A stretch of 64,000 bases of DNA, from positions 2,752,279 through 2,816,278 of the forward strand of contig NC_014212.1 of NCBI RefSeq assembly GCF_000092125.1, written 5' to 3'. Shown piece after piece: positions 1 to 64,000 of this stretch; within the stretch, counting starts at the first letter, position 1, and the number at the start of each line of letters is the position of its first letter. The position numbers and the translations under genes are program-made. Origin of the DNA: Allomeiothermus silvanus DSM 9946 (GTDB taxonomy: Bacteria > Deinococcota > Deinococci > Deinococcales > Thermaceae). The notes under the pieces were generated by a model. The model worked only from the letters and a program-made list of their open reading frames with translations. It was not told where the DNA came from and searched no databases.

Positions 1-73
1 AGAGGGAAGTCTCCAAACAGTCAAATCGCCCTATGCTTCGCCAACCTCCAGATTAGGGAGCGGCCGGAAAGTG

Positions 74-131
74 TCTGAGGTGCGGGCCGAGTACGAGCGA
101 CTAAAGACCGCCAGCGTGTTCTTTACTTAGC
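74..131 (+). pseudogene. possible IS5-type transposase C-terminal remnant
   Basis: Reading this stretch with one frame correction gives a peptide of the form AEYERLKTAS..TLASVRRR. This resembles the closing helix of IS5-group transposases (YERL...S.A...LA..R...RR). There is no open frame and no recognisable end of an element. The rest of bases 1-239 shows nothing else I can name. It may be an eroded fragment or chance. Confidence 0.2.
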
Positions 132-239
132 CTCCGTTAGACGCAGGCAACGCGATTACCGCCGTTTCCGATGACACGGATCCGAATCGCGCAAATGAAA
201 GACTAACAGCCTAATAAGGGTTCGTGCGGATTTTAAAAC

Positions 240-1085
240 TAACCCAAGTTGCTACCTATTCAGACGGTGCATGTGGAACAATAAAGGCCACTATGAACCG
301 GACCGTTCTAGTGGCCTATTGCATTATAGGCGATCTGCTCAAAGCCCTCGGACACAAGGACGACCCCCAGAGCAAGACCCCCGCCAGCGTCGTCCTCACC
401 ATCTGGGTACTGGCCGCCCTCTTCTTCTCCGGTAAGCACAAACATGCCCTGGCCTACTGCAAAGAACACGCCCTGTTCAGTTTTCCAGAAGTCGGTTCTG
501 CCGCCGCCTGCACAGCCTGTCCCACCTGCTCCCCCTGTGCCAATCCTTGTGGCAGCATCTCTCCTCCGTCCAGCACTACGTCCTCGACACCTTCCCCCTC
601 CCGGTTTGTGAGAACATCCGCGCCCCGCGCTGCCGCCTGGCCCCAGGCCTGACCTACCGGGGAGCAAGCGGCTCTACTTTCACGGCCTGAAGCTGCACCT
701 GGTCTGCACCAACCAGCAGTTCATCACCGAGGTGCTGTGCACCCCTGGGTCTGTTGCAGATGTGCAGGGACTGTACCTGATGCCGCTAAACCTGTCGGAG
801 GGAAGCGAGCTGTACGTGGCCGACTACCTGGCGGAGGACGCGTTGCAGATGGGGGAGGGCATTCGGCTACGGGCTGTGCGAAAGAGGAACTCCAGCAAGC
901 CTCGCAGTGGATTGCCCTACAGGGCCGGAGGATCATCGGGTCAGTAGGCTCTGCCCTAACCGAGCTGTTCCCCAAACGCATTCATGCCACGACCCTCAAA
1001 GGCTTCGTGCTCAAGGTCTGGGGGTTCATCTTTGCCCACAACTTCAAGCGTCTGGCTAGCGTTTTGTAGGTGGCAACTTGGGTTA
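240..1085 (+). mobile_element. degenerate IS982-like insertion sequence
   Basis: The two ends carry inverted repeats that match at 17 of 18 positions: TAACCCAAGTTGCTACCT at 240-257, and the reverse complement of TAACCCAAGTTGCCACCT at 1068-1085. They enclose a decayed transposase of IS982 type. No target-site duplication is visible in the flanks. The right end abuts a second decayed insertion sequence, so old elements are nested or adjacent here. Confidence 0.65.
293..1069 (+). pseudogene. IS982-like transposase pseudogene
   Basis: The transposase is readable only by moving through all three frames. Bases 293 to about 480 give an N-terminal segment (IGDLLKALGHKDDPQSKTP). A second frame gives YVLDTFPLPVCENIR up to about 655. 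A third gives FHGLKLHLV to 947. A final frame gives IHATTLKGFVLKVWGFIFAHN to 1069. The VLDTFP.PVC and IHA.T..GF.LK segments are typical of IS982 DDE transposases. At least three frameshifts make it non-functional. Confidence 0.65.
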
Positions 1086-1280
1086 GAGTATGGCGTTGAC
1101 GATCTCCCTTCTAGGCACTTTTGCAGGGCGGCCTCCCGGCTTGGGGGCGGGGATGAGGGGTTCCAGGAAAACCCACTCCGCCTGGCGGTCGCTAAAGCGA
1201 GCCTGATCCGAGAGGTCGCTGGGGTAAAATCTACGTGTAGAAGCCACCCTTCAAGCATAGTAGACTTTTACGACAGCCTC
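1086..1280 (-). pseudogene. IS5-family transposase N-terminal fragment
   Basis: On the minus strand one frame reads FYPSDLSD, then QAEWVFLEPLIPAPKPGGRP, then REIVNAIL and a stop. This is the hallmark N-terminus of IS5-group transposases (YPSDLSD.EW..L.PLIP..K.GGRPR...R.I.NAI). The outer end reads GAGGCTGTC on the minus strand, like an IS5-group terminal repeat, and is followed on the plus strand by TTA, a plausible remnant target triplet. The rest of the gene is missing where the IS982-like element begins. Confidence 0.5.
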
Positions 1281-1324
1281 TTAGACAGCAAAGCTGGCAA
1301 GGTTTCGAATCGAAAATGGGGGCT

Positions 1325-2301
1325 CTACTCGGGCTTGGCCTCTCTTCCCATCAGCTCGGAGAGTTCTTGCAAGGGGTCCGCTCCCTCGTAGATGACCTCG
1401 TATACCGACTCGGTGATGGGCATCTCGGCGCCGGTTTGCTTGCCCCAGGCGTGCAGCGCCTTGACCGTGTAGATACCCTCGACGACTTGCTTCTGGCCTC
1501 GAGGTCGGCCAAGGTGGCCCCCTGTACGATCTTCTCGCCCGCCCCCCGGTTCCTCGAGTGGGGGCTAGTGGCCGTTGCCACCAGGTCGCCCAGCCCGGAA
1601 AGCCCGTAGAAGGTCTCGGCTTCGGCCCCCTGAGCCACGCCAAACTTCACGATCTCGCGCAAGCCACGGGTCACCAGCGCAGCCTTAGCGTTATCGCCCA
1701 GCCGCAATCCGTCCGACATCCCGGCGGCCAGGGCGATCACGTTTTTGAGCGCACCGCCCAGCTCCACCCCGATCAGGTCGTCGCTGGTGTAAACCCGGAA
1801 GCTAGGGCCGGAGAAGACCTGCTGGACCAATCGCGCTAGGCCCTCATCCGCCGAAGCAGCCACAGCGGCGGCAGGCAAGAAACGCCCCACCTCCTCGGCG
1901 TGGTTAGGGCCAGAGAGGGCGGCTACTCGCGAAACTCCGGTTACCTCGTGGATCACCTGGGTCATGCGCAACAGGCCACCTTCGCTGTGCTCGAGGCTCT
2001 TGGTCGCAGAGAGGTAGGCCGGGGCTTTGGACAACCCGGCCAGGGTATCGCGCAAACCTTTGGAGGGGATGGCCACCACCGCAAGCTCGGCCTTCCAGAG
2101 GGCCTCCTGGGGGTCTGCGGTAGGTCGGATCGCCGGGGGTAGAGCCACCCCCGGCAGGTAATCGCGGTTTTCTCGGGTTGCTAGCAGGGATTCAGCCTGC
2201 TCGACCCGCCGGGCCCATAGCGAAACCTCGTTCCCGCGGCTGGCAGCGAGAATAGCCAGCGCTGTGCCCCAGGCTCCCGCACCAAGGATAGCAATCTTCA
2301 T
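1325..2301 (-). pseudogene. gpsA: glycerol-3-phosphate dehydrogenase GpsA, frameshifted
   Basis: GpsA reduces dihydroxyacetone phosphate to sn-glycerol-3-phosphate in the cytoplasm, supplying phospholipid synthesis. The N-terminal GAGAWGTALA nucleotide-binding loop, the ALSGPNHAEEV segment, the lysine in GGALKNVIALAAG and GLSGLGDL are all intact. After LADLEA the frame breaks near 1493-1497, where one base appears to be missing. A different frame continues with the expected KQVVEGIYTVKALHAW and ITESVYEVIYEG segments and ends at a TAG at 1325-1327. If the base were restored the protein would be near the family's usual 320-330 residues. Either the gene is broken close to its C-terminus or this is a sequencing error. 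It is last in the pyrF-pyrE-spoIIM-like-gpsA run, 6 bp after its neighbour. Confidence 0.8.
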
Positions 2302-2307
2302 GCCCTA

Positions 2308-3348
2308 TCAGCGCATCAGGTAAATAAGCGAGTACGACTCGTAGAAAGCCCCCACCACTAAAAAGAAAGCCCCCAGGTAGACGGTGAGCGCCAGGGCCCG
2401 GAAGCCCGCCCCATACCCCTCGCGCCGCAGCACTTTGGAAAGCAGTACCATTCCGCCAAAAGTCACCAGGATGTACGCCTGAAGCTCGATGATGAGGGTG
2501 GGGAGGTGAAATAGATAGCGGCCCGCGGGGAAGAGCGCGGGGGACAAGGCCAGCCCGAAGAAGAAATAGCGCAGGCCGTTGAGCAGCAGCGCCGGGATGC
2601 CCAAAGCCATCCCCGGAAGGGCCGTGGTGAGCAAGAGACCCCGGGTGAAGTTCCAGAAGAAGATGATCAGCGCAACCTCGAGCGGCCCCGCTGCGAGCAG
2701 TCCGCCCAACCCCACCTGCTGCAAGGCCCCGCTAACCAGTTTTTGCACCAACAGGGCGACCTGGGGGGAGGCGTAGGCGGTGAAGGAGCCCAAGGCGAAA
2801 AGGCCATACAACCCTATGTTGATCCCCCAGTAGAGCCGGCGGTACTGCCGCACCAAGGCCCAGCCCTCCTGCCACAAACCGCGCAGCCTGCCAGGTAAAA
2901 ATAGTAGCGCCAGCCACAGCAGGGAAAGCCCCAGGAAAGACCACCAGGCCAGTGGGCTCGAGATCCACGCCGGGATCAGGCTGGCATCCGAGACCCAGCC
3001 GATCCCAATGACCTCCCCTCCCCGCAGCGAGACCTGCACGTTGCCCCCTTGGCCCCCCACGGCAGCGGGGAAGCGGACCACCGTGGTGCCGTCGGGATTT
3101 TGTGCGACCTCGGGAGCGTTTAGGTTTACCTCCAGCCCTCCCGGCACCGGGGGGAAGGCCAAGGCCCGCTCGAGGATCTTGAGCTGTTCGTCCAGCGGCT
3201 TGCCGATGGCCTGGGCCGGGTCGGTAGTGTACTTTCCCGCCTGCCAGTCCCGCACCGCCTGGCGGGCCTGCTCGACGGCGGCCCCCTGGGCCACAGCGGC
3301 AGAAGAAAACCCTAAGATCAGCGCCAAAAGGGCAAAGAAAGCCGCCAT
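2308..3348 (-). CDS. SpoIIM-like (DUF95) integral membrane protein
   Basis: A membrane protein whose C-terminal half resembles stage II sporulation protein M (DUF95), a family also common in non-sporulating bacteria and of unclear function there. From the chosen ATG the protein opens with a signal-like segment (MAAFFALLALILGFSSAAVAQ). A soluble domain of about 110 residues and at least five hydrophobic segments follow. An upstream in-frame start at 3405 would add residues encoded by a dispersed repeat (LNAQRMTLNAKRE), so I prefer the inner start although no good ribosome site is visible. It sits between pyrE and gpsA and is probably co-transcribed. Confidence 0.65.
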   Translation of the reverse strand: MAAFFALLALILGFSSAAVAQGAAVEQARQAVRDWQAGKYTTDPAQAIGKPLDEQLKILERALAFPPVPGGLEVNLNAPEVAQNPDGTTVVRFPAAVGGQGGNVQVSLRGGEVIGIGWVSDASLIPAWISSPLAWWSFLGLSLLWLALLFLPGRLRGLWQEGWALVRQYRRLYWGINIGLYGLFALGSFTAYASPQVALLVQKLVSGALQQVGLGGLLAAGPLEVALIIFFWNFTRGLLLTTALPGMALGIPALLLNGLRYFFFGLALSPALFPAGRYLFHLPTLIIELQAYILVTFGGMVLLSKVLRREGYGAGFRALALTVYLGAFFLVVGAFYESYSLIYLMR

Positions 3349-3360
3349 GGATCTCAGGCC

Positions 3361-3405
3361 GCTTTCGCGTTTTGCGTTTAGCGTCATGCGTTGGGCGTTC
3401 AGCAT
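3361..3405. repeat. dispersed GCGTTTTGCGTTTAGCGT-type repeat
   Basis: A low-complexity stretch built from variants of GCGTTTTGCGT and TTGGGCGTTCAGCAT. Related strings occur at 8466-8497, 19816-19836 and weakly at 27345-27375. When translated it gives the motif LNAQR/LNAKR. It lies between pyrE and the SpoIIM-like gene. Its role is unknown. Confidence 0.45.
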
Positions 3406-3407
3406 GG

Positions 3408-3980
3408 TTACACTTCCTGCAAGGGTACTCCAGCCTTACATAAAGGACAGTCAGCGGGGTCATAGGTGGGAAACTCGAGCGTGGTGAGGGTCCGGAAGGG
3501 CACCCCGAAGTCGGCCCGGCCGCCGCTCCGGTCCACGATGGCCCCCACCGCGATGCACTCGGCCCCCTTGGCCCGTGCCGCCGCGATGGCCCGCTGCACC
3601 GATCCCCCGGTGGTGATCACATCCTCGACGGCCAGGAATCTCTCGCCCGGACGGATGGTGAGCCCCTCCCGCACGTACATCCCACCCTGGGGTTCCTTCT
3701 CGGCAAAGAGGGCCCGACTTCCCAGGTGCTTGGCCGTAACAAAAGCCAACACCACCCCGCCCATAGCCGGGCCGATCACGAAATCCACCTCCAGATCCTC
3801 GAAAAGCCCAGCCATCCCCTCTCCTACGGCCTCGGCGTACAGAGGGTGCTGCAGGAGGGTGGTGGATTGGAGGAACATCGGGGAGTGACGGCCTGAACGT
3901 AAGAGAAAGTGGCCCTCGAGCAGGGCTCCGGTTTCGCGGTACATCTGCAGAACGTCCACTTCTCCTATGCTACCCGGCAT
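3408..3980 (-). CDS. pyrE: orotate phosphoribosyltransferase
   Basis: PyrE transfers a phosphoribosyl group from PRPP to orotate, giving OMP, the fifth step of pyrimidine synthesis. The PRPP-binding signature is clear (FLAVEDVITTGGSVQRAI), as are GHFLLRSGRHSPMFLQ near the N-terminus and the GPAMGG loop. A C-terminal CPLC pair is present. I chose the ATG giving MPGSIGEVDVLQ; a longer start at 4001 and a GTG giving VDVLQMYRETG are alternatives. It follows pyrF with a gap of about 24 bp, and pyrF makes UMP from its product. Length is about 190 residues, normal for the family. Confidence 0.9.
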   Translation of the reverse strand: MPGSIGEVDVLQMYRETGALLEGHFLLRSGRHSPMFLQSTTLLQHPLYAEAVGEGMAGLFEDLEVDFVIGPAMGGVVLAFVTAKHLGSRALFAEKEPQGGMYVREGLTIRPGERFLAVEDVITTGGSVQRAIAAARAKGAECIAVGAIVDRSGGRADFGVPFRTLTTLEFPTYDPADCPLCKAGVPLQEV

Positions 3981-4004
3981 GATGCCTCGCAGCAAAACCA
4001 AGGC

Positions 4005-4784
4005 TTATTCCAGCGTTTTTAGGTAGGCATCGGCCTGGGAACACGCAGCCTGGACGTCCGGCTTGCCCCCAGGGTAGTAGAGCGAGCGGCTAGCCGCGTT
4101 CAATACACCCGCGCCTTTCACAGGGGTACCCCCCTGTGCCCCCAGGCCGGGGAGTAAGAGAAACGAACGGGGCAGCGCAGAGCGTAGCTCGTCTACCTGC
4201 TCGGGGTAGGTCGCTCCAACCACCGCCCCCACCCGGCTCCATTCGCCCACCCGGTAGTGTTCGGCTTGCTGGTTGAGCCACTCAGAAACCACCTGGTAGA
4301 GCTTCTTTTCCCCTACGAGGAGGTCCTGGAAAAGCCCCGCACCCGGGTTCGATGTCTTGACCAAGACGAACACCGCTCCACCCGACCGCTCGGCGGCCCG
4401 GAAGAAAGGCTCCACAGCATCCTCACCCAGGTAGGGGTTCACGGTGAGGGCCGAGCCGGGGTAGGCCTCGAGGTAAGCCTGGGCATAGGCTTCAGCGGTG
4501 GAGCCGATGTCCCCGCGCTTGGCATCCACGATCACCGGCACCGCCATCACCCGGGCCCCCGCGATCAGCTCGTGCATCAGGGCGAATCCCTCGGGCCCTA
4601 AAGCCTCGAAGAAGGCAGCCTGGAACTTGACGGCGGCAATCCTCTCGGCCAAAGCCTCGATCAGCTCGAGGGTGTAGGAACGAATCGCGGCGATCGGCTC
4701 AGGTGTGTGCAGTTGGGGCCGGGGGTCCACCCCCAGAACCAGCGGGGGACGGCCCTCGATCTCTAAGACGAAATCACAGCTCAT
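4005..4784 (-). CDS. pyrF: orotidine 5'-phosphate decarboxylase (type 2)
   Basis: PyrF decarboxylates OMP to UMP, the last step of de novo pyrimidine synthesis. The catalytic block [15 protein letters not shown] is intact, with the Asp-Lys-Asp arrangement of the family. The GVDPRP opening and the GLGAQGG phosphate-binding loop place it in the longer subfamily 2, about 260 residues. An adjacent GTG (4787) and ATG (4784) could both start it. IS481 copy A sits 32-35 bp upstream, where the -35 region would be. A TAGGCT hexamer only a few bases before the start could serve as a -10 for a leaderless message. Confidence 0.92.
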
Positions 4785-4793
4785 CACCCTAGC

Positions 4794-5882
4794 CTACTCG
4801 CTCGGCCCTCGCCAACTCCTGTAATCGGTCAACACATTTGAGACTCTTTGAGGAACCGACTCCTCTTGCATCTTAGCCAAAAACTCCAGCGGAGCAAGAC
4901 CCCCCAGGGCCATGTGAGGCCTTCGGCGGTTGTAGTAGTCCAGGTAGGTATCCAGCTCTGCCTGCAGCTCGCTGAGCGGGGTGGGCAAAGGCCGGGTGTA
5001 GAACTCCTCCTTGAAGGTCCGCTGCATCCGCTCCACGTGACCATTGAGTTTAGGACTCCTCGGCGGTAGCACAAACAAGGCAATCCCCAGAGCACAGCAG
5101 GCCTCCTCAAACTCGGCCATGAACTCGCTGCCCCCATCCACCTGGATGGCCCGGATGGGAAAAGGGGCCCTGGCCAGAAGCAAGGACAAGAACCCCTCAG
5201 AAAGCTTAGCCGTGGCCCGGCTGTGCACCTCCGCCAGGACAAACCGGCTATGGAGGTCAATCGCCGAGAAGTGCTTGACCATGCTTCCCGGTCCTAAGGT
5301 CAGGGTGAGGGTGTCCACCTGGACCAGGTCCCCAGGAGCCCTGGCCTCGTATCCTCGGGGCTTCCTTTTGGCGTAGGGCCGGTTTACCCTTCGCTTTAGC
5401 TTCCCTCTTTGAGTCCGGGCCAGGTAGCCGGCCACGCTCTCGATACGTCGGTGCTTCTCCAGGTAGGCCAGGATGCGCCCCACCGTGCGTTCGCTCATCT
5501 GGAAACCCTCCTTGCGGAGGGTAAGCCAGATGGACCAGCGTCCCCAGGTGGGGTTTTCCTTGCGGAGAGTTTCTATTCTAATGAGCAGCCCTGGGGTCCA
5601 GTGGACCTTTGTGCGCAGGTGCTTAGGGCGGCGGGAGCGGGGTTTGAGTCCAGCCAGGCCCTTTTCTTTTAGGGCTTTTTGCCAGCGGTGGTAGGTGGCC
5701 CGGCTGATCCCGACCAGGTCCTGGATCTCCTTCCAGCTCTTTTTACTTTCACGCAGGGCTTTGACCAGTCGGAGCTTGCGCAGACGTTCCTGGACCTCTG
5801 GGTCGCTTGCGTTGGCCTCGGCCAGCCTCTGTGCTTGTCTAGCGCCTCTCCATATCTCTCGGCCAACGGTGGTAAACTGCAC
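4794..5882 (-). CDS. IS481-family transposase, copy A
   Basis: DDE transposase of 354 element-encoded residues. There is an N-terminal helix-turn-helix (about residues 35-80, with SWKEIQDLVGISRATYHRWQ), then an integrase core with D190 (VQVDT), D249 (QVDGGSEF) and E284 (NGHVERMQRTF). That is a D-D-35-E spacing. The GTG start follows a strong AAGGAGG. The element supplies no stop codon: translation runs through the right terminal repeat and here ends after eight host-encoded residues (RSWRGPSE). The 354 residues are identical in all four copies, indicating recent spread. Confidence 0.92.
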   Translation of the reverse strand: MQFTTVGREIWRGARQAQRLAEANASDPEVQERLRKLRLVKALRESKKSWKEIQDLVGISRATYHRWQKALKEKGLAGLKPRSRRPKHLRTKVHWTPGLLIRIETLRKENPTWGRWSIWLTLRKEGFQMSERTVGRILAYLEKHRRIESVAGYLARTQRGKLKRRVNRPYAKRKPRGYEARAPGDLVQVDTLTLTLGPGSMVKHFSAIDLHSRFVLAEVHSRATAKLSEGFLSLLLARAPFPIRAIQVDGGSEFMAEFEEACCALGIALFVLPPRSPKLNGHVERMQRTFKEEFYTRPLPTPLSELQAELDTYLDYYNRRRPHMALGGLAPLEFLAKMQEESVPQRVSNVLTDYRSWRGPSE

Positions 5883-5959
5883 CTGGGGAACCTCCTTTCC
5901 TGGTCGGTTCCCCTCTTTTTATCCCAGCTTAGAGTCTCACATGTGTTTGTCCGGGTTCA
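4820..5959 (-). mobile_element. IS481-family insertion sequence, copy A
   Basis: A 1,140-bp element with imperfect terminal repeats of about 28 bp. One end begins TGAACCCGGACAAACACATG, the other TGTAATCGGTCAACACATTT, and both continue into GAGACTCT. Flanks share CTCC (4816-4819 and 5960-5963); ACTCC is possible if the terminal A is shared. It split a short divergent promoter region of about 60 bp between pyrF and the Wzz-type gene. It contains no CTCGAG, unlike host DNA. Confidence 0.93.
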
Positions 5960-5982
5960 CTCCATCCTCAGGAATCCCTTGG

Positions 5983-5988
5983 TACAAT
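5983..5988 (+). promoter_or_regulatory. -10 box before the Wzz gene
   Basis: TACAAT ends 6 bp before the GTG start, the layout of a leaderless promoter common in the Deinococcus-Thermus group. The place where a -35 would lie (about 5960-5966) reads CTCCATC and coincides with the IS481 copy A junction. The native -35 may have been displaced. Confidence 0.4.
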
Positions 5989-5994
5989 CAGGCC

Positions 5995-6966
5995 GTGAAC
6001 GAGGCCGCCCAACCGCAAGACGAAATTTCGTTGCGCGATCTGTACCTGGTGCTCAAGCGCAACGCCCGGATGATCCTCGCCGTCACGCTGGGAGCCGCCC
6101 TGGTCACATTCGCCATCAGCATGATCCTCCCCAAGACCTACCGCAGCCAGGCCAACCTCAGCCTCTCGGTAACCAGCCAGCAACAGCTCTCCGGCCAGAT
6201 CCTGGCCAATCTGCCCTCGCTGAGCGGGCTGGCGGGCTCTTTCCAAGACCGGCTGGAAACCCGGGAGCTGGCCCAGAGCCTCGGCGTAGCCAACCCTGCG
6301 TCGCGGTACCAGGCCAAGTTCGATGACAAAACCGGTATCTGGAGACTCTCGGCCAAGGGCTCGAGCCCCGAGGAGGCCAGGCGCGCTACCGAAAAGCTCC
6401 TCGCCACCGCCCGCGATTTTCTGGAGAGCAAGCTCGCCCAGACGGTAAACAGCAACCTGGCGGCATTGCTGGCTCAGGCGCGCATCGACGCGGAAAGCGC
6501 CCAGATCGGCCTCCAGGAGATCAAAAAAGCCCTAGCCAATACCCCCCCTACCGTAGGCGCCGACGCCGCGGTGGCCTCCGCCCTGGAGTCGCAAGGGGTG
6601 AACCCCCTAGTGGCCCGCGCTACTAGCCCGGCCTACGCCTCGCTCAAGCTGCAGGAAGCCAACCTGCGCTCCCAGCTGGCTCAGGCCCAGGCCCGGATCG
6701 AGACCTACTCGCGGCTCGCCCGAAACCCCCAGGAGATCCGCACCCTGGTCGGCCAGGCCCTGCAAATCCAGCCACTGGTGGCCCCCAGCGAACCCCTTCG
6801 CCCGGTCTCCCCCCGGCCTTTGCTCTACGCTGCGATCGCCGCCGTGCTGGGGCTGATCCTAAGCGTGTTCTGGGCCTTCTTGGCGGAAGCCTTGGCGCCG
6901 CGCAGGCCCGAACCGGAAGCGGCTTCACCGCATACGATCCTGCCCGCCAAGGAGACCGTGCACTGA
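5995..6966 (+). CDS. Wzz/GumC-type polysaccharide chain-length regulator
   Basis: A polysaccharide co-polymerase that would set polymer length in Wzx/Wzy-type export, anchored in the inner membrane. It has the family layout: an N-terminal transmembrane segment (about residues 27-45) with LPKTYRSQANL right after it, a long helical periplasmic domain rich in Ala/Gln/Leu, and a second transmembrane segment (about 276-297) preceded by the proline-rich APSEPLRPVSPRP. It has no C-terminal tyrosine kinase domain. I chose the GTG giving MNEAAQPQDEISLRD; longer readings run back into the insertion sequence. It lies more than 20 kb from the polysaccharide locus it probably serves. Confidence 0.8.
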   Translation: MNEAAQPQDEISLRDLYLVLKRNARMILAVTLGAALVTFAISMILPKTYRSQANLSLSVTSQQQLSGQILANLPSLSGLAGSFQDRLETRELAQSLGVANPASRYQAKFDDKTGIWRLSAKGSSPEEARRATEKLLATARDFLESKLAQTVNSNLAALLAQARIDAESAQIGLQEIKKALANTPPTVGADAAVASALESQGVNPLVARATSPAYASLKLQEANLRSQLAQAQARIETYSRLARNPQEIRTLVGQALQIQPLVAPSEPLRPVSPRPLLYAAIAAVLGLILSVFWAFLAEALAPRRPEPEAASPHTILPAKETVH

Positions 6967-6985
6967 CCCTGGGGAGGGCCCCCGG

Positions 6986-7405
6986 TTAGACCAGCCGGGC
7001 CTCCAAAACAATCTCCGGCACCGCGGCCAGCGCCTTGGAGATGGGGCATCCGGCTTTGGCCTGCTCGGCCAGCTGGCGGAACTTAGCCTCGTCCAGCCCG
7101 GGCACTTTCCCCTCTAGGTGTAGCTCGATCTTGGTGATGGTGGGACCTTCGCCCAGATGAACCTTGGCCGTGCACTCGAGCCGTTCGGCGGGGGTTTGGT
7201 TGTTGGCCAGCAAGCCCGAGAGGAACATGGTGTAACAACCGGCGTGGGCCGCCCCGATCAGCTCCTCGGGGTTGGTGCCGGGTTCGTCCTCAAAGCGCAT
7301 CCGATAGGTGTAGGGCCCCTCCCACGCTCCACTGCCGAGCTTCAGATGTCCTTTGCCCTCGCGGAGGGTTCCTTGCCAGATGGCTTCAGCTGAACGTATA
7401 GGCAT
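6986..7405 (-). CDS. OsmC-family hydroperoxide reductase
   Basis: A small cytoplasmic thiol peroxidase of the OsmC/Ohr family, which reduces organic hydroperoxides with two cysteines. Both are present: HAGCYTMFLSG (mid-protein) and KAGCPISKAL (near the C-terminus). The spacing and the NPEELIGAAHAGC segment match OsmC proper more than Ohr. Length is 139 residues, as expected. The start is fixed by GGAGGAAG seven bases before the ATG giving MPIRSAEAIW. It is convergent with the Wzz gene and divergent from the next gene. Confidence 0.88.
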   Translation of the reverse strand: MPIRSAEAIWQGTLREGKGHLKLGSGAWEGPYTYRMRFEDEPGTNPEELIGAAHAGCYTMFLSGLLANNQTPAERLECTAKVHLGEGPTITKIELHLEGKVPGLDEAKFRQLAEQAKAGCPISKALAAVPEIVLEARLV

Positions 7406-7518
7406 AAATCGCTTCCTCCGGTTTTCACCATAGCTGCTTTGGGGCCCATAGCGCTGTAAGCCCGCGCGCAAATTTGCCCTACCTCGACAGCGGACCGCAA
7501 ACCCTCAACAATGGGGAG

Positions 7519-8337
7519 GTGCTGGCTTTTTTGTTCGTAGATGGATGGGGGCTCAGCCAAGATCCCCGCAGCCCCCTACAGGCCCTTGATTTGCCCACGC
7601 TGCAGGCACTGACCGGCGGTTTCTCGAGCCAGCTTTTCGCCTGGGCCTACCGGGTGCTGGATGCCACGCTGGGGGTTGAGGGCCTGCCCCAGTCGGGCAC
7701 CGGACAGACCACGCTCCTCACCGGCACGAACGCTGCCCGGTTGCTGGGATACCACCAAGGCCCACACCCTTTACGCCGCTTACAAGGTTTGCTGCGCGAG
7801 GAAAGCTTGCAGGTGTGGAGCCAGGCCAGGGGCCTCGAGGTCATCCACGCCAACGGCTACCGCCAGGAGTACCTGGAGCGTATCCGAACCTCGCGGCGCA
7901 ACCTGCTCTCGGCCTTCGCCTACGCGGCCCGCTCGGCGGGGCTTGAGCTGCGCTCGCTCGAAGACCCGCTGGCCCTTGCCCCCGCCTTCTGGGACGCGCC
8001 GGAGAAAGCCGGGGAGCGGCTGGCCCGGCTGGCCGAGCGACACGACTGGGTGGTGCTGGAAAACTGGGCCCTGGACTACTTCGCCCACCGCGAACCCGAC
8101 CTCTTGCCCCAACGCTTCAGCGAGCTGGACCGGTTTTTGCGGGGCTGGCTCGAGGCCAACCCCTCCGCCACGCTTCTGCTGACCTCCGACCACGGCAACG
8201 CGGAAGAACCCTGGCACCTCCAGCACACCCGCAACCCGGTCCCCCTGATCGTAGTCGGCCCCCTGGCCGCTACGGTCCCGCCCATGTCGAGCCTGACCGA
8301 CGTGGCTCCTTGGGTTCGCTCGGTGTTGGGGAAGTAG
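7519..8337 (+). CDS. alkaline-phosphatase-superfamily metalloenzyme (iPGM-like)
   Basis: A protein of about 272 residues with the metal-binding framework of the phosphoglycerate mutase/alkaline phosphatase superfamily. There is FVDGWGL at the N-terminus (first metal Asp), SGTGQTTLLTGTNAA where the catalytic Ser/Thr lies, and SDHGNAEE followed by H.RNPVPLIVVG near the C-terminus. It is about half the length of a true cofactor-independent phosphoglycerate mutase, so I would not call it that enzyme. I prefer the GTG at 7519, which puts the FVDGWGL strand at the N-terminus; an in-frame TTG at 7474 is possible. The substrate is unknown. Confidence 0.65.
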   Translation: MLAFLFVDGWGLSQDPRSPLQALDLPTLQALTGGFSSQLFAWAYRVLDATLGVEGLPQSGTGQTTLLTGTNAARLLGYHQGPHPLRRLQGLLREESLQVWSQARGLEVIHANGYRQEYLERIRTSRRNLLSAFAYAARSAGLELRSLEDPLALAPAFWDAPEKAGERLARLAERHDWVVLENWALDYFAHREPDLLPQRFSELDRFLRGWLEANPSATLLLTSDHGNAEEPWHLQHTRNPVPLIVVGPLAATVPPMSSLTDVAPWVRSVLGK

Positions 8338-8430
8338 GCGCAGGTTTTGCTGTTGCTCGAGCGCCACAACACTGAATCCCCCATCGCTCTGCCTTGCGGG
8401 GAAGGGATTAATTTCTCGGATAGGGCATAG

Positions 8431-8497
8431 GACGTACGACGTACGACGTTCGACTTTCTGTTTTCAGCGTTCCGCGTTTTGCGTTGAGCGTTGAGCA
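8431..8497. repeat. short tandem and dispersed repeat
   Basis: Bases 8431-8454 are a tandem run of the heptamer ACGTACG (GACGTACGACGTACGACG then a decayed unit). They are followed by TTCAGCGTTCCGCGTTTTGC and GTTGAGCGTTGAGCAT, the same word family as the repeat near 3361. The repeat reaches into the 3' end of the next gene and encodes its last residues (QNAQRSTQNAER). Confidence 0.45.
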
Positions 8498-8922
8498 TTC
8501 TGCGCCTGCCGCCAATACAGCGCCCGGTTCTCCGGGTAAAACAGCCAAATCAGCCCTAACACCGGCTGGATCAGGGGTAAAAAGCCATAGTCCACCCCGT
8601 ACAGGTGCCATACCGTCCGCCCGATAAAAGCCGGTTCGATCACGCTCCAGGTCCCCACGATCAGCACGCCCAGGGTCTCGAGCCCCAGAAGCACCACCGC
8701 CATGTACCAGGCCCAAGGCCTGCGCACGATAAAGCCCAGCGTGGCCAGCAGATAGGCCAGCGCCGCGACAGCGGACAGCGTGGGGGGGAAGTAATCGCTG
8801 ACGCCGGGTTTGAAGAAGAGCTGGTAGATGGCCCTGGCCCCGGCAGAAAGGGCCAGCACCGGATAGGAAACGGTAAGGATCTGTCCGGCAGCGCGAACGA
8901 GTTGGGGAGAAGGGCGAATCAC
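8464..8922 (-). CDS. small integral membrane protein of unknown function
   Basis: I do not recognise the family. The 152-residue protein has about four hydrophobic segments (near residues 15-32, 48-66, 72-94 and 113-128), short loops and a polar tail encoded by the dispersed repeat. It starts with a GTG. A TAGACT hexamer six bases upstream could be a leaderless -10. IS481 copy B lies only 17 bp before the start, so any native -35 has been moved away and expression may be changed. Confidence 0.5.
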   Translation of the reverse strand: MIRPSPQLVRAAGQILTVSYPVLALSAGARAIYQLFFKPGVSDYFPPTLSAVAALAYLLATLGFIVRRPWAWYMAVVLLGLETLGVLIVGTWSVIEPAFIGRTVWHLYGVDYGFLPLIQPVLGLIWLFYPENRALYWRQAQNAQRSTQNAER

Positions 8923-8939
8923 GCCTTTAGTCTAGGGTC

Positions 8940-10079
8940 TGAACCCGGACAAACACATGTGAGACTCTAAGCTGGGATAAAAAGAGGGGAACCGACCAGG
9001 AAAGGAGGTTCCCCAGGTGCAGTTTACCACCGTTGGCCGAGAGATATGGAGAGGCGCTAGACAAGCACAGAGGCTGGCCGAGGCCAACGCAAGCGACCCA
9101 GAGGTCCAGGAACGTCTGCGCAAGCTCCGACTGGTCAAAGCCCTGCGTGAAAGTAAAAAGAGCTGGAAGGAGATCCAGGACCTGGTCGGGATCAGCCGGG
9201 CCACCTACCACCGCTGGCAAAAAGCCCTAAAAGAAAAGGGCCTGGCTGGACTCAAACCCCGCTCCCGCCGCCCTAAGCACCTGCGCACAAAGGTCCACTG
9301 GACCCCAGGGCTGCTCATTAGAATAGAAACTCTCCGCAAGGAAAACCCCACCTGGGGACGCTGGTCCATCTGGCTTACCCTCCGCAAGGAGGGTTTCCAG
9401 ATGAGCGAACGCACGGTGGGGCGCATCCTGGCCTACCTGGAGAAGCACCGACGTATCGAGAGCGTGGCCGGCTACCTGGCCCGGACTCAAAGAGGGAAGC
9501 TAAAGCGAAGGGTAAACCGGCCCTACGCCAAAAGGAAGCCCCGAGGATACGAGGCCAGGGCTCCTGGGGACCTGGTCCAGGTGGACACCCTCACCCTGAC
9601 CTTAGGACCGGGAAGCATGGTCAAGCACTTCTCGGCGATTGACCTCCATAGCCGGTTTGTCCTGGCGGAGGTGCACAGCCGGGCCACGGCTAAGCTTTCT
9701 GAGGGGTTCTTGTCCTTGCTTCTGGCCAGGGCCCCTTTTCCCATCCGGGCCATCCAGGTGGATGGGGGCAGCGAGTTCATGGCCGAGTTTGAGGAGGCCT
9801 GCTGTGCTCTGGGGATTGCCTTGTTTGTGCTACCGCCGAGGAGTCCTAAACTCAATGGTCACGTGGAGCGGATGCAGCGGACCTTCAAGGAGGAGTTCTA
9901 CACCCGGCCTTTGCCCACCCCGCTCAGCGAGCTGCAGGCAGAGCTGGATACCTACCTGGACTACTACAACCGCCGAAGGCCTCACATGGCCCTGGGGGGT
10001 CTTGCTCCGCTGGAGTTTTTGGCTAAGATGCAAGAGGAGTCGGTTCCTCAAAGAGTCTCAAATGTGTTGACCGATTACA
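8940..10079 (+). mobile_element. IS481-family insertion sequence, copy B
   Basis: A full 1,140-bp copy of the element described for copy A. It is flanked by a perfect 5-bp direct repeat GGGTC (8935-8939 and 10080-10084), showing simple insertion without later rearrangement at this site. It lies between the small membrane protein and the iron-uptake promoter. Confidence 0.95.
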
Positions 10080-10087
10080 GGGTCTAG
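9017..10087 (+). CDS. IS481-family transposase, copy B
   Basis: The same 354 element-encoded residues as copy A, with the helix-turn-helix and the D190/D249/E284 triad intact. The GTG start is eight bases after AAGGAGG. The stop codon comes from the target: the frame leaves the element after LTDY, reads Arg-Val across the duplicated GGGTC and stops at the following TAG. Confidence 0.92.
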   Translation: MQFTTVGREIWRGARQAQRLAEANASDPEVQERLRKLRLVKALRESKKSWKEIQDLVGISRATYHRWQKALKEKGLAGLKPRSRRPKHLRTKVHWTPGLLIRIETLRKENPTWGRWSIWLTLRKEGFQMSERTVGRILAYLEKHRRIESVAGYLARTQRGKLKRRVNRPYAKRKPRGYEARAPGDLVQVDTLTLTLGPGSMVKHFSAIDLHSRFVLAEVHSRATAKLSEGFLSLLLARAPFPIRAIQVDGGSEFMAEFEEACCALGIALFVLPPRSPKLNGHVERMQRTFKEEFYTRPLPTPLSELQAELDTYLDYYNRRRPHMALGGLAPLEFLAKMQEESVPQRVSNVLTDYRV

Positions 10088-10159
10088 CCCCAGACAAGTG
10101 TACCTAGCCTTAATGCAAGTAATTCTTATTCCTAAATTAGTAAATTCCGACTGGAATAC

Positions 10160-10188
10160 TTGACATTAACCCCCCGGGCCTTTACACT
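10160..10188 (+). promoter_or_regulatory. sigma-A promoter of the iron-uptake operon
   Basis: TTGACA (10160-10165), a 17-bp spacer and TACACT (10183-10188) make a near-consensus promoter 46 bp before the first gene of the operon. The spacing predicts transcription starting near 10195. The A+T-rich stretch at 10110-10145 upstream could hold an UP element or a metal-regulator site; I cannot assign one. Confidence 0.65.
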
Positions 10189-10233
10189 TCCCCTGCACGC
10201 CTCGGGTCTCCTCGAGGCGCATAGGGGAAAACC

Positions 10234-11295
10234 ATGAAAAAAGTCTTTTCCGTGCTTCTCGCTTCGGCGCTGGCCCTCGGGGTCGCCCAGGCCCAGCAGA
10301 GCCTGACCCTCTACACCGGGCGCAGCCAAGCCCTGGTAGACAAGTTGGTACAGCAGTTCCAGAAAGACACCGGGATCAAAGTCAACGTGCGCTACGGACG
10401 CGACGCGGAGATCCTGGCGGCTTTGCAGGAAGAAGGCAGCCGTAGCCCCGCCGATGTGTTCTGGGCCAACACCTCAGGGGCCCTCGAGGAGGCGGTCAAG
10501 CGCAACCTGCTGGTTCAGCTACCGGCCAGCCTGACCCGCCAACCGCAGGAGTTCGTACCCTCCCACGGGCGCTGGGTTCCGGTTTCGGTGCGGTTCCGGG
10601 TGGCGGCCTATAACCCCACCAAGGTCAAGGACTCGGACTTCCCGGCCTCGGTGATGGACCTGCCCAAGGTGGCCAAGTTCAAAGGGCGCATCGGCTGGAC
10701 CCCCACCTACTCGAGCTTCCAGGACTTCATCACGGCCATGCGGGTGGTGAAGGGGGAGGCCGCCACTAAAGCCTGGCTCCAGGCCATGATCGCCGCCGGG
10801 GCCAAGGCCTACCCTTCCAACCCGCCCATGCTCGAGGCCATGCAGGCCGGGGAGATCGACGTAGCGCTCACCAACCACTACTACATCCAGCGCATTCTGG
10901 CCGGGGTGGGCGAGGGCGAGTATGAAGGCAAGGAAGAGAGCGAGGAAGAGGAGAAAAAAGAGCTGGCCGCGCGCGAGGCCAAGGCTGGGGTGGCCACCCA
11001 CTACTTCGCCCCCGGCGACGTGGGCGGTCTGGCCCTGGTGACGGGTGCAGGCATCTTGGCTACCAGCAAGCATCAGACCAATGCCACCCGTTTCCTCAAC
11101 TACCTGCTTTCGAAAAAGGCCCAGCCCTACTTTGTGGATGAGGTGCGGGAGTACCCGGTGATCGCCGGGGTGCGCGTGGCCAAGGGGATGCTGCCCTTTG
11201 CCAACGCCATTCGCCTCAGCCCCAAAATCGACTTCGCCAAGCTAACCGACTTGGAAGGCACCCTCAAGCTATTGCGCGAGGTAGGGCTGCTTTAG
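10234..11295 (+). CDS. iron(III) ABC transporter substrate-binding protein
   Basis: A periplasmic ferric-iron binding protein of the FbpA/FutA type that hands iron to the permease encoded three genes downstream. It has a clear signal peptide (MKKVFSVLLASALALGVAQAQ), then LTLYTGRSQALVDKLVQQF, the usual opening of the mature family. Tyrosines that commonly bind iron are seen in NHYYIQR, about two thirds along. An unusual acidic/lysine-rich stretch (EGEYEGKEESEEEEKKE, about residues 229-245) follows. It opens an operon with the next four genes, 1 bp from its neighbour. Confidence 0.85.
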   Translation: MKKVFSVLLASALALGVAQAQQSLTLYTGRSQALVDKLVQQFQKDTGIKVNVRYGRDAEILAALQEEGSRSPADVFWANTSGALEEAVKRNLLVQLPASLTRQPQEFVPSHGRWVPVSVRFRVAAYNPTKVKDSDFPASVMDLPKVAKFKGRIGWTPTYSSFQDFITAMRVVKGEAATKAWLQAMIAAGAKAYPSNPPMLEAMQAGEIDVALTNHYYIQRILAGVGEGEYEGKEESEEEEKKELAAREAKAGVATHYFAPGDVGGLALVTGAGILATSKHQTNATRFLNYLLSKKAQPYFVDEVREYPVIAGVRVAKGMLPFANAIRLSPKIDFAKLTDLEGTLKLLREVGLL

Positions 11296-11296
11296 C

Positions 11297-12574
11297 ATGC
11301 GGATTTTGTTTGCGGTTGTTCTTCTACTGGCCAGCGCCTCCGCTCAGGCGGATTACCCGCTGGCGAAATCCCTGGCCGATGGGGTGATTCTGCCCACCTA
11401 CACCGAGCTGTTGGCGCGACTGAAGGGGCTAGAGGGAGCCGCTCGGAGCCTAAAGGCCAAACCCACCCCCGCCAACCTGGAAGCCGCCCGCACCGCCTGG
11501 CGGGCGGCCCGCATTCCCTACGAGCGCGCCGAGGGATTCGCCTTCGGCCCCATCGGCGACTACGACCCCTTGCTCGATACCTGGCCCATCGACCGGGAGG
11601 GGCTCGAGGCCTTGCTTAAGGGAAGCCAACCCCTGAGCGCGGCGGATTTCGCCAAGCTGCCCTCGGAGGTGCGCGGCTTCCACGCGGTTGAATACCTCCT
11701 GTGGGGCCTCAAGGGGCAGAAAAAAGCCGCACAGCTGCGCCCGCGCGAACTGCAGTACATCGAGCTGGCCAGCGCCGACATGGTGCGCCAGGCCAAGGCC
11801 AACCTCACTGCCTGGCAGCAAGGCTTTTACGCCCGCTTCACCCGCCCCTCCGACCTCTATAAAAGCGAAGCCGCCGCGCTCGACGAGATCATCGGGGGTC
11901 TGGTGGGGATCATCGCCGAGATCGCTGATGAAAAGCTGGGCAATCCCCTTCAGGCCAACGACCCGCTGGTAGCGGAGAGCCCGTTTTCAGGGAACTCCCT
12001 CGAGGACTACCGGCAAGACCTCGAGGGAGCCCGCCGGTACTACCTCGGCGGCCAGCCCGCGTCGCAAAAAGCCGGGATCGGCGGTTGGATCGCAGCCCAG
12101 GACCCCGGGAGCCATGCCGCCATCTTGCGTGCGTTCGATATAGCTAAAGAAGCATTGGCTGCTATCCCCTCTCCACTTTCCGAAGCTTTGCAAACCCCCA
12201 AGGGCCAGGCGCGGATCAAGACCGCCCAGGCTGCATTGCAAAACCTGCGCGGGCTTCTCGAAAGCCGCGCGGTGGGGCTCGTTCGTCAGCAGCAAAGCCC
12301 CTTTGACCAGCTACGCTCGCAGCTACGGGCGGTTTCGGACGAGTACATCGGCGAAGGGGAGATCGGCGAGGCGCTCGAGGCCTTTGACGGCGTACACACC
12401 GCCATGGCCCGTCTGCGGCCCTTGCTGAAGAGCCCGCAAACCTGGCAAGATCTCGAGCAGGCCCTACGAAAGCTCGAGGACCTGGTGCGCTCCGGTGCAC
12501 CTGCCGCCGAGGTGAAGGCCGCCCTCGAGCAACTGAACCAGGCCATCAGCATAGCTGAACAAGCGACGAGATGA
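11297..12574 (+). CDS. imelysin (M75)-family iron-uptake protein
   Basis: A secreted protein of the imelysin/EfeO (M75) family, which acts in iron handling outside the cytoplasmic membrane; proteolytic activity is doubtful for the family. A short signal peptide (MRILFAVVLLLASASAQA) precedes the helical M75 domain. Its GxHxxE signature is at residues 127-132 (GFHAVEYLLWG). The region beyond about residue 240 is a further helical repeat (DLEGARRYYLGG, DIAKEALAAI), matching the two-part EfeO-like layout. It is wedged between the binding protein and a di-haem protein, overlapping the latter by 4 bp. Confidence 0.8.
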   Translation: MRILFAVVLLLASASAQADYPLAKSLADGVILPTYTELLARLKGLEGAARSLKAKPTPANLEAARTAWRAARIPYERAEGFAFGPIGDYDPLLDTWPIDREGLEALLKGSQPLSAADFAKLPSEVRGFHAVEYLLWGLKGQKKAAQLRPRELQYIELASADMVRQAKANLTAWQQGFYARFTRPSDLYKSEAAALDEIIGGLVGIIAEIADEKLGNPLQANDPLVAESPFSGNSLEDYRQDLEGARRYYLGGQPASQKAGIGGWIAAQDPGSHAAILRAFDIAKEALAAIPSPLSEALQTPKGQARIKTAQAALQNLRGLLESRAVGLVRQQQSPFDQLRSQLRAVSDEYIGEGEIGEALEAFDGVHTAMARLRPLLKSPQTWQDLEQALRKLEDLVRSGAPAAEVKAALEQLNQAISIAEQATR

Positions 12575-13854
12575 AGCGAACGGTAGGGATCGCCATAGGG
12601 TGCTTGTTGGGGCTGGGTCTGGCGGTCTCCGGCGTCTTGCAAATCGAAGTGCAGGACGAGTCCTCGCGAGCCTACGGCCATCCCCTGCCCAACCTCACCC
12701 CCCAGCAAGAAGCCCTCTTCGCGCGGGGGGACGCTGCATTTAATGCCGTGTTCGTGCGGGCAGGGCGGCTCAATCCGGGGCTGGGGCCGCGTTTCAACAA
12801 CACCTCCTGCGCAGGTTGTCACGTTGGGGATGGACGGGGGTTGCCCATCTTCGGGGATGTCGCCAAGCACAGCCAGGGGCTGCTCAGGGTGAGCCTGCCC
12901 GGCGGCCAGCCCGTACCTGGGGTGGGGTTTCAGTTCAGGGATCAGGCTGTCCTCGGTTTTGAGCCCGACGGAACGCTGCGCGTGGAGTGGGAGGAGATAC
13001 CAGGCCAGTACGGCGACGGCACCCCCTACCGTCTGCGCAAGCCGAAGCTCACCGTCACCTTAGCTAACGGCAAGCCCCTGCCCGCGCAGGTGCAGACCTC
13101 CTTGCGGGTAGCCCCTCCTTCTTTTGGCCGGGGTTGGCTCGAGGCTACCCCCCAAGCGGAGATCCTGGCCCAGGCCGACCCTAATGACCAAGACCACGAC
13201 GGCATCTCCGGGCGGCCCAACTGGGTCAAGGACCACCGCGGGAAAACCCGGCTGGGCCGCTTCGGGCTGAAGGCCAATACCGCTGACCTGCTCGAGCAGA
13301 CCGCCGCTGCTTACCTCAACGACATGGGGCTGGGGAACCCGGTCTTTCCCGACGAAAACGGCAAGGTGGAGATCGGCCAACAGACCCTGGATATAGCCGT
13401 GTTCTACACCCAAACCCTCGCCGTACCCGCTCGCCGCAACCTGAGCGATCCCCAGGTCAGGCAAGGCGAGACCCTGTTTGCCCAGATGGGCTGCTCCAGT
13501 TGCCACACCCCGCGCTTCGTCACCGGGAACGACCATCCCATCGCCGCCCTGCGCAACCAGGAGATCCATCCCTATAGCGACCTCCTCTTGCACGATATGG
13601 GGAAGGGGCTGGCCGACGGGCGGCCGGATGGGGAGGCGAGCGGCCAGGAGTGGCGCACGCCTCCGCTATGGGGCATCGGCCTCACCCGTACCGTGCTGGG
13701 GGGCGACGAAGCCTATCTCCACGACGGGCGGGCACGGACGCTCGAGGAGGCCATCCTCTGGCACGGGGGGGAGGCGGAAGCCGCTAAAGCGGCCTTCCGC
13801 ACCGCTCCCACAGACTTCCGCGCGGCATTGTTGGCCTTCCTGAAGTCTTTGTAA
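12571..13854 (+). CDS. di-haem cytochrome c oxidoreductase (DUF1111)
   Basis: A secreted c-type cytochrome of the DUF1111 di-haem 'thiol oxidoreductase' family, distantly related to MauG and di-haem peroxidases. Haem-attachment motifs are CAGCH (residues 80-84) and CSSCH (308-312). An N-terminal hydrophobic segment directs export, and TPPLWGIG and YLHDGRARTLEEAILWHGGE are family hallmarks. Imelysin and DUF1111 genes are paired in several Gram-negative iron loci (for example in Pseudomonas). Placement inside an FbpABC-type operon suggests it helps change the redox state of iron, which is inference. It overlaps the previous gene by ATGA. Confidence 0.85.
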   Translation: MKRTVGIAIGCLLGLGLAVSGVLQIEVQDESSRAYGHPLPNLTPQQEALFARGDAAFNAVFVRAGRLNPGLGPRFNNTSCAGCHVGDGRGLPIFGDVAKHSQGLLRVSLPGGQPVPGVGFQFRDQAVLGFEPDGTLRVEWEEIPGQYGDGTPYRLRKPKLTVTLANGKPLPAQVQTSLRVAPPSFGRGWLEATPQAEILAQADPNDQDHDGISGRPNWVKDHRGKTRLGRFGLKANTADLLEQTAAAYLNDMGLGNPVFPDENGKVEIGQQTLDIAVFYTQTLAVPARRNLSDPQVRQGETLFAQMGCSSCHTPRFVTGNDHPIAALRNQEIHPYSDLLLHDMGKGLADGRPDGEASGQEWRTPPLWGIGLTRTVLGGDEAYLHDGRARTLEEAILWHGGEAEAAKAAFRTAPTDFRAALLAFLKSL

Positions 13855-13861
13855 GGAGTCT

Positions 13862-15460
13862 ATGGCCATGCTAAAAGCACGCCGTATGGTGCGAAACCAC
13901 GCAACCCGGCCCATCCCCCCGTATTTTCTTGTCCCGGCTGTGCTGGCCGGGGTAGGGGTATTGTTGCCCCTGGTGTATTTGCTGCTGCGGGCCTTCGAGG
14001 CCGATCCCAAGACCCTGGCCGAGCTGGTGTTGCGCGAGCGTAACCTGCGCCTTTTGGTCAACACCCTGCTGCTTGCCTTGGGGGTGGTGGCGGGGACTAC
14101 CCTGCTGGCGTTGCCGCTGGCCTGGCTCACCGCTCGGAGTGATCTGCGCGGCCAGCGGTTCTTGGCGCTGTTGCTGGTCCTGCCCCTGGCGATCCCCGGC
14201 TACGTGGGGGCCTTTGCCCTATTGGGAGCCAGCGGGCCGGGCGGGCTCATCCATGCCCTCACGGGTATCCCCTGGCCGCGGCCCTCGGGGTACTGGGGGG
14301 CCTTAGGCGTGCTGGTGCTGTTCACCTACCCTTACCTGTTTTTGAACCTGCGCTCGGCGTTGCTGGGGCTCGACCCCAGCCTCGAGGAGGCCGCGCGCAG
14401 CCTGGGGTATCGTGGGGGGGAGGTCTTTTTCAAGGTCGTGCTTCCGCAGCTAAGGCCCGCCCTGTACGCCGGTTGGCTCTTGGTGGGGCTGCACGTGCTG
14501 GGCGATTTCGGGGTGGTCAGCCTGATGCGCTTTGAGACCTTCAGCTACGCGATCTATTTGCAATACTCGGCTTCCTTCGACCGCATCTACGCGGCCTGGC
14601 TTTCGCTGATGCTGTTGGTGCTGACCGCTGGCCTTCTCCTAGCCGAGGCCCGGTTGCTGCGGGGGCTTTCCTTGAGCCGCGTCGGCCTGGGGAGCGCCCG
14701 CAAAGCGCGGGCTGTAGCGCTCGGGGGGTGGCGCTGGCCCGCCCTTGGCCTGGTGGTCTGCACGCTGGGGGCAGCGTTGGTGGTGCCGGGTGCGACCATC
14801 GTGTACTGGGTGTTCCGCTGGCCCGGCGACTACAACCGGGGCTTGGAGGGGATCGTGCAAAGCTTCTTGCACTCGGCCCAAGCTTCGGCTCCGGCGGCCA
14901 TCCTAGCGGCCTTGTTGGCCTTGCCGCTAGCCTATTTGGGGGTGCGTTTTCCTTCGGCGTTCTCGCGGGCCCTCGAGCGTACTGCCTACCTGGGCTACAC
15001 GGTGCCGCCGCTGGCGTTTGCCCTGGCGCTGATCTTCTTCAGCCTACGGGCAGTTCCCTTTCTCTATCAGACCTTGGCTTTGCTGGTGTTGGCCTACTCC
15101 TTGCACTTTCTAGCCGAGGCCATCGGACCGATCCGCAGCGCCCTCTACCAAGCCAGCCCGAGGCTCGAAGAAGCCGCCCGCAGCCTGGGCTATAGCCCTG
15201 TGGGGGCCTTTATGAAAGCCAGCCTGCCCATCATCCGGCGGGGGGTGGTGGCGAGCATGGCCTTGGTGTTTCTCTCGAGCATCAAGGAACTTCCCCTTAC
15301 CTTCCTCTTGGCCCCGGTGGGTTTTGACACCTTGGCCACGCGCATCTGGGGGTACACTTCGGAAGCGATGTTCGCCGAAGCCGCCCCTTATGCTCTATTG
15401 ATCGCTTTTTTCTCGGCGCTGTTCGTAGGGCTACTGCTCTCCCAGGAGAGGAAAACGTGA
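13862..15460 (+). CDS. iron(III) ABC transporter permease (fused FbpB type)
   Basis: An inner-membrane permease of 532 residues made of two BPD_transp_1 domains in tandem, the usual FbpB layout with about 12 transmembrane segments. Each half carries the EAA loop that contacts the ATPase: LEEAARSLGYRGGEVFFKVVLP (first half) and LEEAARSLGYSPVGAFMKASLP (second half), the recurrence of EEAARSLGY showing the internal duplication. AAGGAG precedes two nearby ATGs (13862 and 13868). It overlaps the ATPase gene by GTGA. Confidence 0.9.
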   Translation: MAMLKARRMVRNHATRPIPPYFLVPAVLAGVGVLLPLVYLLLRAFEADPKTLAELVLRERNLRLLVNTLLLALGVVAGTTLLALPLAWLTARSDLRGQRFLALLLVLPLAIPGYVGAFALLGASGPGGLIHALTGIPWPRPSGYWGALGVLVLFTYPYLFLNLRSALLGLDPSLEEAARSLGYRGGEVFFKVVLPQLRPALYAGWLLVGLHVLGDFGVVSLMRFETFSYAIYLQYSASFDRIYAAWLSLMLLVLTAGLLLAEARLLRGLSLSRVGLGSARKARAVALGGWRWPALGLVVCTLGAALVVPGATIVYWVFRWPGDYNRGLEGIVQSFLHSAQASAPAAILAALLALPLAYLGVRFPSAFSRALERTAYLGYTVPPLAFALALIFFSLRAVPFLYQTLALLVLAYSLHFLAEAIGPIRSALYQASPRLEEAARSLGYSPVGAFMKASLPIIRRGVVASMALVFLSSIKELPLTFLLAPVGFDTLATRIWGYTSEAMFAEAAPYALLIAFFSALFVGLLLSQERKT

Positions 15461-16515
15461 GCCTGCGGGTAGAGAACCTCACCAAACGCTTCCACCCGGA
15501 TCTGCCCCCGGTGGTGCAGGAAGTGAGCTTTAGCCTCGAGCGGGGGGAGGTCTTTGCCCTGTTGGGGCCTTCCGGCTGTGGCAAAACCACCACCTTGCGC
15601 CTCATTGCGGGGTTTGAGCACCCCGACGCCGGGGCGATCTACGTGGACGGCCAGGCCATCACCCACCTTCCGCCCGAGCGGCGCGGCATCGGCTTCGTCT
15701 TCCAAGACTACGCGCTTTTCCCTCACCTTACCGTAGAGCAAAACGTGGCCTTCGGGTTGCGCGGGATGAGCGCTAAAGCTCGGCGGGAACGGGCCATGGA
15801 GGTCTTGCAGATGGTGGGGATGACCGTCTTCAAAGACCGCAAACCCAGCGAGCTTTCCGGCGGGCAACAGCAGCGGGTCGCGCTGGCCCGGGCCATCGCG
15901 CCGGGGCCAAAGGTGGTGCTCCTCGACGAGCCTTTTAGCAGCCTGGATGCCGGGCTGCGCCAGGCCACCCGCGACGAGGTGCGCCATCTGCTCAAGGCCA
16001 GCGGGATCGCCTCGGTGCTCGTCACCCACGACCAGGAAGAAGCCCTCTCCTTCGCCGACCGGCTGGGGGTGATGCGCTCGGGCCGGCTCGAGCAGATCGG
16101 AACCCCGGAGGAGGTCTACGAGCGCCCCTCCACCCCTTTCGTGGCGCAGTTTTTAGGCCGCACCAACCTGTTGCCGGGGGAGGCTCGGGGCCTCGAGGCC
16201 ACCACCGCCTTGGGCAAGTTGGCCTTGGCGAGCGGGGCGGTAGGCCCGGTGATGCTCTCGCTGCGCCCGGAGCACCTGCGGCTCGAGATGGGCGGCGAGG
16301 CCGAAGTCCTGGCGCGCGAGTTCAAAGGCCACGACCTCACCTACCGGGTACGCCTGGCGGGCCGGGAGTATCTGGTACACGAGGCCTCCGGCAGCGCCTT
16401 CCGGCCCGGCGACCGGGTGCACATCCGGGTGGTGGCTAAAGCGGTGGTGGTGGGGCAGCACGAGCACCCCTCCCCCGAAGTGAGTGTTTTTAGCGTTCCC
16501 AGGCCTGAGCGGTAA
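15457..16515 (+). CDS. iron(III) ABC transporter ATPase
   Basis: The cytoplasmic ATPase that powers the permease encoded before it. It contains Walker A GPSGCGKTTTLRL, Q-loop FVFQDYALFPHLT, signature LSGGQQQRVALARA, Walker B VVLLDEPFSSLD and the switch histidine in VLVTHDQEEA. A TOBE-like C-terminal domain follows from about residue 240. The GTG start overlaps the permease stop, giving translational coupling. The FbpC type is inferred from context. Confidence 0.9.
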   Translation: MSLRVENLTKRFHPDLPPVVQEVSFSLERGEVFALLGPSGCGKTTTLRLIAGFEHPDAGAIYVDGQAITHLPPERRGIGFVFQDYALFPHLTVEQNVAFGLRGMSAKARRERAMEVLQMVGMTVFKDRKPSELSGGQQQRVALARAIAPGPKVVLLDEPFSSLDAGLRQATRDEVRHLLKASGIASVLVTHDQEEALSFADRLGVMRSGRLEQIGTPEEVYERPSTPFVAQFLGRTNLLPGEARGLEATTALGKLALASGAVGPVMLSLRPEHLRLEMGGEAEVLAREFKGHDLTYRVRLAGREYLVHEASGSAFRPGDRVHIRVVAKAVVVGQHEHPSPEVSVFSVPRPER

Positions 16516-16523
16516 AGTAGGGC

Positions 16524-17126
16524 GTGAGCCTTCCCGACCCTGACCAGAAGGAAACCGGACGCATCGAGGCTTTTAGCGACGGGGTCTTCGCCATCGCCAT
16601 CACCTTGCTGGTGCTCGAGATCAAAGTCCCGCACGAGGTTGAAGCCGGTAGATTGGCCAGGGCGCTGCTCGAGCAATGGCCCAGCTATCTGGCCTTTCTT
16701 ACCCGCTTTTCCTTTATTGGCATCATGTGGATCAACCATCACCGCATATTCCGGCTGATCCACCGCAGCGATCACGGTTTGTTGCTTGTAAATGGCCTGC
16801 TACTGCTGGGAGTGACCTTCGTTCCTTTCCCTACTGCCTTGGTCGCCGATTACCTCCGCCACCCCGACGAGTACGTGGCGGTTATGGTGTTCAACGGCAC
16901 CTATTTAGTCATCTCCATATTTTTCAATTTACTGTGGGGGTACGCTTACCGGCGTGGATTATTCGCCTCTAGTACAGATAGCCGCGCTCCCCGTGGTATC
17001 AACCGAGCGTATCTCATCGGCCCGCTGCTCTACCTTGTAGCCATCGGCTTGGCACTGGTGAATGCGACTGCTAGCCTTGTTTTGAACCTCGCCCTAGCCA
17101 TCTTTTACGGCTTATCCCGGGATTGA
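16524..17126 (+). CDS. TMEM175-family (DUF1211) potassium channel
   Basis: A six-helix membrane protein of 200 residues. The first helix holds the signature RIEAFSDGVFAIAITLLVLE, whose RxxxFSD motif defines the TMEM175/DUF1211 family. Bacterial members form tetrameric potassium-permeable channels, and a single six-helix repeat is normal for them. It starts with GTG 8 bp after the iron ATPase gene and ends 7 bp before truA, so it may be read from the iron promoter. No functional link to iron is evident. Confidence 0.8.
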   Translation: MSLPDPDQKETGRIEAFSDGVFAIAITLLVLEIKVPHEVEAGRLARALLEQWPSYLAFLTRFSFIGIMWINHHRIFRLIHRSDHGLLLVNGLLLLGVTFVPFPTALVADYLRHPDEYVAVMVFNGTYLVISIFFNLLWGYAYRRGLFASSTDSRAPRGINRAYLIGPLLYLVAIGLALVNATASLVLNLALAIFYGLSRD

Positions 17127-17133
17127 ACGTTTC

Positions 17134-17913
17134 ATGCGGCGCATCAAACTGACAGTGGAATTCGACGGGACGCACTTCGCTGGGCTGCAAACCCAGGCTA
17201 AAGGGGAGCGTACCGTGCAAAACACCCTCGAGCAGGCCCTCGCGCAGATCCCCGGCGCCATCCCCAAAGTGGTCGCCGCGGGCCGCACCGACGCCGGGGT
17301 CCACGCCCTGGCGATGCCCCTGCACTACGACACCCTGGACCCCATTCCGCCCGAGAAGATCCCCCTCGCCCTCAACGGCCTCCTGCCGCCCGACCTGCGG
17401 GCTTTGGCTGCCGAGGAGGTAGCGCCGGAGTTTCACGCCCGCAAGAGCTGCCACTGGCGGGCTTACCGCTACCGTATCTTGAACCGCAAGACGCCCAGCG
17501 CCCTCTTGCGCCACTACGCGTGGTGGATACCGCAGCAGCTCAACCTGGTAGCCATGCGCCACGCCCTCGAGCACCTGGTAGGCGAGCACGACTTCAAAGC
17601 CTTCGCGGTCAAGGAGAAGCGTCCTACCGTGCGGCGGATCTACCGGGCACACCTCACCGTCCTCACCCCCGATATCGCCCAGGATGCCAAAAATGAGCGG
17701 GAAATCCACCTCGAGTTTGTAGGGTCGGGGTTTCTGCGGGGCCAGGTGCGCAGCATGGTAGGTACCTTGGTCGAGGTGGGGCTGGGCAAGCGAGATTCGC
17801 AGAGCCTGGGGGAACTGCTCAGGACCGGTACCCGTTCCCAGGCCGGGCCGACCGCTCCTCCCCAGGGGCTGTACTTCGTGGGAGCGGGCTACGCGCCGTG
17901 GGGGGCAGCATGA
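17134..17913 (+). CDS. truA: tRNA pseudouridine(38-40) synthase
   Basis: TruA converts uridines 38-40 of the tRNA anticodon arm to pseudouridine. The catalytic aspartate is in AGRTDAGVHA, preceded by EFDGTHFAGLQ, and the C-terminal FVGSGFLRGQVRSMVGTLVEVG segment is typical. Length is 259 residues, normal. Its TGA overlaps the next ATG (ATGA), so the two genes are translationally coupled. Confidence 0.93.
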   Translation: MRRIKLTVEFDGTHFAGLQTQAKGERTVQNTLEQALAQIPGAIPKVVAAGRTDAGVHALAMPLHYDTLDPIPPEKIPLALNGLLPPDLRALAAEEVAPEFHARKSCHWRAYRYRILNRKTPSALLRHYAWWIPQQLNLVAMRHALEHLVGEHDFKAFAVKEKRPTVRRIYRAHLTVLTPDIAQDAKNEREIHLEFVGSGFLRGQVRSMVGTLVEVGLGKRDSQSLGELLRTGTRSQAGPTAPPQGLYFVGAGYAPWGAA

Positions 17914-19115
17914 ACGTATCGCGTATCCTTCTCCTCTCCAACGGCCACGGCGAGGACGCCATCGGTGCAGCCATCGCCCGGGAGCTAGCGCGCCTGGGGC
18001 TCGAGCCGCTGCCCCTCCCGCTGGTAGGCAGCGGCAACGCCTACGCACGGGCCGGTTTTCCGGTGCTGGGGCCGCGCCGGGAGATGCCCTCGGGGGGGTT
18101 CGTGCGCTTCAACCCCAAGGCCCTCTTGGCCGATCTGCGCTCAGGCTGGCTGGCGATGACCAAAGAGCAGGTGCGGGTATTGCGCGCGGCCGCTTCGGGG
18201 GCAGCCACGTTGGTGGTGGGTGACCTCTACGGGCTTTTTCTGGGCAGCCGCTACGGAGGGAGGCCGCTTTTCCAGGTGCAACCGCTGGTCTCGGTACGCT
18301 ACCCGGGGGCCCAGGGCCTCGAGGCCCTTGAACACCTTCCCGCCCAACGCTTTCTGCTCCCCGAGCGGCTACTGATGCGCCGGGCCGCGCGGGTCTACCC
18401 CCGCGACCCCGAGAGCGCCGCCTGGCTCCAGGCGCGGGGGGTTGCCCACGCGGTATGCCTGGGCAACCCTTTGCTGGATGCCGTTTTTGGCGAAGCCCCC
18501 CTCGAGCCCTCCCCCCCCTACTTGCTCCTCCTCCCCGGATCTCGGGCCGATGCCTATTTCAGCCTGCCCATCATGCTGGAGGCGGTTCGTGAACTGCGTC
18601 CCCTGACATTGACCCCGGTCGTGGCCTGGTCGGGGCTGGACTTGGGCGGGCTGCAGGCTCCGGGATGGGCGCTCGAGCGGCTAATCGGTGGGGAGGTCGG
18701 TGTCACCCATACCCTGATTCATCTGGACGGAACCCGGGTTTTCCTCGCCCAAGGCGCCTTCAAGTCGGCCTTGCTGGGGTCGAAGCTGGCCTTCTCAACT
18801 TCCGGCAGCGCCGCCGAGCAGGCCGCCGGGTACGGGGTCCCTCTGGTCGGCTTTCCCACCCCCGGTCCGCAGTACACCGCGAGCTTTGCCCGGGCGCAAC
18901 AGCAGTTGTTGGGTAAGGCTCTCACCCTGGCCCTGCCCTACCCCCGCGAGGTAGCCCAGGCCGCCCGGGCCTTGCTCCACCACCCCCAGGCCTACCAAGC
19001 CGCACAGGAGGAAGGGAAAAAAGCCATGGGCGCGCCCGGAGCAGCCCGGCGCATCGCCGAGGACATCGCCGCCTATCTGCGCTACCTCCCCCAGATCTCG
19101 AGCCACACCCGGTAA
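17910..19115 (+). CDS. lipid-A-disaccharide synthase-related glycosyltransferase
   Basis: A protein of about 401 residues in the group annotated as lipid-A-disaccharide synthase-related, a GT-B fold relative of LpxB found in Deinococcus-Thermus and Cyanobacteria, which are not thought to make standard lipid A this way. It shows SNGHGEDAIGAAIARELA at the N-terminus, GNPLLDAVFG and LLLPGSRADAY mid-protein, and FSTSGSAAEQAAGYGVPLVGFPTPGPQY in the donor-binding domain. I chose the ATG inside the truA overlap. Its 3' end overlaps the convergent gene by 34 bp. The substrate is unknown. Confidence 0.75.
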   Translation: MNVSRILLLSNGHGEDAIGAAIARELARLGLEPLPLPLVGSGNAYARAGFPVLGPRREMPSGGFVRFNPKALLADLRSGWLAMTKEQVRVLRAAASGAATLVVGDLYGLFLGSRYGGRPLFQVQPLVSVRYPGAQGLEALEHLPAQRFLLPERLLMRRAARVYPRDPESAAWLQARGVAHAVCLGNPLLDAVFGEAPLEPSPPYLLLLPGSRADAYFSLPIMLEAVRELRPLTLTPVVAWSGLDLGGLQAPGWALERLIGGEVGVTHTLIHLDGTRVFLAQGAFKSALLGSKLAFSTSGSAAEQAAGYGVPLVGFPTPGPQYTASFARAQQQLLGKALTLALPYPREVAQAARALLHHPQAYQAAQEEGKKAMGAPGAARRIAEDIAAYLRYLPQISSHTR

Positions 19116-19810
19116 GCCCCTAGCGGCTGGAAGCTGGCGTCCAGCCCTAGCCGCACCCCGTCGGCGTAGCTATAGGCCAGCCCGAGCAGCAGCTTGCGCC
19201 CGGGGTTCCACCAGAAGGAACCCTCGAGGGCATCCTGAGGGGAAAAGGCCCACCTGCCGTTGCCGAAAAACCCCCGGTCGCCTTGCCAATATAGCCCCCC
19301 GCAAAGCGTATCCAGCGCTCCTTCCACGCCAAGGCGCGGGATGAAGCCCGACCCTCCCAGGAAGGCCCCCGCCGAGAACCCTCCGCTCCGGCCTCCCAGA
19401 TAGACCCGGTTACCCCACAAGTAGGCGGCCTCGAGCGAAAGGTACCCCACCGGCTCGGGGGCCGCATAGCTGCCATATATCCCCCAAGCGCCCTCGAGGC
19501 CGAAGGGGGTCTGATCCTCCGGATTGCTGTAGCGGGCCCACTTGCCCACCACCACCCGGTAGGGCTCGAGCCGGGCGTCCAGATATCCTTCCAGGAGGTT
19601 AGCCTGGGGCTCGAGGTCCACCCACACCGCTCCCTTGCCCTCTAGCTCAAACTGTGCGGCGGTGGTATTGGCCTGTAGGCTAATCCCGGCGGTTCCTAGG
19701 TTCCCGGTACTTCCCCAGTTCAACCGGAATAGGGCTTCGGGCTTCAGGTCCAGGCTGAGTTGCGGCCACAACAGCGGAAGACTGATCCAAGAGAATAGGA
19801 GACGGCGCAC
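19082..19810 (-). CDS. secreted outer-membrane-barrel-like protein, unknown
   Basis: I do not recognise a named family. The 242-residue protein has an N-terminal hydrophobic export segment (MRRLLFSWISLPLLWPQLSL) and alternating short strands rich in Gly, Tyr, Trp and Leu. It ends in an aromatic-rich strand (YRVWLEIWGR), which together suggest a small outer-membrane beta-barrel. The 3' end overlaps the convergent LpxB-related gene. Confidence 0.5.
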   Translation of the reverse strand: MRRLLFSWISLPLLWPQLSLDLKPEALFRLNWGSTGNLGTAGISLQANTTAAQFELEGKGAVWVDLEPQANLLEGYLDARLEPYRVVVGKWARYSNPEDQTPFGLEGAWGIYGSYAAPEPVGYLSLEAAYLWGNRVYLGGRSGGFSAGAFLGGSGFIPRLGVEGALDTLCGGLYWQGDRGFFGNGRWAFSPQDALEGSFWWNPGRKLLLGLAYSYADGVRLGLDASFQPLGAYRVWLEIWGR

Positions 19811-19850
19811 CCCCCTACGCTAAACGCAAAAGGCAAAACCCTCAATGCCC

Positions 19851-19875
19851 AAAACCCCTCCCCACAGGAGAGGGG
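19851..19875 (-). terminator. terminator of the oligopeptide transporter operon
   Basis: On the minus strand CCCCTCTCC-TGT-GGGGAGGGG folds into a 9-bp stem with one wobble pair and a 3-base loop, followed by TTTTG. It lies 17 bp beyond the stop of the last permease gene. A near relative of this hairpin occurs at 25606-25630. Confidence 0.6.
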
Positions 19876-19892
19876 TCAGGGATGGGGGTGCT

Positions 19893-21113
19893 TTACAACC
19901 GGCTACGCGGGTCTAGGGCGTCGCGCAAGCCGTCGCCCATGTAGTTGAAAGCCAGCACCGTGACGAAGATCATAAAACCCGGCGCCAGGGCCAACCAGGG
20001 AGCCGAGAAGATGTACTCCTGGGCATTGGAAAGCATGTTACCCCAGGTCGCCACCGGAGGCTGGACGCCAAAGCCCAGGAAGGACAGGGCTGCCTCGGTC
20101 ACGATGGCGTCACCCACGCCCAAGGTCACGCTCACGATCACCGGTGCCAGCGCGTTGGGGACCAGGTGGCGGAACATAATCCGGCCTTCCCCTGCCCCCA
20201 TAGCCTGGGCCGCTGCAGTGAAGTCCTGCTCCCGCAAGGAGAGGATAGCCCCGCGGATCAGACGGGCGGTCCCGGTCCAGCCCAGCACCACCAGGATGGC
20301 GATGATGATAAACACCGAGGCCGATTCGCCGAAAGCGGCTTGCGCCCACTGGCCCACCACTACGTTGGGGTCGCGCAAAAGCGCCGAAAGCACCAGCAGC
20401 AAGGGCAAGGTGGGGATGGTCAGCACAAAGTCGATCACCCGGCTGATCACGATGTCTAAGTCGAGCCGGATGGTTCCCCATATACCCCATATGGCCGCCA
20501 CCGCCACCGCCCCCCAGGCCACCAGCAGGCCCAGCCCGGAGAGCAGGTTGCCCAAGCTCCGCTCCCCGCCCAAGTACGCCCGGACGTCATCGCCGGAGAG
20601 CTTCCAGGCTAGGTCCGCAACCAGATACAGCGCCAGGTAGTAAAGCCCCCAGGAAATTACCCGCCACCCCGCGAAGAGGGCCGGTTGCCAGCCCTCCTTG
20701 GCTTGGGCCAAGGGCCCCAGGTAGAAGCGGAAGGGCTTGCCCGAAAAATACCCAGCCAGCGTACCCAGCACGGTGCCGATCAGCACGCTGGCGATGGCCG
20801 CGGTAAAACCCACCAACAAGGAGATGCGGGCCCCGTAGATGATGCGCGAGAGCACGTCGCGGCCCAGGTCATCGGTACCCAGCCAGTGCTGAGGGGAGGG
20901 AGGGTTGAAGTACTGCGCTCCGAGGTTTTCTCCCGTAGGTTGCGCGGTGGGGTCGTAGGGGGCGATGTAGGGAGCCAACACCGCCATTAAGATCAGGAGG
21001 ATAATGAAGACCAAGGAGGCCATGGCGAGCCGGTGCTTTTTGAAGCGTCGCCAGGCCAAAGCCCAGGTGGATTGCGGTTGGGCCTGCCGGGGTTGAGCTG
21101 CTATGGTTGCCAT
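19893..21113 (-). CDS. oligopeptide ABC transporter permease (OppC/DppC type)
   Basis: An inner-membrane permease for peptide import. It has the family N-terminal cytoplasmic stretch (FKKHRLAMASLVFIILLILMA), the WLGTDDLGRDVLSRIIYGARISL signature and the EAA loop (AAAQAMGAGEGRIMFRHLVPNAL). At 406 residues it is about 100 longer than usual: an extra segment between AGYFSGKPF and LDIVISRVIDF adds two hydrophobic stretches (about residues 150-172 and 188-212). It is the last gene of the oppA-oppB-oppC run; no ATPase genes are adjacent, so they must lie elsewhere. Confidence 0.85.
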   Translation of the reverse strand: MATIAAQPRQAQPQSTWALAWRRFKKHRLAMASLVFIILLILMAVLAPYIAPYDPTAQPTGENLGAQYFNPPSPQHWLGTDDLGRDVLSRIIYGARISLLVGFTAAIASVLIGTVLGTLAGYFSGKPFRFYLGPLAQAKEGWQPALFAGWRVISWGLYYLALYLVADLAWKLSGDDVRAYLGGERSLGNLLSGLGLLVAWGAVAVAAIWGIWGTIRLDLDIVISRVIDFVLTIPTLPLLLVLSALLRDPNVVVGQWAQAAFGESASVFIIIAILVVLGWTGTARLIRGAILSLREQDFTAAAQAMGAGEGRIMFRHLVPNALAPVIVSVTLGVGDAIVTEAALSFLGFGVQPPVATWGNMLSNAQEYIFSAPWLALAPGFMIFVTVLAFNYMGDGLRDALDPRSRL

Positions 21114-21121
21114 AAAGCCCC

Positions 21122-22126
21122 CTAATTGTAGCGGATGCGCGGATCCACCACCGCGTACATCAGGTCGGCGATGAGGTTGAAGAGCACCGTCAGCAACGCC
21201 AGCAGGGCCAAGGCCGCCATCGCCACGTTGTAGTCTTTCTCTACCAAGGCGTCAAAGATGGCCCGCCCCATGCCCGGCCAGGAGAAGATGGTCTCGGTGA
21301 TGACCGCCCCGCCCAGCACCCCCGGGATGGCTAGCCCCACCAGCGTGACCATAGGGATCAGGGCGTTGCGCAGGGCGTGCTTGTAAATCACCACCCGTTC
21401 GGATAGCCCCTTGGAGCGGGCGGTACGCACGTAGTCTTGGTTCAAGACCTCGAGCAGGCTGGCCCGCATGAAACGGGTCCAGGCCGCCATCTGAATTAGC
21501 GAGAGGGCCAGCACCGGCAGGATCAGGTGGCGGATCCACACCACGATATACTCGCCCAGGCTCACCGTGTTTCCTATGTCCGAGGGCAAGTAAGGCGGTA
21601 CTCCCCCCGTGGGGAGCCGCAAGTTTTCGGGCATCACCACCGCGAAGAAATACAGCAGCAGGATGCCCAAGAAAAAGATGGGGATGGAGAACCCCAAGAA
21701 CGAGATGAAGGTGATGGCGTAATCCGCCACCGTGTACTGCCGCACCGCTGAAAATATACCTACCGGGATCGCCACCACCAGGGCCAGGATAAACGCCAAC
21801 CCCGAGAGGAGCAGGGTCTTGGGCAACCGCTGCCCGAAGATGTACTCCCCCGCGGGCAGCCCGTAGGTGCGGGACTGGCCCAAGTCGCCCTGCACCGCCC
21901 GGCCCAACCACTTGAAGTAGCGGATATAGATGGGCTGATCCAGCCCGTAAGCCCGGCGGAGTTGCTCGAGTTGTTCGGCGGTGATGCGCGGGTTGTTGCG
22001 CTTTAGCTCGTCCAGTGGATCGCCTGGCTGCAAAGCCAACAGCGCGTAGATCACGACGGAAGCCGCAAACAACAGCGGCACCATTTGTAGTAGCCTTCGT
22101 ACCGTGTAAGCAAACACAAGCCTCAA
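21122..22126 (-). CDS. oligopeptide ABC transporter permease (OppB/DppB type)
   Basis: The partner permease of the peptide importer, 334 residues with six predicted transmembrane segments. It shows the usual N-terminus (VRRLLQMVPLLFAASVVIYALLALQPGDP), LGLDQPIYIRYFKWLG-like periplasmic start, and the EAA loop (RTARSKGLSERVVIYKHALRNALIPMV). It ends with the standard VVDPRIRY. It lies 8 bp before the OppC gene and 98 bp after the binding-protein gene, from which it is separated by a strong hairpin. Confidence 0.9.
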   Translation of the reverse strand: MRLVFAYTVRRLLQMVPLLFAASVVIYALLALQPGDPLDELKRNNPRITAEQLEQLRRAYGLDQPIYIRYFKWLGRAVQGDLGQSRTYGLPAGEYIFGQRLPKTLLLSGLAFILALVVAIPVGIFSAVRQYTVADYAITFISFLGFSIPIFFLGILLLYFFAVVMPENLRLPTGGVPPYLPSDIGNTVSLGEYIVVWIRHLILPVLALSLIQMAAWTRFMRASLLEVLNQDYVRTARSKGLSERVVIYKHALRNALIPMVTLVGLAIPGVLGGAVITETIFSWPGMGRAIFDALVEKDYNVAMAALALLALLTVLFNLIADLMYAVVDPRIRYN

Positions 22127-22182
22127 ACCTCCACGTTCAGATTATGCCCCTTTTCCCCCCAAAATGCGCAGTTCCAAAGAAC

Positions 22183-22206
22183 CGCCCGCAGGAAATCCTG
22201 CGGGCG
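22183..22206 (-). terminator. intercistronic hairpin after the peptide-binding gene
   Basis: A perfect 11-bp inverted repeat (CGCCCGCAGGA / TCCTGCGGGCG, 2-base loop) lies 18 bp beyond the binding-protein stop. On the minus strand it is followed by GTTCTTTGG rather than a full T-run. It probably acts as a leaky terminator or a 3'-stabilising structure so that the binding protein is made in excess of the permeases. Confidence 0.55.
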
Positions 22207-22224
22207 TCTAGATTCAGGATGCTC

Positions 22225-24093
22225 TTAGAAGCTACGGGCGTACTTGGCCTGGTCGAGGCGCTTCACCGCACCGCGGCTCTCCCAGCCAATCTCCCAAGCA
22301 TTCCAGCCAGGGTAGCCGTTGCCGCCGGAGTAAGCGGCTGCGACGTAGTTGACCAAGCCCTTACGCACCACGTAGGGGTTGGAGCGGAAGTACAGGGGAA
22401 GGGCCGGCAGTTCCTTGGCCCAGATTTCCTGCGCCTGGGCGAACAACTGCTTGCGGCGCGCTTCGTTGAACTCGAGCACGCCCTGGCTGGTCAGGCGGTC
22501 GAAGTCGTCGTTGCGCCAGCCGCCGATGTTCTGCCCTTGGTAGTTGTTTTCCTTGGTCGGCACCGAGATGGCCCCGGTGTTCAGGTTCTTGTACTGGAAG
22601 AGGTCGCCACCCTCAGCCAGGCTGGACACCCAAGCAAACTCAAATAGACCCGTCCAGCGGCATTCTGAGGCACGCTGGATGAAGTCGTCGGCGAAGACCA
22701 CTGCGCTGGGGGCGTTGTTGATCTTGACGGAGATGCCCAGCTGTTTGAAGTCGTTGGCGAAGAACTGCTGGGTGCGCTCGCGGATAGCGTTGCCAGCAGT
22801 GGTGACAAACTCGATCTCGAAGCGGACGGTGCGTCCTCCCACGGTGCGCTGCAAGATGCCGTCAGAACCCTTCTTCCAGCCTAGCTGGGCCAAGAGGTCC
22901 TCCGCCTTCTTGAGGTTGTACTCGTACTTGGCCACGTTGGGGTTGAACAAGGGGTTCACCGGGGCAATCCAGGTGTGGGCCACCGGCTGCAACCCATCGA
23001 AGAAGGCTTTGACCAGCCCTTCACGGTTCATGGCGTAAAGGAGGGCCTGGCGGGTGCGTACGTCGTCGAGGCCCAGGTCCTTGACCTGCTGGCAGTTGCT
23101 GAACTTGTTTACGTCGATGTGTTCCCAAATAGGCCCGGGAACGAACCAGATGTCAAAGCGGCCCGGAGCCCGGCTGGTGAGCTGCCGGGAGCGGGCTTGG
23201 TCGAAGGTCAGGGCCACGGAGGAGGTGACGTCGATCCCGCCCCCCAGAATAGCTACCAGGAGCGAGTTGGTGTTCTGGATGAAGCGGTAGGTGACCTTCT
23301 GCACGTACTTGTCAGCTCCACCTTGGGGGGTGACGGCGGTGAAGTTGGGGTTGCGCACCATCTCCACGCTGCTCCCCGGCACCCAGCGGTTCACCCGGAA
23401 CGGCCCGGAGTAGACCATCTTCTTGGCGTTGATGGCCTGAGGAGTGGAGAAGCTATTGAAGAAAGACCGGTAGATCTCGTTAATCTTCTCGGCGTCTTTA
23501 TCTACGTTGAGCCCCTTGACCTGGGCCAGCGCCTTGTCGAACTCGGCCTTCATGATATGGGCCGGGGCGTAGCCCATGGGCGAGCCGTAGGTGTCGTAGT
23601 AGTAGGCGGGCTCGAAGGTTACCGTGAAGTTGCGGGCATCTTTCACACTCAGCTTCACCCGCTGCCAGTAGTCGGGGTTCAGTACCGGCATACCGGGGGC
23701 CTTACCTACGTCGTAGTAGAACTTGATGTCGTCGGTGGTGAGGGGCTGGCCATCGGACCACTTAAGCCCCTCCTTGAGGGTCAGATCCATCTCGAGCCGC
23801 TTTTTGCCCCCCCCGATGTCGGTCACGCGCAGGCGGCGGTTCTGCTCGGTGGGCAGTTCCGTCACCAGCACCGGGAAGCTTTCGCTTTCAACATCGGTGC
23901 CGATCAGGGGAGCGAACAGGTACTGCTCCATCTCGCTCTTGATGGCCTGGTTGGAGATCACATTGAGGAAATCTCCGGCCAGCACCCGGGGCTCCTGCGA
24001 AGCTCCCACAATCAGGCTGTTGTCTTGCGGCCCAGCCCAAGCCAGCCCGGCTAGGGCAAAGCCCAGCACGGCGAACTTACTCAAACGGTTCAT
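22225..24093 (-). CDS. peptide ABC transporter substrate-binding protein
   Basis: A secreted solute-binding protein of family 5 (OppA/DppA), about 622 residues, that delivers peptides to the following permeases. The signal peptide is MNRLSKFAVLGFALAGLAWA, and the mature domain shows the SBP_bac_5 pattern (LTLKEGLKWSDGQPLTTDDIKF). The start is fixed by AAAGGAGG five bases before the ATG; an in-frame start 15 codons upstream lacks such a site. A near-consensus promoter lies 44-71 bp upstream, with IS481 material immediately beyond it. Confidence 0.9.
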   Translation of the reverse strand: MNRLSKFAVLGFALAGLAWAGPQDNSLIVGASQEPRVLAGDFLNVISNQAIKSEMEQYLFAPLIGTDVESESFPVLVTELPTEQNRRLRVTDIGGGKKRLEMDLTLKEGLKWSDGQPLTTDDIKFYYDVGKAPGMPVLNPDYWQRVKLSVKDARNFTVTFEPAYYYDTYGSPMGYAPAHIMKAEFDKALAQVKGLNVDKDAEKINEIYRSFFNSFSTPQAINAKKMVYSGPFRVNRWVPGSSVEMVRNPNFTAVTPQGGADKYVQKVTYRFIQNTNSLLVAILGGGIDVTSSVALTFDQARSRQLTSRAPGRFDIWFVPGPIWEHIDVNKFSNCQQVKDLGLDDVRTRQALLYAMNREGLVKAFFDGLQPVAHTWIAPVNPLFNPNVAKYEYNLKKAEDLLAQLGWKKGSDGILQRTVGGRTVRFEIEFVTTAGNAIRERTQQFFANDFKQLGISVKINNAPSAVVFADDFIQRASECRWTGLFEFAWVSSLAEGGDLFQYKNLNTGAISVPTKENNYQGQNIGGWRNDDFDRLTSQGVLEFNEARRKQLFAQAQEIWAKELPALPLYFRSNPYVVRKGLVNYVAAAYSGGNGYPGWNAWEIGWESRGAVKRLDQAKYARSF

Positions 24094-24136
24094 CAGGCCT
24101 CCTTTGTAGCAATGGCAGTTTTTCTTTGCCGCCATC

Positions 24137-24164
24137 ATTATAGCCAGAGGATGATTACCGTCAA
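24137..24164 (-). promoter_or_regulatory. sigma-A promoter of the peptide transporter operon
   Basis: On the minus strand TTGACG, a 16-bp spacer and a perfect TATAAT. The insertion-sequence material at 24170 begins only 5 bp upstream of the -35, so the core promoter survived but anything further upstream was replaced. Confidence 0.7.
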
Positions 24165-24169
24165 TCTGA

Positions 24170-24252
24170 TGTAATCGGTCAACACATTTGAGACTCTTTG
24201 AGGAACCGACTCCTCTTGCATCTTAGCCAAAAACTCCAGCGGAGCAAGACCC
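24170..24252 (-). mobile_element. 83-bp fragment of the IS481-family element
   Basis: This is the right-end 83 bp of the same element, identical to 24253-24335 and ending at GACCC where full copy C begins. It shows that a copy of the element already sat here and that copy C now lies head-to-tail against its end. Confidence 0.9.
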
Positions 24253-25315
24253 TGTAATCGGTCAACACATTTGAGACTCTTTGAGGAACCGACTCCTCTT
24301 GCATCTTAGCCAAAAACTCCAGCGGAGCAAGACCCCCCAGGGCCATGTGAGGCCTTCGGCGGTTGTAGTAGTCCAGGTAGGTATCCAGCTCTGCCTGCAG
24401 CTCGCTGAGCGGGGTGGGCAAAGGCCGGGTGTAGAACTCCTCCTTGAAGGTCCGCTGCATCCGCTCCACGTGACCATTGAGTTTAGGACTCCTCGGCGGT
24501 AGCACAAACAAGGCAATCCCCAGAGCACAGCAGGCCTCCTCAAACTCGGCCATGAACTCGCTGCCCCCATCCACCTGGATGGCCCGGATGGGAAAAGGGG
24601 CCCTGGCCAGAAGCAAGGACAAGAACCCCTCAGAAAGCTTAGCCGTGGCCCGGCTGTGCACCTCCGCCAGGACAAACCGGCTATGGAGGTCAATCGCCGA
24701 GAAGTGCTTGACCATGCTTCCCGGTCCTAAGGTCAGGGTGAGGGTGTCCACCTGGACCAGGTCCCCAGGAGCCCTGGCCTCGTATCCTCGGGGCTTCCTT
24801 TTGGCGTAGGGCCGGTTTACCCTTCGCTTTAGCTTCCCTCTTTGAGTCCGGGCCAGGTAGCCGGCCACGCTCTCGATACGTCGGTGCTTCTCCAGGTAGG
24901 CCAGGATGCGCCCCACCGTGCGTTCGCTCATCTGGAAACCCTCCTTGCGGAGGGTAAGCCAGATGGACCAGCGTCCCCAGGTGGGGTTTTCCTTGCGGAG
25001 AGTTTCTATTCTAATGAGCAGCCCTGGGGTCCAGTGGACCTTTGTGCGCAGGTGCTTAGGGCGGCGGGAGCGGGGTTTGAGTCCAGCCAGGCCCTTTTCT
25101 TTTAGGGCTTTTTGCCAGCGGTGGTAGGTGGCCCGGCTGATCCCGACCAGGTCCTGGATCTCCTTCCAGCTCTTTTTACTTTCACGCAGGGCTTTGACCA
25201 GTCGGAGCTTGCGCAGACGTTCCTGGACCTCTGGGTCGCTTGCGTTGGCCTCGGCCAGCCTCTGTGCTTGTCTAGCGCCTCTCCATATCTCTCGGCCAAC
25301 GGTGGTAAACTGCAC
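24179..25315 (-). CDS. IS481-family transposase, copy C
   Basis: The 354 element-encoded residues match the other copies, triad included. Because the next sequence is the 83-bp fragment of the same element in another frame, translation continues for 24 extra residues (RVLLRWSFWLRC and onward) before a stop. Whether this long foreign tail affects activity is unknown. Confidence 0.9.
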   Translation of the reverse strand: MQFTTVGREIWRGARQAQRLAEANASDPEVQERLRKLRLVKALRESKKSWKEIQDLVGISRATYHRWQKALKEKGLAGLKPRSRRPKHLRTKVHWTPGLLIRIETLRKENPTWGRWSIWLTLRKEGFQMSERTVGRILAYLEKHRRIESVAGYLARTQRGKLKRRVNRPYAKRKPRGYEARAPGDLVQVDTLTLTLGPGSMVKHFSAIDLHSRFVLAEVHSRATAKLSEGFLSLLLARAPFPIRAIQVDGGSEFMAEFEEACCALGIALFVLPPRSPKLNGHVERMQRTFKEEFYTRPLPTPLSELQAELDTYLDYYNRRRPHMALGGLAPLEFLAKMQEESVPQRVSNVLTDYRVLLRWSFWLRCKRSRFLKESQMC

Positions 25316-25392
25316 CTGGGGAACCTCCTTTCCTGGTCGGTTCCCCTCTTTTTATCCCAGCTTAGAGTCTCACATGTGTTTGTCCGGGTTCA
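24253..25392 (-). mobile_element. IS481-family insertion sequence, copy C
   Basis: A full 1,140-bp copy. Unlike B and D it has no matching target duplication: the left neighbour is element sequence ending GACCC and the right neighbour is TTGCC. The missing remainder of the older copy points to recombination or deletion at this site. Confidence 0.93.
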
Positions 25393-25605
25393 TTGCCCTG
25401 TAGGGCCTTTGGTTGATTGCCGTCCACCAAATGGTGGATCAGATCGGAATTGTAATTATTTTTACTTTTACCGGAGTTGGCTTGGCGAGCGGGGTTGCTC
25501 GAGCCCCCACCTCTCCCGAGCCAAGGATTGGCTTTCTCGGCTTCCCTGCGAGTCTAAAGATTCTCTAGGCGTTAAAAGGTTTTTATGGGAAAACGGTTTG
25601 CAGCG
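25393..25605. other. intergenic region with two small palindromes
   Basis: No gene is visible. The stretch contains GCCCTGTAGGGC (25395-25406) and CCACCAAATGGTGG (25424-25437), both perfect inverted repeats that could be operator or hairpin remnants. An A+T-rich patch follows at 25448-25470. It is probably the original upstream region of the peptide transporter, now cut off by the insertion sequence. Confidence 0.3.
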
Positions 25606-25630
25606 AAAACCCCCTCCGGGGTAGGAGGGG
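25606..25630 (-). terminator. terminator of the Fe-S assembly gene
   Basis: On the minus strand CCCCTCC-TACCCC-GGAGGGG forms a 7-bp G+C stem followed by GTTTTCGC. It lies 17 bp past the stop of the IscA/ErpA-type gene. It resembles the hairpin at 19851-19875 in stem sequence and in the flanking ATCAGG/GTCAGG. Confidence 0.55.
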
Positions 25631-25647
25631 ATCAGGAAGGGCAAGCC

Positions 25648-26067
25648 CTAATGGCTGCCGCAGCCGCCCGCCCCTTCGGGGACCTTGGCCCCATCGGTGC
25701 GGAAGGAGTGCCCGCAGCCGCAGGAGGAGGTAGCGTTGGGGTTGTTGACGGTAAAGCCGCCGCCCATCATGCTCTCCACCCAGTCCACCTGGGAACCTAT
25801 CAGTAGAGGCAAGGACATCCGGTCTACTACCAGGCGCACCCCGTGCATCTCCACGAAGGTGTCGCCCTCGAGCTCGCGCTCATCTACCGCCATCCCGTAT
25901 TGGTAACCGCTGCATCCACCCGACTTGATGAACACCCGGATGGCAGCCTGGGGCTTATTGTATTTCTGCAAGATTTCCTGCGCCTTGGCGGCGGCGTTCT
26001 CGGTGATGGTTAGAACGGGCGGTTCTACCCCGTTTGTTTCTTGAAAAGCGTTGGGCTCCTGGACCAC
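25648..26067 (-). CDS. iron-sulfur cluster carrier, IscA/ErpA family
   Basis: An A-type carrier that binds Fe-S clusters or iron and passes clusters to target enzymes in the cytoplasm. The three conserved cysteines are present: [11 protein letters not shown] and the C-terminal SSCGCGHSF. An N-terminal extension of about 15 residues and a Gly-rich C-terminal tail (EGAGGCGSH) with one extra cysteine are additions. The GTG start is set by AGGAGG five bases upstream. It stands alone, divergent from the M24 peptidase gene. Confidence 0.9.
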
Positions 26068-26186
26068 GCGATCCTCCTAACTTTAAAAGGTATCACACAC
26101 CCCTGAGGGAAAGGTGTCCCGGCACACCCCGAAAGTCCTGGACGGGGAAAGTCGGGTAAGCCTGGTCTCGGCATAGAATAGCCTCC

Positions 26187-27326
26187 ATGGACATCGCCAA
26201 GGTTCAGTCGGTGCTGCGCGAGAGCAAAACCCCGGCCTGGCTGCTGTACAGCTTCTTTGGCAGCAACCCCCTAGCCCTGGATTTTCTGGGGCTCACCCAG
26301 CTACACCTCTCCCGGCGCTTCGCCTACTTGATCCCGGCCCAGGGTGAACCTACCCTGATCGTCCACGCCATCGAACAGAGTACCTACCCTCCCCTGCCCG
26401 GTAAGAAGCGGGTGTTCCACTCGCTCGCGTCCTTCACGGCAGCCCTTCAGGAAGTGGTAGCCCCCTATGGCCGGGTGGCCATGGAGTACCAGCCCGGCGG
26501 GAGCATCCCCTACCTCTCGCGGGTAGATGCCGGAACCATCGAACTCTTGCGGGGGATGGGCCTCGAGGTGGTCTCCTCGGCGGAGATCCTCCTGCAGTTC
26601 CAGACCTGGAGCGCCGAAGCCCTGGCGGCCCACCGACGGGCCGCTCAGGGGATCGAGGCGGCCCTCGAGCGGGCTTTGGCTTTTATCCGCTCGCGGATTG
26701 GCGACCCACCCAGCGAACTCGAGGTCCAAGCCGAGATCCGCCAAGTCTTCGAGGCCCGGGGGCTGGTCTTCGACCACCCGGCCATGGTGAGTTTCGGACC
26801 CCACGCCGCCAACCCCCACCACACCCCCGGCCTGGCCCGGCTCGAGCACGGCCAGGTAGTGCTCATCGACTTATGGTGCAAGGAGCCCTCCGGCCCCTAT
26901 GCCGACATGACCTGGATGGCCGGCTGGGACGTGCCGCAGGAGGTGCACCGGGCCTTCGCAGCGGTGACCCAAGCCCGCGACCGGGCGGTGGAGTACATAG
27001 TCCAGGCGTATCGGGAGGGCCGCCACCCCAAAGGTTTCGAGGTGGACCAAGCCGCCCGGGAGGTGCTGGAGGGGGCCGGGTTGGGGGCCTATATCCTCCA
27101 CCGCACCGGGCACAACCTGGGCTTTGCCGCCCCTCATGGCAACGGGACCCACCTGGACGCCCTCGAGACCCACGACACCCGCCCCCTCATCCCTGGCTTG
27201 GCCTTTACGGTGGAGCCGGGCGTTTACCCAGGCCCTTGGGGGCTCAGAAGCGAGATCAACGTCTACCTCCATGAAGCCGGGCCGGAGATCACCACCCCGG
27301 TACAGCCAGCCATCGAGCCCTTGTAG
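26187..27326 (+). CDS. M24-family aminopeptidase (Xaa-Pro peptidase type)
   Basis: A cytoplasmic metallopeptidase of the pita-bread fold, 379 residues, with an N-terminal creatinase-like domain and a C-terminal catalytic domain. The five metal ligands can be picked out: Asp in VLIDLWC, Asp in YADMTW, His in HRTGHNLG, Glu in TVEPGVY and Glu in RSEINVYL. It most resembles Xaa-Pro aminopeptidases/dipeptidases, which remove residues next to proline. A TAGAAT 8 bp before the ATG suggests a leaderless start. Confidence 0.85.
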   Translation: MDIAKVQSVLRESKTPAWLLYSFFGSNPLALDFLGLTQLHLSRRFAYLIPAQGEPTLIVHAIEQSTYPPLPGKKRVFHSLASFTAALQEVVAPYGRVAMEYQPGGSIPYLSRVDAGTIELLRGMGLEVVSSAEILLQFQTWSAEALAAHRRAAQGIEAALERALAFIRSRIGDPPSELEVQAEIRQVFEARGLVFDHPAMVSFGPHAANPHHTPGLARLEHGQVVLIDLWCKEPSGPYADMTWMAGWDVPQEVHRAFAAVTQARDRAVEYIVQAYREGRHPKGFEVDQAAREVLEGAGLGAYILHRTGHNLGFAAPHGNGTHLDALETHDTRPLIPGLAFTVEPGVYPGPWGLRSEINVYLHEAGPEITTPVQPAIEPL

Positions 27327-27392
27327 CCGGTGGCCTGCCTCACCCGCTTGCATTTTACGTTTAGCATTTCGCTTGTTATGCTCTAATACGGC

Positions 27393-28334
27393 ATGGATCA
27401 GCCCCTAATGGTCTTCACTGGCCAGTCCAACCCCGCCCTAGCCCGCGAAATCTGCGCGAACCTGGGTATTCCGCTCGGCAAATCCACCACCGAGAAGTTC
27501 GCCAACGACAACCTCTTCGTACGCTTCGAGGAGAGCTTGCGCTCCGCCGATGTGTTCATCGTGCAGTCGCTGACCCCACCGGTGCACGAGCACCTGATGG
27601 AACTCCTCATGATGATCGACGCGGCCAAGGGCTCGAGCGCAGCCCGGGTCACCGCGGTGATCCCCTATTACTCCTACGCCCGCTCGGACAAAAAGGATGC
27701 TCCGCGCATCTCCATCGCCGGGCGCTTGGTGGCCGACCTCATCCAGACCGCCGGGGCCGACCGGGTACTCACCATGACCCTGCACTCCCCCCAGGTGCAC
27801 GGCTTCTTCAAGATCCCCATGGACCACCTCTCGGCGGAGCCGGTGATCGCCAACTACTTCGCCACCCGGGTGGAAGACCTCGAGCGCTCGGTGATCGTGG
27901 CACCCGACGCCGGGGATCTCAAACGGGCTTCCTCGCTGGCCCGCCGGTTGGCCCTCCCTTTGGCCTTCATCGACAAGCAGCGCCTCTCCGATACCGAGGT
28001 GGCGGCCAGGGCCCTGGTGGGCGATGTGAAGGGCAAGAACGCCCTGATCATCGATGACGAGATCTCCACCGCGGGCTCATTGGTCAAGGCCGTGGACACG
28101 GTGCTGGAGGCCGGGGCCAAGCAGGCCTACGCCGCGGTTACGCATGGGGTCTACGTAGGGCCCGCCGTAGAGCGCATAGAGAAAAGCCCGGTGATTGAGG
28201 TCGCTGCTACCAACACCTGCGCGACCGCCAACCAGAAAAGCCGCAAGCTGCAAACCCTCTCCGTGGGGCCTCTGTTTGCCGAAGCCATCTGGCGCATTCA
28301 CCGGGGGGAATCGGTCTCTTCGCTATTCACCTGA
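27393..28334 (+). CDS. prs: ribose-phosphate pyrophosphokinase
   Basis: Prs makes PRPP from ribose-5-phosphate and ATP for purine, pyrimidine, His and Trp synthesis, including the PyrE reaction. Its 313 residues show [58 protein letters not shown] (catalytic flexible loop) and the PRPP loop in [21 protein letters not shown] hexamer at 27377-27382 may be its -10, with only a weak -35. It converges on the next gene with 3 bp between the stop codons. Confidence 0.93.
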
Positions 28335-28337
28335 CCG

Positions 28338-28841
28338 CTATGGCCTCCAGCCGCTCGGGGCTGCCGAGTAGGTGCCGTCGGAGTTGAGCTGCAAACGCAC
28401 CAACTTCGAGACCGTAAGGGTCGCGGGGTAGGGTTTAGCCCGCTGTGTGCCCTCGCGGATGGCCTGCACCAGGGTGTTGGAGAAATCCAGCAGCACCGCG
28501 TCCTGTTGCCAGGCGGGGATCGCGGTCGCGGTGCGGGTAAAACAGCTGGGGTTGGGTACCGGGCAGCCTGGCTCGAGCACCAGCTTTCCGCCTACGAAGC
28601 GCAAGGCGTACGCCCCAAGCTGCACCCTCCCCCCCTGCCGCAGGGTCTGCTGCCAAAAGGGGAGATACTGACGCCAAAGCAGCCGGGCCTCATCGGTCTT
28701 GGGGCTTATGGAGTAACGCCAGGCCCCGGGGGTAGCCGCCGCGCTGGATTGGGTAGCGGTAATGCGGAAAAATCCCGAGGTGGGCAAAGTCTGGGCCAGG
28801 CCGAGGCCCAACAGGGTGATTAGGGTAAACCAGCCTCTCAT
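28338..28841 (-). CDS. secreted protein of unknown function
   Basis: I do not recognise a family. The 167-residue protein starts with a signal peptide (MRGWFTLITLLGLGLAQT). Two cysteines (GCPVPNPSC) could form a disulphide, followed by TATAIPAWQQDAVLLDF. The start is the ATG that overlaps the stop of the O-antigen ligase gene (ATGA); longer readings from 29066 run across that gene. It is the last gene of the polysaccharide locus and may be part of its export or modification, which is inference only. Confidence 0.5.
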   Translation of the reverse strand: MRGWFTLITLLGLGLAQTLPTSGFFRITATQSSAAATPGAWRYSISPKTDEARLLWRQYLPFWQQTLRQGGRVQLGAYALRFVGGKLVLEPGCPVPNPSCFTRTATAIPAWQQDAVLLDFSNTLVQAIREGTQRAKPYPATLTVSKLVRLQLNSDGTYSAAPSGWRP

Positions 28842-30466
28842 CCTGTCAGTGTATCGGGATGGTTGTGATTCCGCGGTGCAGGTATCACTGCGCGCTCGTT
28901 CTGCTCGGCTTGCAGCATGGCCCAGGCGATGCCCGCCCAGAGGGGGTAGTAGACCGCCGCGTTGAAGAAGGTGTAGTCGAATAGGTTGAGCAAGAAGGCC
29001 ACCCCCAGCAGAACCAGCCCCCTCCACGCAGAGCGGCGAACCAAGACCACGGCTACGCTGCCCCACAGCACCCCAAAACCAGCCAAGCCCAACAGCCCAC
29101 CCTCGGCCAGCAGGTGCAAAAGCAGGTTGTGGGCGTGGGGGGCATAGGTTTCAATGGCCCCAGGGGGCAAATTGATCTGGTAGTAAAGAGGGAAATTGCC
29201 AAACCCCACCCCCCCCAGCGGATGCTCCCGAAACGCCTTAAGAGCGATATGCCAAAATTGCAGCCGGGACTCGGCGCTCGAGTCTAATTGAAACACCGAC
29301 GACAGCCGACCCAGAAAGCTGGGCTCCAGCCAAAGCCAAAACGACCCGATCATTAACCCAGCCAGCGCAAACGGCCTCGAGCGCCGCAAGGTCATTAGCC
29401 AAGCCAATACCAGGGCCCCTAAGGCCAGGAAGGCCGCCCGGCTTCCGGAGGCCCAGACGGTCGCCGCGGCTAATAACAAGGCCACCCCGCCCGCCCTCGC
29501 CCCCCCCAACACCCAGGCCAGACCGGCTACCATCACCGCCCCATGCCCAAAGCAGTTCGGCTGGGGGGTAAAGCCGCTGGCCCTGGCTGGCACCGCTTCG
29601 AAATGCGTTAGCTGATACATCCCGTACCCTAGGTGCACAGCTAGGCCCAGCAAAAGGGCTATCGCCGCCCAACGGGAATTAACCTTCCGCAAAAGGAAAA
29701 AGCACCCTTGAAACACCAGTACGGACATCAGGGCCAGCCCTACCCACCAAGCCAGCCTGGGCCAGAGGCCCACTTGCGGGATTTCCCCTGGGCGGTACGG
29801 CGTGGGCGCCGAACCCCGCTCGAGCTGGGCCCAGCCTACCTCGAGGTAGGTCCAGTCCCCCCCACCGTTGAAGAAGTCAATGGCCCGTACCGCCTTATCC
29901 CCCTCTTGGGCAGTATAGCTACCCCAGACCCGCCAGATTCCCGGGGCAACCTTTTCCATCTGCGTGGGCACAGGATGATGACCCCGCTCCGTAAAGAAGG
30001 TGATCTGAAAACTCGCCTGCGTCCCGTCGTGGCGCAGGTAGAAGCTCTGGGTGTAGGTCTGGCCGGGCTCGAGGGGATACCAACGGCCCGCCAAGAACTC
30101 CGCCTGCTCGCGCCCGCTCTGGGGATTTTTCCGCGGCAAACGCCAGAAGCCCTCTTTCACCCGCTGGGCAAACCCCCCGGCTTGGTCCGCCGAGTTCCAA
30201 CCAAACATCCCGTCCAGATCAAACGGCCGTATGAGGTTGGGGGAAGCCTGCGGAGATAGGCTCCCGAGGAAGGGGGGGCGTTCCAAGGGGTACAGCTCCC
30301 TGGGGGCCCAAAGCTGTCCCAGCGAGCCCAGCAGTACACATAGCAGCGCTGTCCCCACCAGCCACCGCTCCCAGCGCAGCAGCCCGACCGCTGCCGCGCC
30401 GAGGGCAAACCAAGCGGGCTGGAGTGGCAACAAAGCAAAGGGCAGGGCCCGGAAGAACTCCCTCAA
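28838..30466 (-). CDS. O-antigen ligase/polymerase (Wzy_C) family protein
   Basis: A polytopic membrane protein of 542 residues with about ten hydrophobic segments. The Wzy_C signature (RLQFWHIALKAFREHPLGGVGFGNF, then APHAHNLLLHLLAEGGLLGLAGF) marks the large periplasmic loop of O-antigen ligases and polymerases. The region from about residue 60 to 230 is a soluble insertion with a carbohydrate-binding-like look (SFYLRHDGTQASFQITFFTERG). The TTG start overlaps the stop of the preceding gene (TTGA). A second, broken member lies at 33.8-35.0 kb; either could be the polymerase or the ligase. Confidence 0.75.
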   Translation of the reverse strand: MREFFRALPFALLPLQPAWFALGAAAVGLLRWERWLVGTALLCVLLGSLGQLWAPRELYPLERPPFLGSLSPQASPNLIRPFDLDGMFGWNSADQAGGFAQRVKEGFWRLPRKNPQSGREQAEFLAGRWYPLEPGQTYTQSFYLRHDGTQASFQITFFTERGHHPVPTQMEKVAPGIWRVWGSYTAQEGDKAVRAIDFFNGGGDWTYLEVGWAQLERGSAPTPYRPGEIPQVGLWPRLAWWVGLALMSVLVFQGCFFLLRKVNSRWAAIALLLGLAVHLGYGMYQLTHFEAVPARASGFTPQPNCFGHGAVMVAGLAWVLGGARAGGVALLLAAATVWASGSRAAFLALGALVLAWLMTLRRSRPFALAGLMIGSFWLWLEPSFLGRLSSVFQLDSSAESRLQFWHIALKAFREHPLGGVGFGNFPLYYQINLPPGAIETYAPHAHNLLLHLLAEGGLLGLAGFGVLWGSVAVVLVRRSAWRGLVLLGVAFLLNLFDYTFFNAAVYYPLWAGIAWAMLQAEQNERAVIPAPRNHNHPDTLTG

Positions 30467-31899
30467 TAAGCCCCCTTACCAAACAGCACCACCCAGACCG
30501 TGCGGGCCAGGATGTAGAGGTCTAACCAGGGTGACCAGTTGCGCACGTAGTAGGCATCCATAGCTACTCGCTCAGCGTAAGTGGTATCGTTGCGCCCGGA
30601 AACCTGCCACAATCCGGTCAGGCCTGGGCGGACTTTGGTGTACAGAGCAAAGAGAGGGCCGTAGCGGCGCACTTCCTCCTCGACGATAGGCCGGGGCCCT
30701 ACAAGACTCATCTCTCCTCTGAGCACGTTCCAAAGCTGGGGAAGCTCATCCAGGCTGGTCTTGCGCAAAAACTTGCCCACCCGGGTTATCCGAGGGTCGT
30801 TCTTCAGCTTCTGATCCCGTTCCCACTCCTCGCGCAGCTCGGGATGGCATTCTAGATATTCTGCGAGTCTACGGTCTGCATCCCGCACCATTGAACGAAA
30901 TTTCCATGCCTTAAAGCGATTCGCAGCCAACCCAAGCCGATCATGAGCATAGAACAACGATCCCGGGGAGTCCAGACGAATCAACAGGCCAAGGAGGACG
31001 ATCAGAAAGAACAGCGGCAGAGCAAAAACAACAACCAAACTCATATCCATGACCCGCTTTACCAACTTGGGCCCCGGTAACAAAAGCTTCTGCCGCACCT
31101 CGAGCCCCAGCACTCCCCCCAGGTCGCGCGAGGTAACCCACAAGCTCGCGAGGCCGAACAAGTCGGGGATCAAGGTCAGGTGGGGGAAGTCTGCCCCATG
31201 CCGCTCCAAAAGCTCCAACAAGCGCTCCCGCGCCACACCCGGCATGGCCACGATGGCGTGTTTGACCCCCATTTGAGCAAACTCCTGGGCCCGCTCGAGG
31301 CCCCCCACCACCGGCACCCCTTCTACTTTCTGCCCTTGCTTGGCCGGATCATCGTCCAGCAGAGCAAGGGGTTTGAGGCCCAGCCCAGGCTGCTTGCGCA
31401 AAGCCCGCACCACCGCTTCGCCAGTTTTGCCAGCCCCCAGCACCAACACGGCGGCCCCCCACCAGGGCTTGCGGGCAAAAAGCTCGCGCACTAAAGCCCG
31501 GCCCAGCGGTACTAGCACTAAGGCCAGTCCCCAGGCAAATACAAAGGCCCCCCGCGAATAATCCGCCCCCGACTTGTACATGAAGGTGGCCGCCCCCAAG
31601 ATCACAAAGACCAGGCTAGTAGCGTAGGAAAGACGGCGCAACTCCTCCGGGGGAGCGATGCCCCCCCCATACAGCCCTGCCAAAGCGTAGCCCAGGGGGA
31701 AGAGCAAAAGCATGGGCCAGAGGTCGAGATAGATGTCCCAGAGTAAGGAGCGGTCCCACAGGTAGCGTAGCCATATCCCTCCTGCCATAGCCAGGATGGT
31801 CATAGCGAAATCGGTCAGAAAGAGAGTTGCCGCCGCCCAGCGAGGCGAGGCCGTAACCTCCAAGCTTTCCGTAGCATATCTAATTTGCTGCATAGTCAC
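30463..31899 (-). CDS. undecaprenyl-phosphate sugar-1-phosphate transferase (WbaP-like)
   Basis: The initiating glycosyltransferase, placing the first sugar phosphate on undecaprenyl phosphate at the inner face of the membrane. It has four N-terminal transmembrane helices, a cytoplasmic Rossmann-like CoA_binding_3 domain ([17 protein letters not shown]) and the C-terminal bacterial sugar transferase domain. That domain shows the reentrant helix, [32 protein letters not shown] and [15 protein letters not shown]. Length (478) and domain order match WbaP/WcaJ. Galactose or glucose phosphate is the likely substrate; the sequence does not decide. Confidence 0.88.
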
Positions 31900-33038
31900 T
31901 CTTGTAGCAGCTCCTTATACAAGGCTAGGGTTGCCTCTACCATCTTATCCACGGTGAACTGTTGCACCCGAATCCGGCTGTTCTCCCCCATACGCCTGCG
32001 CAAAGCCGTATCTGATAACAGCAAATCCAGCGATTGGGCAAAACCCTGTATATCCCCTATTGGTACGACAAAGCCGTTTTCACCTTCCCTGATGGCCAGC
32101 TCGGTGCCCCCTACCCGGGTAGCCACGAGGGGCAGCCCCTCCGCCATAGCCTCCAGAAGCACGTAAGGAAAGCCCTCATAAACGCTGGATAGAGCAAAGA
32201 TGTCAAAGGCGCGCATGGTTTGCCGCCCGTCCATAAACCCTGGCCAGATAACCCGGTCTTCCAGCGCCAACTCTCGCGCTCTTTGCTTTAAGGTGTTCCC
32301 TAGGGGTCCATCCCCCACCATCACCAAGCGAGCCTGAGGGTTTTTTGGAGCGACTTTGGCAAAGGCGTCAAGCAAAATAAGAGGGGCCTTCTGCGAGACA
32401 AAGCGGCCCACGAAGCCTACAGCCAAGTCGTTATGACCCAGGCCCAACCTTCCCCGCACTTCTTCTCTTGCTTCCCCTTGCGAGGTTCTTAGACCGATGG
32501 CGTTGGGAATAATCCGCACTTTTTCCCTGGGATAACCTAAACGAATAGCCTCTCTAGCCTCATCCTCGGAGACAGCGATGAGGGTGCTAGTAAGGGGCGA
32601 CAATCCACGCTCCACCAAGCCGTAAACCCAGCGCGCAGCATCGTTAATTTCGGGGGAAAGGGTAATGAAGGCGTGGGGAGTGTACACCGCCTTTGCACTC
32701 CCTAGCAATCGCAACAGCCGGGCCAACCCCCCTGCCTTGGAGCTATGCCCATGCACCAGGTCAAAGAGACCCGCCTGCTTCAAATACTTCCTCAGAGCGA
32801 GTAGGGCTTTCAGATCGCCAGGATGGGGAGCACGACGCAGGGGAAGTTCTAAAAGCCGCACCCCACTTTGGCGCAACAGAGGTAGTCCCCCCTCCAGGAT
32901 CCGATCCATACGCAGAGGAGAGTAAGCTAGGTGCACTTCCACCCCCTGCCCGGCCAACCCCACACACAGGTCCACCACGTGCCGGGCTGTACCTCCACCG
33001 GTGGCTTCCAAAATATGCAGAACCCGCACTACAGCCAC
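31896..33038 (-). CDS. glycosyltransferase family 4
   Basis: A GT-B fold cytoplasmic glycosyltransferase of 380 residues. The N-terminal acceptor half has HILEATGGGTARHVVDL and LVHGHSSKAGGLARL. The donor half has VGFVGRFVSQKAPLILLDAF, LVMVGDGPLG and the E-x7-E block SSVYEGFPYVLLEAMAEGLPLVAT. It overlaps the initiating transferase gene by 4 bp and the preceding GT2 gene by 10 bp. Its linkage is unknown. Confidence 0.85.
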   Translation of the reverse strand: MAVVRVLHILEATGGGTARHVVDLCVGLAGQGVEVHLAYSPLRMDRILEGGLPLLRQSGVRLLELPLRRAPHPGDLKALLALRKYLKQAGLFDLVHGHSSKAGGLARLLRLLGSAKAVYTPHAFITLSPEINDAARWVYGLVERGLSPLTSTLIAVSEDEAREAIRLGYPREKVRIIPNAIGLRTSQGEAREEVRGRLGLGHNDLAVGFVGRFVSQKAPLILLDAFAKVAPKNPQARLVMVGDGPLGNTLKQRARELALEDRVIWPGFMDGRQTMRAFDIFALSSVYEGFPYVLLEAMAEGLPLVATRVGGTELAIREGENGFVVPIGDIQGFAQSLDLLLSDTALRRRMGENSRIRVQQFTVDKMVEATLALYKELLQE

Positions 33039-33829
33039 CCCCGACGGGACTCAAGGCGACGTTTGAGCGCCTGAACCCAGGGGACAGGAATCACAAGCAG
33101 CAGCAGATTTTTTAGCAATCCCAACCAGCTTTCCTTTCGCCGGAGTTCAAAAAAGCGCATCATGACCCGCAGGCGGTTCCAAACCTGTTTGCGCCGTTTA
33201 GTAAGGGATATGCCTTTGGGATTCCAGTACACCTCCACTACAACATAGTCAAGGTTTGCCGTTTTGTAGCTCTTAGCAATACGAAAAAAAAGTTCATAGT
33301 CCTCTACGGCTTTAAAGTGCTCGGAGTACAAGCCCACCGCACGCAACACCGAGGTACGCAACATCACCGCAGGGTGAATGAAGCAGTTACGAGCGTGCAT
33401 GGTCCGACGGATCTCCTCGTGTGTCTCGGGAAAGCGCTCTCGGAATACCTCCCGCCCCTCGCCGTCCACGAAGCGGACCTGCCCTCCCACCAAAGCGTAG
33501 TCAGGATGCTCTTCCAAAAACCTAAGCTGGGCAAGGAAACGCCCTGGCAAAGCAATATCCCCCGCGTCCAGTCGGGCCACGTATTCGTAACCTCGAGTTA
33601 GAATCCACTCCAGCCCATGGTTCAAAGCATGCTCTATCCCTTGGTTTTGCTCCAGACGCAACAAGTACCCCTGGTGGGGAAATGGTAGTTCTGGCAACGT
33701 AATCGGCGGTTGGCTACCATCGTCCACCACTACCACGCCCAAAGGAATCTCCGTGGGAAGCGTGGAAAGACTGAACTCGAGCCCCTTCTGGTCGTTATAA
33801 ACCGGGATGAGTAGGGCTACCCTACACAT
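33029..33829 (-). CDS. GT2 glycosyltransferase, chimeric copy 1
   Basis: A GT-A fold glycosyltransferase of 266 residues with LIPVYNDQKGLE, VVVDDGS and the metal-binding region YVARLDAGDIALPGRF. Its first 122 residues are identical at DNA level to those of the GT2 gene 1,960 bp away, while the acceptor-binding half differs (here FPETHEEIRRTMHARNCFIHP). VEDYELFFRIAK is the catalytic-base region. The gene overlaps the wzy stop by 8 bp. It probably adds one sugar of the repeat unit; the donor is unknown. Confidence 0.85.
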   Translation of the reverse strand: MCRVALLIPVYNDQKGLEFSLSTLPTEIPLGVVVVDDGSQPPITLPELPFPHQGYLLRLEQNQGIEHALNHGLEWILTRGYEYVARLDAGDIALPGRFLAQLRFLEEHPDYALVGGQVRFVDGEGREVFRERFPETHEEIRRTMHARNCFIHPAVMLRTSVLRAVGLYSEHFKAVEDYELFFRIAKSYKTANLDYVVVEVYWNPKGISLTKRRKQVWNRLRVMMRFFELRRKESWLGLLKNLLLLVIPVPWVQALKRRLESRRGWL

Positions 33830-33963
33830 TTTTAATCTCCCTATTGACCCTTCCTCTGGATGCTAAGAAAAGCCCCATCACAAACCAAAACAGCGGTTCC
33901 GCACCTCTAAATTGCACAAAACAACCTAGGAAATAGAGCACAAGATAGGTCCCTATTTCGTCC
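33465..33963. repeat. 499-bp direct repeat, unit 1
   Basis: Identical base for base, as far as I can read, to 35425-35923. It covers the 5' 365 bp or so of GT2 copy 1 and the last 142 bp of the wzy gene. The offset between units is 1,960 bp. Confidence 0.93.
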
Positions 33964-34995
33964 TTAGCTGTAAATATGCGACTCCTTCTCATCGTCCAAA
34001 ATACCAACCAAAGCCAAGACAACAATCCCAGGGGGCCAAAATCCAAAAGCACCTGAAGATAATAATTATGCACATTATCTTCTAGAAATTCACTTCCAGT
34101 AACTCTTTCTATTGCAGGTATGGCATTCCCAGCACCATAACCAGCTATCGGCATTTGCTGGAGCACCGCTAGGGCTCCAGACCACATTTTTAGGCGAGTA
34201 GATGATCCCGGCTCTTGGCCAATCTGCGTGAAGCGCTCTATACTATGAGGATTTATAACGTAAAGAAGGATGCCGCTGAACAAAGCAACGACCAAGAGCA
34301 CAAAGACCGTATAAAATCTGCGAGCAGAAACCACTTGGATTATTGCCAAAAGAAGAGCAAGTAGTATACCAATGCGGCTAGCATAAAGCGTGGACACTAC
34401 TACAGCAAAGGCCCAATACAGCCAAAACATCTTGCTTTTCCTAAAAAAAGCCGCGTTCATGACCAGCCAGGTGGCCTCCAAATTTGGGCCTCCTCCGTAT
34501 AACCAAGCCAACTCCGGATGAGCGTAAGGATTTTGCAGATATTCATAAATACTTTGCCAAGAAAATATTGTTTTAGCAGCAACTACCAAAAGTAGGAACC
34601 AGGCAGCTACTTGTAGAGCTGTTATTCCTGAACTACATCTCAAGGTTCGACAAACGTGATATCCTACATAAAGTGGCAACAAAGCAAACAAATAGTTTAG
34701 TATGAGAAAGTTAAATCCATACGACGCAAGGGATAAGATTGAAGATACAAAAGCAACCAAAAAGAAAGATGCGAGCGGCAACCACTGATATAGGGTAATG
34801 CGAAAAGCGGGGATAGAAAACAAAAAAAAATATAAAGATAATTAAATGGAATGGTTTTATAGTTATTTTATAAATATCAAATGAAACGGATTGTATGCTT
34901 AACAATATAAAAATTAGAGCAATAGGAAGCGCACGCACAGAGCCAAGCCAAGATTCAGTCATAGGCGAGCTTGATTTTTTCAATCCTATAGCCAT
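33822..34995 (-). pseudogene. O-antigen polymerase/ligase family (Wzy), frameshifted at an A9 tract
   Basis: Two overlapping frames together make one polytopic membrane protein of about 390 residues. The first (from 34995) reads MAIGLKKSSSPMTESW and a hydrophobic run to KPFHLIIFIFF. The second resumes at FSIPAFRITLYQWLPLASFF and ends at 33822, with the loop GYGAGNAIPAIERVTGSEF and DNVHNYYLQVLLDFGPLGLLSW typical of Wzy proteins. The break is exactly at nine A residues (34822-34830, T9 in the gene), so slippage could restore or abolish the frame. The region is clearly richer in A+T than the rest of the locus. Confidence 0.75.
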
Positions 34996-35789
34996 TCTAC
35001 AACCTCATCGCCTAACACTTTTTTTACGAAGGCAATAATGCGTTTCGGGAAAATAAATGTAAAGATACACTTAAACAAACCTAGGTAGCTCTCTATTAGC
35101 CTTGGGTTGAAGTGACACAACATTACTCTTAGGGTGCTCCACAGTTGCATATTGCGCTTTCTAGAGGAAATCCCATTCGGGTTAAGCCTGTAAATCAATA
35201 CCTCATCTGGTAAGTTAGCTACTTTAAATCGCTTTAGTATTCGGAAAAAAAGTTCGTAGTCTTCAGCGGCCTTGTAACGATCACTATAGAAGCCTATCTC
35301 TTGCAAAACCCGTGCACGCATCATAACAGTTGGGTGTGGGAAGGAATTTCTAACATGCATACTCCGACGAAGGTCCGCATCTACCGTATGATAGCGTTTT
35401 TTAGTGATCGTATTTCCTTGTAAATCCACGAAGCGGACCTGCCCTCCCACCAAAGCGTAGTCAGGATGCTCTTCCAAAAACCTAAGCTGGGCAAGGAAAC
35501 GCCCTGGCAAAGCAATATCCCCCGCGTCCAGTCGGGCCACGTATTCGTAACCTCGAGTTAGAATCCACTCCAGCCCATGGTTCAAAGCATGCTCTATCCC
35601 TTGGTTTTGCTCCAGACGCAACAAGTACCCCTGGTGGGGAAATGGTAGTTCTGGCAACGTAATCGGCGGTTGGCTACCATCGTCCACCACTACCACGCCC
35701 AAAGGAATCTCCGTGGGAAGCGTGGAAAGACTGAACTCGAGCCCCTTCTGGTCGTTATAAACCGGGATGAGTAGGGCTACCCTACACAT
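34986..35789 (-). CDS. GT2 glycosyltransferase, chimeric copy 2
   Basis: A 267-residue GT-A glycosyltransferase whose first 122 residues are identical to copy 1. The shared part holds the nucleotide-sugar binding segments (VVVDDGS, RLDAGD). After RFVD the sequence diverges (LQGNTITKKRYHTVDADLRRSMHVRNSFPHP) but remains related, with AAEDYELFFRILKRF conserved. This suggests the same donor and different acceptor. It overlaps the wzy start by 10 bp. The unique half is A+T-rich, consistent with recent acquisition. Confidence 0.85.
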   Translation of the reverse strand: MCRVALLIPVYNDQKGLEFSLSTLPTEIPLGVVVVDDGSQPPITLPELPFPHQGYLLRLEQNQGIEHALNHGLEWILTRGYEYVARLDAGDIALPGRFLAQLRFLEEHPDYALVGGQVRFVDLQGNTITKKRYHTVDADLRRSMHVRNSFPHPTVMMRARVLQEIGFYSDRYKAAEDYELFFRILKRFKVANLPDEVLIYRLNPNGISSRKRNMQLWSTLRVMLCHFNPRLIESYLGLFKCIFTFIFPKRIIAFVKKVLGDEVVEWL

Positions 35790-35923
35790 TTTTAATCTCC
35801 CTATTGACCCTTCCTCTGGATGCTAAGAAAAGCCCCATCACAAACCAAAACAGCGGTTCCGCACCTCTAAATTGCACAAAACAACCTAGGAAATAGAGCA
35901 CAAGATAGGTCCCTATTTCGTCC
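35425..35923. repeat. 499-bp direct repeat, unit 2
   Basis: Same sequence as 33465-33963. Outside the repeat the flanks differ on both sides. Recombination between the units would remove 1,960 bp containing the wzy body and one GT2 C-terminal half, and would leave a single intact GT2 gene. Confidence 0.93.
35782..35923 (-). pseudogene. 3' remnant of a wzy gene inside the repeat
   Basis: This 142-bp piece encodes the last 46 residues or so of the same Wzy protein (GTYLVLYFLGCFVQFRGAEP and on to REIKNV) without any upstream body. It is the scar of the duplication or recombination that made the two GT2 genes. From 35924 to the next stop codon only 32 bp of unmatched A+T-rich DNA remain. Confidence 0.85.
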
Positions 35924-35955
35924 AAAGAGGGGTAGAGCCTCATATTAAATTATTA

Positions 35956-36849
35956 CTATTTACTATTACTGCTCTTCCATGGACTTCTAAATCCATCCTT
36001 AATTCCCTTAAGGAGCCAACGAAAGTTATAAGCCGAAGGGTATCTCCATAAATATTTCCCTATGCCTTTAGCAAAAGAAAGAGCTATCCTAACCTTTTCT
36101 TTAGGAAAAAAGGCCTTGCTCCACAGGAGGATCCACAGTTTGTTTCTAATTTCGTAATAAAATCTTTCTGGTTTGATTCCTTCTAGCGAATGGTACTTAT
36201 GTGACGTTTTATGAACTACTCTGCTAGCTGGTACAAGGACTCCCAGCTCGGATTTGAGTATCCTTGCTGTATATTCAACGTCGTCATTCCATATAAAATA
36301 TTCCTTGATAGGTAAACCATAGGAAGCCACTGCCTGACAGTGGATGAGAAGAGAAACAAAAGAGGCCGAACGTATAGAAAGGAAAGACAACTCTATAGTT
36401 CTTATAAGAAGATCGTAGTCGTTGGTCTTAACATTGGCAATGTTCATCGGGTGCAAAGCACCATCTGTCCACACAACCTTGCTTGCCAATATAAAGGGTT
36501 GTTTTACCTTTTCCTCGAGCGCCTGAGCTGCAAGCTCTAACTCAACTAGGGCTTTTTTATCAGGAATAGTGTCGTCATCCATAAGCCAAAGCCAGTTGTA
36601 CCCCTCCTCGTAAGCCCTCTTCATCCCCTCGTGAAAGCCCCCCGCTCCCCCTTGGTTTTCGAGCAGCCTGAAGACCTCCACCTGGGGGAACTCCTCCTTG
36701 AGCATCTCCGGGGTGCCGTCGGTGGAGGCGTTATCCACCACCAGCACGTGGTCTGGGCGACGGGCCTGGGAAAGCACCGCACTCAGACACTCCCGAAGAA
36801 GCTCTTTGCGGTTATACGTCACAATCACCGCACAAACTGTTTTACCCAT
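35956..36849 (-). CDS. GT2 glycosyltransferase, likely galactofuranosyltransferase
   Basis: A GT-A fold enzyme of 297 residues: CAVIVTYNRKELLRECLSA, VVDNASTDGTPEML, WLWLMDDDTIPD (DXD) and EYFIWNDDVEYTARI near the catalytic base. The WLMDDD and W.DD.E signature is shared by the rhamnosyl/galactofuranosyl-transferase group. Its start overlaps the UDP-galactopyranose mutase stop by 8 bp, so use of UDP-galactofuranose is a reasonable inference. The 3' half is A+T-rich while the 5' half has host-like composition. Confidence 0.8.
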   Translation of the reverse strand: MGKTVCAVIVTYNRKELLRECLSAVLSQARRPDHVLVVDNASTDGTPEMLKEEFPQVEVFRLLENQGGAGGFHEGMKRAYEEGYNWLWLMDDDTIPDKKALVELELAAQALEEKVKQPFILASKVVWTDGALHPMNIANVKTNDYDLLIRTIELSFLSIRSASFVSLLIHCQAVASYGLPIKEYFIWNDDVEYTARILKSELGVLVPASRVVHKTSHKYHSLEGIKPERFYYEIRNKLWILLWSKAFFPKEKVRIALSFAKGIGKYLWRYPSAYNFRWLLKGIKDGFRSPWKSSNSK

Positions 36850-37963
36850 GGGCTAACTCCTCAAATAGCTTTAGCGCCCGGGCCACTGCCTGGTCCATGT
36901 TGTAGTAGCGGTAGTCCCCAAGCCGACCTGCAAAGAGCACCGTCTCGAGCTTCTCCGCCTCCCTCAGGTAAAGCCGGTATCTCTCCTCGTTCTCCTCCCG
37001 CGGCACCGGGTAGTAGGGCTCATTCTTCTTGGGCTCGTAGGCCTCTGGGTACTCGTAACAGAGGACGGTATGGGGAAGGTAAGCCTGCCCCGTTAGGTGC
37101 TTGAACTCGGTGACACGGGTGTAGGGGTGCTCGTTCGGGTAGTTCACCGTCCCCACATCCTGGAACCAAGGCCCGGGGTGACTTTCCAAGCGGAACCTTA
37201 GGGAGCGGTAGGGCAAGGGACCGTGGAGGTAGTCGAAGAACTCGTCCATGGGCCCCGTGAAGATGAGCCGGTCAAACTTGATCTCCTCTTCCACCTCCTT
37301 CCAATCTGCCCCCAAGAGCACCTTGATATTGGGGTGGGCAAGCATCCGCCGGAAGAGGGCCGTGTACCCCTCCTTGGGCATGGCCTGGTAGGTGTCCTGG
37401 AAGTAGCGGGTGTCATAGCTCACTAAGACGGGCACCCGAGCCGTCACCGTAGGAGAGAGTTCCTCAGGGCGTAGGCCCCACTGCTTCAGGGTATAGCTTT
37501 CGAACACGTTTTTGTAGACATAGTCCGCCAGGAAACGGAGATCTGGATCTTCGATTTCTTTCAGCTTCAGTATAGGCACCCGCGCCCCGTAGCCGCAGTG
37601 AGCTATGAGCTTTTCCTCCAACTTATCCGCAAGCCTCTCGGAAAAGAGTGCCCTTAAGGAGGCCAAGCTAAAGGGAAGGGGGATCTCCTTCCCTTCGATC
37701 ACCGCCCGCACCCGGTGGTAGTAGGGCCGCCACTCGGTGAAGCGGGAAAGATGGTCGAAAACCTTCTTGCTATTGGTGTGGAAGATATGGGGGCCATATT
37801 TGTGCACCAACACCCCGTGCTCGTCGTAGTAATCGTAGGCATTACCTGCAATGTGATTGCGCCGTTCTACCACGAGCACCTTTTGCCCCAACTGAGAGGC
37901 GATGCGCTCGGCTAAAACTGCGCCAGTGTAACCCGCTCCTACAATCAGCCAGTCTACCTTCAC
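36842..37963 (-). CDS. glf: UDP-galactopyranose mutase
   Basis: A flavoenzyme that interconverts UDP-galactopyranose and UDP-galactofuranose, the donor for galactofuranose-containing surface polymers. It shows the FAD-binding VDWLIVGAGYTGAVLAERIA, RRNHIAGNAYDYYDEHGVLVHKYGPHIFHT, KQWGLRPEEL, and the C-terminal FAGRLGDYRYYNMDQAVARAL. The start is the GTG (giving MKVDWLIVG) with GGAGGAAT seven bases upstream, overlapping the flippase stop (GTGA). That gives 373 residues, normal for the family. Confidence 0.93.
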   Translation of the reverse strand: MKVDWLIVGAGYTGAVLAERIASQLGQKVLVVERRNHIAGNAYDYYDEHGVLVHKYGPHIFHTNSKKVFDHLSRFTEWRPYYHRVRAVIEGKEIPLPFSLASLRALFSERLADKLEEKLIAHCGYGARVPILKLKEIEDPDLRFLADYVYKNVFESYTLKQWGLRPEELSPTVTARVPVLVSYDTRYFQDTYQAMPKEGYTALFRRMLAHPNIKVLLGADWKEVEEEIKFDRLIFTGPMDEFFDYLHGPLPYRSLRFRLESHPGPWFQDVGTVNYPNEHPYTRVTEFKHLTGQAYLPHTVLCYEYPEAYEPKKNEPYYPVPREENEERYRLYLREAEKLETVLFAGRLGDYRYYNMDQAVARALKLFEELAHG

Positions 37964-39243
37964 GCTGTATTCCTCCGCATTTGCCAGGGGGTTTTGCCGC
38001 TGCGCCAAAGATAAAACAAGATACCCCCTGTTACGAATACCTCTACCAAGACCACGACGTAAGCCATGCCAACATGAGCTAGCCTGGGCACCAGCACCAG
38101 GGCCAGCCCAAGGTTCAGCAGGCCCGCCATCAAGATTACAACGTTGAACGGGCGATCCAGCCCTAAAGCCAGCATCCACTGAATGCCTAGCGCATTGCTC
38201 AGGGCAATCATGGGCAGTAATAGGGCAAGAATACGCATCAGCGGCGCGGCTGGTTCATAGCCTGTTCCCAACAAAAGTTTCACGATCCAAGGAGCCAGGA
38301 TGGCCACCAAACAAGCCCCTATCAATCCCCCCAACCCCATGACTACTGTCACCCTACTAGCGAGCCATGCAGCATCCCGCATAGAGTATCTGGCCAAATG
38401 GCTCAGGCGGGGAAAGAAGGTGCGGTTGAGGGGCTCGAGCATGCCCAAAAAGGCCTTGGTCAGCCGCTCAGCTCCAGCGTAATAGGCCACCAGATGTGGA
38501 GCGACAAAAAGCCCCAGGATAAATACGTTGCCCACGGTGTACAAGCTTACTGCCGCACGAAAGAAGAACAAACTCCAGCCCGAGCGTAAGGCCTCCAAAA
38601 CGATATGCCATCCAGCCCAGCGGAAGCCCACCTCGCGGTAAGCCCAAAAAAGAGCCAGACCGCTGGCCAGCGCTGAAGAGAGGCCTTGTAAAAACAGCAC
38701 CTTCCAGGCATCGGAGGGTTCACGTACCAGAGCGAAAATGAGAATCAGGCTCGCTAATTTTGTGCCTACCTCGAGCCCAGCCACCAAACGCAAACGCTCT
38801 AATCCCTGGAAAAACCAAATCGGGCTGAAAGCCCAGGCTACCGCCCAGAAAACACCGGACCATAAGAGAGGGGGATTACGCCCCAAATTATCCACCCACA
38901 GGCTCAGCAGGAACGTCAATAAGATGGCGAGTAGCGCCAAAATCAGCTTGGCCCCAGAAACCCCCGCCAACAGCTCAGCCAACTTGGTTTGATCTGTTCG
39001 GTACCGCGCAACTTCGCGAGTGGCCGAGAGGTTGAAGCCATACTCAACGAGTAGACTTAAGTACTGAGCAAATGACTGTACGATGGCCACAGACCCCCAA
39101 CCCTCCGGCCCCAGAACCCTGGCCAGATAAGGAAGCGTAAGGAGGGGCAGCAGGTAATTGGCAAACTGCACCCCATAAAGGGCTAGAAGGTTCTGCACGG
39201 TGCTCCCCCTGAGGAGCTGGCCTGCTCGAGCAGCTATGTTCAC
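37960..39243 (-). CDS. polysaccharide flippase (Wzx type)
   Basis: A MATE-like polysaccharide transporter with about 12-14 transmembrane helices over 427 residues, expected to flip lipid-linked repeat units across the inner membrane. N-terminal features are typical: LALYGVQFANYLLPLLTLPYLARVLGPEGWG and AQYLSLLVEYGFNLSATREVA. It is followed by glf with a 4-bp overlap. A 181-bp stretch separates it from the MNT gene upstream. Confidence 0.88.
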   Translation of the reverse strand: MNIAARAGQLLRGSTVQNLLALYGVQFANYLLPLLTLPYLARVLGPEGWGSVAIVQSFAQYLSLLVEYGFNLSATREVARYRTDQTKLAELLAGVSGAKLILALLAILLTFLLSLWVDNLGRNPPLLWSGVFWAVAWAFSPIWFFQGLERLRLVAGLEVGTKLASLILIFALVREPSDAWKVLFLQGLSSALASGLALFWAYREVGFRWAGWHIVLEALRSGWSLFFFRAAVSLYTVGNVFILGLFVAPHLVAYYAGAERLTKAFLGMLEPLNRTFFPRLSHLARYSMRDAAWLASRVTVVMGLGGLIGACLVAILAPWIVKLLLGTGYEPAAPLMRILALLLPMIALSNALGIQWMLALGLDRPFNVVILMAGLLNLGLALVLVPRLAHVGMAYVVVLVEVFVTGGILFYLWRSGKTPWQMRRNTA

Positions 39244-39245
39244 AT

Positions 39246-39424
39246 CTACCTCTCCAAGGCCTCAAAGGGACGCCAGGCCAGGTGCTCAGTTAGACGAAGG
39301 AAGGCAGCCTGGGCAAGTGGGAACTCCACCAAGTAACTAGGGCTCTGCGGGCGATACCGATCCACCACATCCCCATCGCGCCCACTCGCTCCCGCACCCG
39401 CTCGAGCCAGTCCACGGGGGCATT
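39246..39424 (-). other. non-coding or decayed small-gene region
   Basis: Between the MNT gene and the flippase one minus-strand frame ends GDVVDRYRPQSPSYLVEF, then a tail to FEALER and a stop. The GDVV..Y.....YLVEF pattern resembles small DUF4926-type proteins often found near toxin-antitoxin genes. There is no convincing start, and the N-terminal part lies in another frame. It may be a decayed remnant. Confidence 0.25.
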
Positions 39425-39739
39425 CTAGCAGAAGCCTGCCCGCCCCCATATCCAGACCACCTCGCGCTCGAGGGTCTTGGCTAGGCGAGGGCTCCGCCGG
39501 GGCAACGCACACCACTCTTCCAGGGTGTAGACCAGCGCCTCGGCAGGCACCGGCAGGCTTTCCAAGGGAAGCAGGGCCATGCGCCGCTCAAAGGGAATGG
39601 CGCAGGAGTTTAGAACAATCAGCAGATCGAGGTCGCTGCCCACCCCGTAATCCCCCCGGGCATAGGAGCCAAACACCCCTACCGCCAAAAGACCGGGGAC
39701 TTCCAGGGTGCTCACCCAGGTCTCTAAGGCCGAAAACAC
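39425..39739 (-). CDS. MNT-domain nucleotidyltransferase
   Basis: A minimal nucleotidyltransferase of about 104 residues with the signature GSYARGDYGVGSDLDLLIVL (GSx..SDxDL). Such proteins act as antitoxins that AMPylate or otherwise neutralise HEPN ribonucleases, or remain of unknown role. I chose the GTG one base after the HEPN stop. The pair is embedded in the polysaccharide locus between a broken galE and the flippase, which suggests it arrived as a mobile module. Confidence 0.75.
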   Translation of the reverse strand: MFSALETWVSTLEVPGLLAVGVFGSYARGDYGVGSDLDLLIVLNSCAIPFERRMALLPLESLPVPAEALVYTLEEWCALPRRSPRLAKTLEREVVWIWGRAGFC

Positions 39740-39740
39740 C

Positions 39741-40130
39741 TCATCCCGGCGGGGCCATCTGAGCGTGGACGAACGCAAAGATCTCACCGGCATACGCCAG
39801 AGCCTCCCTACTTTGCAAAGAACCATAGTGCTCGGCGGGAGCGCCCTCCGGATAGGCGTCCGGGTAGCGAGTGGGAATATAGAGCGCATCCAGAGAGCGG
39901 GCTTTTTCGATGAGCAGCGGAGGCACTGCAAGGGGAAGCTCCGCCAACAGCCGAGCCACCAGATGCCCCCAAGCCTCCTGACCCAGATGCAGGTGCAGCG
40001 CCTTAACCGATTTTTCTGCGGCCTGCTGCGCAGCGAAACAGGACCACTCATGCCGACCGGCCCGCGCAGCAATGTCCGCCGGCTCGAGGTCATGCTCGGC
40101 CTGGCGTAGCCAGTCAAGGGCGCGGTTCAT
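39741..40130 (-). CDS. HEPN-domain protein
   Basis: A helical HEPN-family protein of 129 residues: ALDWLRQAEHDL, then WSCFAAQQAAEKSVKALHLHLG, and SLDALYIPTRYPDAYPEGAPAEHY, the classic family segments. The canonical Rx4-6H ribonuclease motif is not evident, so toxicity is uncertain; this subgroup often pairs with an MNT protein as here. The start is the ATG giving MNRALDWL. It begins 14 bp after the end of the galE remnant and its stop is one base from the MNT start. Confidence 0.75.
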   Translation of the reverse strand: MNRALDWLRQAEHDLEPADIAARAGRHEWSCFAAQQAAEKSVKALHLHLGQEAWGHLVARLLAELPLAVPPLLIEKARSLDALYIPTRYPDAYPEGAPAEHYGSLQSREALAYAGEIFAFVHAQMAPPG

Positions 40131-40144
40131 CGCCTCAGCATACC

Positions 40145-40516
40145 CTAGCCGGGGCCCAGGCGGCTGTGCCAGCGCCAGGCGGTCTTTACGATGCCTTCGA
40201 GGTCCCACCGGGCCTGCCAGCTTAGCACCCGCCCTGCCTTGGCCGGGTCGGCCACTAGCTCAGGAGGGTCTCCGGAGCGTCTGGGCGCCTACACGAAAGG
40301 CACCTCGTGCCCCCCAACCTGCTCCACCATCCCGATCACCTGGCGCACACTGTGGCCGGTACCGGTACCCAGGTTAAAGACATCGGACGCACCGCCCTCC
40401 CACAAGTATTCCAGCGCCCGCACATGGGCCTGGGCCAGATCGGCCACGTGAATGTAGTCGCGGATCGCCGTGCCATCGGGGGTGGGATAGTCGGTACCGA
40501 AGACCCGCATGCTCAT
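40145..40516 (-). pseudogene. galE: 5'-truncated UDP-glucose 4-epimerase (galE) remnant
   Basis: Only the C-terminal third of a GalE remains: VFGTDYPTPDGTAIRDYIHV, AQAHVRALEYL, NLGTGTGHSVRQVI and, beyond an in-frame TAG (40289-40291), [18 protein letters not shown] and [14 protein letters not shown]. The NAD-binding domain and catalytic Tyr-Lys are missing. The ATG overlaps the stop of the preceding epimerase gene (ATGA), so the fragment up to the TAG may still be translated. UDP-galactose would need another epimerase. Confidence 0.85.
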
Positions 40517-42831
40517 AAGCGCTCCTCTTTGAAATAGGCGATGGTGCGCAGCAAGCCCTCCCTTACCGGAACCTTGGGCTCCCAGCCCAAAAGCTCGCGG
40601 GCCAGGGTGATGTCCGGACGGCGCTGCTTGGGGTCGTCCTGGGGGAGCGGCTCGTGCACAATGGGCAAGCTAGTCCCCACCAGCTCCTGCACCAGCCGGG
40701 CCAGCTCGAGCATGGTGTATTCCTCCGGGTTTCCCAAGTTGACCGGCTCGGGGTAATCCACCGCCATCAGCCGCGCGATGCCCTCTACCAGGTCATCCAC
40801 ATACTGAAAACTGCGGGTCTGGGAACCGTCGCCATAGACCGTGAGCGGCTCGCCCCGCAGGGCCTGGGCGATGAAGTTGGTGACCACCCGCCCGTCCTCA
40901 GGGTCCATGCGCGGGCCGTAGGTGTTGTGGCAGAAGACGCCATTTCCTGCGACGAAGTTTTCTGCTTCCGGTACAGAAAAGTCGTAGACCGTAGCTGTGA
41001 CAAGACAGGGCCTGACCTCCTTGACCGTGCTCCAGACGATATCCCCTTCCCGTCGGGCGTTGAGCTTTTGACATACGCCCTGGTCCCAAGAGAGGAGATC
41101 AAAGTTGTCCAGAGCACACACCGTCACCCGGTAAAAAGGATAGCGCTTAGCGGCGGTTTTCTTTCTGCCTACCCAAGACTCGTAGCGCCCCATGCTGGCC
41201 ACGATGCCAAAGCGGAGGAGAAGGTAGACGAGTCCATAAGCGATCTCCTCCGAAGCCGTGTCAAATACGAGCTCGTTGCCGAGCTTCTTGCCGCTATGGG
41301 TGCCATCCCCACAACGGTAACCTTCCAAAAAGTATTTTAGACGAGAGAGGGGAAGCTGAAGCACCCAGGAAGGAATCCGCTTTTGCAGCCCCAAAACTTG
41401 GGTGAAGAGGACGTAAAGGGCCCTAGAGTGGAGATAGAGCCCGGGGGCGCGGCGGGGGCTAGGCGGGATGTACCCCACCTTTGCCCTGAAATAGGTTTCA
41501 AGGATTTCCCTAGCCTTACGAACAAACGCATCATCGGAAGATAGGCTGATGAAGTACCTGCGCTTCGCCCCATACGCTCCGCCCTCGGCTAGGTACAGGC
41601 CGAAAAGCCATAGGAGGTCCTCCGTTACCCGCACCCAGTTGGGCAACCAGACGTTGGAGTCTCCGTAGAGGCCGAACTCCGCCCCCTCGGGCACTTCCCA
41701 GCCCAAGGCCTGAAGCACGGCGAGGGGAACAAGCCCTTGACGCATCCACTGCTTCGTGGCACAGGTGGCAGAGTTGCGGGCGTTGGGTCCCCGGAAGCGT
41801 CCTTGATTTAGGGCTATCTCATGAAGGCGCTCCCGTTCCGCCTCGATGCGTCCGGAGAAGGTGGGGTGGCGTACCGCCCAGCGCCACAGCCACTCGGGAG
41901 AGCCATCCAAGGAAGCGAAGCTCTGGGCAAGGTTCAAGACCTCGAGGTCCTGCTCCAAGACCGCTAGGCGGGCGGGCACGGCTACGTAATCTCCCGGCCT
42001 CAGCTCCCGAACGGGCTTAGCCACAGGCTTGCCATCGGGCCCCCGAACAAAGAGGCTGTGGTCCCCCGTTACCTTGACGGTACGGCCGTAGCGGAGGCGA
42101 ACCTCATAGGCTTCCTGCTGAACTGGGTGCCCGATGAAGTAAGTAGCCCGTTTAAGCTCTACCCGAAGGTCCTCCGGATCAAAGCTGGGAACCAGGACTT
42201 CCCTAGGAACCTCTGGGGCCAAGCCTACCCGCTCGGCATAGGTTTCGGCCGTTTCCAGGTGAGCTTGCCCGTCGTTAAAGAAAAAGAGGTACTCGTCCGC
42301 AAGGACACTGTTGAAGATGCGGATGATCCGCACCGGCACCCCGTAGGTGCGGTGATAGGCCAGGGTCAGGGTCTCGGCGTAGCGCTTGGCCTCGTCGTAG
42401 ACCGAGCGGGGGCCAATGGGGTTGACATTGCCCCAGTAGGTCTCGGGCTGGGGGTGCACCAGGGGGTCGCCGTAGACCTCGCTGGTCGAGGCCAGGAAAA
42501 AAGCGGCTTTGCGGGCTAAAGCCAGCTCCAAGAGGTGCCGGGTACCCTCGGCGTTTACCCGCATAGTCTCGAGGGGCATCTTCAGGTAGCGGGGAGGGGA
42601 GGCCGGGGAGGCAAAGTGCATCACCCAGTCGAAGGCTCCCGCGACCTCGAGCGGCCTCGCAGCATCGGCCTCGAGGAAGCTGAAGCCGGCAAAGGGGGTG
42701 AGGTACTCGAGGTTTTGCCGCTGCCCGGTACAGAAGTTGTCTACCCCCAAGACCTTGTGCCCTTCCCTAAGGAGGCGTTCGGCCAGGTGGCTGCCGACGA
42801 AGCCTGCGGCTCCGGTGAGCAGGATGCGCAT
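40513..42831 (-). CDS. UDP-glucuronate decarboxylase interrupted by an intein
   Basis: The two host parts join to a 310-residue short-chain dehydrogenase/reductase that matches UDP-xylose synthase (UXS). It has GAAGFVGSHLAERLL, HFASPASPPRYLKMP, LASTSEVYGDPLVHPQPE, YWGNVNPIGPRSVYDEAKR (catalytic Tyr/Lys) and RIFN-TYGPRMDPEDGRVV. It decarboxylates UDP-glucuronate to UDP-xylose in the cytoplasm, and its substrate would come from the UDP-glucose dehydrogenase encoded just upstream. Residues 175-636 are an in-frame intein between Asn174 and Thr637. The enzyme can only be active after splicing because RIFNTYGPRM lies at the substrate-binding site. Reading both halves in one open frame with intact splice residues suggests a functional precursor. 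Confidence 0.9.
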   Translation of the reverse strand: MRILLTGAAGFVGSHLAERLLREGHKVLGVDNFCTGQRQNLEYLTPFAGFSFLEADAARPLEVAGAFDWVMHFASPASPPRYLKMPLETMRVNAEGTRHLLELALARKAAFFLASTSEVYGDPLVHPQPETYWGNVNPIGPRSVYDEAKRYAETLTLAYHRTYGVPVRIIRIFNSVLADEYLFFFNDGQAHLETAETYAERVGLAPEVPREVLVPSFDPEDLRVELKRATYFIGHPVQQEAYEVRLRYGRTVKVTGDHSLFVRGPDGKPVAKPVRELRPGDYVAVPARLAVLEQDLEVLNLAQSFASLDGSPEWLWRWAVRHPTFSGRIEAERERLHEIALNQGRFRGPNARNSATCATKQWMRQGLVPLAVLQALGWEVPEGAEFGLYGDSNVWLPNWVRVTEDLLWLFGLYLAEGGAYGAKRRYFISLSSDDAFVRKAREILETYFRAKVGYIPPSPRRAPGLYLHSRALYVLFTQVLGLQKRIPSWVLQLPLSRLKYFLEGYRCGDGTHSGKKLGNELVFDTASEEIAYGLVYLLLRFGIVASMGRYESWVGRKKTAAKRYPFYRVTVCALDNFDLLSWDQGVCQKLNARREGDIVWSTVKEVRPCLVTATVYDFSVPEAENFVAGNGVFCHNTYGPRMDPEDGRVVTNFIAQALRGEPLTVYGDGSQTRSFQYVDDLVEGIARLMAVDYPEPVNLGNPEEYTMLELARLVQELVGTSLPIVHEPLPQDDPKQRRPDITLARELLGWEPKVPVREGLLRTIAYFKEERL
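40924..42309 (-). other. intein with LAGLIDADG homing endonuclease
   Basis: A 462-residue protein intron with all expected blocks. Ser1 opens block A (SVLADEYLFFFN) after host Asn. Block B is VTGDHSLFV, and RELRPGDYVAVP is the N4-type block. LAGLIDADG motif 1 is LFGLYLAEG and motif 2 is FLEGYRCGDG, with RIPSWVLQLP between and VYLLLRFGIVASM after. Block F is VYDFSVPEAENFV and block G is GNGVFCHN, followed by host Thr. Both endonuclease motifs keep an acidic residue, so nuclease activity is plausible. Confidence 0.93.
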
Positions 42832-42838
42832 GGGCCGA

Positions 42839-44266
42839 CTACCCCTCTACCCGCACGGCTCGTGGCGCTTCTTTCGCCGCGAGGCGGGGAGGCTCGAGCG
42901 GGTTCAAGCCAATCCCCACGTAGCGGAAGCCAAGAGCAGCCATCTGCGCGCGGTCCAGAAAGTTACGGCCATCCACCAACACCGCCCGGCGCATCCGGCG
43001 GGCCATCTCCTCCCAAGGCAGTTCGCGGTACATGGCCCATTCCGTCACCAACACCAAGGCATCGGCCTCCTCGGCCACCTCCTCAGGGGTCTCGCAGTAA
43101 TGGAGGGCCAGGTGGGGGTGCTCGCGGCGGGCCTTTTCCATCGCCACTGGATCGTGCACGCGCACCCGCACCCCCCGCTCGATGAGCCTATGGGCGATAT
43201 CCAAAGCCGGAGCATCACGCAGGTCGTCGGTGTTGGGTTTGAAGGCCAACCCCAAGAGGCCGATGGTGCGGCCTTTGAGGATCTTCAACTCGGCCAATAG
43301 CTTCTCCACGATCCGCTCGCGCTGGCGGTAGTTGACCTCGCGAGCCGCCGCCACGATGGGCATGGAGAGGCCGTAATCCTGGGCAGTGGCGATGAGGGCA
43401 GCGGTGTCCTTGCCGAAGCAGCTCCCACCCCAGCCGATGCCCGCCTGGAGAAACCGGGTGCCGATGCGGGCATCGAGGCCGATACCCTTGGCGATCTGGG
43501 TCACGTCGGCCCCCACCCGCTCGGCCAAGGCCGCGATCTCGTTGATAAAGCTGATCTTGAGGGCCAAGAAAGCATTGGCCGAATACTTGATCAGCTCCGC
43601 CGAGGTAAGGTCGGTGGCGATGAAGGGCACCGCCTGCAGCCCCTCGGGACGGGGGATGAACGAGGGGGGGGTAAAGGTCTGCTCGAGGATGGGGCGGTAG
43701 AGGGTGTAGAGCACCTCGAGCGCGCGCTGATCCTCCGCTCCGACTACCATCCGGTCGGGGTAGAGGCTATCGTGGATGGCCGAGCCTTCACGCAAGAACT
43801 CGGGGTTGGAAGCCACCGCCAGATGTTCCTGGAAGAGCTTGCCCTGCCTAGTAGCAAAGGCCTCGTGGATCAAAGCGTCCACCCAGTTTCCGCTACCGAT
43901 AGGCACGGTGGATTTGTTAACCACTACAGTGAAGCCCTCACCTATATGCTCGCCAATCCCCGCTGCAGCAGCTTGAAGATATTGGAGGTCGGGGTTGCCG
44001 TCGGGAAGGGGCGGAGTACCCACCGCGATAAAGATCACGTCGGCTTCGGGAACAGCTTCGGCGTAGCTGTCGGTGAAAGCCAGGCGCTCGGCGGCCAGGG
44101 ACAAAAGCTCCTCGAGCCCCGGCTCGTAGATGGGGGCCTTCCCTGCTTTGAGGGAGGCCAGTTTGGCCGGGTTGACGTCCACACAGGTGACGTGATGCCC
44201 CACATACGCCAGCGTCACCCCGGTGGTGATCCCTACGTATCCCGTCCCAATAACCGCTACTTTCAT
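42839..44266 (-). CDS. UDP-glucose 6-dehydrogenase
   Basis: Oxidises UDP-glucose twice, using NAD, to UDP-glucuronate. The 475-residue protein has the N-terminal GTGYVGITTG nucleotide loop, KSTVPIGSG, NPEFLREGSAIHD, the catalytic cysteine 283 in GWGGSCFGKDT and the C-terminal LGLAFKPNTDDLRDAPA. Its gene precedes the UXS gene by 7 bp, giving a UDP-glucose to UDP-xylose route. It could also supply glucuronate to the polymer directly. Confidence 0.93.
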   Translation of the reverse strand: MKVAVIGTGYVGITTGVTLAYVGHHVTCVDVNPAKLASLKAGKAPIYEPGLEELLSLAAERLAFTDSYAEAVPEADVIFIAVGTPPLPDGNPDLQYLQAAAAGIGEHIGEGFTVVVNKSTVPIGSGNWVDALIHEAFATRQGKLFQEHLAVASNPEFLREGSAIHDSLYPDRMVVGAEDQRALEVLYTLYRPILEQTFTPPSFIPRPEGLQAVPFIATDLTSAELIKYSANAFLALKISFINEIAALAERVGADVTQIAKGIGLDARIGTRFLQAGIGWGGSCFGKDTAALIATAQDYGLSMPIVAAAREVNYRQRERIVEKLLAELKILKGRTIGLLGLAFKPNTDDLRDAPALDIAHRLIERGVRVRVHDPVAMEKARREHPHLALHYCETPEEVAEEADALVLVTEWAMYRELPWEEMARRMRRAVLVDGRNFLDRAQMAALGFRYVGIGLNPLEPPRLAAKEAPRAVRVEG

Positions 44267-44279
44267 AACTCCCCCTCAT

Positions 44280-45275
44280 CTAACGGCTGGCATACCAGCG
44301 CTGCATCAGCTCTTGGTGGTCGCGCTTCTGTCGTAGCCGCATCCACCACCCTCGGTTGTCTACGTACCACTGCACCGTCTTGGCCAGGCCCTCCTCGAAA
44401 GTGTAGCGGCGCACCCAGCCCAGCGCCTCGGCCTTGGAAGGGTCCACCGAGTAGCGGTAGTCGTGGCCGGGGCGGTCCTCTACGAATTTGATCAGCGTAG
44501 GTGGCTTGCCCAACAGCTCGAGCACCCGCTCGGCCACCTGAGTACCGGGCACCTGCTCGCGGGCCCCCAGGTTGTAGGCCTCGCCCGCACTTCCCCGGTG
44601 CAGCACCAGGTCGATACCGCTGGCGTGATCGTAGGCGTGCATGTAGTCGCGCAGCGCCGAGCCGTCGCCGTAGAGGGGCAGGGGTTTGTCCTCGAGGGCG
44701 TTGGTGATGAAGAGCGGGATGATCTTCTCGGGGTACTGGTAGGGGCCATAGGTGTTGGAGCCCCGCGTCACCACCACGTCCAGGCCGTAGCTGATCCCAT
44801 AGCTATACACCAGGTGCTCAGCAGCGGCCTTGCTGGCCGCGTAGGGGCTTCTGGGGCGCATAGGGTCGGCCTCGAGGGAGTGGTGGAGGGTGCCCGCGAG
44901 ATCGCCATACACCTCGTCGGTGGAGACGTGCAGGAAACGGCGGACCCCGGCCCTGCGGGCCTCCTCCAGAAGCACCAGGGTTCCCTCTACGTTGGTTTTA
45001 ACGAAGGGTCGGGGGTCTAAAAGCGAGCGGTCTACGTGGCTCTCGGCGGCGAAGTTCACGACCGCATCCACCCCCGCGAGGGCCTTGCGGACGGCCTCGG
45101 GGTCGGCGATATCGCCCTGTACGAACTCGATGCGCGAACGCACCGGCTGGAGGTTCTCCAGGTTGCCCGCGTAGGTGAGCTTGTCGAAGACCACCATCTC
45201 CCACTCGGGGTGGGCCTCGAGCGCGTAATACACGTAATTGGAACCGATAAACCCGGCCCCTCCCGTCACCATCAC
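44280..45275 (-). CDS. rfbB: dTDP-glucose 4,6-dehydratase
   Basis: Second enzyme of dTDP-rhamnose synthesis, converting dTDP-glucose to dTDP-4-keto-6-deoxyglucose. It shows VTGGAGFIGSNYVYYAL, DKLTYAGNLENL, FAAESHVDRSL, STDEVYGDL, SPYAASKAAAEHLVYSY (catalytic) and TRGSNTYGPYQYPEKIIPLFI. About 331 residues from the GTG preceded by GAGGAG; longer readings overlap the upstream epimerase gene. It belongs to the contiguous rmlA-D-C-B block. Confidence 0.92.
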   Translation of the reverse strand: MMVTGGAGFIGSNYVYYALEAHPEWEMVVFDKLTYAGNLENLQPVRSRIEFVQGDIADPEAVRKALAGVDAVVNFAAESHVDRSLLDPRPFVKTNVEGTLVLLEEARRAGVRRFLHVSTDEVYGDLAGTLHHSLEADPMRPRSPYAASKAAAEHLVYSYGISYGLDVVVTRGSNTYGPYQYPEKIIPLFITNALEDKPLPLYGDGSALRDYMHAYDHASGIDLVLHRGSAGEAYNLGAREQVPGTQVAERVLELLGKPPTLIKFVEDRPGHDYRYSVDPSKAEALGWVRRYTFEEGLAKTVQWYVDNRGWWMRLRQKRDHQELMQRWYASR

Positions 45276-45333
45276 TCGTCTAAAGCTCCTCTGAGTACCG
45301 GCGTCAGCCGGGGGCCGATGGCCCTTCACTTGG

Positions 45334-45876
45334 CTAGCCACGGTCTTCCTCCCATAGTTCAGCACCGAAATAATCCCAGGGCAGACGGCCCTCGTTGGGG
45401 TCTCGGGGGTCGAACTGGCTGTTCATGGCGTAGAGCAGGGTCGCACCGCGGGCTCCGGCGCGGTAACCGTGGGCCACCCCGCTGGGGATATAGAGAAGCG
45501 CCGGGGCTTCCCCGGAGAGCAGGTAGGCGCGTTTGTTTCCCCGCGTAGGAGAATCCTTGCGCACGTCCACCAGCCACACCTTGAGTTCGCCTGCGATCAC
45601 GCACCATAGCTCGTCCTGTACCCGCTTGGGGTGCAGATGAAAAGCGTTGATCCGCCCCGGCACCGCCCAGGAGACCGAGATCTGCCGCACCTCAAAGCCC
45701 ACCGGCAGGCCTTCTACCTGGCCCCCCTCCAGCCGCAGGTGTTCCATGAAAGCCCCCTCGAGCGCGCGGTGTTTGCGCAGGGGCTGGTGCAGCACCCCGG
45801 CGATCTCGGGCTGGGGATCGTAGCGTTGGATGCTGAGCGCAGCTAACACGTCAGGATCGAGCATCATCTTCTCCAT
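45334..45876 (-). CDS. rfbC: dTDP-4-dehydrorhamnose 3,5-epimerase family protein
   Basis: A cupin-fold epimerase of 180 residues acting after the dehydratase. It shows RQISVSWAVPGRINAFHLHPKRVQDELWCVIAGELKVWLVD, with the active-site histidine in FHLHPK, and LLYIPSGVAHGYRAG. It is more divergent than typical RmlC, and related proteins make other deoxysugars, so rhamnose is likely but not certain. It overlaps the preceding gene by 13 bp. Confidence 0.8.
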   Translation of the reverse strand: MEKMMLDPDVLAALSIQRYDPQPEIAGVLHQPLRKHRALEGAFMEHLRLEGGQVEGLPVGFEVRQISVSWAVPGRINAFHLHPKRVQDELWCVIAGELKVWLVDVRKDSPTRGNKRAYLLSGEAPALLYIPSGVAHGYRAGARGATLLYAMNSQFDPRDPNEGRLPWDYFGAELWEEDRG

Positions 45877-46586
45877 TCGCGCTTGAGGCTTTGCCAGCGC
45901 CGATTATCGAGGGAGATATCCTCCGGGAGGGGCACCGGGGAGTCCGCGCGCAGCCCCGGCAGCACGTCCCCTCGGGTGCGGCGGGCCAGCTCATAGGCCG
46001 ATTTGCGCTCGGTGGCGATGTGCAGCGTGTCGAAGGGGATCTGCGCAAGGTGCCCCAAAGCCAGGGCCACTTCCGGGGCGATGACCTCCAGGTAGTCCTG
46101 GCTGGTGTAAAGATCGGTGTAGGCCACCGGGTAGGGCCAGGGCGAGGGGCGAAACGAGGTGCGGATCACCAGGTGGCGGGGCACAGCCCGCACCGCCTCC
46201 TCGGCCACCAGCTTGGTAAGGGCGTAGTAGTTGCGCACCGGGCCGGGGGGGTCGTCCTCGCGGTAGCCGCCCACATCGCCCCAGAAGACGTAATCGGTGG
46301 AGATATGCACGAAGAAGAGGCCCCGCTCGAGCGCCGAGCGCGCCAGGTTGCGGGTTCCCTCCACGTTGACCCGCCAGCAGGCCGCACGCTCGCGTTCGGC
46401 CCCGGCTACGTCGGTGTAGGCCGCGGCGTGAACGATGGCCTGGGGTTGGTGGCGCTCTAGGGCCCTGCGGATGCTCGAGGGGTCGGTGATGTCGAGTTCG
46501 CGGAGGGAGGGCGCAATCAGATCGGGCATCAGTCCGCGCAACGCCGTGCCCAGACGCCCACTGCCCCCGGTTAACAGAAGCTTCAT
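45864..46586 (-). CDS. rfbD: dTDP-4-dehydrorhamnose reductase-like protein
   Basis: A short-chain dehydrogenase of 240 residues that would reduce dTDP-4-keto-rhamnose to dTDP-rhamnose. It has LLLTGGSGRLGTALRG, the ELDITDPSSIRRAL segment, VHAAAYTDVAGAERE, STDYVFWGD and NYYALTKLVAEEAV (catalytic Tyr and Lys). At 240 residues it is shorter than classical RmlD (about 290), and the C-terminal part is atypical (AYTDLYTSQDYLEV). Context supports the rhamnose role. Confidence 0.75.
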   Translation of the reverse strand: MKLLLTGGSGRLGTALRGLMPDLIAPSLRELDITDPSSIRRALERHQPQAIVHAAAYTDVAGAERERAACWRVNVEGTRNLARSALERGLFFVHISTDYVFWGDVGGYREDDPPGPVRNYYALTKLVAEEAVRAVPRHLVIRTSFRPSPWPYPVAYTDLYTSQDYLEVIAPEVALALGHLAQIPFDTLHIATERKSAYELARRTRGDVLPGLRADSPVPLPEDISLDNRRWQSLKREWRR

Positions 46587-47650
46587 AGCTTGACCCGGCT
46601 GCGATCCCCCAGCACCAGCTGCAGGGTGTGGCGGCGGTTGTGGCCCCGCCCGTCCACCACCACCCCCTGGCCGAGGATGCTCGAGTCCAGGCGGTAGGGT
46701 AGGTGATAGACCTCGGCCTCGTCCATCAGGATGGAGTACTCCACCTCGCTCGAGACCACCTTGGCGTTTTTCCCGATGGCCGTGTAGGGGCCGATAAAGC
46801 CATCCTCGACTACCGCGCCGGGCCCGATGTAAGCCGGGCCGCGCACCGTGCTACGAATCACCTTGGCCCCCGCCTCGACCACTACCTCCCCCACTACCTC
46901 CGCGCTGCTGAGTTCGCCTTGGATACAGCGGCTAAGCTGCGAAAGCACCAGGCGGTTGCCGTCTAGCAAGTCCTCGGGCTTACCGGTGTCTTTCCAGTAT
47001 CCCCGCACCTGGTGGGCCACCACCGGCATCCCCTGGTCGAGGAGGCCCTGGATGGCCTCGGTGATCTCGTACTCGCCGCGGGCGCTCGGTTTGAGGTTTT
47101 CGATGACCGCATGTACCCGCGGCCCAAAGAGGTATACCCCCACCAACGCCAGGTTGGAGGGAGGATCCTGGGGTTTTTCCACCAACCGCATCACCTGGCC
47201 CCGCTCGTCAAGGACGGCCACACCGAAAGCCCGGGGGTCCTCCACCGGGGTCAGCAGCACGATGGCCTCGGGGCGGTTAGCGCGGTACTCCTCTACCAGG
47301 TGCTCGATTCCCCCGGAGAGGAGGTTATCCCCCAGGTACAGCACGAAGGGATCGTTCTGAAGAAAAGGCCGGGCGGTGCGCACCGCGTGGGCGATCCCCA
47401 AAGGAGCCTCTTGCAAAATGTAGGTAAAGCGTGCCCCAAAGCGCTGCCCATCCCCCAAAGCACTTTTGACCTCTTCGCCGGTCTCGGGGCTGATGACCAC
47501 GCCAATATCGGTGATGCCCGAGCGCACCAGGTCTTCTACCGCATAGAACAGGTTGGGCTTTCCCGCGATAGGGATGAGCTGCTTGGCCCGGGTGTGGGTG
47601 AGGGGCCGCAGCCGGGTGCCCTTGCCGCCAGAAAGAACGAGTCCTTTCAC
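46583..47650 (-). CDS. rfbA: glucose-1-phosphate thymidylyltransferase (long form)
   Basis: Makes dTDP-glucose from dTTP and glucose-1-phosphate, the first step of the rhamnose branch. The nucleotidyltransferase domain shows LVLSGGKGTRLRPLTHTRAK, LGDNLLSGG and EKPQDPPSNLALVGVYLF. Beyond about residue 245 a left-handed beta-helix region follows (VVEAGAKVIRSTVRGPAYIG), as in the 350-residue form found in archaea and actinomycetes. It overlaps the reductase gene by 4 bp. Confidence 0.88.
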   Translation of the reverse strand: MKGLVLSGGKGTRLRPLTHTRAKQLIPIAGKPNLFYAVEDLVRSGITDIGVVISPETGEEVKSALGDGQRFGARFTYILQEAPLGIAHAVRTARPFLQNDPFVLYLGDNLLSGGIEHLVEEYRANRPEAIVLLTPVEDPRAFGVAVLDERGQVMRLVEKPQDPPSNLALVGVYLFGPRVHAVIENLKPSARGEYEITEAIQGLLDQGMPVVAHQVRGYWKDTGKPEDLLDGNRLVLSQLSRCIQGELSSAEVVGEVVVEAGAKVIRSTVRGPAYIGPGAVVEDGFIGPYTAIGKNAKVVSSEVEYSILMDEAEVYHLPYRLDSSILGQGVVVDGRGHNRRHTLQLVLGDRSRVKL

Positions 47651-47664
47651 ATCTCCTCCATAGC

Positions 47665-49095
47665 CTAATCCCCCGCCAAAGCAGATTCTGCCATAGCGCC
47701 CTCGAGGCGCACCAGGTCATCCTCGCCCAGGTACTCCCCGCTTTGCACCTCGATGATGACCAGATCAATCAGGCCGGGGTTGGCAAGCCGGTGCGGGGTC
47801 CCGGCTAGGACGCTGAGGGATTCATCCGTACGCAGCAGGTGGGTTTGGTCTTCCTTCAGGACTTGCGCCGTGCCGGAGACCACCGTCCAGTGTTCGCTGC
47901 GGTGGTGGTGCAGGTGGTAAGAGAGGGACTCGCCCGGTCTGATCACCAAGCGCTTGATCTTGAAGCGGGGACCCTCCTCGAGCACGGTGTAGCTCCCCCA
48001 GCGGCGCTGCACGGTACGGTGTTCGCGGGCGGCCTCGTGCTCGAGTTTTTGCAGCTGCTCGACCACCTTTTTCACGTCCTGTACTTTGTCTTTACGGGTA
48101 ACCAAGAGGGCATCGGGGGTATCCACGATGACCAAGTCCTCCACCCCGATGGCCGCCACCAGCCGCCCCTCGGTCTGCACGAAGGTGTTGTGGGTATCGA
48201 TCAACACCGCCTCGCCCAGCACCCGGTTGCCTTCCGGGTCAGCGGGAACCAGCAAAGCCGCGGCATCCCAGGAGCCCAGGTCGCTCCAGCCGAAGCCAGA
48301 GGGAACCACCGCCACCCGCTCGGCCTTCTCCATCACCGCATAATCCACCGAGATGCTGGGGACGGCGTGGAAGGTCTGGGTGTCGAGGTACTGGGGGGTT
48401 TCGCGGGGGCTCGATTCCCAAGCGCGCAATACTGACCGGTAAACCTCCGGCGCGTGGGTTTGTAGGGCCTCCAGGTAGGCCCCGGCCTGGAAGCAGAAGA
48501 TCCCCGCATTCCAGTAGAAGCCCCCTTGCTCGAGGTAGCCCTGGGCCCGAAGCGCGTCGGGCTTTTCCACGAAGCGCCGCACCGCGTACACCCCTTCGGC
48601 CAGGGGCTCGCCTCGCTCGAGGTAGCCGAATCCGGTAGCGGGGTAGTTGGGTTGTATGCCAAAGGTGACCAAGTAGCCCCGCTGGGCTGCGGCTTTAGCC
48701 CGCTCGACGGCCTCAGCGAAGGCTTGGGGATCCTCGATCAGGTGGTCAGCGGAGAGAACCAACAAGGTTTCGTCGGCCCCGTGGCGCTCCGATACCGATA
48801 AGGCCGCCAAAGCGATGGCCGGGGCCGTGTTGCGGCGCAGCGGCTCGATCACGAAGACCAGCGGAGGATAATCCCCCACCCGGAGCGCCTGGTACTCATT
48901 GAGCGTACTGTAGTAGTGCTCCTGCCCGGTTACGGTGAGTACCTCCGATACCCCCGGCAGGCTCACCGCCCGCAAAAGGGCTTTTTGCAACAGGCTCTGC
49001 CCGTCAGGCAAGCGCATAAAAGGTTTGGGATACAGTTCACGGGAAACCGGCCATAGCCGCGTCCCCGCCCCTCCGGAAAGAATCACCGCGATCAT
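47665..49095 (-). CDS. manC: mannose-1-phosphate guanylyltransferase / mannose-6-phosphate isomerase
   Basis: A two-domain enzyme of 476 residues. The N-terminal GDP-mannose pyrophosphorylase domain has AVILSGGAGTRLWPVSRELYPK, LVLSADHLI, VEKPD and GFGWSDLGSWDAA. The C-terminal cupin-type phosphomannose isomerase domain has LVIRPGESLSYHLHHHRSEHW. Together they supply GDP-mannose. I chose the inner ATG (MIAVILSGG) with GAGGGTG upstream; earlier in-frame starts add unrelated residues. It opens the polysaccharide locus, all later genes reading the same way. Confidence 0.9.
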   Translation of the reverse strand: MIAVILSGGAGTRLWPVSRELYPKPFMRLPDGQSLLQKALLRAVSLPGVSEVLTVTGQEHYYSTLNEYQALRVGDYPPLVFVIEPLRRNTAPAIALAALSVSERHGADETLLVLSADHLIEDPQAFAEAVERAKAAAQRGYLVTFGIQPNYPATGFGYLERGEPLAEGVYAVRRFVEKPDALRAQGYLEQGGFYWNAGIFCFQAGAYLEALQTHAPEVYRSVLRAWESSPRETPQYLDTQTFHAVPSISVDYAVMEKAERVAVVPSGFGWSDLGSWDAAALLVPADPEGNRVLGEAVLIDTHNTFVQTEGRLVAAIGVEDLVIVDTPDALLVTRKDKVQDVKKVVEQLQKLEHEAAREHRTVQRRWGSYTVLEEGPRFKIKRLVIRPGESLSYHLHHHRSEHWTVVSGTAQVLKEDQTHLLRTDESLSVLAGTPHRLANPGLIDLVIIEVQSGEYLGEDDLVRLEGAMAESALAGD

Positions 49096-49117
49096 CAGGC
49101 ACCCTCTTACCGATCCT

Positions 49118-49146
49118 AATCTACCCGGCCCCCATAACCCTGTCGT
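49118..49146 (-). promoter_or_regulatory. candidate promoter of the polysaccharide locus
   Basis: On the minus strand ACGACA, a 17-bp spacer and TAGATT lie 23-51 bp before manC. The -35 is weak (4 of 6 against TTGACA). It is the best match in the gap before the long co-directional run, but unproven. Confidence 0.35.
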
Positions 49147-49239
49147 GAACCCGCCCAGCCCGACCTCATCAGCATAAAAAGCCCCTGGCGTTACGTAAGG
49201 CATCGGGAGGGAGGAGCCACGAAACGGGGGGGTTACGGC

Positions 49240-49719
49240 TCAAATCCGGATGCCCTCCCCTCCCCAACTCCCGTAAGCGTAAAACCGGCCCCGTTCTCCC
49301 TTGAGGTAATCCAGCAACGGCTCGCGCAGGGGGCGGTGCTCCTCGAGCTTGGCCGCCACCTCTTGGGGGGTGAAAAACCGCGCTTCGACGATGTGCCCGT
49401 CGGGATCCCGGGGGTTCAGCAGGCCGTCGTAGGTGGCGCGGAAGGCTAAGGCCAAGGTGCGCTCGTGTTTGCGGGCATCTTCGACCTGGATCACATAGGC
49501 CAGGTGCTCCACGCCGCGCACCCACAAGCCGGTCTCTTCGCGCACTTCCCGCTTGAGGGCGTCTATGAGGGTCTCCCCCGCCTCCACCGTGCCGCCGGGC
49601 AGGGTGTAGCGCACCCTCCCCCTGCGGCTCCAGTCGTTCGCCACCAGCAATACCCGACCTTGCTTGTCCATCAGGATTGCTGCGGCCACCAGAAGTTCGC
49701 GCCGCAGGCCGTGGCTCAC
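49240..49719 (-). CDS. Nudix hydrolase
   Basis: A 159-residue cytoplasmic Nudix protein that hydrolyses a nucleoside diphosphate linked to another moiety. The complete Nudix box runs from GGTVEAGE through ALKREVREETGL, fitting Gx5Ex7REUxEExGU. The C-terminal half (FFTPQEVAAKLEEHRPL) is typical of ADP-ribose/NTP-type Nudix enzymes. The substrate cannot be read from sequence. It lies between prfA and the polysaccharide locus, on the same strand as both. Confidence 0.85.
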   Translation of the reverse strand: MSHGLRRELLVAAAILMDKQGRVLLVANDWSRRGRVRYTLPGGTVEAGETLIDALKREVREETGLWVRGVEHLAYVIQVEDARKHERTLALAFRATYDGLLNPRDPDGHIVEARFFTPQEVAAKLEEHRPLREPLLDYLKGERGRFYAYGSWGGEGIRI

Positions 49720-49837
49720 GGATCACCCCCGGGGAAAGGCCGCCCGCGCCAAGCCATAGGGGCGGGGGAGACTTTCCTACCTGATCTTGTTTCCTCCCCG
49801 CCCATCCTCGAGGCAGGGTTGGGGGGAAGCGCAAACA

Positions 49838-50935
49838 TCACGCCTCCCTGCTGCGCAGTGTGAGGGGCGTCTCCCCGGCAATTGCGGCGAGTTGGCGTTC
49901 TTGATCCGCCCGCTTGAGGGCTTCGTGCAGCTCGAAGAGGTCACCCGACAAAACCCCCTCCAGGTTATGGGTGGTGAAACCGATGCGGTGGTCGGTGACG
50001 CGGGACTGAGGGAAGTTGTAGGTGCGAATCTTCTCCGAGCGTTCCCCGGCCCCGATCTGGGCCAGGCGGTCTTCGCGGCGGCGGGCAGCCTCCTCGGCCC
50101 GCTTCATCTCTAAAAGCCTCGAGCGCAGGATGGTGAGGGCCTTCTCTTTATTCTTGATCTGGCTCCTGGATTCCATGCAGCTCACGATCATCCCGGTAGG
50201 TTTGTGCAGCACCTGCACCGCCGAGTCGGTGGTGTTTACCCCTTGCCCGCCCGGGCCGGAAGCCCGCGAGACGGTAATCTCGAGATCGGCGGGGTCGAGT
50301 TCTACGTCCACCTCCTCGGCCTCCGGCATCACCGCCACGGTGGCGGTGGAGGTATGGATGCGCCCCTGGGCCTCGGTGGCGGGAACCCGCTGCACCCGGT
50401 GGACCCCGGCCTCGTACTTGAGCACCCCATACGCCCCCGCCCCGATGACCTCGAAGGAGACCTTGGAGACTCCCCCCAGATCGGTCAGGTTGACGTCGAG
50501 GATCTCGGTGCGGAAGCCTTTGCGCCGGGCGAATTCCATGATCATGTCGCGCAGTTCGGCGGCGAAGAGGGCTGCCTCTTCCCCTCCGGTCCCGGCGCGG
50601 ATCTCCACGATGACGTTTTTATCGTCGAGGGGGTCTTTGGGGAGCAATAGCAGCTCGAGCTTGGCTTCCAGCTCGGGGATGCGCCGCCGGATCTCCTCTA
50701 CCTCCAGCCGGGCCATCTCGGCCATGTCGGGGTCGTGCAAAAGGCTTTTGGCTTCCTCCAGATCCGAGTGGGCTTTTTTGTACTCGCGGATCGTAGCCAC
50801 CAGCTCGCCCATCTCGGCGTATCGCTTGGAGAGGCGCTGGTACTCCCGTTGATCGCTGAGCACCGCCGGATCGGCGAGGGAAGCCTCCAGGCTCTGGTAC
50901 TCCTGTTCTAGGGACTCGAGTTTTTCTAGCATCAA
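49838..50935 (-). CDS. prfA: peptide chain release factor 1
   Basis: Recognises UAA/UAG on the ribosome and triggers peptidyl-tRNA hydrolysis. The GGQ loop is in SRASGPGGQGVNTTDSAV, with VQRVPATEAQGRIHTSTATVAVMPE before it (PAT in place of the common PxT anticodon-like motif). Length (about 364 residues) and the coiled N-terminal domain (LESLEQEYQSLEASLAD) are normal. Two adjacent in-frame starts differ by one residue. Confidence 0.93.
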   Translation of the reverse strand: MMLEKLESLEQEYQSLEASLADPAVLSDQREYQRLSKRYAEMGELVATIREYKKAHSDLEEAKSLLHDPDMAEMARLEVEEIRRRIPELEAKLELLLLPKDPLDDKNVIVEIRAGTGGEEAALFAAELRDMIMEFARRKGFRTEILDVNLTDLGGVSKVSFEVIGAGAYGVLKYEAGVHRVQRVPATEAQGRIHTSTATVAVMPEAEEVDVELDPADLEITVSRASGPGGQGVNTTDSAVQVLHKPTGMIVSCMESRSQIKNKEKALTILRSRLLEMKRAEEAARRREDRLAQIGAGERSEKIRTYNFPQSRVTDHRIGFTTHNLEGVLSGDLFELHEALKRADQERQLAAIAGETPLTLRSREA

Positions 50936-50999
50936 AGATCACTATCCTACAGGATACCGCTAAACGCTGCGGGCTAGATACCGAGCGGGGTCCCCTGGC

Positions 51000-51028
51000 T
51001 TGACAAGGTTTTTAGGTTCGCCTAAACT
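51000..51028 (+). promoter_or_regulatory. promoter of the mntR-mntH operon
   Basis: TTGACA (51000-51005), a 17-bp spacer and TAAACT (51023-51028). The first metal-regulator palindrome covers the spacer and -10, so bound repressor would block RNA polymerase. Transcription is expected to begin near 51035, leaving a leader of about 120 nt before mntR. Confidence 0.7.
51011..51026. promoter_or_regulatory. MntR/DtxR-type operator 1
   Basis: TTTAGGTTCGCCTAAA is an inverted repeat matching the DtxR/MntR operator form TTAGGNNNNCCTAA. It overlaps the -10 box of the promoter for the adjacent regulator gene, indicating autorepression with Mn(II) or Fe(II). Confidence 0.75.
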
Positions 51029-51042
51029 TTGAGGTATGGAGA

Positions 51043-51058
51043 TTTAGGTGAACCTAAA
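51043..51058. promoter_or_regulatory. MntR/DtxR-type operator 2
   Basis: TTTAGGTGAACCTAAA, 32 bp from operator 1 (three helical turns), lies just beyond the predicted transcription start. Two phased sites suggest cooperative or looped repression. Confidence 0.75.
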
Positions 51059-51157
51059 TCCTCCGGGAAAGTTCATGAGGATGTTTCCAGCAGCAACCAC
51101 GAAGCTTTCCGATCCAAGAAGCCCGCTAGGGGACAGCGGGCTAGCGGGGGTGAAACC

Positions 51158-51868
51158 GTGACCAAGCCCCTAAATCCTCCCCTCTCCGAAGCCCAGGAAG
51201 ATTACCTCAAGCAAATCCTCCTGCTGGGGGGTGGAGAAAAGCTCGAAAAGACGCACTCCGTCTCAACCCAGGCCCTCGCTGACCAGATGGAGATCAAACC
51301 AGCCTCGGTGACAGGGATGCTCAAAAAGCTGGCCGAACTGGGGCTGGTGGAGTACGAAGCCTATAAAGGAGTGCGCCTGACCGAGGCCGGGTACAAGGTA
51401 GCGCTGGAGGTTTTGCGCCACCACCGCCTCTTAGAGGCCTACCTGCACCAAGCCCTAGGCTATGGCTGGGAGGAGGTCCACGCCGAGGCCGAACGCCTCG
51501 AGCACCACATTTCCGAAGCTTTCGAGGCGCGCATCGCCGAGTGGCTGGGACACCCCTCGCACGACCCCCACGGAGACCCTATTCCTACAGTAGAGTTGGA
51601 ACTTCCTCAGGATGCCCCCACCAAGTGCCTAGCTGCTTTGGTAGCGGGCGAGCGCGGGCTGGTGGCGCGGGTCTTGACCCAAGACCACGACACCCTCAAC
51701 CTACTGGCCCACCTTCACCTGCGCCCAGGCACGGCAGTCAGGGTGCTTGAGCACTCCCCCCAGGGCATCCGTATCGCTCTGCGGCACGAGCAGCTCGACG
51801 AGCGTTTTCTGCTGCCCCCCTCGCTGGCCCAAGTGGTTTGGGTAAAAGTCAGCGGGAACGGCTTTTGA
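51158..51868 (+). CDS. mntR: metal-dependent regulator, MntR/DtxR family
   Basis: A manganese- or iron-responsive repressor. The N-terminal winged helix (LSEAQEDYLKQILLLG, ALADQMEIKPASVTGMLKKLAELGLVEYE) is followed by the dimerisation/metal domain (LEVLRHHRLLEAYLHQALGYGWEEVHAEAERLEHHISE). That domain has the expected metal-ligand Glu/His residues. A C-terminal FeoA/SH3-like domain follows from about residue 155. I chose the GTG after the leader (MTKPLNPPLSEAQ), giving 236 residues. It lies 20 bp before the transporter gene and has two cognate palindromes upstream, so it probably represses both. mntR is inferred from the mntH partner. Confidence 0.88.
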   Translation: MTKPLNPPLSEAQEDYLKQILLLGGGEKLEKTHSVSTQALADQMEIKPASVTGMLKKLAELGLVEYEAYKGVRLTEAGYKVALEVLRHHRLLEAYLHQALGYGWEEVHAEAERLEHHISEAFEARIAEWLGHPSHDPHGDPIPTVELELPQDAPTKCLAALVAGERGLVARVLTQDHDTLNLLAHLHLRPGTAVRVLEHSPQGIRIALRHEQLDERFLLPPSLAQVVWVKVSGNGF

Positions 51869-51888
51869 ACGACCTTTGAGGCCTGCCT

Positions 51889-53181
51889 ATGATTACCGAC
51901 CGCCTTCTTTCCCACACCGATCAGGAAACTGTCCGTCAGGCCGTAGCGGTGCTGGAGCGCCACAGCCAAAAGCGCGGCCTGGCCCGGCTCTTGCCCTTTC
52001 TCGGCCCGGCCTTCGTGGCCAGCGTGGCCTACATTGACCCCGGCAACTTCGCCACCAACATTCAGGGCGGGGCCAAGTTCGGTTACCTTCTGTTATGGGT
52101 TATCCTCGCCGCCAACCTCATGGCCATGCTGATCCAGTTTCTATCCTCGAAACTGGGTATCGTAACCGGGGCCAACCTCCCAGAAGTGATCCGTCAGGAA
52201 TGGCCTCGACCCTTGGTGTGGTTTTACTGGATACAAGCTGAGGTGATCGCCATGGCCACCGATTTGGCCGAGTTTTTGGGAGCCACCTTAGCCCTCAACC
52301 TGCTTTTTGGTATCCCGCTGTTCTGGGGAGCGGTGCTCACCGGTATCGCTGCCTTTGGCATTCTGGCCTTGCAACGCTATGGTTTCCGCCCCCTCGAGGC
52401 CGCCATCGCCGTCTTTGTGGGGGTGATCGCTTTGGCCTATGTGGTGCAACTTTTTCTCTCTAAACCGGGCCTGGAGTTCGTCCAAGGCCTCATACCTCGC
52501 TTCCAAGGGGGCGAAAGCCTTTATCTGGCGGTAGGTATCCTCGGGGCCACGGTGATGCCCCACGTCATATACCTCCACTCAGATCTCACCAAAAGCCGCG
52601 TCCCAGCGGCAGATCTGCGGCTCAAGCGGCGGTTGCTCCGGTTCAACTTGCTCGACGTAGTGATTGCCATGAGCATCGCCGGGCTCATCAATATGTCCAT
52701 GCTGGCAGCAGCGGCAGCCACTTTTCACGCTACGGGAAAATCAGATATAGCCGACCTCACCACCGCCTACCAAACCCTCACCCCCCTTCTAGGACCGCTG
52801 GCCGCGGTAGCCTTTGGGGTGGCTTTGCTGGCCTCCGGAATATCCTCGAGCACCGTGGGAACCATGTCCGGGCAGGTCATCATGCAAAGCTTTGTGGGGT
52901 TCCAGATTCCCTTATGGCTGCGCCGGCTGATCACCATGCTCCCGGCATTCGTGGTGATCCTGTTGGGACTCAACCCCACCAATGTGCTGGTGCTCTCCCA
53001 GGTGGTGCTCTCCTTTGGCATTCCCTTCGCCCTGATCCCCCTGCTGCTCTTCACCGCCAACCGGCGCATCATGGGCGAGTTGGCTAACTCCAAGCTGGTC
53101 ACCTACACTGGCTGGGTCATCGCAACCCTCATCATCGGGCTCAACCTCTACCTGCTCTACCAAACCCTCTTGGGCGGATAA
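51889..53181 (+). CDS. mntH: Nramp-family Mn(II)/divalent metal transporter
   Basis: A proton-coupled divalent metal importer of the inner membrane, 430 residues with 11 transmembrane helices. The metal-site motifs are intact: DPGN in helix 1 (VAYIDPGNFATNI) and MPH in helix 6 (ATVMPHVIYLHS). The N-terminal about 35 residues are a cytoplasmic extension. It is cotranscribed with mntR and ends before a strong terminator. Confidence 0.93.
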   Translation: MITDRLLSHTDQETVRQAVAVLERHSQKRGLARLLPFLGPAFVASVAYIDPGNFATNIQGGAKFGYLLLWVILAANLMAMLIQFLSSKLGIVTGANLPEVIRQEWPRPLVWFYWIQAEVIAMATDLAEFLGATLALNLLFGIPLFWGAVLTGIAAFGILALQRYGFRPLEAAIAVFVGVIALAYVVQLFLSKPGLEFVQGLIPRFQGGESLYLAVGILGATVMPHVIYLHSDLTKSRVPAADLRLKRRLLRFNLLDVVIAMSIAGLINMSMLAAAAATFHATGKSDIADLTTAYQTLTPLLGPLAAVAFGVALLASGISSSTVGTMSGQVIMQSFVGFQIPLWLRRLITMLPAFVVILLGLNPTNVLVLSQVVLSFGIPFALIPLLLFTANRRIMGELANSKLVTYTGWVIATLIIGLNLYLLYQTLLGG

Positions 53182-53204
53182 GGATGGCACATACGCATCA
53201 TCAT

Positions 53205-53228
53205 GCCCCGGCTGATTTTGGCCGGGGC
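53205..53228 (+). terminator. terminator after mntH
   Basis: GCCCCGGC-TGATTTTG-GCCGGGGC makes an 8-bp perfect stem followed by TTCTT, 23 bp past the mntH stop. It lies between convergent genes and may also slow transcription from the other side. Confidence 0.7.
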
Positions 53229-53257
53229 TTCTTGAGCCGCGGTATGCACGAGGAGGC

Positions 53258-53962
53258 TCATGGCACGTCCCGGCTGGCCCGGTTGCCCGCCGCATCCACC
53301 GCGATCACGGTGGCGCTCTTGGCGGGAACCTCGACGAAGAAGGGCACATCCTTGCCCTTGGGCAGCGAAAGCGGGCTGAAGCGGCCTCCGTACTCGAGCG
53401 CTACCCGGTCTACCCCGGTATCGTCGTAGACTTTTCCGGTGATGCGGATGCCGGTTTGCACCTGGAAACTTTCGGTACGGGTCTCCTGGACGGTCTGGGG
53501 AGCGGAGGTGGGGTCGTTGGGGTCGGCGGGCTTGGTCACCTCCACCTGGCGGCTGCGGGTACGCGTCTCGTATACCGGCTCGAGGCGCTCGATCTTGATC
53601 ACTGGCGGTCTGGCGTCGAGCAGCAGCGGCAGCTTGAGCGTTCGCGTGAGCCCTGCGGTGTTGGTCGCGCTTAGGGTGAGTTCCACCTGGCCCGATTGCG
53701 GAGCCTCGAGGCGGAATTTGAAGCTCACCAGTTTCTTGCCCCGCTCATCCGCCGCCAGGAGTTCGCGCTCCCCCTGGGCGCTCGAAACCCGCACGCTCTG
53801 CACCCCCCCGTCATCGAGCGCGTACCCCTCCACGCTGAGCGAGCGGCCTCGCGCCACCACTCCGCCCGGTGGGCTGGTCACCCCCAGCATGGGGGGGGTG
53901 AGGTCTTGGGTACGGGTGCAGGCGCTGAGCAAAACCAACAAAAAGAGGGGAGCGAAACGCAT
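53258..53962 (-). CDS. lipoprotein with Ig-like domains, unknown function
   Basis: A predicted lipoprotein of 234 residues: signal peptide with lipobox LLSAC (Cys15). Two beta-sandwich-like segments follow (SVEGYALDDGGVQSVRVSS and VEVPAKSATVIAVDAAGNRA), of the sort seen in bacterial Ig-like or surface domains. A threonine/proline-rich linker (TKPADPNDPTSAPQTVQETRT) joins them. I do not recognise a more specific family. Confidence 0.55.
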   Translation of the reverse strand: MRFAPLFLLVLLSACTRTQDLTPPMLGVTSPPGGVVARGRSLSVEGYALDDGGVQSVRVSSAQGERELLAADERGKKLVSFKFRLEAPQSGQVELTLSATNTAGLTRTLKLPLLLDARPPVIKIERLEPVYETRTRSRQVEVTKPADPNDPTSAPQTVQETRTESFQVQTGIRITGKVYDDTGVDRVALEYGGRFSPLSLPKGKDVPFFVEVPAKSATVIAVDAAGNRASRDVP

Positions 53963-54337
53963 CCCCTCTATGGTAACAGCTTGTGGCTAGTGGAAAATAA
54001 TTCCAAAGCGCCCGCCGAAAGCAGGGCCTACTGCTCCTCCGTAAAAACCGATACCCAATTGGCTCTCTCCATAGACGCTAAAGCCAGAGTTAGCAATGAG
54101 GTACTCGAGGCCTAGCAAACCGTGGGCATCTGCAAGAAAGAACGAACCTCCGCCAAAGTAGAGCGCAGCATTGGCACCAGCCCCGTAATAGAAGCTCAAG
54201 GTAAGATCGGGACCGAGCCGCACAGGGGCCTGCCCCAGAATCACATCGGCCGAAGCGCCAATGCCGAAGACCCCGAATCCGAACCAAGGAAGCCCCGCGC
54301 TCAACCGGAAGTTTCCTGTCTGGTATTGCCCACCAAG

Positions 54338-55477
54338 TGAACCCGGACAAACACATGTGAGACTCTAAGCTGGGATAAAAAGAGGGGAACCGACCAGGAA
54401 AGGAGGTTCCCCAGGTGCAGTTTACCACCGTTGGCCGAGAGATATGGAGAGGCGCTAGACAAGCACAGAGGCTGGCCGAGGCCAACGCAAGCGACCCAGA
54501 GGTCCAGGAACGTCTGCGCAAGCTCCGACTGGTCAAAGCCCTGCGTGAAAGTAAAAAGAGCTGGAAGGAGATCCAGGACCTGGTCGGGATCAGCCGGGCC
54601 ACCTACCACCGCTGGCAAAAAGCCCTAAAAGAAAAGGGCCTGGCTGGACTCAAACCCCGCTCCCGCCGCCCTAAGCACCTGCGCACAAAGGTCCACTGGA
54701 CCCCAGGGCTGCTCATTAGAATAGAAACTCTCCGCAAGGAAAACCCCACCTGGGGACGCTGGTCCATCTGGCTTACCCTCCGCAAGGAGGGTTTCCAGAT
54801 GAGCGAACGCACGGTGGGGCGCATCCTGGCCTACCTGGAGAAGCACCGACGTATCGAGAGCGTGGCCGGCTACCTGGCCCGGACTCAAAGAGGGAAGCTA
54901 AAGCGAAGGGTAAACCGGCCCTACGCCAAAAGGAAGCCCCGAGGATACGAGGCCAGGGCTCCTGGGGACCTGGTCCAGGTGGACACCCTCACCCTGACCT
55001 TAGGACCGGGAAGCATGGTCAAGCACTTCTCGGCGATTGACCTCCATAGCCGGTTTGTCCTGGCGGAGGTGCACAGCCGGGCCACGGCTAAGCTTTCTGA
55101 GGGGTTCTTGTCCTTGCTTCTGGCCAGGGCCCCTTTTCCCATCCGGGCCATCCAGGTGGATGGGGGCAGCGAGTTCATGGCCGAGTTTGAGGAGGCCTGC
55201 TGTGCTCTGGGGATTGCCTTGTTTGTGCTACCGCCGAGGAGTCCTAAACTCAATGGTCACGTGGAGCGGATGCAGCGGACCTTCAAGGAGGAGTTCTACA
55301 CCCGGCCTTTGCCCACCCCGCTCAGCGAGCTGCAGGCAGAGCTGGATACCTACCTGGACTACTACAACCGCCGAAGGCCTCACATGGCCCTGGGGGGTCT
55401 TGCTCCGCTGGAGTTTTTGGCTAAGATGCAAGAGGAGTCGGTTCCTCAAAGAGTCTCAAATGTGTTGACCGATTACA
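54338..55477 (+). mobile_element. IS481-family insertion sequence, copy D
   Basis: A full 1,140-bp copy flanked by a perfect 5-bp duplication CCAAG (54333-54337 and 55478-55482). It interrupts the small secreted-protein gene in opposite orientation to it. Confidence 0.95.
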
Positions 55478-55560
55478 CCAAGCAGCACCGGATACCCGGT
55501 ATAAATACCATAGCCAGCGCTCTGGGCCGAAGCCACCGATACCGCCAACGCTACCGCTAA
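54415..55560 (+). CDS. IS481-family transposase, copy D
   Basis: Same 354 residues as the other copies, with triad and helix-turn-helix intact. The frame leaves the element into the antisense of the disrupted host gene, adding 27 residues (beginning TKQHRIPGINTIASALG) before a stop. Confidence 0.92.
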   Translation: MQFTTVGREIWRGARQAQRLAEANASDPEVQERLRKLRLVKALRESKKSWKEIQDLVGISRATYHRWQKALKEKGLAGLKPRSRRPKHLRTKVHWTPGLLIRIETLRKENPTWGRWSIWLTLRKEGFQMSERTVGRILAYLEKHRRIESVAGYLARTQRGKLKRRVNRPYAKRKPRGYEARAPGDLVQVDTLTLTLGPGSMVKHFSAIDLHSRFVLAEVHSRATAKLSEGFLSLLLARAPFPIRAIQVDGGSEFMAEFEEACCALGIALFVLPPRSPKLNGHVERMQRTFKEEFYTRPLPTPLSELQAELDTYLDYYNRRRPHMALGGLAPLEFLAKMQEESVPQRVSNVLTDYTKQHRIPGINTIASALGRSHRYRQRYR

Positions 55561-55703
55561 GACCATCAGTAGTCTTTTCATTTGATACCTCCAAGGAGAG
55601 TTTAGCACGGAGTCTGCCGTTTATGCAGGTTTTTGCCCTTACTCCCCATAGCCGAACTATAATTAGCCCAGCGTTACTCGAGCGTTACCGCCCCCAGCCC
55701 CAC

Positions 55704-55728
55704 AAAAAAAGGCGGCGCGTAACGCACC
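55704..55728 (-). terminator. terminator after the second small secreted-protein gene
   Basis: On the minus strand GGTGCG-TTA-CGCGCC (one wobble pair) is followed by GCC and a run of seven T. It lies 24-48 bp beyond the stop of the gene at 55752. Confidence 0.55.
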
Positions 55729-55751
55729 ACCTCGGGTCGGGATCAACCCGC

Positions 55752-56213
55752 TTAGGGGAAGTAGACTCGAGGACCCACCACGATTCCCAATCCGACGCTC
55801 GAGCCCCCACCGGCGAAGCTAACCCCAAGCTGCAATTCGGTAAGAACAGAGAAATAGCTCTCGATAGGGAACTCGAGGCCAGCGATCCCGCGCAATCCGA
55901 AAGCGGTAGCCCCCCCCGCAGCCAGGCCGATCCCGCCGCCCAGGTTGACCTTGAGGTTAGAGGCCCGAATCGGGTAGAGCAAGTCAGCGAAGATGCCAAA
56001 GCTGGAAGCGCCCCCCGCTGCGCCGATAGTGATACCTCCCCGTACATCCAGCGGGCCGAGCAGCCTCTCTGCCCCCGCTGCCACACCCAGGCTAAGGCCG
56101 AAACCAGGCACTAGGCTAAGCTCGCCCCCGAGCGCCTCTCCGAATAATCTCCCCTGCGCCGAGGCTACAGAAATTGCCAGCACTGCTACCAACACGATCC
56201 ACACACGCTTCAT
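55752..56213 (-). CDS. small secreted barrel-like protein
   Basis: A 153-residue exported protein, paralogue of the IS-disrupted gene downstream. The signal peptide is MKRVWIVLVAVLAISVASAQG and the start follows GGAGG by seven bases. The body is Gly/Ala/Leu-rich with alternating strands (FGLSLGVAAGAERLLGPLDVRG, GGGIGLAAGGATAFGLRGIAG) and ends VGPRVYFP, with a terminal aromatic as in outer-membrane barrels. Function is unknown. Confidence 0.6.
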   Translation of the reverse strand: MKRVWIVLVAVLAISVASAQGRLFGEALGGELSLVPGFGLSLGVAAGAERLLGPLDVRGGITIGAAGGASSFGIFADLLYPIRASNLKVNLGGGIGLAAGGATAFGLRGIAGLEFPIESYFSVLTELQLGVSFAGGGSSVGLGIVVGPRVYFP

Positions 56214-56311
56214 CTCATCACCTCCAAGTAGTGAGGATAGCATAGTCGCTAGCGCTTAGATCTCAGATTTCTACTGCTTTATTCAGGCTGGCTTAACCAT
56301 GTGAGACCGAT

Positions 56312-56778
56312 TTAGAAATAAATGTTGCTGCCGAAGCGGAACTGTACAAAGTAATCGGTCACGCCGAAGCCGAAGAGAAGAGCGGGCATAAGCTCGGCGT
56401 ATAGACCAAAGCGAGGGTGGACCATGTATTCGCCCCCCAGCAACAGGTGGAAATCTGGCAGGCCCGTACCCAACTGGTTAAAACCAACGCCCAAACCGGC
56501 GTAGGGGCTCACTTCGCCTGAGCCAAAGGAGTAAAAACCGTCCGCGGTGATGCCGAAGTCCACCCCACCCTGGTTGCCCCCCGCAGACCAAACAGCACCG
56601 AGCCCCGAACGTCAACCGGGCCGCGAAATTCCTTGGCGCCCAGGGTGAGGTTCAGCTCGAAGCGGGTAGGCTGGTTGCTCAGGATCAGTACCCCGGAGGT
56701 TGAGCCCCCCACGAAGGGGCGCTGGGCCAGCGCCTCCCCGATGGCGAAGATCAGAACGGGTATGAGTAGCCTTCTCAT
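56312..56778 (-). pseudogene. third small secreted barrel-like paralogue, frameshifted
   Basis: The N-terminal frame gives signal peptide MRRLLIPVLIFAIGEALAQ and a body to VRGSVLFGLRGA. The second frame resumes at GVDFGITADGFYSFGSGEVSPY and ends QFRFGSNIYF with the aromatic end typical of barrels. The break falls at a run of six C (56577-56582; G6 in the gene), suggesting a slippage mutation or reversible switch. VRG and GLRG segments align with the intact neighbour. Confidence 0.65.
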
Positions 56779-56900
56779 CCTTGGCAATATAGCATAGCCC
56801 TATCCCCCGATTCGGCTTTAGGCAGTGCTCTCAAGCGCGGCCATGGGGAAGTGGCAGGACTGCGGCGGCCTTTCTCATCCAGGGTTCACCAAGGCAAGTG

Positions 56901-56906
56901 TACACT
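56901..56906 (+). promoter_or_regulatory. -10 box of the fluoride operon
   Basis: TACACT lies 8-13 bp before the riboswitch aptamer, the right place for its promoter. I see no good -35 at 16-18 bp upstream. Confidence 0.35.
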
Positions 56907-56912
56907 GAACTC

Positions 56913-56985
56913 GAGGCGATGGAGCTCGCCATAACCGCCTTCCAGAAGGGCCGCTGACACCCGCTGAGGCTGATAGCTCCTACCC
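56913..56985 (+). promoter_or_regulatory. fluoride riboswitch (crcB motif) aptamer
   Basis: The conserved elements of the crcB RNA are present in order: GGCGATGGAGCTCGCC (56915-56930, first stem with the GAUGG bulge), ATAACCGCC next to it, a second hairpin region, and CTGATAGCTCCTACC at the 3' side, where GAU and CUCCUACC complete the pseudoknotted ligand site. The GCTCCTACCC strand can instead pair with GGGTAGGAGC in the terminator that follows. Fluoride binding should therefore favour read-through. A crcB gene downstream agrees with this assignment. Confidence 0.85.
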
Positions 56986-57003
56986 AAGGGGTAGGAGCTT
57001 TTG
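56975..57003 (+). terminator. riboswitch expression platform (intrinsic terminator)
   Basis: AGCTCCTACCC-AAG-GGGTAGGAGCT gives an 11-bp perfect stem followed by TTTGCTTTG. It shares its 5' strand with the aptamer, making the two structures mutually exclusive. Confidence 0.8.
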
Positions 57004-57031
57004 CTTTGCACCCTGCCCGAGGAGGACGGAT

Positions 57032-58216
57032 GTGGAAAACGTATGGTTTAGCGCCGCGCTCTGGTTGGGACTGGCCCTCTTTGCCACGCTCCTTTCAATC
57101 TGGTTGCGCTTCTCGGTAGCGCTTACCGAGATTGTGGTAGGGGTGGTAGCGCAGCTTTTGGTGGGGGCCTTGGTCGGAACTCGGTACCTGGGCAGCGATG
57201 GGGGGTGGGTCACCTTTCTGGCCGGGGTCGGCAGCATCGTGCTCACCTTTTTGGCCGGGGCCGAACTCGACCCCGAAGCCTTCCGAAAAAGTTGGAAAGA
57301 GGCGACCGTGCTGGGGCTGGCGGGGTTCTTCGCACCCTTTTTGGGGGTGGCGGCCATCGCCTACTTCGCACTGGGCTGGTCAGCCCAGCCCGCCTGGCTG
57401 GCCGGGGTAGCGCTCTCCACTACCAGCGTGGCGGTGGTGTACGCAGTTTTGCTCGAGCTAGGCTTCAACCAGACCCCCTACGGCAAGCTGATCCTGGCCG
57501 CTTGTTTCGTCAACGACTTGGCCACGGTGATCGCGCTGGGGCTCTTGTTCGCCCCCTTTGGGCCCCGGACGCTGTTGTTCGTGATGGGGCTAACGCTAGG
57601 GCTATGGTTGCTGCTCAAGACTACCGGCCCCTTCTTCCGGCGCTACGGCGGACGCACCAGCGAGCTCGAGGCCAAATTCTTGCTCTTCGCGCTGTTTCTG
57701 CTGGGCGGTTTAGCGGTTTGGAGCGGCTCAGAGGCGGTGCTTCCCGCCTATCTGATCGGGATGGTGTTGGCCGGGACAGTGGGGCGTGACCATGCCCTGG
57801 TGCGGCGGCTGCGCACCCTTACGTTCGGTTTTCTGACGCCCTTCTACTTCATCCGGGCCGGTTCGCTGGTGCAGGTGCCTGCGCTTCTTGGGAGCTTCAT
57901 GGTTTTCTTGGCGCTCTTGGGAGCAAAAATGCTGACCAAGTTCGCTGGTGTGTTCCCGGTAACCCGGCGCTACCGCTATCCCCGCGAGGAGTCTATGTAC
58001 ACCACCCTGCTGATGAGCACAGGGTTGACCTTCGGCACCATCAGCTCCCTCTACGGCCTCAGCCACGGGATCATCACCCAGGCCCAGTACTCCCTCCTGG
58101 TAGCAGCCGTGATCGCCAGCGCGGTGGTGCCGACCTGGATCGCCAATCGCTTCTTTTTACCCCACCGACACCTGGAAGGCCTTTCTCAGCCAAGCGCGGT
58201 GGAGGCCCAGGCATAA
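57032..58216 (+). CDS. cation:proton antiporter, CPA family
   Basis: A 394-residue membrane protein with about 11-12 helices of the Na+/H+ exchanger (CPA) type: GVVAQLLVGALVGTRYLG, VLTFLAGAELDPEAFRKSW, LSTTSVAVVYAVLLELGF, FVNDLATVIALGLLF (the ND pair typical of the ion site) and LPAYLIGMVLAG. Antiporters of this type are repeatedly found under crcB riboswitches and are thought to help fluoride or proton homeostasis. The GTG start follows GAGGAGGA. It is the first gene behind the riboswitch. Confidence 0.85.
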   Translation: MENVWFSAALWLGLALFATLLSIWLRFSVALTEIVVGVVAQLLVGALVGTRYLGSDGGWVTFLAGVGSIVLTFLAGAELDPEAFRKSWKEATVLGLAGFFAPFLGVAAIAYFALGWSAQPAWLAGVALSTTSVAVVYAVLLELGFNQTPYGKLILAACFVNDLATVIALGLLFAPFGPRTLLFVMGLTLGLWLLLKTTGPFFRRYGGRTSELEAKFLLFALFLLGGLAVWSGSEAVLPAYLIGMVLAGTVGRDHALVRRLRTLTFGFLTPFYFIRAGSLVQVPALLGSFMVFLALLGAKMLTKFAGVFPVTRRYRYPREESMYTTLLMSTGLTFGTISSLYGLSHGIITQAQYSLLVAAVIASAVVPTWIANRFFLPHRHLEGLSQPSAVEAQA

Positions 58217-58267
58217 ATACCCCGCAAGGCACTATTGAGTTGTGGTGAGCGGAGGTAGGTGAGCCCA

Positions 58268-58687
58268 ATGTTTAGAAACATCCTGGTTGGATATGACGGT
58301 TCGGAACCCGCGCGCAAAGCACTCTCACTCTCCTTCGAACTAGCCCGTGCATTCAAAGGAGAGGTAGCGGCGCTGGCAGTGGTACGGCCCCCAGAGTTTG
58401 CCGAGCTCGAGGGGGAGATCGAGAACGCCCTCGAGGAGGCAACAGGCCCTCTGGCCGAGGCCTTCCGCTGGGCGAGGGAGGCCGCAAGGAAGCAGGGGGT
58501 GCCGCTTCGGTTGCACCGGCGGATCGGGCATCCAGCAGAAGTACTCATCCGCTTCGCCGAAGAACACGGCACCGACCTAATCGTCCTGGGGCGGCGGGGG
58601 CTCACGCCGGTGCAGCGTTGGATGCTGGGCTCGGTTTCCGAACGGGTGCTGCGCTATGCCTCCTGCCCGGTAATGGTGGTGCAGTGA
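58268..58687 (+). CDS. universal stress protein (UspA family)
   Basis: A 139-residue cytoplasmic UspA domain: ILVGYDGSEPARKALSLSFELA at the N-terminus and the ATP-binding end LIVLGRRGLTPVQRWMLGSVSERVLRYASCPVMVVQ (G-2x-G-9x-G(S/T)). I chose the ATG giving MFRNILVGY; a start 9 bp upstream is possible. It lies 51 bp after the antiporter gene. Its role in fluoride stress is inferred only from position. Confidence 0.88.
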   Translation: MFRNILVGYDGSEPARKALSLSFELARAFKGEVAALAVVRPPEFAELEGEIENALEEATGPLAEAFRWAREAARKQGVPLRLHRRIGHPAEVLIRFAEEHGTDLIVLGRRGLTPVQRWMLGSVSERVLRYASCPVMVVQ

Positions 58688-58728
58688 ACGGATTTGGAGC
58701 TGCTAGGAAGGGGGTTTCGCGTCCGGCC

Positions 58729-59130
58729 ATGCAGATGCTTCAACATGCCGTGAGTAACCGATACGTGTTGATCTTCCTGGGGGGCGCGGTGGGGTCAGTG
58801 CTGCGCTACAGCCTAGGGGCCTGGGTACAGCGCCTAGGCGGGAGCGGATTTCCCTGGAACACGCTAGCCATCAACGTGCTCGGCAGCTTCCTGATCGGAC
58901 TGTTGCTGCGCTTCTCGGCGGAGGGGACCCTATCGCAGGAGGCGCGGTTGTTGCTGGCCGTGGGCTTTTGCGGGGGATTCACTACCTTTTCGACCCTGAG
59001 CTGGGAGACCCTAACCCTCGCCCAGAGCAGCCAGTGGCTCCTGGCGCTGCTATACGGCCAGAGCAGCCTGTGGCTGGGGGCGTTGGCAGCTTTCGCTGGG
59101 TACTGGCTGGCCGGACGTTTGGTGGCATAG
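58729..59130 (+). CDS. crcB: fluoride exporter CrcB/Fluc
   Basis: A dual-topology fluoride channel of about 133 residues with four helices. All family motifs are present: GGAVGSVLRYSLG, FPWNTLAINVLGSFLIGLLLRF and FCGGFTTFSTLSWET (the Phe box and TTFST track). Starts at 58684 (GTGA overlap with the previous stop), 58729 and 58750 are possible; the middle one gives a normal length. A crcB riboswitch controls the operon. Confidence 0.93.
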   Translation: MQMLQHAVSNRYVLIFLGGAVGSVLRYSLGAWVQRLGGSGFPWNTLAINVLGSFLIGLLLRFSAEGTLSQEARLLLAVGFCGGFTTFSTLSWETLTLAQSSQWLLALLYGQSSLWLGALAAFAGYWLAGRLVA

Positions 59131-59140
59131 GGAGGAGGAG

Positions 59141-59473
59141 ATGAAGCTCGAGGGGGAAGCCAAGCTATTACGGGTTTTCATCGGGGAGGCCGATAAGTGG
59201 CAAGGTAGGCCGCTGCACGAGGCCATCGTGGCCGAGGCACGGGCCAGGGGGTTAGCAGGGGCCAGCGTGTTCAAGGGTTTCGAAGGCTACGGCGCCCACT
59301 CCCGCATTCACAGCCTCAAGATTCTCCAGCTCTCTGAAGACCTACCGGTACTGGTGGAGATCGTGGATACAGAGGAGAAAATTCGGGCCTTCCTAAGCGT
59401 GCTAGACGCAATGGTACAGGAAGGGTTGGTAACGATGGAGAAAGTCGAGGTGATCCGCTATAGTCCCAAGTGA
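59141..59473 (+). CDS. DUF190 (UPF0166) family protein
   Basis: A 110-residue ferredoxin-like cytoplasmic protein of the DUF190 family: AKLLRVFIGEADKWQGRPLHEAIVAEARARGLAGASVFKGFEGYG, SEDLPVLVEIVDTEEKIRAFL and VTMEKVEVIRY. The fold resembles PII-type signal proteins, and DUF190 genes are often adjacent to crcB. It probably modulates the channel or senses a ligand, which is inference. It has GGAGGAG seven bases before the ATG. Confidence 0.88.
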   Translation: MKLEGEAKLLRVFIGEADKWQGRPLHEAIVAEARARGLAGASVFKGFEGYGAHSRIHSLKILQLSEDLPVLVEIVDTEEKIRAFLSVLDAMVQEGLVTMEKVEVIRYSPK

Positions 59474-59504
59474 ATCCCAAGCTCGCCGTCTGGCCCTGCG
59501 CTTC

Positions 59505-60626
59505 GTGATTGGCATCGGCCTGGTGAGCCTTTTTGCCGACTTCACCTACGAGGGAGGGCGCAGCATTAGCGGACCCTTCCTGGCGGTGCTGGGGGCCAGT
59601 CCACTGCTGGTGGGGGCGGTGGCTGGGGTGGGAGAGTTTCTGGGATACCTAGTGCGCCTGTTCTCCGGACGGCTGGCCGACCGCACCGGCAAGCACTGGG
59701 TATTGATGTACGCCGGCTATGCGCTCAACCTGCTCTCGGTACCCGCGCTAGCTCTGGCGGGCGGAGCCTGGGGCGCCTCGGCGCTTATCTTCCTCGAGCG
59801 CCTGGGCAAGGGACTTAGAACCCCGGCGCGGGACGCTTTGCTCTCGCGAGCCGGTAAGGAGGTGGGGCATGGCAGAGTTTTCGGGCTGCACGAACTTCTG
59901 GACCAGCTAGGGGCCTTCCTAGGCCCCCTGGGAGTGGCCTGGCTAGTAGCCCAGGGCGGCTACCGCCTGGGCTTCGCCTGGTTGCTGATTCCTGCCCTGC
60001 TGGCGCTGGCCTTTCTGTTACGAGCTCGAGGCCTCGAGCAGGCTGAGGCAGTGCATGTAGGGGGGAACTGGGAGCGTTTCCCCACGGCTTACTACGCCTA
60101 CCTGACCTTCGCCACCTTGGGCGTGGCCGGGTTCGCCCACTTCCAGCTCATCGCCTATCACCTCGAGGTCACCCACCAGGTCCCCGCCCCCACCATCCCC
60201 CTGCTTTTCGCCTTCGCCATGGGGGCCGACGCGCTGGTAGCTTATGCAGTGGGCCACCTCTACGACCGCTACGGCCTGCGGATGCTCCTGGCGCTACCGC
60301 TCCTGAGCCTGCCCAGCACGCCGCTGTTCTTCCTGGGGCAGGGCCTGGAGGTGCTAGCGTTGGCGGCCATCCTGTGGGGCGGGGCCATGGGGCTACAGGA
60401 GAGCCTGATGCGCTCGGCGGTGGCGACCCTGACCCCAGAAGCCCAGCGGGGTACCGCCTATGGTCTATTCGACACGGCCTATGGCGCGGCCTGGATGCTG
60501 GGCAGCCTGGCTATGGGATTTTTCTACGGGATAGCTCCGGGATACCTGGTGGGCTTCGCCGTGCTACTGCAACTGGCGTCGGTGGCCTTCTTGTTGCGTT
60601 TCCACACCGTGTTGGGGGAGAGTTGA
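59505..60626 (+). CDS. major facilitator superfamily transporter
   Basis: A 373-residue MFS protein with about 11-12 helices. It opens GLVSLFADFTYEGGRSISGPFLAVLGASP and has the loop motif SGRLADRTGKHWVLMYAGYALN and RLGKGLRTPARDALLSRA. The N-terminus looks a few residues short: no usual start codon exists upstream in frame, so a CTG or the GTG used here must begin it. Substrate unknown. It is part of the same run as crcB. Confidence 0.8.
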   Translation: MIGIGLVSLFADFTYEGGRSISGPFLAVLGASPLLVGAVAGVGEFLGYLVRLFSGRLADRTGKHWVLMYAGYALNLLSVPALALAGGAWGASALIFLERLGKGLRTPARDALLSRAGKEVGHGRVFGLHELLDQLGAFLGPLGVAWLVAQGGYRLGFAWLLIPALLALAFLLRARGLEQAEAVHVGGNWERFPTAYYAYLTFATLGVAGFAHFQLIAYHLEVTHQVPAPTIPLLFAFAMGADALVAYAVGHLYDRYGLRMLLALPLLSLPSTPLFFLGQGLEVLALAAILWGGAMGLQESLMRSAVATLTPEAQRGTAYGLFDTAYGAAWMLGSLAMGFFYGIAPGYLVGFAVLLQLASVAFLLRFHTVLGES

Positions 60627-60673
60627 GCCGCCCGGCGTAAACCCGAAGGTTCTCCCGATAGGGAATCTGCCGC

Positions 60674-61300
60674 ATGAACCTGTTTCACCGGAAATCGCAC
60701 CCATTGGAGCAACTCAGGAAGGAAAAGGAGAGGCTCGAGGCCCGCCTGGCCGAGCTAGAAAGCGATCTGGAGTTCTGCCGCAAGCAAAACGAGCGCATTG
60801 CTCACGAGGCCGCCCCAGCTCTCAAGGAGAATGCAGTGCTGCGCTACCAGCTCTTCAAGTGTCAGAGTGACCGTCAGGTGCTGGAGTTCCATGTCCAAGG
60901 TAGTCGGGCCGAGGCCATGGCCGCGCTTAACCTGCTCCGGCGCCTCTCCCCTACCGCTGAAGCCAGCGCCGATCCGCTGGAGGCCATCCTCTCTTTTGCC
61001 CATGAAGCCAAGGTCCTGGGGGCGTTTTACCCTCCTCTTCCGGCGCTGGAAGCCCGAGCCCAGGCCCTTTGGCAAGAGCGCCATTCCCAAGCCTGGGCCT
61101 TCGACCCTTGGCGCTGGCTCGCCCTGCACGCGAGTAGCCTGTTACAGGCCCTCGAGCACAGGCGCCAGCAGTCCATACACGAAGTCGAACACCTAGCCGA
61201 GGGCCTAGCTGCCTTGGATGCAGGTCTGGGCGGATTAGCGGACCTGCTGGTGGAGCTGATACAAAACCTTGATCGGGAGAAATCCGATGAACTTTCATAG
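60674..61300 (+). CDS. coiled-coil protein of unknown function
   Basis: I do not recognise a family. The 208-residue soluble protein begins with a basic stretch (MNLFHRKSHPLEQLRKEKERLE). A coiled coil follows over about residues 15-60 (LEARLAELESDLEFCRKQNERIA), then a helical C-terminal half (SLLQALEHRRQQSIHEVEHLAEGLAAL). Its stop overlaps the start of the MutS-like gene by 14 bp, so the two are probably coupled and may interact. Confidence 0.5.
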   Translation: MNLFHRKSHPLEQLRKEKERLEARLAELESDLEFCRKQNERIAHEAAPALKENAVLRYQLFKCQSDRQVLEFHVQGSRAEAMAALNLLRRLSPTAEASADPLEAILSFAHEAKVLGAFYPPLPALEARAQALWQERHSQAWAFDPWRWLALHASSLLQALEHRRQQSIHEVEHLAEGLAALDAGLGGLADLLVELIQNLDREKSDELS

Positions 61301-62810
61301 CATCCTCTGGCCCGACGAGCCTGGAAGAATCGCTAGCGAGATGCCCCCCTTCTTCCCCGATCTGAACCTGGACCAGGTGGCCCTGGACCTGGTGGCCGGG
61401 AGGGAGGAATATGATCTCAAACCCTTTTTCTACACCCCTGCCGGCAGCCTCGAGGCCATCCGTTACCGCCAGGAGGTTTTCCGCGACCTGGAAAACCCGG
61501 CCCTCACCGGGTGCGTCCAGCGCTTCGCCCAGGGGATGCGAGCTGCGCGCGAACACCTGGCCATGTCCCACCAGCTCTACTACAAGTACCAGAAGGCGGG
61601 CTACTTCCTGGACGCGGCGGAGCTATATTGCCAGGCGGTACGGGCGCTGTGGGGGGACCTGGTGGCCCTGCAGCCAGCCGCAGCGGGATGGCGGGGCTTG
61701 CAAGGATACCTGGCCGACTACCTCCGCTCTCAATCCTTTACCTCCCTCGAGGAGGAGGTGCAGGGCTTGCAGCAAGCGCTGAGCTCAGTGCGCTACAACG
61801 TACTCATCCACGGCGACCGGGTCACGGTGCGCCCTTACGCCTCCGAAAGCGACTATGGCGCGCAGATCGAAGCCACCTTCGCTAAGTTCCGTCAGGGAGC
61901 GGTCAAAGACTACCGGGTCAAGTTCTCCGACTGGCCTGAGATGAACCACGTGGAAGCGCAGATTCTCGAGGGGGTAGCCAGCCTGTACCCTCAGCTCTTC
62001 GATCGACTGGTGGATTTTTACGCCCAAGGTTCGCACTATCTAGACCCCAAGGTGGCAGCCTTTGACCGGGAGGTGCAGTTCTACTTGGCTTACCTCGAGT
62101 ACCTCTCGGGGCTGCGCGCAGCCGGGCTTTCCTTTTGCTATCCCAGCGTGGGGAAGTCCAAGGGGGTGGCGGTGCGCGGGGGCTTCGACCTGGCCCTAGC
62201 CAAAAAGCTCGCTTCCGAAGGGCGTTCGGTGGTAGGCAACGATTTTTTCTTGCAAGGCCGCGAGCGCATCTTGGTGATCTCGGGGCCCAACCAGGGTGGG
62301 AAGACTACCTTTGCCCGGATGTTTGGCCAGCTCCACTACCTCGCTGGCCTGGGTTGCGCAGTGCCCGGGGAGGAGGCCAGGTTGTTTCTGTGGGACCAGA
62401 TCTTTACCCACTTCGAGCGGGAGGAGGCCGCGAAAGACCTACGGGGAAAATTGGAGGACGAGTTGTTGCGCATCCGGGAAATCCTCACCAAAGCCACCCC
62501 AGATAGCCTCATCATCCTCAACGAAATCTTCTCTTCCACCGCGCTGGAGGACGCGGTTTACCTGAGCCGTCGGATTCTGGAGGCCGTAAGCGCTCTCGAC
62601 GCCCTGGGCGTGTGCGTCACCTTCCTCGAGGAGCTGGCCTCACTGAACGAGAAGACCGTGAGCATGGTCGCTGCGGTGTCTCCCCTGGACCCGACAGCGC
62701 GGACTTTTAAGCTCGAGCGCAGACCCGCCGACGGGATGGCCTATGCCCTGGCCGTAGCCGAGAAGTACGGCCTGACCTATCCGCGCCTGAAGGAGCGCTT
62801 AGGAGCGTGA
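61287..62810 (+). CDS. MutS-like ATPase 1
   Basis: A 507-residue relative of mismatch-repair MutS with lever/core and ATPase parts but no mismatch-recognition or connector domains. Walker A is VISGPNQGGKTTFARMFGQ (residues 333-340 hold GPNQGGKT), followed by DQIFTHFEREEA and the Walker B/switch segment SLIILNEIFSSTALEDA. N-terminal DLVAGREEYDLKPFFYTP and YRQEVFRDLENP resemble the conserved core of MutS-related proteins. The start has GGGAG seven bases upstream. It overlaps both neighbours, the next by GTGA. It is unlikely to bind mismatches; its substrate is unknown. Confidence 0.8.
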   Translation: MNFHSILWPDEPGRIASEMPPFFPDLNLDQVALDLVAGREEYDLKPFFYTPAGSLEAIRYRQEVFRDLENPALTGCVQRFAQGMRAAREHLAMSHQLYYKYQKAGYFLDAAELYCQAVRALWGDLVALQPAAAGWRGLQGYLADYLRSQSFTSLEEEVQGLQQALSSVRYNVLIHGDRVTVRPYASESDYGAQIEATFAKFRQGAVKDYRVKFSDWPEMNHVEAQILEGVASLYPQLFDRLVDFYAQGSHYLDPKVAAFDREVQFYLAYLEYLSGLRAAGLSFCYPSVGKSKGVAVRGGFDLALAKKLASEGRSVVGNDFFLQGRERILVISGPNQGGKTTFARMFGQLHYLAGLGCAVPGEEARLFLWDQIFTHFEREEAAKDLRGKLEDELLRIREILTKATPDSLIILNEIFSSTALEDAVYLSRRILEAVSALDALGVCVTFLEELASLNEKTVSMVAAVSPLDPTARTFKLERRPADGMAYALAVAEKYGLTYPRLKERLGA

Positions 62811-64000
62811 AAGCCTTTCTGCTTTACCAAGACCGGGATCTCGAGCCTCCGGCGGGGTGGCCAGAGGGCCAGGCCGCGCTCGAGCAGGACCTCGAGCTAC
62901 CCGTTTTATGGAACGCTATGGCCGGGGGCGACCCCTTCGTGTACGAGGTAGCCCGCAAAGTGATGTTCTCGAGCCTCTCCACCGACCCCCAGACCATCCA
63001 CTACCGCCAAGCAGTGCTGCAAGACTGCCTGGAAAACCCCCAGGAACTCAGGCAGCTCTACGCCCTCACGCTCGAGGCGATGGAGGCTGAGAAAAAAGCT
63101 CACTGGTTTTTTAGCCGGTCACCCGGAGCTGTCCTGAGCCACTCGCTCGAAGTCTTGCAGTTTCACATGGGGCTATTACGCAAGCTGCGCCACCGGGCCG
63201 ACGAAATAGCGGGCTGCTTCAAGTCCGAGGGGTTCAGGCGCCTGTTCAGCGCACTCCAGGAGGAGCTGAGCGAGGAGTATTTCCACACCGTTCAGGGGCA
63301 CCTCAAAACTCTGCGCTTCCGCCAGGGCGTGCTGATGAGCGCCAGGCTCGGCAAGGGTCTAAAAGGCGTAGGCTACGTGCTGCGCAGGCCTAACCCCGAC
63401 CGTCGGGGCTGGCTCGAGCGAATCCTGGGCGAGAAGTCCCCCTCGTTCACCTTCCAACTCCCCGCCCGCGATGAAAGCGGGGCGCGGGCCCTAGCCGAAC
63501 TGCAAGATCGGGGAATCAACTCCGTCGCCAACGCGCTAGCTCAGGCAGCAGACCACGTCCAGAGCTTTTTCACCCTGCTGCGCACCGAGCTGGCCTTTTA
63601 CCTGGGATGCCTGAACCTGTACCAAGAGCTCTCCCGGCTGGGTGAGCCGATCTGCTTTCCCCAGGTTTCGCCTCAGATGGACCATACCTTCCAACAGCTT
63701 TATGACCTGAGCCTGGCCTTGCGCACGGGAAGGAAGGTCGTGGGCAACGACCTGGAGGCCAGCGGCAAGCAGCTTGTGGTCATCACCGGGGCCAATCGGG
63801 GAGGCAAGACCACCTTCTTACGCAGCATCGGGCAGGCCCAGCTCATGATGCAAGCCGGGATGTTCGTGGGGGCAGAGGCCTTTCGGGCCAACCTGTGCCA
63901 AGGCCTCTTCACCCATTTCAAGCGCGAGGAGGATGCCACCATGAAAAGCGGGAAGTTCGACGAGGAGCTTAGCCGCATGAGCCAAATCGTCGATCACCTC
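62807..64000 (+). CDS. MutS-like ATPase 2 (partial, runs off the window)
   Basis: The GTG overlapping the previous stop opens a frame that stays open to the end of the window (398 codons). It is a paralogue of the preceding gene: VYEVARKVMFSSLSTDPQTIHYRQAVLQDCLENP parallels its N-terminal core. VVITGANRGGKTTFLRSIGQAQ is Walker A (about residues 324-336), and LFTHFKREEDATMKSGKFDEEL is the following conserved segment. The Walker B is beyond the edge. Two adjacent non-identical MutS-like ATPases suggest a heterodimer. Confidence 0.82.
   Translation, partial: MKAFLLYQDRDLEPPAGWPEGQAALEQDLELPVLWNAMAGGDPFVYEVARKVMFSSLSTDPQTIHYRQAVLQDCLENPQELRQLYALTLEAMEAEKKAHWFFSRSPGAVLSHSLEVLQFHMGLLRKLRHRADEIAGCFKSEGFRRLFSALQEELSEEYFHTVQGHLKTLRFRQGVLMSARLGKGLKGVGYVLRRPNPDRRGWLERILGEKSPSFTFQLPARDESGARALAELQDRGINSVANALAQAADHVQSFFTLLRTELAFYLGCLNLYQELSRLGEPICFPQVSPQMDHTFQQLYDLSLALRTGRKVVGNDLEASGKQLVVITGANRGGKTTFLRSIGQAQLMMQAGMFVGAEAFRANLCQGLFTHFKREEDATMKSGKFDEELSRMSQIVDHL

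Follow-up and report, generated by a model that had tools for sequence, protein, structure and literature searches.

A probable recent copying event within a polysaccharide operon of Meiothermus silvanus: a hybrid glycosyltransferase gene and a wzy polymerase gene between perfect direct repeats

We find that the front half of a GT2 glycosyltransferase gene (GTC) in a surface-polysaccharide operon of the thermophile Meiothermus silvanus DSM 9946 has probably been copied, recently and in one direction, onto a neighbouring GT2 gene, yielding a hybrid (GTB) and leaving the polymerase gene wzy between two identical direct repeats. Throughout, the window denotes the whole stretch of 64 kb that was analysed, and its relevant features are collected in Table 1. 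As the original prediction had it, the two repeat units match at all 499 positions (0 mismatches, offset 1960) and differ outside: identity falls at once beyond the edges on both sides, and chance is far too improbable as a source of such a match. The 95% upper bound on divergence between the copies is 0.6% per site, which implies that the 499-bp block was copied recently or has recently been renewed. A genome-wide search returned no third copy of the block in the whole 3.72-Mb genome (3,721,669 bp in total, 3,249,394 bp of it in the chromosome; PMC3035272). The predicted make-up of the units was likewise confirmed: each takes 142 bp from the 3′ end of wzy and 365 bp from the 5′ end of a GT2 gene, with an 8-bp overlap, and encodes the 122 residues that the GTB and GTC proteins have in common. 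Outside the repeat, the flanks on the GT side are ~0.4–0.7 identical in register, the C-terminal halves being homologous there, while those on the wzy side are ~0.22–0.34 identical and thus unrelated sequence.

Table 1. Features of the M. silvanus polysaccharide locus (positions in the window)
Feature	Position	Strand	Basis or remark
Ligase-like Wzy_C protein	30466-28838	-	operon member
Initiating sugar transferase (PGT)	31899-30463	-	name taken from sequence
GT4	33038-31896	-	operon member
GTC, GT2 glycosyltransferase, ancestral, non-chimeric	33029..33829	-	Pfam Glycos_transf_2; 72% to M. ruber full-length, syntenic
Repeat copy 1, original (wzy last 142 bp + GTC first 365 bp, 8-bp overlap)	33465..33963	-	exact 499-bp match to copy 2; M. 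ruber orthologues continuous on both sides
333-codon main ORF of wzy, with Wzy_C domain	33822..34823	-	Pfam Wzy_C (PF04932) E 1.4e-13; 60% to M. ruber wzy
94-codon ORF for the wzy N-terminus, other frame, start overlaps GTB stop	34711..34995	-	aligns with M. ruber wzy start up to T9 tract
T9 tract (A9 on + strand) at wzy frame break	34822..34830	-	sole homopolymer of at least 9 in the 64-kb window
GTB, chimeric GT2 (residues 1-122 = GTC; 123-267 other lineage)	34986..35789	-	kinship step, GC3 step, AlphaFold pLDDT 93
Repeat copy 2, derived (remnant of wzy tail + GTB front half)	35425..35923	-	exact match; wzy body absent upstream; downstream, GT C-half from another lineage
wzy-tail remnant ORF, 53 codons, precedes GTB, ends over GTB start codon	35782..35943	-	ORF in copy 2
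GTA, GlfT1-type GT2, probably mosaic (Thermus-like in codons 1-95, M. ruber-like thereafter)	35956..36849	-	identity and GC3 step
DNA block 75% identical to Thermus genome G041, end at GTA codon 95	36563..38245	.	blastn
GLF, UDP-galactopyranose mutase	36842..37963	-	83% to Thermus, 70% to M. ruber
Flippase	39243-37960	-	operon member
IS481-type transposase copies	4794-5882, 9017-10087, 24179-25315, 54415-55560	-, +, -, +	

The operon lies on the minus strand and reads flippase, GLF, GTA, GTB, wzy, GTC, GT4, initiating sugar transferase and ligase-like Wzy_C protein. In the last of these, a soluble insert (residues 132–224) matches the NCBIfam 'phage head spike fiber' domain above the cut-off. 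Further along the window, a gene resembling NAD-dependent sugar-nucleotide epimerases/decarboxylases (40513–42831, minus strand), which adjoins a UDP-glucose dehydrogenase gene (42839–44266), contains an in-frame LAGLIDADG intein, roughly residues 174–643, at the RIFN/TYGPRM motif; inteins within sugar-nucleotide enzymes seem uncommon. The IS481-type transposase gene is present in four copies that are 100% identical over 1,063–1,065 bp. Two of them, at 24179–25315 and 54415–55560, bracket the polysaccharide cluster in opposite orientation, making an inversion of the whole cluster conceivable.

Which of the two repeat copies is ancestral? Our reference for gene order, Meiothermus ruber DSM 1279 (PMC3035268), has flippase-GLF-GTA-wzy-GTC-GT4-PGT-ligase, the same order as M. 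silvanus without GTB, and we found no repeat of the 499-bp kind in M. ruber. Its wzy and GTC (60% and 72% identical, respectively) align continuously over both edges of copy 1, and copy 1 is therefore the ancestral one. In line with this, GTC is uniform along its length, with a flat GC3 (0.615 in the N-terminal and 0.634 in the C-terminal half) and a C-terminal half that is 56–69% identical to its orthologues in the family. GTB, in contrast, steps in both respects: identity to the family orthologues amounts to 67–78% in its N-terminal half vs 43–51% in its C-terminal half, and GC3 drops from 0.607 to 0.432 at the junction. A sharp passage from identity to divergence thus lies inside GTB, with donor and recipient contexts distinguishable, and sequence comparison shows one chimeric gene rather than the two that had been proposed. 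In the comparison of orthologous loci called for at the outset, M. ruber lacks GTB, and its full-length GTC orthologue in the same place contradicts any chimerism of GTC. What stands is the swap of GT2 halves as such, since an exchange of donor halves between neighbouring genes is supported. A genome of the same genus (G001), considered as a possible empty site, was discarded as it has neither GTC nor wzy nor the flippase.

The hybrid gene has the appearance of an intact enzyme gene. Its frame is open through 267 codons, the GT2 motifs DDGS, LDAGD and AEDYELFFR are retained, and PF00535 is found in GTB, GTC and GTA alike, in keeping with a GT2/GT-A fold. In the AlphaFold model of GTB (mean pLDDT 93), the strand formed by residues 111–121 finishes right at the residue 122 junction, and the closest folds in the PDB are the solved GT2 enzymes WrtF, chondroitin polymerase and SpsA. 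As in GT-A enzymes generally, the part that precedes this junction would form the nucleotide-sugar site, and the part that follows it would contribute the acceptor site and the region of the catalytic base. We infer that GTB took on the donor specificity of GTC and kept its own acceptor preference. Copy 2 also retains a remnant ORF from the wzy tail, and this overlaps GTB in the same way as wzy overlaps GTC, so that translational coupling via the start codon may persist.

The C-terminal half of GTB is 43% identical to that of GTC at the amino acid level and forms a long branch in the tree, outside the GTC orthologues, which come from three genera. Within the family, no GTB-like C-terminal half exceeded 53%, a search with the whole of GTB recovered no GTB-like gene outside the family in the phylum, and an unconverted full-length GTB was found in none of the genomes of family or phylum searched; scanning genome contigs with GTB gave distant GT2s only (best 39%, Flavobacterium). 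In the literature on hybrid glycosyltransferases, we found no precedent closer than the mosaic alleles of the Neisseria pglP type (PMC6959607). There, as in M. silvanus, intragenic recombination reshuffles a glycosyltransferase gene for surface glycans. In Neisseria, however, alleles of one gene are reshuffled and many are pseudogenes, whereas in M. silvanus the front half was taken from a different, neighbouring gene and the resulting chimera is open.

The polymerase gene enclosed by the repeats is itself unusual. A wzy tail is present in both units, as predicted, but the complete wzy is not one open frame, being split at the A9/T9 tract: the 94-codon and the 333-codon ORF jointly match M. 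ruber wzy, and the whole gene spans 34995–33822. Its designation as a polymerase gene draws on the Wzy_C domain together with the polymerase slot in the operon; Pfam alone cannot separate polymerase from ligase. The slot before GTC is taken by an EpsG-type protein in five other genomes; in several Thermaceae the polymerase slot thus varies while GTC stays. Runs of nine A or T are slippage sites, one of which is used by Thermus thermophilus dnaX (PMC1088944). In dnaX and wzy, both from the same bacterial family, such a 9-base coding tract lies where frames must join, yet slippage is proven for the former and read from the sequence for the latter. With the long homopolymer placed at the frame junction, wzy output probably depends on slippage at T9. 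M. ruber wzy, too, changes frame near the gene start, at a T7 tract that lies further upstream than the M. silvanus T9 (locus L042, about 11560–11580), unless an internal TTG start is used. Possible causes of the M. silvanus frame break are transcriptional slippage, replicative phase variation, decay of the gene towards a pseudogene, or a residual 454 homopolymer error, the last being less likely in view of the Illumina polishing (PMC3035272).

How might the hybrid have arisen? We favour a recent non-reciprocal recombination, either by gene conversion or with DNA taken up from siblings, in which the wzy/GTC junction was the donor. The recipient would have been a second, AT-rich GT2 gene between GTA and wzy, whose front half was overwritten. 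One end of the copied tract would have come to lie at a homologous place, the conserved VRFVD at codon 122, while the other would have passed the GT start, entered unrelated sequence and taken along 134 bp of the wzy tail, with the position of wzy between two 499-bp repeats as a by-product. Past the edge, the C-terminal halves of GTB and GTC can still be aligned, and homologous recombination could therefore have ended there; homology on the GT side combined with unrelated sequence on the wzy side fits a one-sided, non-reciprocal event. Since the far end of the tract has no homology to its target, plain two-ended gene conversion does not suffice, and we assume a one-ended illegitimate step. On balance, one-sided copying of the GTC front over a pre-existing GT2 is the probable explanation of GTB and repeats alike. 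That this GT2 was full-length ahead of the conversion is what we infer from the present arrangement. In the Thermus-like genome G024, a broken second GT2 lies between GTA and the EpsG-type polymerase gene (locus L047, 8081–8371), demonstrating that a GT2 can occupy this slot. Its fragment belongs to a different paralogue and is interrupted, so it was rejected as a parallel partial duplication, and no direct repeat of the 499-bp kind was found in G024.

Other histories could lead to the same layout. The arrangement X-R-Z-R-Y is the product of a single crossover, as would result if wzy-GTB, on a circle or on DNA from outside, had recombined, in the manner of a Campbell-type insertion, with the GTC/wzy-tail block of a chromosome previously without the wzy body. 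An excised circle would hold full-length wzy and GTB, and the wzy body and GTB C-terminal half share a low GC content (0.409 and 0.408, respectively). This route is nevertheless unlikely, requiring both that wzy had earlier been lost from a gene order shared with M. ruber and that the donor was identical across 499 bp. The homology of the two GT C-terminal halves would also be accounted for by an old tandem duplication of wzy-GTC, after which the first wzy decayed to its tail and the GT C-terminal half diverged, with ongoing conversion keeping 499 bp identical. We consider this improbable: the GTB C-terminal half stands apart on its long branch and differs in GC, and conversion would have to halt at the same two points every time. 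Finally, exact identity of the copies and the presence of 454 data among the reads could raise the suspicion of an assembly artefact, that is, a false duplication from a collapsed or misjoined repeat. The genome, however, is finished, from 8-kb and fosmid Sanger clones with 26.9x Sanger and 454 coverage, Illumina polishing and repeat finishing (PMC3035272), all four flanks differ and are unique, and both GT2 genes are full-length, which renders such an artefact very improbable.

What could the repeats do once in place? RecA-type recombination is expected between repeats of 499 bp, and in M. silvanus a RecA deletion of 1,960 bp, or a circle with wzy and GTB, is plausible in principle. The arithmetic of the original prediction is correct in that such a deletion would take out the body of wzy together with one acceptor half, leaving a single intact GT2; we further predict that the deletion allele keeps GTA, the 53-codon remnant and GTC, and that the 1,960-bp circle carries wzy and GTB, both full-length. 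Antigenic switching, which had been suggested as a potential consequence, is not supported. The deletion would leave GTC in place and exchange no glycosyltransferase for another; with the polymerase and GTB lost and GTC kept, it would represent a loss and not a switch between glycosyltransferases. We know of no immune host for M. silvanus. The species is known from paper-industry biofilms (PMC3035272), and if excision occurs, escape from phage would be a more natural benefit than antigenic switching.

A documented case of this logic comes from Salmonella Typhimurium DT8/DT30, in which wzy lies between 113-bp repeats and phage-resistant strains have lost 2,558 bp; a wzy circle was detected by PCR, and ~1 in 500 cells are without wzy in the absence of phage (PMC12074656). 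As in Salmonella, a gene for an O-antigen or polysaccharide polymerase is bracketed in M. silvanus by perfect direct repeats, recombination between which would remove about 2 kb, leave one repeat and possibly yield a wzy circle. The Salmonella repeats, though, are intergenic and their excision was observed, whereas those of M. silvanus are coding, probably made by the copying of a GT2 front half, and excision is here a prediction from the sequence. Might they be kept as a phase-variation device, with wzy (and GTB) excised in some cells and regained from siblings, for example to escape phage? Besides the Salmonella precedent and the identical repeats around the polymerase gene, this idea has in its favour that the circle would carry both genes at full length while the chromosome would keep GTC, and that wzy has a slippage tract in addition. 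The repeats are, however, plain coding sequence, and M. ruber is without them, hence they are not conserved as a switch; we deem the idea rather doubtful. Recent copying of a donor half is well supported, and a functioning on/off switch is a possibility.

The one-sided copying that we propose for GTB may have a counterpart next door. GTA is a probable mosaic by sequence comparison, from a similar exchange that seems to have stopped behind the donor half: its first 95 codons share 80–86% identity with Thermus G024 and G041 and 76% with M. ruber, the part after codon 95 is 45% identical to M. ruber and 19–20% to the two Thermus genomes, and the two parts have a GC3 of 0.73 and 0.39, respectively. 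Part of this contrast is due to faster change in acceptor halves, and M. ruber kinship of the N-terminal half is not significantly rejected (AU test, p-AU 0.113), which is why the mosaic is called probable only. The adjoining GLF is 83% identical to G024 and G041 vs 70% to M. ruber, whereas the flippase is closer to M. ruber (71% vs 57% and 47% to the two Thermus genomes); in the DNA comparison, M. ruber is 67% identical over 36548–39221. Given that GTA resembles the galactofuranosyltransferase GlfT1 (the match is below the cut-off), the mutase producing UDP-galactofuranose appears to have moved together with the half expected to bind this sugar nucleotide.

Taken together, the observation behind the original prediction is confirmed and its interpretation, half right, is partly supported. 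As a tentative and rather speculative picture for the Thermaceae, donor halves of GT2 enzymes might be exchanged as a module, sometimes along with the gene for the donor sugar (GLF with the part of GTA that serves UDP-galactofuranose), and the acceptor halves be kept or swapped, to which would be added here a RecA-excisable wzy-GTB cassette with a second, slippage-based control of wzy. Copying of this type can put a polymerase gene between repeats and is thereby a simple possible origin of wzy excision as seen in Salmonella. With GTB adjoining the very gene that supplied its donor half, at 0/499 differences, M. silvanus offers a natural test of whether the two halves of GT2 enzymes set donor and acceptor separately.
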